Assembly (NCBI GenBank): GCA_016931895.1
Contig: JAFGDY010000235.1
Location: 1 to 40,114 of the forward strand
Direction of reading: 5' to 3'
Origin: Anaerolineae bacterium
Lineage (GTDB): Bacteria; Chloroflexota; Anaerolineae; 4572-78; J111
Length of the DNA: 40,114 nucleotides
Shown here: piece by piece, positions 1 to 40,114 of the stretch
How the letters are laid out: each line of letters opens with the position of its first letter
How positions within the stretch are numbered: the first letter of the stretch is position 1
Made by a program: the position numbers and the translations under genes
Notes under the pieces: model-generated
The model's database searches: none
What the model saw: the letters and a program-made list of their open reading frames with translations, nothing else
What the model was told of the DNA's origin: nothing

Positions 1-450
1 ATTTTCTTGGATTAACACTCATATAGATTTTCGCCTATTTGAAAAGTGTCAACTTAACTATTCGTAAGAGATGAACCATCCCAAATAAGATAATGCTGTT
101 TTAGGCGCCCTCAAATTGGAAGGTTCCCAATTTGGGGATGGTACCTTAGAGCCTGTTTCTTAAATGTCATTTCGAGGCCGTTAGGCCGAGAAATCTCTTT
201 CTAGCGCTGTGTGGCTAACACCCACCTGGCGGAGATTTCTCGTCGCTGCGTTCCTCGAAATGACATGTTTTATTTAAAAAATACGCTCTTACCCATATCA
301 ATAGCCTCAAAAGAGTCTCATGCACAACCATTGCCTCGACTGCCCCTATATCATCTCCTGACTTTTAGTCTCAAGCTAATTTCCTGCCTCCGCATAGGGT
401 TGGGTATTTGGAATTAATTAATGGTAATTTTAGTCAAAGGAGATTAATTA
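1..450. other. Non-coding stretch upstream of the FG-GAP gene
   Basis: No convincing gene is seen. The stretch holds a weak hairpin (112-119 pairing with 127-134) and a palindromic repeat element (149-288, listed separately). Short open frames here overlap the repeat, lack ribosome binding sites and resemble nothing. The last bases carry the ribosome binding site of the next gene. I could not pick a convincing promoter. Confidence 0.6.
149..288 (+). mobile_element. Palindromic MITE-like element, copy 1
   Basis: A ~140-bp non-coding element. The left end reads GAGCCTGTTTCTTAAATGTC and the right end is its imperfect complement, closing with ATACGCTC. Inner arms TGTCATTTCGAGG / CCTCGAAATGACA and GAGAAATCTC / GAGATTTCTCG make it nearly foldable on itself. 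The flanking TTA on both sides could be a 3-bp target duplication. GAGC-type ends with a TNA target are what I associate with some IS5-family elements; that assignment is inference. An inverted second copy lies at 1939-2064. Confidence 0.7.
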
Positions 451-1887
451 ATGAAAAAGTTAACGACATTGTTATTGGTTCTGAGCCTGGTGGTGGTAAC
501 ATTTATTACGCTGACCCTTCCTTTAGTCAGCGCCAAAGAAGCGAATGACTTTGCCATGCCCGTATTTAATTTACCACCGGGCCAGATTGGCCCATCGGCT
601 GCGATAACCCAGGCCCAAAAGATCAGCGATATTGAGGGAAACTTTACCGGCGTTTTGGCTAATAAAGATTCTTTCGCCCCGGTTACCGTTTTAAGCGACA
701 TGAACGGCAATGGCGTGCCGGAAATAGCGGTGGGCGCCCCCTATGACCCGCAGGATGCTGAGGCGGCCAATACCCCCGGCGCCGTATGGGTGTTGTATAT
801 GAATGCCAACGGCACGGTTATCTCCCACACCAAAATCACCTCGGATACTACGGTAACTTTGGCCAACGGCAATGCGTTTGGTTTAGCCGTGGCCAGCGCC
901 GATTTTAACAATGACGGCCGCTTTGAGCTGGTTGTGGGCGCGCCGGGTGATCCTGGCGGCGGTACGCCTACAGCAAGACGAGGGGCAATTTGGGTATTGT
1001 TTTTGAATGCAGATGGCACCGTGAATACGGCCCAACGAATCACTAACCTGGCGTGGCAGGATGACGCTAACTTTGGTACCGCCATAGCCAACATTGGCGA
1101 TCTGGATGGTGACACCGTGCCTGACCTGGCGGTGGGAGCTTCCGGTGCTAACAATTTTGATTTGTGGGGTGATGGCACAGTGGATGGGCCGATTGGCGAA
1201 GTCTGGATGTTGTTAATGAATGCGACCGGCACAGTTAAGAGTTCTGGGAATTTGGGTTGGTGGAATTTTACCCCTGGCCTTGAGGGTGGCGATAGACTTG
1301 GCTCCGCTCTGGCCGGCCTGGGCGATTTGAACGGCGACGGTTTACCCGAGATGGCTATTGGCGCCCCCCGAGATGATAGTGGGAGCGTCCCTCTCGATGG
1401 CAACCGCAACCGGGGAGCAATCTATATCACCACCTTGATGACGCCAACCGGCGTGTATAGCACGCATCAAAAAATTGGCAGCACCGACGGTGGTTTTGCC
1501 GGACCGCTAAAGGATAAAGACTTCTTTGGCGGCAGCCTGGCCAACATTGGCGACATGAATGGGGATGGCGTGGTTGACCTGGCGGTAGGCGCCCCTGAAA
1601 GCGAAGCCGCAGGTTTGGGCGCGTTCTGGATCCTCTACTTGAACACCAACGGCACGGTCAAATCATCCCAAAAACTCCCGGCCGGGCCTTACGCCGGGGC
1701 CGGCAATAACAATTGGTTTGGTTCCTCCCTGGGCTTTTTGGATGACTTGAACGGGGATGGCGTGCGCGAGTTGGCCGTAGGTGTGCCCAAAGATGACGAT
1801 GGCGGCCCCAACCGGGGCGCGGTTTGGGTTCTGTCGGTAGCTAATATCAACTATGTTTACGTGCCCATTATTCTTAAGGTCTCGTAA
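451..1887 (+). CDS. Secreted FG-GAP repeat (integrin-alpha-like) protein
   Basis: 478 residues. A typical signal peptide covers about residues 1-28 (two lysines, a long hydrophobic core, then LVSAKE). The mature part contains about six FG-GAP-type repeats with Ca-binding loops such as DMNGNGVPEIAVGAP, DFNNDGRFELVVGAP, DLDGDTVPDLAVGA, DLNGDGLPEMAIGAP, DMNGDGVVDLAVGAP and DLNGDGVRELAVG. This spacing predicts a beta-propeller. Such proteins are extracellular and usually bind ligands or matrix; the partner is unknown. The last residues, YVYVPIILKVS, resemble the tail of the small secreted protein at 38277-38588. The start is fixed by AAAGGAG just upstream and by the signal peptide. The gene stands alone between two inverted copies of a palindromic repeat. 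Confidence 0.9.
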   Translation: MKKLTTLLLVLSLVVVTFITLTLPLVSAKEANDFAMPVFNLPPGQIGPSAAITQAQKISDIEGNFTGVLANKDSFAPVTVLSDMNGNGVPEIAVGAPYDPQDAEAANTPGAVWVLYMNANGTVISHTKITSDTTVTLANGNAFGLAVASADFNNDGRFELVVGAPGDPGGGTPTARRGAIWVLFLNADGTVNTAQRITNLAWQDDANFGTAIANIGDLDGDTVPDLAVGASGANNFDLWGDGTVDGPIGEVWMLLMNATGTVKSSGNLGWWNFTPGLEGGDRLGSALAGLGDLNGDGLPEMAIGAPRDDSGSVPLDGNRNRGAIYITTLMTPTGVYSTHQKIGSTDGGFAGPLKDKDFFGGSLANIGDMNGDGVVDLAVGAPESEAAGLGAFWILYLNTNGTVKSSQKLPAGPYAGAGNNNWFGSSLGFLDDLNGDGVRELAVGVPKDDDGGPNRGAVWVLSVANINYVYVPIILKVS

Positions 1888-1938
1888 AAATATAAATCCC
1901 TAAATATTTTGGGGCGATACCCGCAAGCCTCTAACTCA

Positions 1939-2064
1939 GAACGTGTTTTTTAAATACAACATGTCATTTCGAGGAGCGTAGCGACGAGAAATCTCCTCCA
2001 GGCGAGTCTTATAAAGAGATTTCTCAGCCTAACGGCCTCGAAATGACATTTAAGAAACACGCTC
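1939..2064 (-). mobile_element. Palindromic MITE-like element, copy 2 (inverted)
   Basis: About 126 bp. Read on the minus strand it begins GAGCGTGTTTCTTAAATGTC and continues through the same inner arms as the copy at 149-288, so the two copies face each other around the FG-GAP gene. The bases TCA flank both ends and may be a 3-bp target duplication, parallel to TTA at copy 1. It ends about 46 bp before the ATG of the ABC ATPase, so it may lie within that gene's leader. Confidence 0.7.
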
Positions 2065-2110
2065 TCAGCCTTTGAGCTAGAGGCTTGCTTTTTTGCCCGG
2101 GAAAAAATTT

Positions 2111-2800
2111 ATGGCCAATCCACCTCTGGTAAAACTGAAAAACCTGACCAAAACCTACACCGAAGGCAAACAGCGCCGGCTCATCTTGGATAAGGTTAAT
2201 GCCACCTTTAATGCCGGCGAGTTTATTCTGGTGCTGGGTCAAAGCGGCTCCGGCAAAAGTACTCTTTTGAATCTCATCAGCGGCATTGACACCCCAGACA
2301 GCGGCGATATTCTGTTCAATAACACCGCCCTCAACCGGCTGAATGAACGCCAGCGTACCCTTTTCCGGCGGGAACACATTGGCTTTGTCTTTCAGTTTTT
2401 TAACCTCATTCCCACCCTGACTGTTTTTGAAAATATTACCTTGACCATGCAGCTTAATGGCGGCATGAACAAGGCCAAGTCTCAGGCAGCGCAAACGCTG
2501 CTGGAACAAGTTGGTTTAGCCCATCGCCAGGACGCTTTTCCCGACCGTCTCTCCGGAGGCGAGCAGCAGCGGATTGCGATGTTGCGGGCTATTACTCACA
2601 ATCCCACCCTCCTCCTGGCCGACGAGCCAACCGGCAACTTGGATGTAGACACCGGCCAAACCGCGCTTCAGCTCCTCCTGAAGTTAACCCGCCAGGCCAA
2701 TCATACATTAATTATGGCCACCCATAATCTTGACTTTATCCCCCTGGCCGATACGGTTTATCGGATTGAAAATAAAAATTTGGTACTGAGCAAAGCGTAG
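2111..2800 (+). CDS. ABC transporter ATP-binding protein, LolD/MacB type
   Basis: 229 residues, the usual size for a stand-alone ABC ATPase. Walker A is GQSGSGKST (43-51), signature LSGGE (147-151), Walker B LLLADEPT (167-174) with the GNLD D-loop, and the switch histidine is in ATHN (~205). The GNLDVDTG and FVFQFFNLIPTLTVFENI patterns are typical of the LolD/MacB/FtsE branch, which powers FtsX-like permeases. No such permease is next to it: the neighbour is a self-contained exporter on the other strand, so its partner must be elsewhere. A TTG start 18 bp upstream is possible, but the ATG fits the family start. The gene is convergent with the next gene, 5 bp apart. Confidence 0.9.
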   Translation: MANPPLVKLKNLTKTYTEGKQRRLILDKVNATFNAGEFILVLGQSGSGKSTLLNLISGIDTPDSGDILFNNTALNRLNERQRTLFRREHIGFVFQFFNLIPTLTVFENITLTMQLNGGMNKAKSQAAQTLLEQVGLAHRQDAFPDRLSGGEQQRIAMLRAITHNPTLLLADEPTGNLDVDTGQTALQLLLKLTRQANHTLIMATHNLDFIPLADTVYRIENKNLVLSKA

Positions 2801-2805
2801 TCCCG

Positions 2806-4515
2806 TTATATTTCTCTTTGAGCCGGCAGTTCCTTGAAATTCTCCGGCTCTACAATCATTCCATCTTTTATTACCAGGATGCGATGAGAGTTTTGTATTT
2901 TGTGCAGGTGATGAGTGATCATAAAAGTGGTCCGCCGGCGCATTAAACGAGCCAAAGCGGCTTCAACCCACGCTACGGCTTCCGGGTCAAGCGAGGCGGT
3001 GGCTTCATCCAGGATAAGAATGCGCGGGTCTTTGAGCAGCAGCCGGGCAATGGCTATCCGCTGCCGCTGACCGGCTGAAAGTTTGCTGCCCCGGTCGCCG
3101 ACCGGGGTATCGTAGCCGTAGGGCAGGGCGGTAATAAAATCGTGAGCATAAGCGGACTGGGCGGCGGTTACAATTTCACTTTGGGTTGCGTTGGGCCGGC
3201 CATAGGCAATGTTTTCCCGCACGCTGCGGCTAAACAAAAACGTTTCCTGGGGGATCAAACCAATCTGCCGGCGCAAACTGACCAGATTGACCTGGCTAAT
3301 GTCGTGGCCGTCAATTTCTATACGGCCGGCCGGTAAGTGATAAAAACGAAGCAGCAGATTGACCAGCGTAGTTTTGCCAACGCCGCTGGGGCCAACAATG
3401 GCTATCACCTGGCCAGGTTCAACGTTCAGGTTGATATTTTGCAGAACCGGCTTTGAGCCTTCATAATGAAAAGACACATCTTTAAAACAAATCCGTCCCA
3501 CCACCGGCGGCAAGGCCCGATTGGCGGAGCCGGTTAGAGTTTCCGCGGCCATAAGCATTATCTCATAAACCCGCCGGATGGCGCCCAAAGCAGCCTGAAT
3601 ATTGGCATATTGGCTGGCAAACTCGCTCATAGGGGTCACCACGATGCCCATGTAAATGATGATGGCTACCATGTCGCCGGGGGTGATGGTTCCGGCAATT
3701 ACCTGCCTTCCCCCGTACCACAGCAATAATGAAACAGCGGCAAAGCCCAAAAAACTGACAACGGCGATGAGCAACGCCCGCGCTTTGTTCTGGCGCATCA
3801 GCGCGGCAAAACGTGTTTCCGTGCGTTCGGCAAAATGAATCTGTTCGGCGTGCTCGCGGGAAAAAGCTTTCACTTCCCGCACGCCGGCCAAAGTATTCTC
3901 TAACGTAGCCGTGAGCCGGGCGGAGGTATCCTGGACATCAGTAGCCAACGCTTGTAAATTCCGGCCCAAATATTTGGCGACGACGCCTATCAGGGGGACG
4001 AACAGAAGCAAGATGAGTACCAGCCGCCAATTGAACCAGAGCAGCATCGCCAACCCGCCCAAAAAGATAATGGATTGGCGCAGGATACTGGTGGGGGTTT
4101 GGGTCAGCGCAATTTGGATCACCGTCACGTCGCTGGTGACCCGCGAGATGATCTCACCGAGTTGCCGGTCATAGAAAAAGCGCATGGGCAGCGTTAAAAG
4201 ATGGTTGTAAATGTCCATGCGTAAATCGGCGATCACCCGATTGGCAACAAACGTAAACAGGTAAGATTGCAACCAGATCATCCCGCTTTGCACCCCAAAT
4301 AGCAACAGTAAGGCCAGGCCGAGCCGGTTCAAAAGGGATAAATCCCCAGAAACAAACGCCGAGTCCACCAGCGTGCGCAGGGCCAGGGGCAGAGCCAGGA
4401 TAAGGACGCTGCTTAATCCCAAAGCCAAAGTGGCCAGGAGCATGTGTTTGCTGTAGGGAGCAACGTAACGCAAAAGATAACGAATTTTAGCTGGAGTAGA
4501 GTTTGTGTCTGTCAT
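2806..4515 (-). CDS. ABC exporter, fused membrane and ATPase domains (MsbA-like)
   Basis: 569 residues. The N-terminal six-helix exporter domain spans about residues 20-310, with hydrophobic segments near 25-50, 62-90, 145-178 and 245-290. The ATPase domain spans ~340-560: Walker A GPSGVGKT (375-382), Q-loop Q423, signature LSAGQ (479-483), Walker B ILILDE (499-504), switch histidine H535. This is the homodimeric exporter layout of MsbA and lipid or drug exporters. The cargo cannot be read from sequence; a lipid-linked glycan precursor is possible given the surrounding glycosyltransferases. Its ATG overlaps the start of the divergent glycosyltransferase by 11 bp, leaving no ordinary intergenic promoter. 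Confidence 0.92.
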   Translation of the reverse strand: MTDTNSTPAKIRYLLRYVAPYSKHMLLATLALGLSSVLILALPLALRTLVDSAFVSGDLSLLNRLGLALLLLFGVQSGMIWLQSYLFTFVANRVIADLRMDIYNHLLTLPMRFFYDRQLGEIISRVTSDVTVIQIALTQTPTSILRQSIIFLGGLAMLLWFNWRLVLILLLFVPLIGVVAKYLGRNLQALATDVQDTSARLTATLENTLAGVREVKAFSREHAEQIHFAERTETRFAALMRQNKARALLIAVVSFLGFAAVSLLLWYGGRQVIAGTITPGDMVAIIIYMGIVVTPMSEFASQYANIQAALGAIRRVYEIMLMAAETLTGSANRALPPVVGRICFKDVSFHYEGSKPVLQNINLNVEPGQVIAIVGPSGVGKTTLVNLLLRFYHLPAGRIEIDGHDISQVNLVSLRRQIGLIPQETFLFSRSVRENIAYGRPNATQSEIVTAAQSAYAHDFITALPYGYDTPVGDRGSKLSAGQRQRIAIARLLLKDPRILILDEATASLDPEAVAWVEAALARLMRRRTTFMITHHLHKIQNSHRILVIKDGMIVEPENFKELPAQREI

Positions 4516-5641
4516 GTCTAACTTACGGATTGCCTATTTTATAGACGACCTCATCCACGGTGGCACGCAAACATGGTTGACTATTTTGGCCGAAGGGCTG
4601 CATGGCCTGGGTTATGAGCAACGGATATATTGTATGCGAAACCGGGCGCATCCCCAAAATGTGCAGACTCTCCAGCAGTGGGCCAAAGTTAACATTATTG
4701 GCGAACCGCGACTATGGGCCATTGAGGGATTAATTCATCTTTATCAAGAATTGAAGCAGTGGCAGCCTCACCTTGTGCAGACCATGTTGCCCACCGCCGA
4801 CGTGGTGGGTCGAACGATGGGCCACCTAGTCGGAATACCGGTGATTGTGTCATCTATCCGCACCCGCAATTGCCACAAATCGCGCTGGCAGCTATTTTGG
4901 GACCACCTGACCATTCGTTGGGCCTGCCGGGTTATTTTCAACAGTCAAGAGGTTATCCCCTTTGCCCTGACCCACGAGGGCGTGATAAAAGAACAGATTG
5001 TGTATATACCCAACGGCGCGCGTATTCCGCAGCCCAAATCCGCGACCAGAACTGCCGCTCTGCGCGCTGAACTGGGCCTGACCTATTGTAACGTAAAAGT
5101 GTTGGCGATGGTGGCCCGGCTGCATCCCCAAAAGGGGCATCGTGATTTGCTGCAAGCCTCTGCTTTGGCGCTGAAAGAAATCCCCAACATGATTTTGCTC
5201 ATCATCGGCGACGGTCCGTTACGCCAAAGCCTGGAGGTTGAAGTAACTGGTTTGGGCATTGCAGCTCAGGTCCGGTTTTTAGGAGACCGGTCGGATGTCC
5301 CGGATTTATTATCCATGATAGACCTTTACGTTCATTCGTCTTTATTTGAAGGTATGCCCAATGCCGTTATGGAGGCTATGACCGCCGCCAGGCCGGTTAT
5401 TGCCACCGCGATTGACGGCGCCCAAACATTGATTGTTGATGGTGAAAGTGGCTGGCTGGTTGAACCGGGCAATCCGGCAGCGTTGGCCGCACGCATCATC
5501 TTTGCCTTACGTCACCCGGAAACAGCGCGTCAAATGGGCTTGGCCGCCGCCGAACGGATAAAACACCATTTTTCGGCAGACAGGATGGTAGCGGCTTACC
5601 ACGCCCTTTATCAAGAGTTGATTTTAGAAAGAACCTGTTGA
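4505..5641 (+). CDS. GT4 family glycosyltransferase
   Basis: 378 residues with a GT-B fold. The N-terminal nucleotide-binding-like motif IDDLIHGGTQTWL holds the glycine loop near residues 18-21. The C-terminal donor domain has AMVARLHPQKGH (~201-212), IIGDGP and the EX7E motif E282-GMPNAVM-E290, typical of retaining GT4 enzymes that use NDP-sugars in the cytoplasm. It is a close paralogue of the gene at 6675-7811, sharing HGGTQTWL/RGGTQTWL, the EGMP motif and the same 378-residue length. The GTG start is chosen because GGAG sits 8 bp upstream; an ATG at 4514 is the alternative. Its 3' end overlaps the convergent gene by 31 bp. Donor and acceptor are unknown. Confidence 0.9.
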   Translation: MSVMSNLRIAYFIDDLIHGGTQTWLTILAEGLHGLGYEQRIYCMRNRAHPQNVQTLQQWAKVNIIGEPRLWAIEGLIHLYQELKQWQPHLVQTMLPTADVVGRTMGHLVGIPVIVSSIRTRNCHKSRWQLFWDHLTIRWACRVIFNSQEVIPFALTHEGVIKEQIVYIPNGARIPQPKSATRTAALRAELGLTYCNVKVLAMVARLHPQKGHRDLLQASALALKEIPNMILLIIGDGPLRQSLEVEVTGLGIAAQVRFLGDRSDVPDLLSMIDLYVHSSLFEGMPNAVMEAMTAARPVIATAIDGAQTLIVDGESGWLVEPGNPAALAARIIFALRHPETARQMGLAAAERIKHHFSADRMVAAYHALYQELILERTC

Positions 5642-6657
5642 ATCACCGCGCTATATTGTTGCACAAAATTTTTCTCACTATAATTGCCTAAGGCAAATCG
5701 GCGAGCCGCCAAGCCCATTATTTCTCTTTGGGCCGGATTATGGGCCAGTTGCTCAATAAATTGCACCCACTCATCGGGACTACGGGCAATGTAGCCGGTT
5801 CTACCCTGGTCAATCACAGACTCGTAGGCCGGAATGGCCGAGGCCACAACGGGTAGGCCGAGCGCCATCGCCAGCAGCACCCGCCCGGCGGGTTTGCGCC
5901 AATTGTAGTGAGCGCCCGGTTCAACCGGCACCAGGGCGATGTCGCCATCGGCCAGATTTTGGGTGCAAGTTGACGACAACCAGGGATGAAACTGACATTG
6001 TATTTGCTGGCGAGTCATAAATTCGTGGACATTGTGCGGCCATCTGCCCACGATACGAAATTTAGTTTCTGTAGATGTGACCAAATGTAATTCAAAATGG
6101 TCTTTCGCGGCTAATCTATCCAAGACAGTCTGAATACTGGTCAATCCGTGTAAACTCTCCACATTGCCAAACCAGACCAACCGGCATGGTTCGCGGTTTA
6201 CATAGTTGGCTGCAAATTGGCTGTCGGCGTCAAGAATAGCGTCGGGCACAACGGAAACGCCTCTCGCGTCATCTCGAAAACTGTCGGCCTGCCCCGCGCT
6301 GCCGGCCACTACCCAGTCACACTGCCAGAGCAAGTTACGATAATACCGGCGTTGATGCACGCTTTCAAAGACTCGCATCCATTGACCAAAATGATTATAC
6401 CAGGTGAACGGATACGACAGCATATCATCGGTAAGGTCGCCGATAATAAACGAGGCTTTTTGTCTGATTGTAGGAAATAAAGTAGGCTTCCTTTTTAAGG
6501 GCACAATGATGACATCGTAACCCGCCTGACGCGAGTCAAAATAGTTGGCCCGGTATCCTGATGGTGGCAGACCATACACCAACGGATCGTAGCGAAAGCG
6601 GTCGGTGGCGCTTTGGCCGGGACCGCGAAACGAAACAATGCCAATCTTTATTCCCAT
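5611..6657 (-). CDS. GT-B glycosyltransferase (group 1-like)
   Basis: 348 residues. The C-terminal part carries a typical group 1 donor-binding pattern: GLPVVASAIPAYESVI followed by a GRTGYIA turn and a helix with the sequence EWVQFIEQLAHNP. The N-terminal half (GIKIGIVSFRGPGQSATDRF) is divergent, and the clear EX7E of the two neighbouring GT4 enzymes is not obvious, so it belongs to a different subgroup. It lies between two paralogous GT4 genes in opposite orientation, converging on the first with a 31-bp overlap and diverging from the second by 17 bp. A weak AGGG lies 9 bp before the ATG. It is probably a cytoplasmic sugar transferase in the same surface-glycan pathway. Confidence 0.75.
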   Translation of the reverse strand: MGIKIGIVSFRGPGQSATDRFRYDPLVYGLPPSGYRANYFDSRQAGYDVIIVPLKRKPTLFPTIRQKASFIIGDLTDDMLSYPFTWYNHFGQWMRVFESVHQRRYYRNLLWQCDWVVAGSAGQADSFRDDARGVSVVPDAILDADSQFAANYVNREPCRLVWFGNVESLHGLTSIQTVLDRLAAKDHFELHLVTSTETKFRIVGRWPHNVHEFMTRQQIQCQFHPWLSSTCTQNLADGDIALVPVEPGAHYNWRKPAGRVLLAMALGLPVVASAIPAYESVIDQGRTGYIARSPDEWVQFIEQLAHNPAQREIMGLAARRFALGNYSEKNFVQQYSAVIQQVLSKINS

Positions 6658-6674
6658 TGCTGAATACCCTAACG

Positions 6675-7811
6675 ATGACCTGGCCTGAAGAGAAAAAAAT
6701 CCGCCTGGCGCACCTTGTTGATAATCTCGACCGGGGTGGTACCCAAACGTGGTTGATGATCTTGGTCAAAGGGCTGGCCGAGCTGGGCTTTGCCCAACGC
6801 ATCTACTGTCTCAACGAAGTCGTCAATTCCGGCATTGTGCAAAACCTGGAAGCAAGCGGGGCCAGGGTGGTTATCATTGGCCGGCCCCGACTCTACATGC
6901 TGGTTGGTTTTTTTCAACTTTATCGTGACCTGCAAGCCTGGCAACCTGAGATAGCGCAAACCATTTTACAGTTCAGCAATGTCTTGGGCCGGCCGCTGGC
7001 CCGCCGGCTGGGCACGCCGATTATCATCTCTTCCATTCAGGCCCGGAACGCGCACGTTCCCCCCCCGCTACTTTTTTTGGATCGCCTGACCGCCCGTTGG
7101 GCCGATTTGTTCATTGCGGTTGGCCGGCAGGCCATTCCCTTTGCCATTGCCCACGAGGGCGTGCCCCCGGATAAAGTGCTTTATATTGCTAACAGCATTG
7201 AACCTGACTTGGCAGACCGCAGCCAGATTCGAACGTCTATCCGGGCAGAGTTGGGCATTTCGGCCAAAACCAAAGTGCTGGGCATGGTTGCTCGACTTTC
7301 GGCCAAAAAAGCCCAGCGGGATTTGTTAGAGGCTTACGCAATAGTGGTCAAAACCCACCCCAATACGGCGCTGCTACTGGTTGGCGATGGCCCCCTCCGC
7401 GCAAAATTGGAACGACAGGCCAGGCAGTTAGGGATTGAGCGGCAGGTTATCTTTTTGGGCGACCGGACCGACGTGCCCGATTTATTGGCGGCAATGGATC
7501 TGTTTGCCCATCCCTCGTTGTCTGAAGGGATGCCCCACGCCGTGATGGAAGCAATGGTTGCCGGTTTGCCTGTAATTGCCTCTGCCGTAGATGGCGTGCA
7601 AGATTTGATTGTTGACGGCGAGTCGGGCTGGCTGGTTAACCCAGCCCAACCCCAACAATTGGCCCGGCGCATTATTTTTGCCCTGGAAAATCAGGCGCTC
7701 TGGCCGCACCTCGGTCAGGCCGCGGCTCGCCGCATTGCCAGCGAGTTTTCACCCCAAAAGATGGTGGCGGCTTACAGCGCGGTGTACCGGGAACTGCTGA
7801 CCGGAATTTAA
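6675..7811 (+). CDS. GT4 family glycosyltransferase, paralogue of the gene at 4505
   Basis: 378 residues from the ATG at 6675. The frame is open upstream to 6561, but that part overlaps the divergent gene and looks non-coding. N-terminal loop DNLDRGGTQTWL; donor-site motifs GMVARLSAKKAQRDLL, LVGDGPLR and FLGDRTDVPDLLAAMDL; EX7E in SEGMPHAVMEAM. Each matches the paralogue at 4505-5641 almost position for position, so a gene duplication is likely, with another transferase now between the copies. The ribosome binding site is weak. The stop codon overlaps the convergent GT2 stop by 4 bp. Confidence 0.9.
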   Translation: MTWPEEKKIRLAHLVDNLDRGGTQTWLMILVKGLAELGFAQRIYCLNEVVNSGIVQNLEASGARVVIIGRPRLYMLVGFFQLYRDLQAWQPEIAQTILQFSNVLGRPLARRLGTPIIISSIQARNAHVPPPLLFLDRLTARWADLFIAVGRQAIPFAIAHEGVPPDKVLYIANSIEPDLADRSQIRTSIRAELGISAKTKVLGMVARLSAKKAQRDLLEAYAIVVKTHPNTALLLVGDGPLRAKLERQARQLGIERQVIFLGDRTDVPDLLAAMDLFAHPSLSEGMPHAVMEAMVAGLPVIASAVDGVQDLIVDGESGWLVNPAQPQQLARRIIFALENQALWPHLGQAAARRIASEFSPQKMVAAYSAVYRELLTGI

Positions 7812-8965
7812 TCCGTTTTTCTGGCCGGTAGGTAGGGCCGACCTTTCCAGCTACCGCTGTTGGTAAAAGCCACGTAGATAGAGTTAAGCCCAATGGCTAT
7901 GACCAGGACGACAATCAACGGATAGAGGAGGGCCATATACAACGGCACTTTCAACCAGGCGTGAAACAACCCCGACACCAGCAGCGTGAGCAGGAGGGAT
8001 AAGTCAACCAGCAACAATATGTCTCCAGGAAAATTGTAGCCCCATAGGGCCAACAGACGCACGGCCAGGGGTTCCAGGCCAAAGACGGTCAGGCCAAACA
8101 AGGGCAGCAAAAACAGGGCCAGGTTATAATCAAACGAGGGGAACAGACCTTTGCTGAAGCCCGACCATACTTCGCCAAAGTTGCGGTACATCCGGCAGAA
8201 AACCCAATTGCCGGCATTGACCAACCGCCAGCGATAACCAAACGCTTTAATCCGACGGCCCATTTGCACGTCCAGCACTCCCTTGCGCACCATAGTGAAA
8301 CCGCCAATCCCATCGTAAGCTCTCCGTCGAAAGAGCATAAATTGCCCGTTCACAATCATCATAAAGGGCCAGGACACTCGCGCGGCCAGGGGATAGGGAT
8401 AGACAAGCAGCATGGCAAAATTCAAAATGGCCACGGTCAATCGTTCTGCCCAGGAACCGGCTATTTCCCTGGGGATGGCGGCCAGCAGGTCGGCCTGTTC
8501 GGTTTGTAAGGCTGAAACCGCGTTGGATAAAGCGTGGGGATGAAACCAAACATCGGCATCGGTAAACAGCAATAGGTCTCCCGTAGCCATCTGGCCAAGC
8601 TGGTGGCAGGCCCAATGTTTGCCCATCCAGCCTGGGGGGAGCGATTGTCCATGCATAATTTTGAGCCGTTCTTCGGCGGCGGCCAAACGGTTGAGAATAG
8701 GCCAAGTTTGGTCGGTGGAATGGTCGTCAAGCGCAATCACCTCAAGATCAGGGTAATTCTGTGCCAGCAACGACCGGACACAACGCTCAATATTATCTTG
8801 TTCATTCCTGGTCGGAATCAATACCGAAACTCGAAAGTGGACCGGTGAAGAAAAATAGGTTTCCAGGTGCCGGACGGTGAAAATATTGACGAGCAGGATC
8901 AAACTTACCGTTCCTAAAGCCCCTAAAATGATAATTTGGACAAGATATAAGGAAGTATTTTCCAT
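7808..8965 (-). CDS. GT2 family glycosyltransferase, CrtQ/HpnB-like, membrane-anchored
   Basis: 385 residues. An N-terminal membrane helix (~8-31) precedes a GT-A domain: RVSVLIPTRNEQDNIERC, ALDDHSTDQTW and the metal-binding FTDADVW (DAD ~136-138). The signature SLPPGWMGKHWACHQL is characteristic of the GT2 group around hopanoid-associated HpnB and carotenoid CrtQ enzymes. Two or three more membrane helices lie at the C-terminus (~280-380). The substrate is probably a lipid acceptor, but carotenoid or hopanoid genes are not nearby. It is the last gene of the minus-strand operon, 12 bp after the preceding stop. ATG 8965 is preferred to GTG 8968 because AGGA sits 6 bp upstream. Confidence 0.88.
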   Translation of the reverse strand: MENTSLYLVQIIILGALGTVSLILLVNIFTVRHLETYFSSPVHFRVSVLIPTRNEQDNIERCVRSLLAQNYPDLEVIALDDHSTDQTWPILNRLAAAEERLKIMHGQSLPPGWMGKHWACHQLGQMATGDLLLFTDADVWFHPHALSNAVSALQTEQADLLAAIPREIAGSWAERLTVAILNFAMLLVYPYPLAARVSWPFMMIVNGQFMLFRRRAYDGIGGFTMVRKGVLDVQMGRRIKAFGYRWRLVNAGNWVFCRMYRNFGEVWSGFSKGLFPSFDYNLALFLLPLFGLTVFGLEPLAVRLLALWGYNFPGDILLLVDLSLLLTLLVSGLFHAWLKVPLYMALLYPLIVVLVIAIGLNSIYVAFTNSGSWKGRPYLPARKTD

Positions 8966-8977
8966 CACCTTTCCTCA

Positions 8978-10960
8978 TCACTGCTGTGTTTCGGTTATAA
9001 CATGGTCAATATCACCCATCAACCACTCAGTGACAGGCCAAAAAGAATTGTACCACTCTTCTGGTGGAACCAGAATATCAAGCCGGTTGTCATCGGTTAA
9101 ACGAAAATTGTAGCGGCGCTCAAACACCTGCTGCGTCTGCCGTTCGGGTCTGTCGGAGAGAGCAACGCTGATGACCAGTTTATCGGCGGGCGATAGATTT
9201 ATTATTGAGGAGAGATGTTGATGATAGCTGCCCTGAAATTCAATATTTTGGGGGCTAATGCGCCATTCCACCACATACCGTTTTCCCGGCGTCGAGGAAT
9301 CGTCTAATAGATAAGTTTCGGCCTGACCGTTATTGAGAACTTCGATAAAGACGTAGGAGTTGTCGGTGGGATTGATGATTTGTAGACGTTGAGCTAAAGA
9401 GCCAACCTGACGGCGTTCCAGTTTGACCAGAACGGTTTCAGGATGATCGTAGGGTGTTTTGGTGTAGGGACCGTAGTAATCAAACCGATAGGGTGTTCGT
9501 TCCGGGTAAGCGTCAAGCAGGACAAAATTTTCGTTGTTGCGATTGACGGCATAGAGGATTGGTCCGTCCAGGGTAGGAGCATTGATTAAGTAGGATAAGG
9601 GTGCCAGCAAAAAAGCCCCGGAAGCCAGTGGCGGCACAAAAACCAGGGTATTATCGAGTCGCTGCTCCATAAAGGGCCGGTAAATAGCCTGGCTTTCACG
9701 GGTGTAGGCATAGTTTTGGGCAATATGCCAGGCCAGCAGCCAAACATTAACCAGCAACATCAGCGCCACGGCAAATTGGGCCACACCCGGCCTTGCTTTA
9801 GAAAGGTTCATTGATCCCTGCGCAGCCAGGATGACCAGCGGTACCAGAACGGGAAAGTAATACATGGGGCCAAGATTCTGGTTGACGCCCAAAAGGGTGA
9901 AATGATAATTACCCCAAAAGAAAAGGTAGGCCCCGGGAAAAATGAACAAAAGCAACAGTAAAGTCAACTCCCGCTGCCGGAGGCGTTGGGTGATGAGCTG
10001 GAACAAGGCCAGGCCCGGCAAAATGATCCCGCCAAACACCCATAAGGCAAGCTGTAACAAATTGCCTTGCAGGCTCTCAAGGGCGGCAGGCCAATCATAT
10101 AAAATGGTATTTTGCGCCCGACGGCCAAAACCGGGGATGTCCTGTGGATCCCAGAACCAATAAAGAGGAATAAAAGCAGCGCCGGTAAGAAATTGATTAT
10201 AAGCCAGGGCCAAACCAACCATTGGCCCAAAACCGAGCAGCACCCAGCCACTTTGTTTCAATAAACCCGAAAAGTTTTTGTACCCTTTCGGCCCTGACAG
10301 ATTGAGACCAACAAACAATAAACCAAAGGGCAGAGCAAAGAGAAGGACGTCACCAGGCCGGGCAAAAAAGGCCAGGCCCAGGGCCAAACCGGCGCCAAAC
10401 AATAACAGGGGCGCATTACGCCGATGTCCCCGCAACAATAGCACGGCGAAGGTAAGGAATAACAAGAGGGTGGTGGCATAAGACAAAAAGGTTGCGCTCT
10501 GGATGAGAAAGAATGGGGACAGCAGTAAGAAAGCAGCGGCGATGAGGGCCGGGCGTTTTTGGGGATAGAGTTCCCGGCTCAAGCAATAGAGCAAGAGCAC
10601 ATTGCCCGCCGCCACAAAACCCAGAGCGGCTCGCATAGAACCGCACAGGCGTAATCCCAGGGCCAAGAAGGCCGCATGCACAGGCGTCACCTTGAAAACG
10701 GCACGGTCTCCCAAATTGATTATGTCAAACGCTTTAAAAAACTCGCTGAATTGGGGATCAATGGATAAAAAAAGTTGACCCTGAGCCAGCGCGCGCGCCT
10801 GAAAAATATACACGGCTTCATCAGGATTATTGGAATAGAAGGGGAAGATCATTTCCGAACCGATAACGGCCCAGGCAAAAGCGACGAAGGCCAACCCTGA
10901 CATAACCCATTTTTTATCAAAGAGGGCCAGATATTTGTACTTTTTCTTGCAGATACTCAT
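8978..10960 (-). CDS. Polytopic GT-C type glycosyltransferase with shared C-terminal tail domain (A)
   Basis: 660 residues. About ten to twelve membrane helices fill residues 20-410. The first external loop carries SNNPDEAVYIFQARA, with the DE pair (~47-48) expected as catalytic acid or metal site in PMT/ArnT-like GT-C enzymes. These use polyprenyl-phosphate sugars on the outer membrane face. A soluble part follows (LLDAYPERTPYRFDYYGPY) and then a ~140-residue tail (8981-9400) with NGQAETYLLDD, VEWRISPQNIEFQG, FERRYNFRL and PPEEWYN. The same tail ends three other proteins of this operon. The start ATG overlaps the upstream stop as TGATG; a TTG 3 bp earlier is less likely. Acceptor and sugar are unknown. 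Confidence 0.85.
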   Translation of the reverse strand: MSICKKKYKYLALFDKKWVMSGLAFVAFAWAVIGSEMIFPFYSNNPDEAVYIFQARALAQGQLFLSIDPQFSEFFKAFDIINLGDRAVFKVTPVHAAFLALGLRLCGSMRAALGFVAAGNVLLLYCLSRELYPQKRPALIAAAFLLLSPFFLIQSATFLSYATTLLLFLTFAVLLLRGHRRNAPLLLFGAGLALGLAFFARPGDVLLFALPFGLLFVGLNLSGPKGYKNFSGLLKQSGWVLLGFGPMVGLALAYNQFLTGAAFIPLYWFWDPQDIPGFGRRAQNTILYDWPAALESLQGNLLQLALWVFGGIILPGLALFQLITQRLRQRELTLLLLLFIFPGAYLFFWGNYHFTLLGVNQNLGPMYYFPVLVPLVILAAQGSMNLSKARPGVAQFAVALMLLVNVWLLAWHIAQNYAYTRESQAIYRPFMEQRLDNTLVFVPPLASGAFLLAPLSYLINAPTLDGPILYAVNRNNENFVLLDAYPERTPYRFDYYGPYTKTPYDHPETVLVKLERRQVGSLAQRLQIINPTDNSYVFIEVLNNGQAETYLLDDSSTPGKRYVVEWRISPQNIEFQGSYHQHLSSIINLSPADKLVISVALSDRPERQTQQVFERRYNFRLTDDNRLDILVPPEEWYNSFWPVTEWLMGDIDHVITETQQ

Positions 10961-12627
10961 CAACGGCTCTCCCGGCGCAATATAAAAATGTACCCTGGTT
11001 CAGGCGGCAACCAACGCTGAAATGAATATTGTCGCACCAGTTCATATCCGGCTACCGGTCCCATTGTCACCAGATAACGGTCATTATGCACCCACCACCA
11101 ACTTTTGGAAGGGTCAGGCACATAGTCTGCATAATACAGATACCAGCCGTTAAACTCAAAACCGCCGTCAATCTCGGCTGGGGGAAGGTGGTCGTTGGTC
11201 ATCAATGTTTGTAACGCGACCCAACGAGTTCTGTTCCAGGCCAGGTAATCGTGGGTGGCCGCAATACTGAAGCTCGCATAAAGACAAATTAATAACAGGG
11301 CCAGGGTTGTCCATATAGGCTGGGGGCGTGACTGCAATGTCCTCATAGAGATGGCCAGGACCGCGGCAAGGAGAGGGGCCAAAGGCAGCAGATACCGGTC
11401 AAAAAAACCGCTAATGACAATGGGTAAACAGTAAATGAGACAGGCTGATAACAGGAAGGTGAGCAAGAATCGGTCATTATTGCTTTTAAGGCCATCAGAA
11501 CTGCCAAACAAAGCTGCCGTGACGGAAAAAATATAAACAACAATCATACCTCCCCCCACAATACCCAACACTGTTATTGCCCACCAAAAGGCAGCCGGTA
11601 AAATTGGCGCGTGAGGCAACTCCAAGATATAAACATCGCGCAAGGTCACCGGCCCAATACCGCCACTGGTTAGAACATTGCGGGCCAGGGGCATGGGCTG
11701 TTTTGCCTCACAAACAACGAGGCTGGCGGTGATGGCGAGAATTATAAAAAGTACCCGACTGCGGATGAACCGGAACCAACCGGGCATACAGAACAGAAGA
11801 AGCACAAGCGGCAGCAAAAACAACCCCAGATAGATCAAAATCTTCAGCAGATTTCCGGAAACGGCCAAAAGCAACGTGCCGGGGTTGCCCAGTAGTTTTT
11901 CCAACAGCCTCTCTATTTTGAAGTTGTAGAGGGACGGCAAACCAACAGAGGTTTTTAGCCAATATTCAAACCCCCACAAGGCGCTCCACCCCGCCAGCAA
12001 AGGCGCTGCCGCCCGCATGAGGGTGGAACGAGAAAAGCCGTGTTTCAGCAAAAAAACAAAGGCAAAAGCTATGGGTACAACCAAACCAAGTTGGCGGCAC
12101 AAAATGGCCCCACTGGCAAATAACGTACCTAAGACCAAGTAGAAGTTAGACTCAACCTGGAGACGACGGATCAGGAAGAGTGTGGCGAACACGGTAAAAG
12201 TGGCAAAAGGCACGTCGGTCATAAAAGTGTGGGAGAGGGCAAAGTAGATGGGATTGGCCGCCATCACCAATGCACCCGTAACGGCAAGATACCGGGAATC
12301 GCCGACCTGCTTGAGCAAGAGGTAGGTTCCCAGGATACCTGTCAGGGCCAGCCAGAGCGTGGAGAATCTGAGGGCGGTAAAAGAAAAGCCATCTGGAAGG
12401 CAAAACAGCGCGCCCCACAAAGTATGCGTAAGCAGGGGCATGGTGGTCCAGCCGGTCGGCCGAAAGCTCCCCTCTTCAACCAAGCGTTTGACAGTTTGGC
12501 CGTAAGACCAGTCGTCATTCAGGGGAAAGTGGCCGTAAGGATTAACGATGATAACGGCTAAAATCCATAAAGCTGATAACAATAGCAGGTCTATAACAAC
12601 ATCATATTTCTGAATAAAGGCACGCAT
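10960..12627 (-). CDS. Polytopic GT-C (PMT-like) glycosyltransferase without the tail domain
   Basis: 555 residues with about ten to twelve hydrophobic helices. After the first helix comes HFPLNDDWSYGQTVKRLVEE, a DD-containing loop at the position of the catalytic acid of PMT/GT39-like enzymes. The soluble C-terminus is short (~100 residues, ending near YIFILRRE) and does not contain the YLLDD/PPEEW tail of its neighbours. The start ATG shares one base with the upstream stop (TAATG), and its own stop shares one base with the next start (TGATG), so translation is probably coupled. It likely transfers a sugar from a lipid-phosphate donor on the outside of the membrane. Acceptor unknown. Confidence 0.82.
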   Translation of the reverse strand: MRAFIQKYDVVIDLLLLSALWILAVIIVNPYGHFPLNDDWSYGQTVKRLVEEGSFRPTGWTTMPLLTHTLWGALFCLPDGFSFTALRFSTLWLALTGILGTYLLLKQVGDSRYLAVTGALVMAANPIYFALSHTFMTDVPFATFTVFATLFLIRRLQVESNFYLVLGTLFASGAILCRQLGLVVPIAFAFVFLLKHGFSRSTLMRAAAPLLAGWSALWGFEYWLKTSVGLPSLYNFKIERLLEKLLGNPGTLLLAVSGNLLKILIYLGLFLLPLVLLLFCMPGWFRFIRSRVLFIILAITASLVVCEAKQPMPLARNVLTSGGIGPVTLRDVYILELPHAPILPAAFWWAITVLGIVGGGMIVVYIFSVTAALFGSSDGLKSNNDRFLLTFLLSACLIYCLPIVISGFFDRYLLPLAPLLAAVLAISMRTLQSRPQPIWTTLALLLICLYASFSIAATHDYLAWNRTRWVALQTLMTNDHLPPAEIDGGFEFNGWYLYYADYVPDPSKSWWWVHNDRYLVTMGPVAGYELVRQYSFQRWLPPEPGYIFILRRESR

Positions 12628-14225
12628 TATTGAATAAAAAGATATACTTCATAATTCTCGTCTAAAGTGGCCGCTCTGAATTCGGCTATCTTAACGGTCC
12701 TGGCTTTAAAATCGGCCAGTTCTTCAACAGACCAGGTAAAAATCTTATTGAAGCTGTAAGATTTTTTAAATGGTGGTTGGGCGGATAAATCAAAGTGTCC
12801 CAGGACGATGAGTACCGGCTTTTGCTCGCTGTTTTGAAGCTGGCGGGCAGTGTTCAGCAGTTGGCCCAACGAAAAGTTTACTTGGGCCGATTTGACCAGC
12901 ATGACCCGATTTCTGAATGTCTTTTCTCGAGGAATATAGAGCCGGTTGGGCGCGTAATACGGCAAAGATTCAAGTACGTAATCCGGCTCGCCGATGATAA
13001 TGGCCGACTGATATTCGGGATGGGCGTTGAGAAATTGGCCCAAAGCCTGGCTTGAGCTTTTTTGATGGGTGACATCCTGCCAGGCTTTGGGCACGCCAAA
13101 CCTGATCATGGAGATAAAAACTGCCGACAACACCACATAAACCGCCACCTGATGCAGCCAATACAATCCTTGTTTCAACTTGCCTTTGATTTCGAGCGGC
13201 TGCCCCTCCTGGCGAACAAGCCAATACAGAGAAATCAGAAAGAGAATAAAGATGCCCTGGTGACGTAAAAACCCATGAAAAACTGCCGTAAAAAAAGTAC
13301 CCAGCAAAACGATACCTCCCCAAAGCGACACAGCCGCATGCGGGCGGATGAGCAATCCGGCCACCAACAACCACAACATTATGTCACGGTATGAAACAGC
13401 CACACGAGGAAAAACCTCTCTAAAATTTTGGCTGGGATGTTTGATGTTTGTCCAAAACGACTCTATGACCTGCGTGGTATTTAATGAAAGAACTTTGGTA
13501 ACAATGGTTTCCTGAGTGGGGAAAAATGTAGCCACTGCGCCCAAAATCCCTACGCCAACCAAAACCAGGCACGCCAAAACTGTAGATTTACGAACGCTCA
13601 AGTCATGCTCCATCACCACGCCATCCCAAAACCAAAAAGCAGCCAACACCCCCACCAGCAGGCACGAATGGACATCTGAATTGGCCAGGATTGCCAGCAC
13701 CCCGGCCAAAAGAAATGGCCTTTTCCGGCGATGAAGATAGAGCGCAGCAAAAGCAAAAAACAAGAGCATACTGACCCCATAGCCCCTCACCATAATTGTG
13801 TATTCGTAGAGAGGCAATATTCCCCACATAAAGAGGAGTTTCTGCCAAGTGGGAAAAGGCGCGTACCGCAAAAAAACAGTCACTCCCGCCAAACCGATAC
13901 CGACGCTGACGATTTTGAGAACCACCGGGGTACGGAAAACAAAGAACCCGGTTCGTAAAATCAGATACCACAGGATAGGATGCCCTTCGTTTTTGAGAGC
14001 CAAGGGGAGTTGCCAAAAATAGTCAGGTTCCAGGGCAATAGAGAGCGCTCTCACTTCGTCTCGCCACACTTCATGCTTTGCGCTCAAGAAGATGGCCACA
14101 GCCAGCCAGAGGAGGAGCACTACCCCGGAAGCGATGCTTCGCCTTTTATCGGCAAAACTTTGCGAAGAACGAAGATAGTCAATAAACCCCGTGTTGAGAT
14201 GATAAGGGGCCAAGCTATTCACCAC
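12627..14225 (-). CDS. Polytopic GT-C type membrane glycosyltransferase
   Basis: 532 residues. The first external loop after a helix at ~30-48 contains KHEVWRDEVRALSIAL; the RDE pair is the usual GT-C acidic site. About ten further hydrophobic segments follow to residue ~375. A small soluble C-terminal domain (~385-532) has no similarity that I can see to the YLLDD/PPEEW tail. The start is a GTG overlapping the preceding stop by 11 bp, with GAGG 9 bp upstream. It sits in the middle of the operon between tail-bearing and tail-less transferases. Probable membrane glycosyltransferase or related polytopic enzyme; substrate unknown. Confidence 0.78.
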   Translation of the reverse strand: MVNSLAPYHLNTGFIDYLRSSQSFADKRRSIASGVVLLLWLAVAIFLSAKHEVWRDEVRALSIALEPDYFWQLPLALKNEGHPILWYLILRTGFFVFRTPVVLKIVSVGIGLAGVTVFLRYAPFPTWQKLLFMWGILPLYEYTIMVRGYGVSMLLFFAFAALYLHRRKRPFLLAGVLAILANSDVHSCLLVGVLAAFWFWDGVVMEHDLSVRKSTVLACLVLVGVGILGAVATFFPTQETIVTKVLSLNTTQVIESFWTNIKHPSQNFREVFPRVAVSYRDIMLWLLVAGLLIRPHAAVSLWGGIVLLGTFFTAVFHGFLRHQGIFILFLISLYWLVRQEGQPLEIKGKLKQGLYWLHQVAVYVVLSAVFISMIRFGVPKAWQDVTHQKSSSQALGQFLNAHPEYQSAIIIGEPDYVLESLPYYAPNRLYIPREKTFRNRVMLVKSAQVNFSLGQLLNTARQLQNSEQKPVLIVLGHFDLSAQPPFKKSYSFNKIFTWSVEELADFKARTVKIAEFRAATLDENYEVYLFIQ

Positions 14226-16188
14226 GCATCACCTCGTCAATATCTTTTTGATGCCACTCTGAAATAGGCCACAAAGGATTATGCCACTCTTCGGGAGGAA
14301 GGAGGATATCGAGTTGCTTATCTTTGGTCAACCGGAACGGGTAACGCCATTCAAAAATTTGCTGGGCGACCCGTTCTGGACCATCGCTAAAGTCCACGGC
14401 TATCATCAGCTTGTGATCAGGGGATAACGCCGTGATCGAGGAGAGATGCTGCTGGGACGCTCCCTCAAGCTCAACTTTTTGCGGGGTAATAAGCCACTTT
14501 ATCTGATAGACACAACCCTGGTAAGAGGCATCATCAAGCAAATAATTTTCCGCTTGCTCACCGTTCCGCACTTCTACATAAACATAAGGGCTATGGGTGG
14601 GATTGACGATATGTAAGTATTGATTGAAGCCGTCAACCTGGCGGCGTTCCATTTTGACCAATTCCGTTTTTGGGTTGTCATCAGGCGACTCGGTGTAAGG
14701 GCCATAATAATCAAACCGATAAGCGGTTCGTTCTGGATAAGCATCCAGCAGGGTAAAATTTTCCTGGTCTCTATTAAGGGCGTACAGAATCTGGCCATCA
14801 AAAGTAGGAGTGTTGCTCAAGTAAGGAAAGGGGGTCAACAGAAAAGGTCCGGCCAGGGGCGGCACAAAAACCAGGGCCGGGTTCTCGAGTTGCTGCTGCC
14901 CAAAAGGCCGGTAAATGGCCTGGTATTCCCGGGTGTAGGCCCAGTTTTGCGCGATATGCCAGCCCAAGAGCCAAATATTGACCAGAACCATTGTGGCGGT
15001 CAGAAGCAGGGCCAGTAGGGGGCGACGTTTAGAGAGGGTCAACAATCCTTGCGCGCCCAGGATGACCAGCGGGACCAACATAGGGAAGTAATACATAGGG
15101 CCAAGATAGACCACCCCCTTCCAGAAAATCGCCATGGCGTAAGCGCCCCAAAAGAAGAAGTACCCTACCGGAAAAATAACCAAAAGCAGCAGTAAGGTCA
15201 ATTCCGTCCGCCGGATACGGCCGGTCAACAGGGGCAGCAGCGCCAGGCCAAGTAGGAAGGTTCCTCCAAATACCCACAGGTTGAGTTGCCACAAATTATG
15301 CGCCAAACTCTTGATAGCAGCCGGGAGATCATACAAAATAGCTACTCGTCCCCGCAGGCCAAAACCGAGGGTGTCTTGCGGATCCCAGAGTAAAAAAGGA
15401 AAACAAAAAGGATCGCCGGTAAAGTAATAGTTATAAATTAAGACCAGGCCAAACACCGGCCCAAAACCGGCCAGCACCCAGCCGCCTTGTTTCAAAAAAA
15501 TTGAAAGGCTAAAGCCCTGTGAGTTTGACCCCTTTAGACCAACAAAGAATATCCCAAAGGGAATGGCGAAGAGGATGGCATCGTAAGGACGAGCAAAAAA
15601 GGCCAGCCCCAGAGCCAAACCGGCCCCCATCAATAAATGGGGCGCATTGTGGCGCTGCCCTCGTAGCAACAACACCGCAAAAAAAAGGTGCAGCAGCAGA
15701 GCTGTGCTGTAAGGGAGAAAGGTTATACTTTGAATGAGAAAAAAGGGCGAGAGAAGAAAAAAAACAGCAGCCAATAAAGCCAGACGATTTTGGGGATAGA
15801 ACGCCCGGCTCAAACAATAGAGCAGAATTACATTGCCCGCCGCCACAAAACCCAAAGCAGCCCGCATAGAACCGAACAGGAGCAATCCCAGCGCCAAAAA
15901 AGCGGCATGCACGGGGGTATACTTAAAAATAGCCCGCTCGCCGGTATTGACCACAAACCAGGTCTTGAAAAAGGTCTCACTGAATTGGTTTGCGGGCAGA
16001 AAAAGCCGACCTTGAGACAAGGCGCGCGCCTGTAATATATAGACGGCTTCGTCGTGGTCATTGGAATAGAAAGGGAAAATCATCTCCGAGACAATGATAA
16101 CCCAGGCGAAAGCAACAAAGGCCAGTGGCAAAATCACCCACTTTTTTTCAAGCAGGGTTAAGAGAGATGGCAATATTTTGCCTTTCAT
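14215..16188 (-). CDS. Polytopic GT-C type glycosyltransferase with shared C-terminal tail domain (B)
   Basis: 657 residues, closely similar over its full length to the product of 8978-10960. The first loop FYSNDHDEAVYILQARA (DE at ~46-47) precedes the same series of helices with conserved phrases TPVHAAFLALGL, GFVAAGNVILLYCLSR and LGLAFFARPYD. The soluble part begins with LLDAYPERTAYRFDYYGPY and ends in the tail domain (14218-14631): AENYLLDDASYQG, KWLITPQKVELEG, FEWRYPFRLT and PPEEWHNPLWPISEW. The ATG overlaps the upstream stop as ATGA. Tandem duplication with its neighbours is clear. Predicted to act on the outer face of the membrane with a lipid-phosphate sugar donor (inference from fold). 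Confidence 0.85.
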   Translation of the reverse strand: MKGKILPSLLTLLEKKWVILPLAFVAFAWVIIVSEMIFPFYSNDHDEAVYILQARALSQGRLFLPANQFSETFFKTWFVVNTGERAIFKYTPVHAAFLALGLLLFGSMRAALGFVAAGNVILLYCLSRAFYPQNRLALLAAVFFLLSPFFLIQSITFLPYSTALLLHLFFAVLLLRGQRHNAPHLLMGAGLALGLAFFARPYDAILFAIPFGIFFVGLKGSNSQGFSLSIFLKQGGWVLAGFGPVFGLVLIYNYYFTGDPFCFPFLLWDPQDTLGFGLRGRVAILYDLPAAIKSLAHNLWQLNLWVFGGTFLLGLALLPLLTGRIRRTELTLLLLLVIFPVGYFFFWGAYAMAIFWKGVVYLGPMYYFPMLVPLVILGAQGLLTLSKRRPLLALLLTATMVLVNIWLLGWHIAQNWAYTREYQAIYRPFGQQQLENPALVFVPPLAGPFLLTPFPYLSNTPTFDGQILYALNRDQENFTLLDAYPERTAYRFDYYGPYTESPDDNPKTELVKMERRQVDGFNQYLHIVNPTHSPYVYVEVRNGEQAENYLLDDASYQGCVYQIKWLITPQKVELEGASQQHLSSITALSPDHKLMIAVDFSDGPERVAQQIFEWRYPFRLTKDKQLDILLPPEEWHNPLWPISEWHQKDIDEVMRGE

Positions 16189-18539
16189 CGGTCTGTCATC
16201 ACGTCATCAATATCGCCCTGCTGCCATTCTGCTTCAGGCCAGTTCGGATTATACCACTCTTCCGGCGGCAGGAGAACCTCCAATTGGTTATCAGGGGTGA
16301 CCCGAAAGGTAAAGCGACGTTCAACGATATGGCGGTTGGGACGGGACAGACTTGGCCTGAAAGCCGCCACCACAGCCAGGAATTGGTTAGTGGACATCTT
16401 TTTGATCGAGGCGGTTTTTTGTTTGGATGCGCCCTGGAAAGAAATATCATCCGGCGTAATCGTCCATTTCAGGCTATATTCACGGCCCTGGCTCGACGCA
16501 TCATCAAGGAGATAAACTTCCGCCTGCCCATTATTCCAAATGTAGGCATAAACATAAGGGCTGTCGGTGGGGTTCGTCACGGAGAGCGACTGGGTAAAGG
16601 CATCGCCGCGAATAAAATTACTGGTTTTGGACGGCAGCAAAACCTCCTGTTGCTGATCGCCGGTTAGCCTGAATTGATAACGATGCTCCAGGATTGTTTC
16701 CGGCCCGTTTTGGGGATCATGACGGAATGAAGCGGCCAGAACCAAAAATTCTTTGCCGGAGAGACTATCAAGGCGGGATAATTGTTTTTGGTAGTCTCCT
16801 TGCAGCCAAATCTGGTGGGGTTGAATGTGCCAGGTTACTTCATAAGTTTTTCCCTGGCGAGAATGGTCATCGAGTAAATATTTTTGGGTTTGAGGGCCAT
16901 GTTGAAGGTAGGTGTAAACGTAAGGGGCTGATGAAGGGTTGGCAAAATGGAGGCTTTGGGTAAGATGATTAGATTGGTGACGCTCCATTTCAACCAGGCT
17001 GGTCGCAACATCGTCTTGGGGTGATTCGGTGTAGGCGCCGGGGTAGATAAAACGGTAGGTCACCCGATCCGGGTAGGCATCGAGCAGGGTCAAATGACTG
17101 TTCTGGTTTGTATCCAGCGCGTAAAGGATCGGCCCGTCCAGAGAAGGTGTATTGGCCAGCCAGGCCAGGGGATGCAGCAGGTAGGGGCCGTAAAGGGGAG
17201 GGACAAAAACCAGGGCCTGGTCAAGCGGCTGCTCCAAAAAGGGATGATAAATGGCTTGATGTTTGCGAGTGTAGGCATAGTTTTGCCCAATATGCCGGGC
17301 CAAAAGGGCCGCATTAATCCCCCCCATTACCAACAGAAATATAATGGCGACAAACGAGGCGCGATTGAATAGCCTACAAAGCCCCTGTGCGCCAAGAAGA
17401 ACCAGGGGAATGAGTACCGGCAAGTAATACATGGGGCCAAGATACTCAATGACGCCCCAGAGCGTAAAATTATACGCGCCCCAAAAGAAAAAATGGCCCA
17501 AGGGAAATACAAAAAAGAGCAGGGGTAAGAGGGCGTTTGACCAACTGCGGTAATTGGCAATGACCTGGAACAAGGCAAGTCCCAGCAAAAGGGGACCTCC
17601 GAACACCCAAAAATTGAGCTGGAAAAGGTTGGCGGAGAGGCTGTCAAGCGCGGCAGAAACATTATACAAAATGGGTATATTGAGCGGATGTTGACGCTTA
17701 TACCCAAAACCAAAAGTGTCCAGCGGATCGTAAAGCGTAAAGGGGAAGCGCAGGGGATGGCCGGTTATGAAGAGGTTATAAAGCAAAACCAAGCCCAAAA
17801 TTGGCAACAAGCCGGCCATCAACCAGGCAATTTGTTTGACCAGGCCGTTTGGCTTTGACCAGGTTAGCTTGAGCAAAAATAAACCAAAAGGAATGGCAAA
17901 CAAAATGGCGTCATAAGGCCGGCTAAAAAAGGCCAGCCCCAGGGCTAAACCGGCGCAGATCAGCAAAAAAGGAGCCTGGCGACGACTGCCGCGCAGAAAA
18001 AACACAGCAAAACAAAGGTATAATAACAGCGCAGTGGTGTACGACAGGTAAGTGGCGCTCTGGATCAAAAAGAAGGGCGAGAGTATGAAAAAGAAGGCGG
18101 CCAGTAAAGCGGTTCTACGGTTACCCCCCATTTCTTGGCTCAAGCGATATAGCAAAATGACGTTGCCCGCAGCCACAAAACCCAGGGTGGTTCGCATCGT
18201 ACCAAACAGTAGTTGCCCTAAAGCCAGGAAAGCCGCATGCACCGGCGTATACTTGAAGATGCCTCTATCGCCATGCTCAACCACAAACCAGGGCGTAAAA
18301 AAATCATCAAAAAACTCATTGACCGGCAGGGTCAACCGGCCCGCAAGCAGGGTTTGCGCCTGCAAAATATAAACAGGTTCATCGTGGTTATTAGAATAGA
18401 AGGGGAACAGCCATGCCGAAGCAATAATGGCCCAGGCAAAAGCCAGGAAAGCCAGGAAGACTACCGGCCATTTTTTTTCAAAGCCAGCCATAGAACCATC
18501 GTGTTTTTTAAGACGGGCATGGGAGGCAACATGTTTCAT
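16185..18539 (-). CDS. Polytopic GT-C type glycosyltransferase with two copies of the tail domain (C)
   Basis: 784 residues, about 125 longer than its paralogues at 8978 and 14215. The membrane part matches them (SNNHDEPVYILQAQT with DE ~53-54; TPVHAAFLALGQLL; LGLAFFSRPYDAILFAIPFG). The extra length is a second copy of the tail domain. Copy 1 (16596-16967) has KYLLDDHSRQGKTY and LEHRYQFRLTGD but ends in LLPSKTSNF instead of PPEEW. Copy 2 (16188-16595) has VYLLDDASSQGREY, VERRFTFRVT and PPEEWYNPNWPEAEW. The copies have diverged, so the duplication is not recent. It is coupled to the upstream gene by ATGA. Confidence 0.85.
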   Translation of the reverse strand: MKHVASHARLKKHDGSMAGFEKKWPVVFLAFLAFAWAIIASAWLFPFYSNNHDEPVYILQAQTLLAGRLTLPVNEFFDDFFTPWFVVEHGDRGIFKYTPVHAAFLALGQLLFGTMRTTLGFVAAGNVILLYRLSQEMGGNRRTALLAAFFFILSPFFLIQSATYLSYTTALLLYLCFAVFFLRGSRRQAPFLLICAGLALGLAFFSRPYDAILFAIPFGLFLLKLTWSKPNGLVKQIAWLMAGLLPILGLVLLYNLFITGHPLRFPFTLYDPLDTFGFGYKRQHPLNIPILYNVSAALDSLSANLFQLNFWVFGGPLLLGLALFQVIANYRSWSNALLPLLFFVFPLGHFFFWGAYNFTLWGVIEYLGPMYYLPVLIPLVLLGAQGLCRLFNRASFVAIIFLLVMGGINAALLARHIGQNYAYTRKHQAIYHPFLEQPLDQALVFVPPLYGPYLLHPLAWLANTPSLDGPILYALDTNQNSHLTLLDAYPDRVTYRFIYPGAYTESPQDDVATSLVEMERHQSNHLTQSLHFANPSSAPYVYTYLQHGPQTQKYLLDDHSRQGKTYEVTWHIQPHQIWLQGDYQKQLSRLDSLSGKEFLVLAASFRHDPQNGPETILEHRYQFRLTGDQQQEVLLPSKTSNFIRGDAFTQSLSVTNPTDSPYVYAYIWNNGQAEVYLLDDASSQGREYSLKWTITPDDISFQGASKQKTASIKKMSTNQFLAVVAAFRPSLSRPNRHIVERRFTFRVTPDNQLEVLLPPEEWYNPNWPEAEWQQGDIDDVMTDR

Positions 18540-20560
18540 CGGTCTGTCATTACATGGTCAATACTTACTCTTCGCCAACCTGACTCGTCAGGCCACTGAG
18601 GATTGTGCCACTCCTCTGGCGGATAAAAAAACTCAATCTGGTTGTCCTTTGTGAATTTGAACCAATACCGGCGTTCAAAAATATGTAGCGTTACGCGGTC
18701 TGGACTGTCGCTAAAGGCAACGGCTATGGCCAGAAATTGATCGGGCGACAAGGCGGTAATCGAAGAAAGCTTTGCTTGAAATGCGCCTTGAAACAGAATA
18801 TTCCGGGGGGTAATGGTCCACTCCACATTATAGGTACGGCCTTGCCAAGACGCATCATCCAAAAGATAAGTTTCAGCTTGACCGTTGTTCCAAATGTAGA
18901 CATATACATAGGGATGCTCCGTCGGGTTAACCAAGTGTAAGGGCTGGTTCAAGCTAATCTTACTATAAGTCAGCACACCATCAGTAATCCATTTTGTTGA
19001 TGTTTTCCACTTAACAACTTGGTGGCTATCAAGCATATCTCCGTGATCATGTCCTCCTACTAGAACGGACGAGATTGGAAGGAAACTTGAACGATGTTTA
19101 TAAAAAATAAAATTAATTTTAAGAAGCGTTGCCCTTATATCCCAACCAATAGGGCGCCGGTTTGTGTAGGTTTTTAACCATTCCCTGTCGCTAAATTCAT
19201 TAAGTAAGCAGCAACCATAGTAAAAAGCCAATGTGCCAATTTCTCCTCGGGCCTGAATAGTTTGGCCGGAATCATGTTCTTTTAACCACAAAGCTACTTT
19301 TTTGTACTGCTCATGTGTGGCCCAATTGGTATGGATAGGCATTTCTTTGAGATAAAAACCATTTCTGCCAAGAAGATAGAGCATGCCTGATGCGGCGATA
19401 AGAATATATAGCAGCACCAAAGCCCACAATAATCTCTTTTTCCATGTTTGAGCACCATAACGATAACTATCTGCCAAAGCTAAATCGCCAAGAAGAATAA
19501 TTCCTATCACTTCGGGAACGTAATACCAGTGGTATGGAGGGACCCGTAGCAAAGAATAACTGATAAAATGCGCCAAACCACTCAGCCCAATGATTGCCAT
19601 AATCATTCTTGAATCTATTTCCCTAGAAATTTCTTTAGGAGAGAAATTGGGAGGATGCACCCTTTGGCCGCCCCCGGCCACCCGCCCTGCGAAGCTAAAA
19701 AATTTTGGACTATTATTAAAAGCCAGTATAGCCAAAGGTAGACAAAAAAATGATAAGGTGGTTTCCAATGGATACGCTTTGCAATAAAGTAATAACCCAT
19801 TGGAAAAGGTCCATGTCCCCCATGACATTTGCGAGGTCTTTATAAAAAGCGTATCAGGAACCAACGAACCCAGATGTATCCACGAAAAAATGTACCACGG
19901 CGCAAGACATCCAAGGTAAAATAATGCAAGCTTGAACCGCGATTTCATTGTTGGAACAAAGGCCAGAAATATAGTAAAAAATAAAATTCCTTCTGGCCTG
20001 GTTAGCGTCAGTAAGCCGGTTGCTACGGCCAATAAAGACCACTTGCCCTCCAGATAGAAATAGACTGAACCGATAAAGAGCGTGGTAAATAATATCCCCT
20101 CGAGACCAATAGTTGATAATAATAATGGATTGAAGACAAGAGACGCAAAGGAAACAAAGCCAAAAATCTCTGTATTCAGGCTTTTGACTGATATTTTGCG
20201 CAACAAAATAAAAATAAGCAAAAAATTAATTAACGTCAACCACTTTACAGCATCTATTATTGAGCCTGTAACAAAAGCAGTTAAAGCTAACAGAATAACA
20301 TTGAGAGGGGAGGTGGCTGAATTGCTGACATGATTTGGAAAAAATCCCCATGTTCCGCTTTCCAAAAGAGTTTTGGCGTACCGCATTGTTATAAACGCAT
20401 CATCAATGATCGCATTTTCAAAAAATAAAAGATAAAAGTAAGTGATAACCGCTATCAGTAAGATTATAAGAAATGTTATGGGTGTCCCGCAGGCAATTAC
20501 CCGTAGCAGGTTAGCTTTTGTTTTTGAGATGAATCCATCTCTCATTGGCAATCGCCCCAT
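18536..20560 (-). CDS. Polytopic GT-C type glycosyltransferase, different membrane part, same tail domain (D)
   Basis: 674 residues. The membrane part differs from its three tail-bearing neighbours. Its first loop IIDDAFITMRYAKTLLESG resembles the DDAFI-RYA motif of AftB-like and related GT-C enzymes. The gene is also more AT-rich than those downstream. The last 139 residues (18539-18955) are nevertheless the same tail: NNGQAETYLLDDASWQG, VEWTITPRNILFQG, FERRYWFKFT and PPEEWHNPQWP. This implies module swapping. A GC-rich patch at 19650-19695 encodes a Gly/Arg/Pro-rich stretch (FAGRVAGGGQRVHPP) unlike the rest. The start ATG shares its A with the SGNH stop (TGATG); a TTG 3 bp earlier is the alternative. 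Confidence 0.82.
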   Translation of the reverse strand: MGRLPMRDGFISKTKANLLRVIACGTPITFLIILLIAVITYFYLLFFENAIIDDAFITMRYAKTLLESGTWGFFPNHVSNSATSPLNVILLALTAFVTGSIIDAVKWLTLINFLLIFILLRKISVKSLNTEIFGFVSFASLVFNPLLLSTIGLEGILFTTLFIGSVYFYLEGKWSLLAVATGLLTLTRPEGILFFTIFLAFVPTMKSRFKLALFYLGCLAPWYIFSWIHLGSLVPDTLFIKTSQMSWGTWTFSNGLLLYCKAYPLETTLSFFCLPLAILAFNNSPKFFSFAGRVAGGGQRVHPPNFSPKEISREIDSRMIMAIIGLSGLAHFISYSLLRVPPYHWYYVPEVIGIILLGDLALADSYRYGAQTWKKRLLWALVLLYILIAASGMLYLLGRNGFYLKEMPIHTNWATHEQYKKVALWLKEHDSGQTIQARGEIGTLAFYYGCCLLNEFSDREWLKTYTNRRPIGWDIRATLLKINFIFYKHRSSFLPISSVLVGGHDHGDMLDSHQVVKWKTSTKWITDGVLTYSKISLNQPLHLVNPTEHPYVYVYIWNNGQAETYLLDDASWQGRTYNVEWTITPRNILFQGAFQAKLSSITALSPDQFLAIAVAFSDSPDRVTLHIFERRYWFKFTKDNQIEFFYPPEEWHNPQWPDESGWRRVSIDHVMTDR

Positions 20561-21636
20561 CAATCATAATCTGTTTGGATATTTTCACTGGCTGAATGGT
20601 TTGATAACAAATCATTCTCCAAGATAAATTCAGCAATAGCATCGGCCGCAATTTGATGTCCTCGCTCATTGGGATGTTGGTCGCTGGGGTGAACCCACAG
20701 AGCCGTATATGCCTCACCCTGAAATGCTTCAAATAGATCCAGAAACGTTATGTTATTGCTGGCGCAGTATTGAGATAGCATAAGATGGAGCGGGCGAAAG
20801 GGGTATTGCTCATTGAGTTCATACATAAAGGGAAAGACAACAACAGCATACTTTGCCCCAATTGCTTCAGCCTGTCGCCGCCCTTTTAATAAATAGTTCA
20901 AACTATTGGCCCATTTGTATTGTTCCTGCATGGCGCTGTCGAGCAACTCATCAATGTATTTTTGGCCGTAAAGCTGGCGTTTAAGGGTGGCGTAAAAGTA
21001 GCTGCCCAGGTAAGAATATTTCAGACTCCTATTTTCATACTCATTTCTAAAGTTGTCCCATAAATCAAGACCACCGGCGTAGTCGGCATCGTTAAGCACA
21101 TAAACCAGAATAACCAGGTCCGGTTCAAAGTGTATCCCCGCTTGCTCAAAGTAATTGATTTCGTCGCTGGTGCCCCAGATACTGGTCCCAAAATTCAACA
21201 CCTCTACCGGCCAAGCCAAATGTTGATTTAAGATTTTCTCCAGGCGGTAACTAAAAGTGTGCTCAAACTTAACCCCTTCTCCAAAAGTAAATGAATCGCC
21301 CAGAATAATTATCCGTCTGGTATTGGGCGCTTTGTTTTTTTCATAATCCGGCCCTCTAAAACCGTGTTTGTTGATATGGTAAATCAAGCCGTTATTCTGA
21401 TCAAAATAGCCTTGGGGGTTACTGTCATATTTCAACTCGAACTGACTATTGGGTTTAAACTGAATACTTACCCCGGGCAAGCTTTTGGTTTCAGGCAGCA
21501 AAGCATGTTCCCAATCGCGAGTCCTTGGCTGGTGGTAGCCCCGCATATCAAACGCTCGAAATACTATCTCAAGCAAGGATAGCGTTAGACAAATGGATAA
21601 AATAGCCAATAGTAGATTAAGCATAAAATTCTTCAT
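20560..21636 (-). CDS. SGNH/GDSL-family hydrolase, membrane-anchored
   Basis: 358 residues from the ATG at 21636. An N-terminal hydrophobic signal anchor (~5-27, KNFMLNLLLAILSICLTL) is followed by an SGNH fold. Block I is IIILGDSFTFGEGV (GDS ~113-115). A mid-chain segment, LNFGTSIWGTSDE, probably supplies the oxyanion residues. The catalytic Asp/His are in SDQHPNERGH near the C-terminus. Such enzymes add or remove O-acetyl groups on glycans; given the operon, a role in decorating the surface glycan outside the membrane is likely. A TTG start at 21678 is possible but would put a hydrophilic extension before the anchor. First gene of the eight-gene operon. Confidence 0.85.
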   Translation of the reverse strand: MKNFMLNLLLAILSICLTLSLLEIVFRAFDMRGYHQPRTRDWEHALLPETKSLPGVSIQFKPNSQFELKYDSNPQGYFDQNNGLIYHINKHGFRGPDYEKNKAPNTRRIIILGDSFTFGEGVKFEHTFSYRLEKILNQHLAWPVEVLNFGTSIWGTSDEINYFEQAGIHFEPDLVILVYVLNDADYAGGLDLWDNFRNEYENRSLKYSYLGSYFYATLKRQLYGQKYIDELLDSAMQEQYKWANSLNYLLKGRRQAEAIGAKYAVVVFPFMYELNEQYPFRPLHLMLSQYCASNNITFLDLFEAFQGEAYTALWVHPSDQHPNERGHQIAADAIAEFILENDLLSNHSASENIQTDYD

Positions 21637-22040
21637 TATGACTGATCCATTATTACCCGGGGAGTCGCCCTGACTCAAAGAGGTTCCCCCTGGTAATCAG
21701 CCTGAGTTTGTTGTAATAAAAGGCCAAATTTTTCCATTGGGGGTATCATGAGGGGTGATTTACCCGGTAAACAAATACCTGAATTTTCTATTCATAGGTC
21801 TGCTAATGATTAATTCCCAGAGATTCGCCCCTAACTTCCCTGGCTAAGAGTCAGTCATTCTGCTCGCCGGGAGACAATACCTGTCAAAGATCCCTGGCTT
21901 GAAAATTGGGCCTGAGACAAGGTTTAGATTGCACCTCTGCTCTATCCAGATAGGTAGAAAATAAAAAGCCTTACCTCATAATGCCGGTAAGGCTTTTTTA
22001 TAACGAAATTATATCTTATACAGCATCAGAATTTCTATAA
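21637..22040. other. Intergenic region between the GT-C operon and tRNA-Thr
   Basis: No gene seen. It should hold the promoter of the minus-strand operon. A TTGACA (minus strand, 21887-21882) is present, but no good -10 lies 16-18 bp from it, so I do not call it. A strong hairpin at 21962-21999 is listed separately. Confidence 0.5.
21962..21999 (-). terminator. Intrinsic terminator downstream of tRNA-Thr (potentially bidirectional)
   Basis: The 12-bp perfect stem AAAAGCCTTACC / GGTAAGGCTTTT has a loop of about 10 bases. It is flanked by A-runs on one side and T-runs on the other, so it can end transcription in both directions. It lies about 40 bp past the tRNA 3' end. Confidence 0.8.
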
Positions 22041-22112
22041 GCCCTCGGACGGATTTGAACCGACGACCGACCGCTTACAAGGCGGTTGCTCTACCTACTG
22101 AGCTACGAGGGC
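22041..22112 (-). tRNA. tRNA-Thr (anticodon TGT)
   Basis: 72 nt on the minus strand. The acceptor stem GCCCTCG pairs with CGAGGGC. The D arm contains AGCTCAGTAGGTAGAGC; the anticodon stem ACCGC/GCGGT holds loop CTTGTAA, giving anticodon TGT, which reads ACA (Thr). The T arm has GGTTCAAATCC. CCA is not encoded. A good promoter lies upstream and a terminator downstream, so it is probably transcribed alone. Confidence 0.95.
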
Positions 22113-22146
22113 AAAAAAACATTGATTTAAACCATGCATGAAAGTA

Positions 22147-22175
22147 AATCTAGCAAACTTTGGAAAATTCGTCAA
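22147..22175 (-). promoter_or_regulatory. Sigma70-type promoter of tRNA-Thr
   Basis: On the minus strand TTGACG (22175-22170) and TAGATT (22152-22147) are separated by exactly 17 bases. The -10 box is about 35 bp before the tRNA 5' end, leaving room for a short leader. Confidence 0.7.
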
Positions 22176-22210
22176 GTTTGGAAGTGTGGGTAAAGGGTAA
22201 TTACGGCGTT

Positions 22211-23503
22211 TCAGTCGCAATCAACGTGATCAGGGCATCGCCGCACGGCCAGCAGGGTAATATCGTCAAATTGTTTGGCGGTGTCAATGAAGCCAAATAG
22301 ATCAGACTCGATCTGGTCTAACAAAACACTGGCAGGGACATTGGCCCACTGTTGGGCCAACGCTTGCAAACGGGCTTCGCTGAATTGATTGCCGGCCGGA
22401 TTCCGCGCTTCGGGAACGCCGTCGGTAAAAGTGACCAGCACATCGCCGGGATCAAGCCTGACCCGCTCGATGTCAAAGTCGGCATCAGGGATGATGCCCA
22501 CCACCGGCCCGGTAGACTCAAGTTGGGCTTTTATTTGCCCGGCCCGGTTGACAATAAGGGGCGGATTATGCCCGGCGTTGATATAGGCCAGGGAACCATT
22601 TTTAGGGTTGAGCACGCCAAAAAAGAGCGTGGCAAACATGCTCAAATCGGCATGCGTATTGGCAATGTAGTTATTGGTGTCTTCCACAATCAGCAAAACG
22701 CTGGCCCCGGCTGTTTGCAGGGTCCGCCGTTGTTTGGCGGGCCTATTTGCCGTAAAAAGATCGTCGTCCGCCAGGGTGAACAACCGTCCCAGGGAACGGC
22801 GTTGCCCGGCAAAGGCCCGCAGCAAACTGCGCACAAGCGCGGTAAAAAGGGCCGCCCCCACCCCTTTGCCGCATACGTCGGCCATCACAAAACCAATCCG
22901 GTCGTGCGTTACCGCAAAGGCATCATAAAAATCTCCCCCTACGGCCCGGGCCGGCTGAAACCGGGCGGCTATTTGCCACCCATCCGGTTGGGGTAGCTCG
23001 GTGGGCAGAAAATTGGCCTGGATGCGCCGGGCAATTTGCATCTCCCGCTCCACACTGACCAGGTTGGCCATTTTCTCCAGCCGATCCTGTCCGGCCTCAC
23101 GCATGCGGCCGCTGAGCATCTTGAGAAATTGGTAGCCAATGACGCCGGTATGCGAAACCAAATCTTTAAAGTCTTCGGCCGTAATCTCCAGGGTATAAGT
23201 ATTTTTGATGGCTTTGACACTGGCTGAACGAGCCTGCTTTTCCAGAATGGCCATTTCGCCAATCAGTTCCCCCGGGCCGCTGATGCCCAACATTGTTTCA
23301 TCGGCCGTGCCTTCACTTTTGACCACCATTACTTCGCCGGATTTTATCACGTAAGCTCTATCGCCAAGGTCATTCTCGTGAAAAAGAAACTTATTGGCCG
23401 GATAAAACTTTTCCTGGGCAATCTGGTTGAGTTTGCTCAACGCATCGCTGGGTAGGGAGGAAAACAGGGGAATCTGTCGCAAAACTTCTGTGTTATCCCT
23501 CAT
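22211..23503 (-). CDS. cNMP-binding domain / SpoIIE-type (RsbU-like) serine phosphatase
   Basis: 430 residues. The N-terminal cyclic-nucleotide-binding beta-barrel (~8-125) has the phosphate-cassette-like GELIGEMAILEKQARSASV (~78-96). A short helical linker (~130-160) leads to a PP2C-type SpoIIE domain (~165-425). Metal-binding acids are in GGDFYD (D191, D194), DVCGKG (D209), TDGVPE (D361) and FDDIT (D413-D414). Such phosphatases dephosphorylate STAS anti-sigma-factor antagonists; a STAS protein and an RsbW-like kinase are encoded 2-3 kb away, so this is the likely input arm of that switch. The ligand of the sensor domain is unknown. AAAGGA lies 7 bp before the ATG. Divergent from the regulatory/Pel operon. 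Confidence 0.92.
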   Translation of the reverse strand: MRDNTEVLRQIPLFSSLPSDALSKLNQIAQEKFYPANKFLFHENDLGDRAYVIKSGEVMVVKSEGTADETMLGISGPGELIGEMAILEKQARSASVKAIKNTYTLEITAEDFKDLVSHTGVIGYQFLKMLSGRMREAGQDRLEKMANLVSVEREMQIARRIQANFLPTELPQPDGWQIAARFQPARAVGGDFYDAFAVTHDRIGFVMADVCGKGVGAALFTALVRSLLRAFAGQRRSLGRLFTLADDDLFTANRPAKQRRTLQTAGASVLLIVEDTNNYIANTHADLSMFATLFFGVLNPKNGSLAYINAGHNPPLIVNRAGQIKAQLESTGPVVGIIPDADFDIERVRLDPGDVLVTFTDGVPEARNPAGNQFSEARLQALAQQWANVPASVLLDQIESDLFGFIDTAKQFDDITLLAVRRCPDHVDCD

Positions 23504-23949
23504 AGATGGTCCTTTCTGGGGGTTTTAGACAACTTTGGAAACAGTGGTTCCAGAACTTGTGATCGGTTGGTATCAAAACTGCTTAATTTTAAGATACCTC
23601 ATTACAACATAATCAACAAATGTGGTAAAATTGAGTGATAATAATTCAACTTACTTTTATCCTGCGCGATTGCGTCCGTATTGTAATTTTACTCCTGCAT
23701 ACATTATTTTATCAAATCTTAAAAGAATATAATAGCCTTAAATCTGGTAAATTATTACCAATCAAACAGCCAAAGAGCCTTTAAACTTCATCTTGAGGTG
23801 AAGGGAATTGTTTATTCCCTGGCAATCAGTCAACAGGTACTATACTTGTCGGGTATATTTATGGTATACTGCATAGGCATACCTTTGGTTTAAAATAAGT
23901 TTATTGACCTCTTAGAAATTAGTTTATCTTAAGAACTTTGGGAGAAGCT
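23504..23949. other. Divergent intergenic region of the partner-switching/Pel locus
   Basis: 446 bp, AT-rich, without a gene. It should carry promoters for the phosphatase and for the HD-GYP/Pel-like operon. An imperfect inverted repeat GGTATAC-N7-GCATACC lies at 23864-23884 and could be an operator. TTGACC at 23904-23909 has only a poor -10 at usual spacing. No confident promoter call is made. Confidence 0.4.
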
Positions 23950-25524
23950 ATGTTTGGACGAGGCAGCGACGATACGAAACTTTGGCAACAAACCTTGCAG
24001 GCCCTGGTGCCTGAAACAGATTATCCTGAACGGATGAACGCATTGCTGGCCATGGTGGGCGAGTTGGCCGACGTGCCGGCCTGTTACCTTTATTTGCTGG
24101 ATGAAAATCAGCGAGAGTTTTACCTGGAACATAGCTGGCGCAAAGACGACCACGCCGAGGCCATGTTGATGGCCAGTGAAGATATAGAGCAAGGCGCCGG
24201 GGGAATGATGCAAACGCCGCCCCTGAATGTGCAGCGGAATCGGGAGCTTGAAGCCGACCAATTACTGCCCACCCCGGTTGGCCCCCTCTATTCTGTGCCC
24301 CTGTTTTTGGAAACCGAAGCCGGCCCTGCGCCTATCCTGGTGGGGCTGCTGCAAATAGGCCCGTATGTGGACCGCGCCGTTTCCCGCAAAACCAGACAGG
24401 AATTGGCCGAGATGCGTTTCCCCCTGGCCTTGACCGTGCAACAAGCCCATCAACAAGAAGACCTGCGGCAAAAGTTGGCCGTTCTCACGGCCAGTTCAGA
24501 AGTGGGCCGCAAACTCCTGGGGTCAGCCCTGGATTTGGAGCGTTTTGTCAAACTTCTGCTGGACCTGGCCCTGAACGCCACCAAAACCGAGGCGGGCTTT
24601 GTGGCCATTGTTGATGCGGCCAGCGGGTATCTTACCATTCGCGCCCAGGCCAACCTGCCCCCAGCTTTTGTGGAACAACTCGATCTCTCGCCGGACACCG
24701 GCCTGTTTGATTGGTCGCTGGGAGCCGAGGGCGGGGGATTGCTGCTGCGAGATTTTGAATTCATTCAGCGGCAGGGCGCGCGCTCAATATTGGCCGTGCC
24801 GTTGTTTGACAACGACGAGCCGCTGGGTGTTTTTGCCCTGCTCTACTTCAAAGAAAGAGCCAAACTGCTGGCCGATGAAAATGTTTTAACCTTGCTTGGC
24901 GGTTTTGCCCAACAGATCAAGCTGGTCATTCACAACGCCCGGCTCTTTGAGTCGTTTACGGCCCAATACCTGGAAACGGTCAAAGGCCTGGCCCAATCGC
25001 TGGATGCCCGCTCTCCTTACACCCAGGACCATCATGCCAAAGTTACCGCCGTTTGTATGGCCATGGCCCGGGCCATGGACCTGCCCCCCGATGAATTAGA
25101 GGCCATTCACACGGCCTGCCAGGTGCACGATGTGGGCATGGCCGGTATTGTGGAAGTGGAAGGCGGTTTCCAGGCCGACTTTGAGCATCCCACCATTGGG
25201 GCCAGCCTGATCGAGGCCCTGCCTCTTCATCCCATGGTGCGGGGAACAGTGGCCACCCACCACGAATGGTACGATGGCTGGGGCTTTCCCCAGGGCTTAA
25301 AGGGCGAGGAGATTCCCATAGGGGGGCGGATTTTGGCGATGGCCGAATTTATTGTGGAAATGACCACGGGCAATCCATTCCGCGAGCCATGGGCTGCGGA
25401 TAAGCTGATTGAGGAATTAGAGCAACGCCATGGCACCCAGTTTGACCCGCAGGTAACGGATATCGCCCTGGATTTGATTCGGCAGCAAAAGTTACATTTG
25501 ATTCAGGAACAAATTAAATCATAA
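23950..25524 (+). CDS. GAF-GAF-HD-GYP-like protein, putative cyclic-di-GMP phosphodiesterase
   Basis: 524 residues from the ATG at 23950 (GGGAG 5 bp upstream). Residues ~15-165 look like a divergent GAF sensor (MVGELADVPACYLYLLDENQ). Residues ~185-335 form a second GAF domain (FVAIVDAASGYLTIRAQANL; ILAVPLFDNDEPLGVFALLY). Residues ~338-515 form an HD-GYP-type domain: DHHAKV (H361-H362), the HD dyad H393-D394, H413, H437-H438, and DGWGFPQGLKGEEIPIGGRIL. The GYP signature reads GFP here, but metal-binding histidines and HD are kept, so phosphodiesterase activity on c-di-GMP is plausible. No signal peptide or membrane helix. First gene of the operon that includes the Pel-like genes. Confidence 0.87.
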   Translation: MFGRGSDDTKLWQQTLQALVPETDYPERMNALLAMVGELADVPACYLYLLDENQREFYLEHSWRKDDHAEAMLMASEDIEQGAGGMMQTPPLNVQRNRELEADQLLPTPVGPLYSVPLFLETEAGPAPILVGLLQIGPYVDRAVSRKTRQELAEMRFPLALTVQQAHQQEDLRQKLAVLTASSEVGRKLLGSALDLERFVKLLLDLALNATKTEAGFVAIVDAASGYLTIRAQANLPPAFVEQLDLSPDTGLFDWSLGAEGGGLLLRDFEFIQRQGARSILAVPLFDNDEPLGVFALLYFKERAKLLADENVLTLLGGFAQQIKLVIHNARLFESFTAQYLETVKGLAQSLDARSPYTQDHHAKVTAVCMAMARAMDLPPDELEAIHTACQVHDVGMAGIVEVEGGFQADFEHPTIGASLIEALPLHPMVRGTVATHHEWYDGWGFPQGLKGEEIPIGGRILAMAEFIVEMTTGNPFREPWAADKLIEELEQRHGTQFDPQVTDIALDLIRQQKLHLIQEQIKS

Positions 25525-25540
25525 AGGGGTAAACGTTAAA

Positions 25541-25882
25541 ATGGAATACAAGGTACGCAACGAGTCAGGCATAGCTATACTCGATTTGAGCGGTGAAATT
25601 GATGTGAGTACCGCCACCCAGTTACGCGACACTCTCATTGACCTGATTGAAAATAATGAGGGCCGGCTGCTGGTGAATATGAGCGACGTGGCCTATATTG
25701 ATAGCTCCGGTTTGAGTGTATTGGTGGCCGCCCATAAAAAAGCCCAGGGCGCTAACGGCATGCTGGGCCTCAGCGGCCCACAGAAACCGGTGCAGCAGGT
25801 GTTTGAACTGACCCGCATGAACAAATTGTTCAATATTTTCCCAACCGTTGAAGAAGGAATCGCTGCCGTAAGCCAGGCCTAA
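25541..25882 (+). CDS. STAS-domain anti-sigma-factor antagonist (RsbV/SpoIIAA-like)
   Basis: 113 residues, the normal length for a single STAS domain. LDLSGEIDVSTATQLRDTL marks the N-terminal part and VNMSDVAYIDSSGLSVLV the phosphorylation loop, with the DSSG serines at 55-56. In RsbV/SpoIIAA one of these is phosphorylated by the cognate kinase and dephosphorylated by a SpoIIE-type phosphatase. Both partner types are encoded here: the kinase-like gene just downstream and the phosphatase at 22211-23503. AAAGGGG precedes the ATG and the gap from the HD-GYP gene is 16 bp, so co-transcription is likely. Confidence 0.93.
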   Translation: MEYKVRNESGIAILDLSGEIDVSTATQLRDTLIDLIENNEGRLLVNMSDVAYIDSSGLSVLVAAHKKAQGANGMLGLSGPQKPVQQVFELTRMNKLFNIFPTVEEGIAAVSQA

Positions 25883-25940
25883 ATTTTCGTCCAAAATCCT
25901 TCCTAAGCGGTCAACTGCGTAAGCCCTACAGAAATTTAGC

Positions 25941-25968
25941 AGCCGGATATTTTTTTACGCATCCGGCT
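25941..25968 (+). promoter_or_regulatory. Hairpin between STAS and RsbW-like genes
   Basis: Perfect 8-bp stem AGCCGGAT / ATCCGGCT with a T-rich 12-base loop, in the 175-bp gap between two otherwise tightly packed genes. It lacks a T-run after the stem, so an mRNA processing or attenuation site is as likely as a terminator. Confidence 0.35.
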
Positions 25969-26057
25969 TAAACCTGGTCTCATTTATCTGAAATTTGCCG
26001 TGTGGTAAAGATGTCCAGGTCATACCCAGGCTAAACGCAACCTGAAGAGAGGTGACG

Positions 26058-26474
26058 ATGGGGGAGTCAACGCAAAAATTGGTGATTGACAGCCGTCTGG
26101 AGGCTACCACCGAGGCCCGGCGCTGGATAGCCCAACAAGCCAGGGCTGCCGGTTTCGGCCCGGAAGTTATTTTTGCCGTTGAACTGGCGGCGGGCGAAGC
26201 CCTGGCCAACGTGGTGGAACACGCCTACGGCCAGCGGCCCGGCCACCAAATTCACCTCTCCCTGACCACCGACGAAAAGAAGCTCACCTTAACCATTCGC
26301 GATTTTGGCCGGAAGTTTGATGGGGCCGCTTTTACGCCTCACGATCCGGCAGCGGCGATTGAGAACGGGCGGGGGGTGTTTTTGATCTATGAGTTGATGG
26401 ACGAGGTTGTTTACGATACCTCGCTGCCAACAGGCACTCAGTTGAAGCTGGTCAAATACCGGGGAGGCCAATAG
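26058..26474 (+). CDS. RsbW/SpoIIAB-like anti-sigma factor serine kinase (HATPase)
   Basis: 138 residues. The GHKL ATPase fold shows an N-box ELAAGEALANVVEHAYG, a G1-type box RDFGRKFD and a G2-type segment GRGVFLIYELMDEV. Length and motifs match RsbW/BtrW-type kinases, which bind and phosphorylate STAS antagonists and otherwise sequester a sigma factor or another target. The ATG at 26058 is preferred to GTG 26052 because GAGG lies 5 bp before it. The stop overlaps the GTG start of the next gene (TAGTG), coupling it to the PelF-like glycosyltransferase. No sigma factor gene is in the window. Confidence 0.9.
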   Translation: MGESTQKLVIDSRLEATTEARRWIAQQARAAGFGPEVIFAVELAAGEALANVVEHAYGQRPGHQIHLSLTTDEKKLTLTIRDFGRKFDGAAFTPHDPAAAIENGRGVFLIYELMDEVVYDTSLPTGTQLKLVKYRGGQ

Positions 26475-27703
26475 TGCTGGATGTTTGTTTGATTTTGGAA
26501 GGAACCTATCCCTACCTGGTGGGCGGCGTTTCGGCTTGGGTGCAGACCCTACTGACCGGCCTGCCTGATCTCACCTTTGGCCTGGTGCACCTATCCGCCG
26601 ATGAGGGACAGGCCAAACAGCCCCAATACCCCTTCCCGCCTAATTTGCGCCAATTTGTAGACTGGCCTCTGGACTTGGACCCCAATCCACGCTGCCCGGA
26701 GGATACTTATATTACCTTAAATGCCAACTTACCCCAGGCTCGGGTTTACCACGCCCTGTCTACCGGCTTTGCCGGGATGTTGGGCTGCCAGGTAAAAAAA
26801 GCCTCGGGCCGGCCCCTGATCCTCACCGAACACGGCATTTACTGGCGAGAAGTGGAAGTTGGTTCCACCGAGTTGGAATGTGGGTTTAGGGTGGTGCCGG
26901 ACGGCCAGCATCGGATAGATTTGCAATCGTTGCGCCACCATTGGCGGGTCAAGTTGCAAGATATGGCCCAACAAACGTACCGGCAGGCCGACGCCATTAC
27001 CACGGTTTGCCGGGCCAACGCCCGCTTACAAACCACCCTGGGCGCGCCTTCATCGCGGAGCCAGGTGATTTCTAATAGCGTGGATTGGCCGGCCCTGGCC
27101 CCGTCTGCGTTTCGTTCGCCAGCCGGGGATGGCGTGCCCCGGATTGGTTTTGTGGGCCGGGTGGTATCTATTAAGGATGTGTTGACCTTTATTAATGCCT
27201 GTCAATTGGTGGCCGCAGCATTGCCCCAGGCCGAGTTTTATGTCATTGGACCGCTGCATCACGATCCGGCTTACGTGGCTCGCTGTAGAGCTTTGGCCGC
27301 GGACTTGGGCCTGGCTGATCGGCTGACCTTTACCGGCGAAACAGACTCCCGGCCCTGGTACCGTCGCCTCGATGCGGTTGTTTTGACCAGCGTAAGCGAA
27401 GGCCAGCCCTTGGTGCTGCTGGAAGCGATGGCCGCGGGCACGCCCATTGTGACCACCGCCGTGGGTGGCTGCCCGGAATTGGTTTTGGGCGCAAGCAGCC
27501 GGGATCAAAAATTAGGTCCGGCCGGGTACTTGACCCCGGTGGGCAATCCCCAGGCCACAGCCTCGGCTATTTTGAACCTGTGCCGCAATAAAGAGTACTG
27601 GCAGCAGGCCTCGGCTGCCGGCCAGGAGCGGGCGCGGCGTTATTATTCTACCGGGCGTTTGTGCCGGGCTTACCGGGCTTTATATAACAAGTTCATCAAT
27701 TAA
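26474..27703 (+). CDS. pelF: PelF-like GT4 glycosyltransferase (copy 1)
   Basis: 409 residues. The N-terminus LILEGTYPYLVGGVSAW (~7-22) and the LTEHGIYWREVEVG segment (~117-130) are the marks of the PelF group, the cytoplasmic glycosyltransferase of Pel exopolysaccharide synthesis. The donor domain has IGFVGRVVSIKD (~224-235), a VIGP turn, and EX7E from E309 to E317 in SEGQPLVLLEAMAAG. PelF uses UDP-amino sugars in characterised systems; here the donor is inferred only. Somewhat shorter than typical PelF (~500). GTG start overlaps the kinase stop by one base. A second PelF-like gene lies two genes downstream. Confidence 0.85.
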   Translation: MLDVCLILEGTYPYLVGGVSAWVQTLLTGLPDLTFGLVHLSADEGQAKQPQYPFPPNLRQFVDWPLDLDPNPRCPEDTYITLNANLPQARVYHALSTGFAGMLGCQVKKASGRPLILTEHGIYWREVEVGSTELECGFRVVPDGQHRIDLQSLRHHWRVKLQDMAQQTYRQADAITTVCRANARLQTTLGAPSSRSQVISNSVDWPALAPSAFRSPAGDGVPRIGFVGRVVSIKDVLTFINACQLVAAALPQAEFYVIGPLHHDPAYVARCRALAADLGLADRLTFTGETDSRPWYRRLDAVVLTSVSEGQPLVLLEAMAAGTPIVTTAVGGCPELVLGASSRDQKLGPAGYLTPVGNPQATASAILNLCRNKEYWQQASAAGQERARRYYSTGRLCRAYRALYNKFIN

Positions 27704-27745
27704 GGCATTGTTTTTAGACAACTTCTACTTTACCTGGAGGTGATC

Positions 27746-28672
27746 ATGGCTAATTGTTTAGTAACGGGCGGCGCAGGTTTTATCGGTTCTCACGTGGTAG
27801 ATGCCCTCCTGGCCCGGGGCGACAGCGTGCGCGTGCTGGATAACTTATCCAGCGGGCATCGAGAAAACTTGGCCCACGTGATGAATAAGATAGAATTCAT
27901 TGAAGGCGATATCCGGGATGAAGACACTGTGCAAAAAGCCGTGGCCGGGGTTGAATTGATTTTTCACCTGGCGGCAATGGTGTCGGTGCCGGAGTCTATG
28001 GAAAAACCAATGCAGGCCGAACTGAACAATGCGGTGGGTACGCTCAATATCCTGGCGGCGGCCAGAGCCGCGGGCGTGCGCCGGATGATGTTCAGTTCCA
28101 CCAGCGCGGTGTATGGCGATGAACCCACACTGCCCAAAGTGGAAACCATGCAGCCCTATCCCCAATCGCCTTACGCCATCGCCAAACTGGCCGGCGAGCA
28201 TTACTGCCAGCTTTTTAATCAAAACTTTGGCCCGGAAACCGTTATTTTCCGTTATTTTAACGTTTTTGGCCCTCGCCAAGACCCCACCTCGGTTTATTCC
28301 GGCGTGATCTCTATTTTTGTGGATAAATTGTCGGAGGGAAAGGCGCCCTTTATCTACGGCGATGGTGAACAGACCCGTGATTTCATTTTTGTCAAAGACG
28401 TGGCCCGGGCCAATTTAAGGGCCTCGGAAACGCCGGCAGCAGCCGGAAAAATCTTCAATCTGGGCACCGGCCGCCAGGTGACCATTAACCAGCTTTTTGC
28501 GGCGCTGCGCGATATTTTTGCCGTTGATTTGGCCCCAATTTACAAACCGGCCCGCGCCGGCGACATCCGTTATTCTTATTGCGACGCTTCCCAGGCCCGG
28601 GCCGTGATGGGCTGGTCGGCAGAAGTGAAATTTGAAGATGGTTTGCAACAGTTGGTGGATAGTATAAGGTAA
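27746..28672 (+). CDS. galE: NAD-dependent UDP-sugar 4-epimerase (GalE-like, extended SDR)
   Basis: 308 residues. The NAD-binding Rossmann motif GGAGFIGSH (8-16), DNLSSGHREN, the SSTSAVYG strand with the catalytic Ser/Thr, and the YAIAK motif (Y143, K147) define an extended short-chain dehydrogenase of the UDP-glucose/UDP-GlcNAc 4-epimerase group. RYFNVFGPRQDP and the GDGEQTRDFIFVKDV substrate-side motifs are also present. Epimerases of this kind often accompany Pel loci to supply UDP-GalNAc, which fits its place between two PelF-like genes; specificity cannot be read with certainty. ATG 27746 is chosen because GGAGG lies about 6 bp upstream. Confidence 0.92.
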   Translation: MANCLVTGGAGFIGSHVVDALLARGDSVRVLDNLSSGHRENLAHVMNKIEFIEGDIRDEDTVQKAVAGVELIFHLAAMVSVPESMEKPMQAELNNAVGTLNILAAARAAGVRRMMFSSTSAVYGDEPTLPKVETMQPYPQSPYAIAKLAGEHYCQLFNQNFGPETVIFRYFNVFGPRQDPTSVYSGVISIFVDKLSEGKAPFIYGDGEQTRDFIFVKDVARANLRASETPAAAGKIFNLGTGRQVTINQLFAALRDIFAVDLAPIYKPARAGDIRYSYCDASQARAVMGWSAEVKFEDGLQQLVDSIR

Positions 28673-28678
28673 AGGCTT

Positions 28679-30250
28679 ATGCCCAAAAACAAACCGCAAG
28701 AAAGAATGTCGGCTTTGATGTGTACCGAGGGCACTTACCCTTATGAAGGCGGCGGGGTAAGCACCTGGTGCGATATTCTCTGCCACCAATTGGACCAGGT
28801 GGATTATACGCTGTACGCCATTACCGGCAGCCCCAACCTGGTGCCCAAATATACACTGCCGCCTAATATCAAAAAGACAATTTTTATTCCGCTGTGGGGC
28901 ACGCAGGAACCGGCCGAGTACATTTTACCCGATAGACCCTTTTCCGAAATTTATCAGCATAAGCAAGACACCACCAATGCGGTGATCGGCAAAAAGTTCT
29001 TGCCTTTGCTGCGGCGTTTTTTGCAAGGCATGGAAGAAGAAGGCGATATTACCCCCTATGGCCGGGTTATTTATGAGTTGTGGCTTTATTTCCAAAAATA
29101 CGACTGGAACCTGACCTGGAAATCCGAACCGGCCTGGCGGGCGTTTGTGGAGGAAGTGTTAGGGCCTTACGAAGCGCAACCCCACCGCTACCTGGGCAGC
29201 GAAATCCCCAGCATGTTTGACCTCACCAACACCATGCGCTGGATGTATAACTTTTTGATGCCCTTAAACGCCTCGGTGCCCAAAGTTGACCTGGTTCACT
29301 CAACCATTGCCTCATTTGCCGGGCTGGCCGGAATTATTGCCAAACATGCCTATGGCACGCCCTTTTTGGTGACCGAGCATGGCGTTTCCATCCGCGAGCG
29401 ATACATCGCCATCTCCGCCACAGACTTTGGCTATTTTGCCAAACAATTTTTACTAAAAATGTACAACTTCATCTCCCGCCTCATTTACATCTACGCCGAC
29501 AAGATTTCGCCGGTGGCCAACTTTAACCAACGGTGGGAAACCTTGTACACCAACCCGGACAAAATCTTGACCATCTACAACGGCATCAATCCCCGGCAAT
29601 TTACGCCCAAACCCAAACCGGCCAAAACGGCCCACCGGCCCACGGCCGTGGCGGCGGCGCGGGTTTTTCCGTTGAAAGATATTGAAACCATGATCCGCTC
29701 CGCGGCGGTGGCCCGCGAAATAATCCCCGATGTTTATTTTGTGGTCTATGGCTCCCTGCTCGCCGACCCGCCCTATGTGGCCAAGTGCCGCCGCCTCATT
29801 GCCGAATTGAACTTGGAAGGTACTTTTGAGTTTGGCGGTTTTCACAACAACCCTTCCGAAATTTATAGCGAGGGCGACTTGAGCGTGCTGTCCAGTATCT
29901 CCGAGGGATTCCCCTTTACTGTGCTGGAGTCAATGGCTTGCGCCCGGCCGGTGGTGGGCACCGATGTGGGTGGGGTCAGGGAGGCCCTGGAAGGTTTTGG
30001 CATTGTGGTCCCGCCAAACGATCCCGTGGCCTTTGGCGAAGGGGTAGTTACCCTCTTGCAAAACGACCAACTGCGTCTTGAATTAGGCCGTAAGGCCAGG
30101 GAAGAAGTCATCCTGCGTTATACCACCGAACTGATGTTGCGCAAGTATTGGCAATTATACGATGAAATGCGTAACCTGGGGCCGCAAAAACCACCCCAAC
30201 CGGCTGAACCTGAACGGCAAGAAGCGATGCCGAGCATAGCCCCAGCCTAG
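28679..30250 (+). CDS. pelF: PelF-like GT4 glycosyltransferase (copy 2)
   Basis: 523 residues, close to the usual PelF length. The N-terminal CTEGTYPYEGGGVSTWCD (~15-32) and VTEHGVSIRERYIA (~231) are PelF-type motifs. The donor domain shows AARVFPLKDIETM, VVYGSLLADPPYVAKC and EX7E in SEGFPFTVLESMACARP (~405). The insert between the halves (~75-190) is longer than in copy 1. The last ~20 residues are proline- and glutamate-rich. It follows the epimerase by 6 bp and precedes the PelG-like gene by 32 bp, the PelF-PelG order known from Pel operons. Two non-identical PelF proteins suggest a heteropolymer or division of labour (inference). Confidence 0.87.
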   Translation: MPKNKPQERMSALMCTEGTYPYEGGGVSTWCDILCHQLDQVDYTLYAITGSPNLVPKYTLPPNIKKTIFIPLWGTQEPAEYILPDRPFSEIYQHKQDTTNAVIGKKFLPLLRRFLQGMEEEGDITPYGRVIYELWLYFQKYDWNLTWKSEPAWRAFVEEVLGPYEAQPHRYLGSEIPSMFDLTNTMRWMYNFLMPLNASVPKVDLVHSTIASFAGLAGIIAKHAYGTPFLVTEHGVSIRERYIAISATDFGYFAKQFLLKMYNFISRLIYIYADKISPVANFNQRWETLYTNPDKILTIYNGINPRQFTPKPKPAKTAHRPTAVAAARVFPLKDIETMIRSAAVAREIIPDVYFVVYGSLLADPPYVAKCRRLIAELNLEGTFEFGGFHNNPSEIYSEGDLSVLSSISEGFPFTVLESMACARPVVGTDVGGVREALEGFGIVVPPNDPVAFGEGVVTLLQNDQLRLELGRKAREEVILRYTTELMLRKYWQLYDEMRNLGPQKPPQPAEPERQEAMPSIAPA

Positions 30251-30282
30251 TCAATTGACATTCCTGGAAGCGTGATAAGCCA

Positions 30283-33200
30283 ATGAGCGACCAAGATAAT
30301 ACTGTAACAACAGCAGAAACATTGGACCCGGTTGAAGCAGCCAAACAAGAATTGGTTGACTTTGTGTTAGACAAAACCGAAAACCCGGTCAATCACTGGG
30401 CCGTGGCCGCAACCCTGGAAAGCCGGGGCATGCGCGATATTGACGCGGTAGAAAAATATGGTAAAGCCAATATCTTTGACCTGGCCCAAGAAATCTATGC
30501 CCGTTGCCGGCGGCGCTTGCGCCTTGAAGAGTTGACCACCTACGTTTTTGAGGAAACCGAACCGCCTCTCACCCCAGAAGATGTGCGCGCTGTTTTAGAA
30601 AAACATGGCCTTACCGACAGGGAGGCCGTGGCGGAATTTGAGCAGCCCCACCTGGCGGCCTTGGTTGACGAAGTCTATACCCATTGCCATAATCGCCTGG
30701 CCGACGCCGAAACCGAAGTGTTGTGGGAAGAACCAACCTGGCTTGACCGGCTCAGACTTTTTATGAAAGCAGCCCTGGCTACCACTCCGCTGGCTATTTT
30801 TGTCACTGTGATGTTGGTGCTGGTTTTTGCCTGGTGGGTTTACTTCACCGTGAGCCGGGAACAAGCCGCTGCTTTGACCATTGGCGTTGTTCTTAGTTTT
30901 CTGGTTACCGGCGCATTTGTCCCGGCTATGGAACGCATTGGCTACTTTTTCCTGGCCCAGGGCGGCCACAGCCTACCCCGCGAAACCTGCCGCCGGTTGA
31001 TGGGCCGGGGCATGGTGGCGGTGGTTGTGGTGGGCCTGATATTGGCCCTGGCCTGGTTTATCGCCGGCCTGGTCGCTGCCTTTTTCCCTCAGATAGGGCC
31101 GCTGCCTCTGCGTACATTTCTGCCTGCGCTACTCTATTATTTGCTGTTCTCTATGGTCTCGCTCTTATTGGGCGCCCTCTACACCCTCCGCCGGGGGCTG
31201 GCGATAATTACTGTGACCGCGGCGTTGGTGGCCACCTTATTGCTTATCAGCCTCACCCCCCTGCTCTACCCGGTTCATTGGGTAGCTTTGCTCATGACCG
31301 GCCTGCTGGCCTGGTGGTGGTGGCGGCGTGAGCCGGGTTGGTCAAAGGATGACGTGGAGGAGGAACTGCATTGGGCCAAACTGCCCAATCCCTCGTTTGC
31401 GGTGTATGCTTTGGCCCATTACGGTGTATTGGCCCTGGTGTATGTCCTTTATCTGCTCATTGCCTGGCTGAATGGTTGGTACTTTGGTCAGAATCCCTGG
31501 CCCATGACGGCCTGGTTCCGCACACCGCCCGAACCAGGTTTGGTGCTGCTTCCCCTGATTGTAGCCGCGCTGCTGGCCTTAGTATCGGTGGTGGTAACAG
31601 TGCTGATGCTGGAGAAGGCCATTTTTGAAGACAAACCCATCCTGGCTATTGAGGCCCCGGAACGATTGGGCCGTTTCTTTAAATTCTATCTGCGGGGCAC
31701 TGTGTTTGCCGTGCCCATGGCGGTGCAGATTTTTTCGGTCATTATCTTTGGCTTTGGGCTGTGGGCCTCGCTGGACTTTACCGAAGAAGCCGCAACCACG
31801 GTGGCGGTAGGCACTATTTTATGTTTTGTGGTCAGCGGTGGTTTTGTGCAGGCTGTTGGCCGGTTGGGTCAGTATTACCACGAGCAGGAAATGCACTTTC
31901 TGGTGCGGGACATTTGTTACCGGATCATTCGCGCCGGGCTAACTACGGTATTTGCCGTAGGTATTGCCTGGTACGTCATCAACCTGTTCATCCCCTTCTT
32001 TCCCCAACGGGTCATTCTGATCAGCTTGGCCTATTATTTGCTGTTGGCCACGCTGTGGCTTTTCCTATCGGTGCTGTATACGCTTCAGCATCGCGTGGCC
32101 ATTGTAATGATTGTGATCATCGGCCTGGTGGTGATTGGCCTGGTCCTGTACCTCTTTACGGGATGGGGCGGCATTAATCCCCTGAATACCTGGCTGGAAC
32201 GTTTTATCAACTTTGTTATCACCGATGCGCCCGGCTGGTTTGCCAACGCCGTGCTCTGGTTCCTGGGCGGTATTTATGCCCTGGGCCTGCGCTTGGGTTA
32301 TGGCGACCTTTACCGGGAAACGTATTGGGAGATTTACGCGGCCCACTGGATTGGCCTGTCGGTGGCCAACATCTCGGTATTTATTTGGGGGCATCGCAAA
32401 TTGTTTGGTCCGGTTTATTACCTGGAAAGATTGACTTCGTCTATGGCCAGCCAATTGCGGCGGGCAACATTGCCCCGGCGCTCCATCTTAATTTACTCTG
32501 TGGCTCCCTATTTTGTTTATGGCGCGCTCTACTTTATCTTTCTGTTTACCGACCGCGTCATCAGTTGGTCCACCAGCACCGAGCCGCTGCCGCTGCTCAT
32601 CTGGTTCCGCACGCCTTACGAGTTGGGCGTAGACTGGGCCTTGTTATCGTTGCTGCTCACCATTGCCATGCTGGAATATACCATCCACGAATTTGGCTCG
32701 GTGATCATTCCGGTGCAGGAGCAGCGAAAGGCCCTGGGCGTAAAAACCGCCCCTGTGGGCAAAAGCCAGGCCCATGCCAACCCTGCGCCCTGGTACGCCA
32801 GGCTTTTGGGCCGGCCCAAGGGTAAGCCGGAAACGTCCTTGAACAAAGTGACGGTGCAACCCCATCCCCTCAATGCTGAGGCTGAAATTGCCGTAGCCCG
32901 CAAACTGGAAGATCATAATAACTTTTTCTTCAGGTTTTACATGCGCCAATTGTTGCTGCTCACGGGCATTGCCGTGATCAGTATTCTCATTACGTATTAC
33001 GCCGTTATCTGGCTGCAACGGTTTGACGATGTAAAGGCGGTGCGAGACTTTTTTGCCAATCCCATTACCTTCTGGGTGTTTTATTGGGCCGTGGTTGGCT
33101 ATAGCTTTCTGGTGTGGGGCATGTTGAACAGCGTATTTTTCTTCTTCCTGTCGCGGCCCTGGCACACCATTCGCATGATGGGCATTGTGCTGATTATTAA

Positions 33201-33354
33201 TATCCTGGTAGGCTTTATTTTGAGCCGGATGTTTGCCTATTGGTTAGGCGTGGTGGGCCTGACTGTAGGCTCGTTTTTCTTTGCCGTATTGATGACCTGG
33301 TATGCCGTGAAAGTATTCCGCAATCTGGATTATTACTATTATTCGGCCTATTAG
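30283..33354 (+). CDS. pelG: PelG-like polysaccharide transporter, enlarged and internally duplicated
   Basis: 1023 residues, about twice a usual PelG (~450-500). Residues 1-150 are soluble and hold two similar helical repeats (ELVDFVLDKTENPVNHW and ELTTYVFEETEPPLTPED). Many hydrophobic helices follow. SVAPYFVYGALYFIFLFTDR, then FRTPYELGVDWALL (~735-795), and the C-terminus ending in VKVFRNLDYYYYSAY recall PelG, a Wzx-like inner-membrane transporter. A related block occurs earlier (YALAHYGVLALVYVLYLL then WFRTPPEPGLVLLPL, ~375-435), as does RFFKFYLRG (~463) versus FFRFYMRQ (~886), so the membrane part is a tandem duplication. Likely exports the glycan made by the PelF-like enzymes. Last gene of the operon; the family call is from remembered motifs. 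Confidence 0.7.
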   Translation: MSDQDNTVTTAETLDPVEAAKQELVDFVLDKTENPVNHWAVAATLESRGMRDIDAVEKYGKANIFDLAQEIYARCRRRLRLEELTTYVFEETEPPLTPEDVRAVLEKHGLTDREAVAEFEQPHLAALVDEVYTHCHNRLADAETEVLWEEPTWLDRLRLFMKAALATTPLAIFVTVMLVLVFAWWVYFTVSREQAAALTIGVVLSFLVTGAFVPAMERIGYFFLAQGGHSLPRETCRRLMGRGMVAVVVVGLILALAWFIAGLVAAFFPQIGPLPLRTFLPALLYYLLFSMVSLLLGALYTLRRGLAIITVTAALVATLLLISLTPLLYPVHWVALLMTGLLAWWWWRREPGWSKDDVEEELHWAKLPNPSFAVYALAHYGVLALVYVLYLLIAWLNGWYFGQNPWPMTAWFRTPPEPGLVLLPLIVAALLALVSVVVTVLMLEKAIFEDKPILAIEAPERLGRFFKFYLRGTVFAVPMAVQIFSVIIFGFGLWASLDFTEEAATTVAVGTILCFVVSGGFVQAVGRLGQYYHEQEMHFLVRDICYRIIRAGLTTVFAVGIAWYVINLFIPFFPQRVILISLAYYLLLATLWLFLSVLYTLQHRVAIVMIVIIGLVVIGLVLYLFTGWGGINPLNTWLERFINFVITDAPGWFANAVLWFLGGIYALGLRLGYGDLYRETYWEIYAAHWIGLSVANISVFIWGHRKLFGPVYYLERLTSSMASQLRRATLPRRSILIYSVAPYFVYGALYFIFLFTDRVISWSTSTEPLPLLIWFRTPYELGVDWALLSLLLTIAMLEYTIHEFGSVIIPVQEQRKALGVKTAPVGKSQAHANPAPWYARLLGRPKGKPETSLNKVTVQPHPLNAEAEIAVARKLEDHNNFFFRFYMRQLLLLTGIAVISILITYYAVIWLQRFDDVKAVRDFFANPITFWVFYWAVVGYSFLVWGMLNSVFFFFLSRPWHTIRMMGIVLIINILVGFILSRMFAYWLGVVGLTVGSFFFAVLMTWYAVKVFRNLDYYYYSAY

Positions 33355-33384
33355 ACCAACATTCACCAGAGTTGAAGTATATCG

Positions 33385-33411
33385 TGTATTGCGCCCTCTT
33401 TACGCAATACA
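33385..33411 (+). terminator. Hairpin after the PelG-like gene
   Basis: Perfect 9-bp stem TGTATTGCG / CGCAATACA with a 9-base loop, 30 bp after the stop. No T-run follows, so it may protect the 3' end rather than terminate. A better terminator lies at 33454-33500. Confidence 0.4.
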
Positions 33412-33453
33412 TCATCCGAAATATGCAGAACTACCTTAACCCATTCAGCCAAT

Positions 33454-33500
33454 AACGTGAAACAAGAGGAACACCTCTCCCGTTTCACGTTTTATTTTTA
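33454..33500 (+). terminator. Intrinsic terminator of the regulatory/Pel-like operon
   Basis: 10-bp perfect stem AACGTGAAAC / GTTTCACGTT, with an inner GAGG/CCTC pairing, followed by a T-rich tail TTATTTTT. It separates the Pel-like operon from the next glycosyltransferase gene, which would then need its own promoter. Confidence 0.75.
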
Positions 33501-33560
33501 CGTACATTAAAATTATGACTCGCACCGAGCGTAGATATTTTTGAAACAAGGAGGTCTCTT

Positions 33561-35189
33561 ATGCGTATCGGCTTATACCACGGTTACGAATTGACCGGCT
33601 CCGGCAGCAACGAATATACCCGCTACCTGGCCCGTTCTTTTATTGAAGCCGGCCACGAGGTTCACCTTATCTGCCGTGAAGAAAACCCCGAAGAAATCCC
33701 TTATGTAACCCACGCCTACGCCTGGCAGCCGGATGGCGGCGTGGAAACTCTATTTGCCCTGGAAAACGAACCGGCCAAATGTGTGCTGCATCAGCTTCCG
33801 CACGGCAAAATCCGGCCCGTGTATTTAACCGACAAGCAGCGGCCCGGCAATGTAAAATCGTTTGTTTCGTTGACCGACGCGGAACTGCGGGCGTACCATG
33901 ACCTCAACGAAAGATTGTTGACCAAAATTTTGGCCGCGCACCGGCTGGAGGTGTTGCATGCCAATCACGTAATTTACCAGCCGGTGGCTGCGCTGGGCGC
34001 GTGTCAAGCCACCCAAACGCCTCTCATCATTTTTCCTCACGGCAGCGCCATTGAATATACCTTAAAATTGGACCAACGTTATAAACGCCTGGCCCTGGAG
34101 AGCATCTTGGGCTGCACCGGCCTGATCATTGGCAACCGCGAGGTGCGCGACCGCATTTTGAACATTTATCCTGAACACCGGGAGACTATTTTGGCCAAAA
34201 CCCAACTGGTGGGGGTGGGGGTGGACACATCCCTGTTCCAGCCGGTGGATCGGGCCAGGCGGCGTGCTTCAATCAAGGAATTGGTGGCTACGCACGGCAG
34301 CGGCGGCAAAACTCCCCCCCAAAGCGCAGAATTGTTTGCCCGTCTGGCGGCGGGCGATTTACAGGCCACGCGCGATTATTGGGATCAGTATAACCACTCC
34401 CTGCCCGATGATGATTTGAACGACCATTTGCAGCGCATCCCCTGGGAGCAGAACATTCTGCTTTTTGTGGGCGCCTTGACCGTAGGCAAGGGCCTGCAAA
34501 GTATCATTGCCGCCCTGCCCGGCGTGCTGGCCCAACACCCCCAAACCCATTTAGTCATTGTGGGGGCCGGGGCTTACCGCGAAGCGTTGGAGGCGTTGGT
34601 CTATGCCATTTCCAGCGGCAACAAGTCCCTGCTGTTGGAACTCTGCGCCAAAGGCAAGGATTTGGACCGTAACGAGCTAACCGGCCCCTGGGAGGACGTG
34701 CAATATTATTTGAACAACCCGGCCCATCTGGCCTTTGTGCTGGAACAGGGGCGGGGATTGGCCGAACACGTTCATTTTTTGGGCCGTTTGAGCCACGCCC
34801 GCCTGCATTTCCTCTTTCCCTGCGCCGACCTGGCTATTTTCCCTTCGGTGGTGCCGGAGGCTTATCCGCTGGTGCTGATGGAGTCGCTTTCCAACGGCGT
34901 GCTGCCGCTGGTGTCTTATTTTAGCGGCTTTATGGACGGCGTGGACGACTTGATTCCCTTCCTGGGCCAATCTTTAACGACCAGGATGAAAATCCCGGTA
35001 GACCCGGCTGTGCGCGTGGTCAGCATTGCGCCCAATATTAATGACCTCCTGACCGATGCGAGTGTAAAATCGCTCAGCCCCACGTTGCGCCAGATTGCGG
35101 TAGAAAATTACGATTGGGCCTTGAGAGCCGCCCAGATGGTAGAGGCTTATGAATGGCTGATCCGGCAAGCGGACAGAGAGAAAGAGTGA
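33561..35189 (+). CDS. GT4 family glycosyltransferase
   Basis: 542 residues. The N-terminal domain begins RIGLYHGYELTGSGSNEYTR with the acceptor-side glycine loop, and FPHGSAIEY (~160) is the usual His-containing turn. The donor domain has LLFVGALTVGKGLQSI, IVGAGAYREAL and an EX7E motif in PEAYPLVLMESLSNG. Two insertions (roughly 235-290 and 345-395) make it longer than the ~380 residues of common GT4 enzymes. A strong AAGGAGGT lies 6 bp before the ATG. It follows the operon terminator, so it is probably a separate unit, yet its position suggests a role in the same polysaccharide. Sugar specificity unknown. Confidence 0.88.
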   Translation: MRIGLYHGYELTGSGSNEYTRYLARSFIEAGHEVHLICREENPEEIPYVTHAYAWQPDGGVETLFALENEPAKCVLHQLPHGKIRPVYLTDKQRPGNVKSFVSLTDAELRAYHDLNERLLTKILAAHRLEVLHANHVIYQPVAALGACQATQTPLIIFPHGSAIEYTLKLDQRYKRLALESILGCTGLIIGNREVRDRILNIYPEHRETILAKTQLVGVGVDTSLFQPVDRARRRASIKELVATHGSGGKTPPQSAELFARLAAGDLQATRDYWDQYNHSLPDDDLNDHLQRIPWEQNILLFVGALTVGKGLQSIIAALPGVLAQHPQTHLVIVGAGAYREALEALVYAISSGNKSLLLELCAKGKDLDRNELTGPWEDVQYYLNNPAHLAFVLEQGRGLAEHVHFLGRLSHARLHFLFPCADLAIFPSVVPEAYPLVLMESLSNGVLPLVSYFSGFMDGVDDLIPFLGQSLTTRMKIPVDPAVRVVSIAPNINDLLTDASVKSLSPTLRQIAVENYDWALRAAQMVEAYEWLIRQADREKE

Positions 35190-35226
35190 AGCGGGGTGGG
35201 GTAGATGGCTCTTGCCGTTGCCGACG

Positions 35227-35260
35227 AATGACCAACGACTAAACTTCGTCGTTGGTCATT
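35227..35260 (+). terminator. Hairpin after the GT4 gene
   Basis: 13-bp perfect stem AATGACCAACGAC / GTCGTTGGTCATT, loop of 8 bases, about 40 bp after the stop. It is followed by a partial repeat of its right arm (TGTCGTTCGTCG) but no T-run. Could be the 3' end structure of the GT4 transcript. Confidence 0.45.
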
Positions 35261-35298
35261 TGTCGTTCGTCGTTAATCAGAAACGCCTAAATAATAAC

Positions 35299-35337
35299 AA
35301 ACAGCCCCCCAGAAGAACCGGTGGGCTGTTTTTTTAC
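35299..35337 (+). terminator. Intrinsic terminator
   Basis: Stem AACAGCCC / GGGCTGTT extended by an imperfect CCC/GGT pair, followed by TTTTTT. Upstream A-rich sequence would also allow function for the convergent gene on the minus strand (35352-35867). Confidence 0.75.
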
Positions 35338-35351
35338 GGCTTACTTAAGTT

Positions 35352-35867
35352 TTATTTGTCATCCCGCTTGCTTTGGCGATATTCCCGCAACGCTTCCCTA
35401 ACGCTTTGCCTGGCTTCACGCAGGGCCTGGTTGGCCTCTCGCATAGCTTGACCGGCGCTCCTCAGTGTGTCGCGGGCCTGTTGGGGATCGGTCACGTTAT
35501 CCTCGTCGTCAAAACCCGCTTTTTCTTTTAGAATTTGGGCGGCAGTGGTGTGAAATCCCTGGGCCTCATCGAGTTTGATCCTGGCCTCGGCCAAAGCCGC
35601 TTCAAGCCCCGCGGTGTCTTGACCCTCTGCTTTTTCATCTTCAATGAATTCTTCAACCAGATCAGCCCCGGCGCAGGCGCTGTCAATATTGTCTTGTTGA
35701 GCCTCCAGCCGTAAGATAGCCCATTTTAAAACGTATTTCAAGCCGGTGTATTCCTGCTCTTCCTCAGTTGGCGGCGCTGCCGCCGCCGGAGCAACCAGCG
35801 CCCCTGCCAGCAGCATCAAAATCGCCAGGCCCAACAGCGACTTCATTACAAAATTCAAATGTTTCAC
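35352..35867 (-). CDS. Secreted helical protein of unknown function
   Basis: 171 residues, not recognised. A signal peptide is clear (~1-30: hydrophobic LLGLAILMLLAGALVA then PAAAAPP). The mature part is almost wholly helical and charged: EEQEYTGLKYVLKWAILRLE, and a C-terminal run with heptad-like Ala/Arg/Glu pattern (MREANQALREARQSVREALR). It contains a single Cys after the signal peptide. The start is GTG 35867 with AAAGGAG 9 bp upstream; an ATG seven codons later is possible and leaves the signal peptide intact. It stands alone, convergent with the GT4 unit. A periplasmic or extracellular coiled-coil role is inference. Confidence 0.75.
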   Translation of the reverse strand: MKHLNFVMKSLLGLAILMLLAGALVAPAAAAPPTEEEQEYTGLKYVLKWAILRLEAQQDNIDSACAGADLVEEFIEDEKAEGQDTAGLEAALAEARIKLDEAQGFHTTAAQILKEKAGFDDEDNVTDPQQARDTLRSAGQAMREANQALREARQSVREALREYRQSKRDDK

Positions 35868-36013
35868 GGTGATAAACTCCTTTCAAACTGTGCATTTATA
35901 GTTTTTTAGAAAATGATTTTGACTCGTAACTGTCGCGTCCCTATGCGGGGGCGGTGCATCGTTGTTGTTTGAACACAGTATAAAGGAGTGATGTTATAAA
36001 TCTGTTGCCCGCT

Positions 36014-36035
36014 TGTAAAAGAAATGTAAAAAATC
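36014..36035 (+). promoter_or_regulatory. 11-bp-spaced tandem repeat block 1 (candidate operator)
   Basis: TGTAAAAGAAA followed directly by TGTAAAAAATC: two near-identical 11-mers, so corresponding bases face the same side of the helix. A similar block is at 36264-36288. Candidate binding site, possibly for the ribbon-helix-helix protein encoded at 36527. Confidence 0.3.
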
Positions 36036-36263
36036 CAGGTGAAGCAGGCATCTCATTTTATCTCACCGAGGTAATAAGAACTTGCAAAAGAATAGTTTTC
36101 CCGGTGAGAAAAAATTGTCTCACTGAGAAAACTGGGCGATATCAGCGAGCAAATCGCGGCAATTCCCGGCTGCTTCATAATTTATCGAAGTTACTGATAT
36201 GAAGCTGGTTTCACGTTTTGAGCATACTTTTGGGGCGCATTGTACCGGGAATATGCACAAAAT

Positions 36264-36288
36264 AGTACAAGAAATGTACAAAAAATGT
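36264..36288 (+). promoter_or_regulatory. 11-bp-spaced tandem repeat block 2 (candidate operator)
   Basis: AGTACAAGAAA then TGTACAAAAAA then TGTG: 11-bp tandem units closely resembling block 1 at 36014. A weaker unit (TGCACAAAA) precedes it. Ribbon-helix-helix repressors often bind short tandem sites in front of their own gene, and such a gene starts 240 bp downstream. Confidence 0.35.
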
Positions 36289-36329
36289 GTCTTCAAAAGA
36301 AGGGGGAAATGTGCTATCGTTGTTAATGC

Positions 36330-36410
36330 GGTTGAAAGTTTTCAACCCTTCCGGCCAGTAGATACTGTTTGAACCGGGCCTGGGCAGTATCTCCCAGGCC
36401 GAACCCGGTT
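36330..36410 (+). ncRNA. Candidate structured RNA with H-type pseudoknot
   Basis: A small hairpin GGTTGAAA / TTTCAACC (36330-36347) is followed by AGATACTG (36360-36367) and a long hairpin AACCGGG-CCTGGG / CCCAGG-(CCGAA)-CCCGGTT (36372-36410). The 8-base loop of that hairpin, CAGTATCT (36385-36392), is the exact complement of AGATACTG. The element can thus form a pseudoknot, or switch to an alternative stem. No T-run follows. It lies about 115 bp before the RHH gene and could be a leader element or a separate small RNA; it matches no family that I can name. Confidence 0.4.
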
Positions 36411-36526
36411 ATCCAAATAACGCTGGCCCAAATTGCGTCGGCGGCTGTTGACTGCGCCATTTTTTCTATTCTACACCATTCAACCAAATATCTTAAGCTC
36501 ATATCCTTGGCTAAGGAAAAAGATTA

Positions 36527-36748
36527 ATGAATCAAACCCAAGATGGAGGTAAAAGGTATAACCTTGTCTTACCGGAGGAGATGTTCAACGCGGTCAAACG
36601 AGTGGCCGATGCGCAGCAAACCAGCATAGTTGAGGTTATCCGTAAATTCATCAAACTTGGTTTGATGGTTTTTGAGATGCAAGAAACTGCGGAAATAACT
36701 CTGGTTGTAAAAAAAGGAGGTGAAGAACAAAAAATTATTCTGCTTTGA
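36527..36748 (+). CDS. Small ribbon-helix-helix (CopG/Arc-like) protein
   Basis: 73 residues. A predicted strand KRYNLVLPEEMF is followed by two helices (NAVKRVADAQQTS and IVEVIRKFIKLGLMVF), the pattern of ribbon-helix-helix DNA-binding proteins. The C-terminal part EITLVVKKGGEEQKIIL looks like an extra beta hairpin. Such proteins act as dimeric repressors and are often antitoxins, but no toxin gene is adjacent: the next gene encodes a collagen-like surface protein. AAGGAAAA lies before the ATG. The long upstream region with tandem 11-bp repeats may hold its operator. Function beyond DNA binding is unknown. Confidence 0.7.
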   Translation: MNQTQDGGKRYNLVLPEEMFNAVKRVADAQQTSIVEVIRKFIKLGLMVFEMQETAEITLVVKKGGEEQKIILL

Positions 36749-36760
36749 GTTTTGTCCAAA

Positions 36761-36783
36761 TTTGAGGGACCGGCGTCCTCAAA
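36761..36783 (+). terminator. Weak hairpin after the RHH gene
   Basis: 7-bp stem TTTGAGG / CCTCAAA with a GC-rich loop, 12 bp after the RHH stop and 100 bp before the collagen-like gene. No T-run, so the call is tentative. Confidence 0.3.
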
Positions 36784-36882
36784 GGCGGCCTTGATCAATG
36801 ATAATTGGTTTATAAAAAGGGATAGCTTCAGGGATTCACAATGGAGTCTGCCGGCTATCCCCCAGAAATGGAGAGAAAAAAA

Positions 36883-38076
36883 ATGAAGCATGTTTTGCAG
36901 TATCTACAACAAAGCAAGGTAATTTCTCTGATAGTTATTGGCGCGGTATTGGCCACCCTCTGGACCGTTAGCAGCGTGGGGGCCGCGCCTGCGCTGCGGC
37001 AGCTTTTTGCCGGGCCGCCGCCCACGATGATCAATTACCAGGGCGTGGTGCAGGTGGGCGGCACGCCGTATAACGGCACCGGCTATTTCAAGTTTGCCGT
37101 GGTCAACAGCGCCAGCGGCGACGGCACTACCAACTACTGGGCCAACGACGGCACGGCCAGCGGCGAACCGGCCACGGCCGTATCCCTGGCCGTGAGCGCG
37201 GGCTTGTTCAACGTGCTGCTGGGCGACACCAGCCTGCCCGGGATGAGCCAGGCGCTGGACGAAACCGTGTTCGGTGAAACCGACACCTATCTGCGGGTCT
37301 GGTTCAGCCAGGACGGGACCACCTTTGAGGCGTTGAACCCCAACCAGCGCATTGCCAGCGTGGCCTATGCGTTGCGGGCCAAATATGCCGAGAACGGCCC
37401 CTCCGGGCCGAGTGGGCCTACCGGGCCGCAAGGGGACCAGGGTCCCAGTGGCCCATCGGGTCCTCAAGGCCTGGCGGGGGCAGATGGGGCTGACGGTGCG
37501 GCTGGTCCTTCCGGCCCAAGCGGCCCTTCTGGTCCTCAAGGCCCTGCCGGAGCAGATGGTGCTGACGGTGCAAGCGGCCCCTCGGGTCCTTCCGGTCCAA
37601 GTGGGCCGTCGGGTCCTCAAGGCCCGGCGGGTGCAGATGGGGCTGATGGTGCTGATGGTGCAAGTGGCCCCTCGGGTCCTTCCGGCCCAAGTGGACCGGC
37701 GGGACAACCAGCACTCGTGACGTTCGAACCATCAAGTTGGAGCCACTCCCTTTCGAACACTACAACTTGGACAGATATTAGTGCTTTGTCGTTTCCTGTA
37801 ACGACAAATTCAGATAACAGTATTGTATCGTGTACCCTTAGTTCGGATCATCAAGGTTCTTCTCTCCGTTTAAGGTTCTATTATGCTACACCCTTCACGC
37901 TCTTTCATAGTAGTGATTTCGGTACCTTCTATTCAGATTTGAGCGACTGGGCGCCGCTATCGTTTACACAGATGACGGTCATTCCAAGTGCTGGTACTTA
38001 CACTATTTCGGTTCAATATAGGGGTTCAGGGGTTATGTCTGGTCCCCTAATCCAGTGTCTAGTGTTTGAACCATAA
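36883..38076 (+). CDS. Secreted collagen-like surface protein
   Basis: 397 residues from the ATG at 36883; an ATG at 36841 would add 14 residues before the signal sequence. A signal or anchor helix (~10-31) ends in [12 protein letters not shown]. Residues ~45-170 form the MINYQG-YAL-type N-terminal domain common before collagen-like or tail-fibre-like repeats ([27 protein letters not shown]). Residues 172-276 are 35 uninterrupted Gly-X-Y triplets. A C-terminal ~120-residue beta-rich domain, more AT-rich in DNA, probably trimerises or binds ligand. The first ~115 bp after the signal region are nearly identical to the truncated gene at 39909. Likely an extracellular trimeric stalk. Confidence 0.85.
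37396..37710 (+). repeat. Collagen-like Gly-X-Y coding repeat
   Basis: 35 perfect Gly-X-Y triplets. Three larger units can be seen, each made of GPS triplets, GPQ, GPA or GLA, two or three GAD, then GAA or GAS. The DNA repeats closely, so slippage or recombination could change the length. No hydroxylatable GPP triplets occur; GPS and GAD dominate. Confidence 0.9.
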
Positions 38077-38084
38077 TTAAAGGG

Positions 38085-38224
38085 GTAGGTTGGGTTGAGC
38101 CACCATGCGAGCCGATTTTGCATCCGATGTTGGGTTTCACTCCCTTGATTTAGCCTAACTATGCCGCGAAACCCAACACGTTGCCTCAATAGGTAAGTCA
38201 GATAAGCCGTTCAACCCAACCTAC
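38085..38224. repeat. Palindromic repeat element with GTAGGTTGGGTTGA ends
   Basis: 140 bp, non-coding. The 14-bp terminal inverted repeats GTAGGTTGGGTTGA / TCAACCCAACCTAC match exactly, and an inner pair TGTTGGGTTTC / GAAACCCAACA makes most of the element foldable. No clear target duplication. Different in sequence from the TGTCATTTCGAG elements in the window. MITE-like or REP-like; it fills most of the gap between two secreted-protein genes. Confidence 0.6.
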
Positions 38225-38276
38225 TGAAAACTACAGGTTTCGTATGAAGGGCCACAGTAACGCAAAGGAGAACCTA

Positions 38277-38588
38277 ATGAGAAAAGAAACACACATCATC
38301 GCCGTAGGTCTGGCCGTGCTTCTCATCATTGTGCTGGTGGGCGTGGCCGGGGCGGGCAGTTCAACCAACTATACCCTTGATTGGCAGGTGCTCACCGGCG
38401 GCGGCGCGCCGGCCACCGGCAGCAGTACGATCACCCTGAACGGTTCAATGGGCCAAACGGCCATTGGCCCGGCCAGCAACGGCAGTAATGTTACGTTAAG
38501 CGCCGGTTATTGGTTTGGTATCGGCCAGGGGAGCGCCCCGCCGGGCGGCGAGCCGGTGTATCTGCCCATTATTTTGCGCTCGTCATAA
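38277..38588 (+). CDS. Small secreted protein with C-terminal VYLPIILR tail
   Basis: 103 residues from the ATG at 38277 (AAGGAG 7 bp upstream; an ATG at 38244 is less likely). Signal peptide ~1-26 (IIAVGLAVLLIIVLVGVAGA). The short mature domain STNYTLDWQVLTGGG ... LNGSMGQTAIGPAS ... LSAGYWFGIG is a pattern I have met in secreted proteins of Anaerolineae-like genomes, usually before a proline/glycine linker. The tail EPVYLPIILRSS closely resembles the tail of the FG-GAP protein at 451-1887. Function unknown; the tail may be a surface-retention or sorting signal (inference). Confidence 0.8.
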   Translation: MRKETHIIAVGLAVLLIIVLVGVAGAGSSTNYTLDWQVLTGGGAPATGSSTITLNGSMGQTAIGPASNGSNVTLSAGYWFGIGQGSAPPGGEPVYLPIILRSS

Positions 38589-38601
38589 ATAAAGCAGCCC
38601 A

Positions 38602-38630
38602 GGCGGTCAGGTTGTAGAAACCTGGCCGCC
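38602..38630 (+). terminator. Hairpin after the small secreted protein gene
   Basis: 12-bp stem GGCGGTCAGGTT / AACCTGGCCGCC with one G-T wobble, starting 13 bp after the stop. The downstream sequence is AACAAAATTTTG, only weakly T-rich. Probably the transcript end. Confidence 0.55.
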
Positions 38631-38660
38631 GAACAAAATTTTGAGTCTAGAAATATTTAT

Positions 38661-38796
38661 GAGTTACGCAGTTGAGCGTTTAAATGTCATTTCGAGCGAA
38701 GAATGAGCGAGAAATCTCCAAGAAACTCATCTGCAACGGCCAAATTGGATATTTCTCTTCGCTTCGCTCATCGAAATGACATGAACTGCGTAACTC
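38661..38796. mobile_element. Palindromic MITE-like element with GAGTTACGCAGTT ends
   Basis: 136 bp. The perfect 13-bp terminal inverted repeat GAGTTACGCAGTT / AACTGCGTAACTC encloses the same inner arm found in the elements near the left end of the window, TGTCATTTCGAG and GAGAAATCTCC, but the outer ends are different. No clear target duplication. It ends 33 bp before the start of the peptidase gene. Confidence 0.65.
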
Positions 38797-38829
38797 CTAC
38801 TATTAACAAAGAAAGCGAGGCAAAGAATT

Positions 38830-39735
38830 ATGAGTGAAGAAAAAACAAACGTTGGCATGGGGTGGCTACCGGACCCACCTGATATGCGGGATTATTCGCT
38901 AGAGCGAGAAGAAGTGCCGCCCAAACTCAAGTCATTGGGGCAAAAGCCGGTCAAAACAATGCTTGACGAATTAGGCGTGTTGGAAACAAAGAAAAAATTA
39001 TCGCCAACCCAAGATTTAAGCCGTTTCTGCTCGGCGGTGGACAATCAGGAATATATCGGCTCGTGTACCGCACATGCTGCGGTGGGTCTGTTGGAGTATT
39101 TTGAGAAAAGAGCATTTGGAAAACATATTGATGCTTCCAGGCTCTTTCTCTACAAGGTAACCCGTAATTTACTACATTGGACCGGAGACGAGGGGGCTTA
39201 TCTCCGCACCACCATGGGGGCTTTAACGCTCGTTGGCGTTCCCCCCGAAGAATACTGGCCATACAAACCCGCAGATTTCGACCAGGAACCGCCCGCCTTT
39301 TGTTACGCCCTGGCTCAAAATTACCAAACCGTTCAATACTTCCGCCTCGATACTCCAGGAGTTACTGAGGAAGTTTTGTTGGAACGGATTAAAACATTCT
39401 TGGCTGGGGGGCTGCCGTTGATGTTTGGATTTAGAGTTTATAACTCTATCTGGCAGATCGAGGACGGCAAGATACCCTACCCCATCCCTCTTGATAATGT
39501 GGTAGGTGGCCATGCTGTTTTGGCCGTGGGTTATGATGATAAGATAAAGATCAAGAATCCTGGTTCGGGTGGGCTGGAAACCGAGGGCGCTTTACTCATC
39601 AGAAATTCCTGGGGAGAAGGATGGGGAGACAAAGGTTATGGCTGGCTGCCCTACCAATATGTCTTGAGCCGGTTGGCGGTTGACTGGTGGTCGCTCTTGG
39701 AAACCGAGTGGATTGAAAAAGGAGATTTTGATTAG
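38830..39735 (+). CDS. Papain-family (C1A) cysteine peptidase
   Basis: 301 residues. Catalytic Cys79 lies in NQEYIGSCTAHA, with the oxyanion Gln in DNQ. His228 is in VVGGHAVLAVGYDD and Asn259 in LIRNSWGEGWGDKGYGW. All three are in papain order and context, so the enzyme should be active. WLPDPPDMRDYS near the N-terminus is a pattern seen before bacterial C1 domains. There is no signal peptide and no clear inhibitory propeptide, so the protein is probably cytoplasmic or exported by another route. A GAGG lies about 10 bp upstream. Neighbours encode collagen-like surface proteins; a processing role is possible but unproven. Confidence 0.9.
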   Translation: MSEEKTNVGMGWLPDPPDMRDYSLEREEVPPKLKSLGQKPVKTMLDELGVLETKKKLSPTQDLSRFCSAVDNQEYIGSCTAHAAVGLLEYFEKRAFGKHIDASRLFLYKVTRNLLHWTGDEGAYLRTTMGALTLVGVPPEEYWPYKPADFDQEPPAFCYALAQNYQTVQYFRLDTPGVTEEVLLERIKTFLAGGLPLMFGFRVYNSIWQIEDGKIPYPIPLDNVVGGHAVLAVGYDDKIKIKNPGSGGLETEGALLIRNSWGEGWGDKGYGWLPYQYVLSRLAVDWWSLLETEWIEKGDFD

Positions 39736-39908
39736 TAGCCACTTTTTCATATTCCAAAAATCTACTGATCGCGGTAGAGACACATCTAGGTTACGTTTGC
39801 AGCGTACCGCATTTCCAGGGAGAGGGCTGCATTAAAAACGTGACCTATTGCGTAAAAAGATTTACCAAAATCTTGTGGAAGGTAGGCAAGTCAATTAGGA
39901 GATAATCC

Positions 39909-40114
39909 ATGTTCAAACAACTCAAACAAATCTTACAGCAAGTCAAAATCGTGCCCCTGCTGACCATCGGGGCGGTGGTGGCGGTGCTGGCAACGGCCGG
40001 CAGCGTGGGGGCCGCGCCTGCGTTGCGACAGCTTTTTGCCGGGCCGCCGCCCGCGATGATCAATTACCAGGGCGTGGTGCAGGTGGGCGGCACGCCGTAT
40101 AACGGCACCGGCTA
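39909..40114 (+). CDS. Collagen-like surface protein paralogue, 5' part (cut by window end)
   Basis: The first 68 codons are present. AGGAG lies 7 bp before the ATG. A signal helix (KIVPLLTIGAVVAVLATA) ends in [17 protein letters not shown], followed by [12 protein letters not shown]. From about codon 31 the DNA is almost identical to the gene at 36883 (three differences seen in roughly 115 bases), whereas the first 30 codons differ much more. This points to a recent duplication or gene conversion of the N-terminal domain. Collagen repeats are expected beyond the window but are not seen. Confidence 0.8.
   Translation, partial: MFKQLKQILQQVKIVPLLTIGAVVAVLATAGSVGAAPALRQLFAGPPPAMINYQGVVQVGGTPYNGTG

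Follow-up and report, generated by a model that had tools for sequence, protein, structure and literature searches.

Organization of the locus

The window, by which we mean the whole stretch of 40,114 nucleotides that was analysed, lies on contig 235 of an Anaerolineae bacterium assembly (6.06 Mb, 320 contigs). The ORF list gives a run of minus-strand frames that extends from 21678 to 7808 and whose ends overlap or almost touch, in the order SGNH hydrolase, G6, G5, G4, G3, G2, G1 and GT2 (Table 1). G1, G4 and G5 are polytopic, with 10–11 hydrophobic segments each, and belong to the PMT_2 family (31.5, 29.4 and 27.4 bits, respectively, for a cut-off of 26.1); their cores are 55–67% identical to one another. 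The original prediction had described one protein of the operon as having an otherwise unrelated membrane part; this is true of G6, whose core gives a best blastp E of 0.18 against the other three.

Elsewhere in the window, two genes of the DUF3492 plus GT4 type (PelF-like) lie on either side of a nucleotide-sugar epimerase gene (26474–30250) and are followed by a gene for a 1023-residue protein with a weak match to Yip1. Near its end (36841–39735), the window also codes for a collagen-type repeat protein and a papain-family protease.

Table 1. Genes of the minus-strand run and copies of the C-terminal domain (tail), in window coordinates.
Feature	Position	Strand	Basis
GT2 family transferase (HpnB-like), last gene of the run	7808..8968	-	Pfam
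Tail, G1 copy, residues 516–661	8981..9418	-	Alignment and profile; first row of the structure-prediction alignment
G1 GT-C core (PMT_2, start of DUF7846), ORF 8978–10963	9419..10963	-	Pfam; tree
G2, PMT_2 GT-C enzyme, 555 aa, no tail	10960..12627	-	Pfam; ORF list
G3, polytopic, 9 hydrophobic segments, 532 aa, no tail, no Pfam family	12627..14225	-	ORF list; Pfam
Tail, G4 copy, residues 514–657	14218..14649	-	Alignment and profile
G4 GT-C core (PMT_2, start of DUF7846), ORF 14215–16188	14650..16188	-	Pfam; tree
Tail, G5 second (C-terminal) copy, residues 639–784	16188..16625	-	Alignment and profile
Tail, G5 first (internal) copy, residues 519–640, lacking the PPEEW...DIDxVM end	16620..16985	-	Alignment and profile
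G5 GT-C core (PMT_2, start of DUF7846), ORF 16185–18539	16986..18539	-	Pfam; tree
Tail, G6 copy, residues 532–675, GC3 0.49	18539..18970	-	Alignment and profile; codon statistics
G6 membrane core, sequence-unrelated to G1/G4/G5, GC3 0.38	18971..20563	-	blastp; codon statistics
SGNH/GDSL hydrolase, first gene of the run	20560..21678	-	Pfam PF13472, 3.8e-13

A C-terminal domain shared by four transferases

Four membrane transferases of the run end in a domain of about 145 residues, present once in G1, G4 and G6 and twice in G5, and in frame in all cases. Alignment and profile agree on these five copies, as the original prediction had it, and the domain is real, not an artefact. The motifs that had been pointed out are all there, and the internal copy of G5 is the only one without the PPEEWxNxxWP and (D/S)IDxV(I/M) elements. 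The predicted starts in G1, G4 and G6 had to be moved, the tail beginning about 6 residues earlier. The two copies of G5 adjoin, with a 2-residue overlap as delimited here.

The copies are 37–57% identical in pairwise amino-acid comparisons and share 27 invariant columns, many of them polar or aromatic, while their third codon positions are just 34–43% identical. This points to purifying selection on the tail, and suggests that the copies are old duplications which such selection has maintained.

A profile built from the five copies recovers them from the 6.06 Mb genome at E values of 1e-57 to 1e-76, and finds nothing else at E < 0.2. A match on contig 56 (E 0.24) sits in a protein of another kind and was dropped. 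At E ≤ 0.01, the tail has no match in 60 related genomes or in 399 further genomes of the phylum (Chloroflexota), and the isolated tail has no significant match in Pfam, PHROGs or PDB sequences. The profile search and taxonomic survey that had been proposed as checks, which cover about 450 genomes of the phylum besides this one, therefore leave the isolated domain unnamed. Motif-pattern scans of genomic and viral contig collections returned no relative either, but as such scans detect only exact short motifs, their negative outcome is weak evidence. As judged from these searches, the tail is a sequence-level orphan of one operon.

A different module on other GT-C enzymes of the lineage

In seven relatives of the G6 core, the position of the tail is occupied by a different module of about 133 residues (hereafter type B); other relatives have no module there. 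Like the tail, type B is a C-terminal module of GT-C enzymes; unlike the tail, which is limited to one operon, it is nearly universal among the sampled relatives (117 of the 120 genomes of the set). It is found mostly on GT-C enzymes, often in tandem, and occurs on 44 of the 75 PMT_2 frames of the own genome. The own genome has 117 matches to type B in 70 frames, 1–3 per frame (for example contig 175, 11982–12380), and none of them is on contig 235. No Pfam, NCBIfam or PDB-sequence match to type B exceeds the threshold.

The idea that the tail is itself a type-B module found no support: hhalign against a 119-row type-B alignment gives a probability of 1.2, and the profile comparison z values of -0.5 to -0.8. 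Type B is so widespread that GT-C enzymes with a C-terminal module must be considered ordinary in this lineage; what is unusual is that the operon has its own, different one. Type B is a very abundant uncatalogued module family on GT-C enzymes, which deserves a name and a test.

Relatives of the GT-C cores

With the G4 protein as query, homologues were detected in 14 of the 60 relatives and in 45 of the 399 other genomes of the phylum. These homologues align with the core, and those inspected stop within the short distance expected for a core, with nothing tail-like beyond it, which is why we consider the tail to be an addition to the GT-C core. The possibility that it is no more than the usual C-terminal part of PMT/ArnT-type enzymes, raised in the original prediction as what would refute it, is rejected on the same grounds, since the homologous cores inspected end ahead of the tail. 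Several phylum homologues have long frames that resembled tailed proteins; their surplus length is N-terminal.

Outside the phylum, the best matches are haloarchaeal proteins encoded on Salarchaeum and Halobaculum plasmids. The protein WP_145843222.1 from Salarchaeum sp. JOR-1 (DUF7846, GT39-type), for instance, is homologous to the window proteins throughout the GT-C core (33–35% identity). In a tree of 53 cores, a 100/100 branch separates the window and haloarchaeal proteins from 43 homologues of the phylum, so that the cores of G1, G4 and G5 group with haloarchaeal DUF7846 proteins; this tree is unrooted and samples window, haloarchaeal and Chloroflexota cores, and sequences from other phyla could fall between the window and the archaea. 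The haloarchaeal homologues carry about 165 extra residues where the window tail starts, and they are the only tailed proteins among the sampled core homologues. The tail of the sister group on the tree is thus comparable to the window tail in length and position, but not recognisably similar to it in sequence. The gene context also differs: the haloarchaeal genes are single and lie beside ABC genes of the iron-transporter type, whereas the window has an operon with multiple GT-C enzymes.

In six haloarchaeal plasmid loci, the DUF7846 GT-C gene comes after ABC-transporter genes annotated for iron, and several of these loci have dolichyl-phosphate hexose transferase genes nearby. The homologue on the Halobaculum halobium plasmid (2890–5099) is annotated as two overlapping ORFs of 484 and 252 residues, the latter of which holds the core end and the tail.

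Is the tail a diverged DUF7846?

The whole G1, G4 and G5 proteins match DUF7846 (PF25230) with 49.3, 62.6 and 75.2 bits, respectively, above the Pfam gathering cut-off of 26.3. The cores without the tail still give 45–72 bits, which means that the score stems mainly from the core end and not from the tail. In the same Pfam searches, G6 does not match DUF7846, and nor do the isolated tails of any copy, in which positions ~76–177 of the profile find no counterpart. The haloarchaeal proteins match nearly all of the 177 positions, of which the first ~75 correspond to the core end and the remainder to the tail. In full-length G1, G4 and G5, the match runs from position 1 and ends near 138–141. The claim that the domain was unrecognised must be qualified accordingly: it holds for the tail searched alone, not for these full-length proteins, whose match to a catalogued family runs into the tail. 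Compared to proteins whose tail was removed or shuffled, the real tail adds 3–6 bits and about 60 profile positions. With an HMM made from the haloarchaeal set, the true window tails rank in the top 1–1.5% of shuffled tails, in three cases that are not independent. Direct comparisons of the window tail with the haloarchaeal tail are not significant (hhalign probability 0.1; profile alignment z 0.6–0.9), and a text search of the literature for DUF7846 found no paper.

The match that reaches into the tail and the presence of archaeal tails at the same point indicate that the tail is probably a catalogued but uncharacterised archaeal tail in strongly diverged form, rather than a wholly unknown class. 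Based on position, length and phylogeny, we find it fairly probable that the two tails share a common origin. We propose common descent only, and do not file the tail as a member of DUF7846.

The other possibility is that this lineage evolved or acquired its tail separately, with no homology to the archaeal one, the shared position being merely where add-ons are tolerated. The lack of significant tail-to-tail similarity speaks for it, as does the unrelated type-B module carried by other GT-C enzymes at the corresponding place, which shows that this position is repeatedly used. On the contrary, independent origin accounts poorly for the restriction of tails to the archaeal sister group among the sampled core homologues, and for the DUF7846 match that extends into the tail in G1, G4 and G5. 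We hold independent origin to be the less probable option, although one that has to be taken seriously; it concerns origin only and is compatible with any function of the tail.

Predicted structure

The structure prediction that had been suggested as a check, run with AlphaFold2 on the five copies, yields a β-sandwich (mean pLDDT 75, pTM 0.69) with a short, uncertain terminal helix. Foldseek found no match to this model at E ≤ 0.001 in the PDB or BFVD. The best rows of VIA-align are synaptotagmin C2B domains (Z 6.0, rmsd 3.4, 112 residues), a level typical of common arrangements, and they are tied among C2, ASF1 and fibronectin-like sandwiches. For this reason we restrict the claim to a predicted Ig/C2-like sandwich, without close solved fold. 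No carbohydrate-binding family was matched by the tail, either in the Pfam sequence search or by fold comparison. The model of full-length G4 (pLDDT 43) is too low in confidence to be used for membrane side or docking.

Possible function of the tail

Three functions had been suggested for the domain: binding of the acceptor glycan, tethering of partner transferases, and positioning of an outer-surface substrate. By analogy with characterised enzymes, the first appears to be the one best supported by precedent. ORF12 (GT136) of Citrobacter youngae O1 consists of a GT-C part (1–502) and an Ig-like module (503–652) that binds the unmodified acceptor O-polysaccharide (PMC11127046). It resembles the window proteins in architecture, with about 500 residues of GT-C followed by a C-terminal module of about 150. 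The mycobacterial EmbA/B/C and AftD likewise combine a GT-C membrane part with an extracytoplasmic β-rich module, and the modules of EmbC and AftD bind the acceptor glycan (PMC11127046); the PDB chains of EmbA/B/C and AftD are not matched in sequence by the profile of the window tail. ORF12 truncated so as to lack the Ig-like module is still active (PMC11127046), which suggests that the role of the tail may be modest.

From the known topology of GT-C enzymes, we assume that the tail is extracytoplasmic. It would keep the acceptor glycan near the GT-C active site while this glycan is assembled or decorated outside the membrane, and several enzymes of the operon would thereby act on the same polymer. 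Also in the operon are genes for another PMT_2 enzyme, a GT2 and an SGNH hydrolase, a content which fits the decoration of an extracytoplasmic glycan, as expected. The best explanation of the whole, an extracytoplasmic β-sandwich on GT-C enzymes that combines an archaeal-type history with acceptor-glycan binding, is one to which we would give an even chance. In any case, the tail is a variation on a known design, GT-C enzyme plus C-terminal module, with a probable catalogued relative, and not a new kind of system. A bolder version is that the tail is a sequence-orphan glycan-recognition tag, copied among non-homologous transferases of the operon and recruiting different families to the same polymer, while a second unnamed module would play this role across the genome; this is possible, and we would rather bet against it. 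If glycan binding is true, the tails could report which enzymes share a polymer.

Alternatively, the tail could be a protein–protein tether which, with its PPEEWxNxxWP...DIDxVM end, gathers the transferases of the operon in one complex. It is indeed common only to enzymes of one operon, including G6, whose membrane part is unrelated, and the end motif occurs in the four terminal copies out of four and is missing only internally, a pattern to be expected if the C-terminus needs to be free. However, G2 and G3, two polytopic proteins of the same run, have no tail, no partner motif was found, and the tails that have been tested on GT-C enzymes bind glycan (PMC11127046), which makes tethering unlikely. 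A passive spacer, or a folding or stability element without ligand, would agree with the activity of truncated ORF12 (PMC11127046) and with the absence of a ligand-binding family in Pfam and Foldseek searches, but is the least probable of these functions considering the purifying selection on the invariant columns.

Proposed acquisition of the tail by G6

The GC3 of the G6 core is 0.38 and that of its tail 0.49, while the cores of G1, G4 and G5 are at 0.57–0.58. This difference in base composition between the two parts of G6 leads us to infer that a foreign, low-GC enzyme captured the local tail. The best tail tree pairs the G6 tail with the second copy of G5, and trees that unite G1 and G4 are preferred, which matches the core tree; simple tandem duplication within G5 is not rejected.

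Within the best explanation given above, the most probable history is the following. G1, G4 and G5 would descend from an archaeal-type PMT_2/DUF7846 enzyme whose C-terminal tail was already in place; the tailed gene would have been duplicated inside the operon to give G1, G4 and G5, G5 would then have gained its second tail, and the low-GC enzyme G6 would have taken a copy from an operon neighbour. The C-terminal modules of extracytoplasmic glycosyltransferases would thus act as exchangeable parts, one of which has apparently passed to an unrelated enzyme, and the data point to salt-loving archaea and a bacterium having exchanged a GT-C gene lineage.

The overall GC content of the SGNH hydrolase gene (0.43) and of the G6 core (0.40) is low compared to about 0.5 in the remaining operon, which suggests that these two have a common foreign origin.
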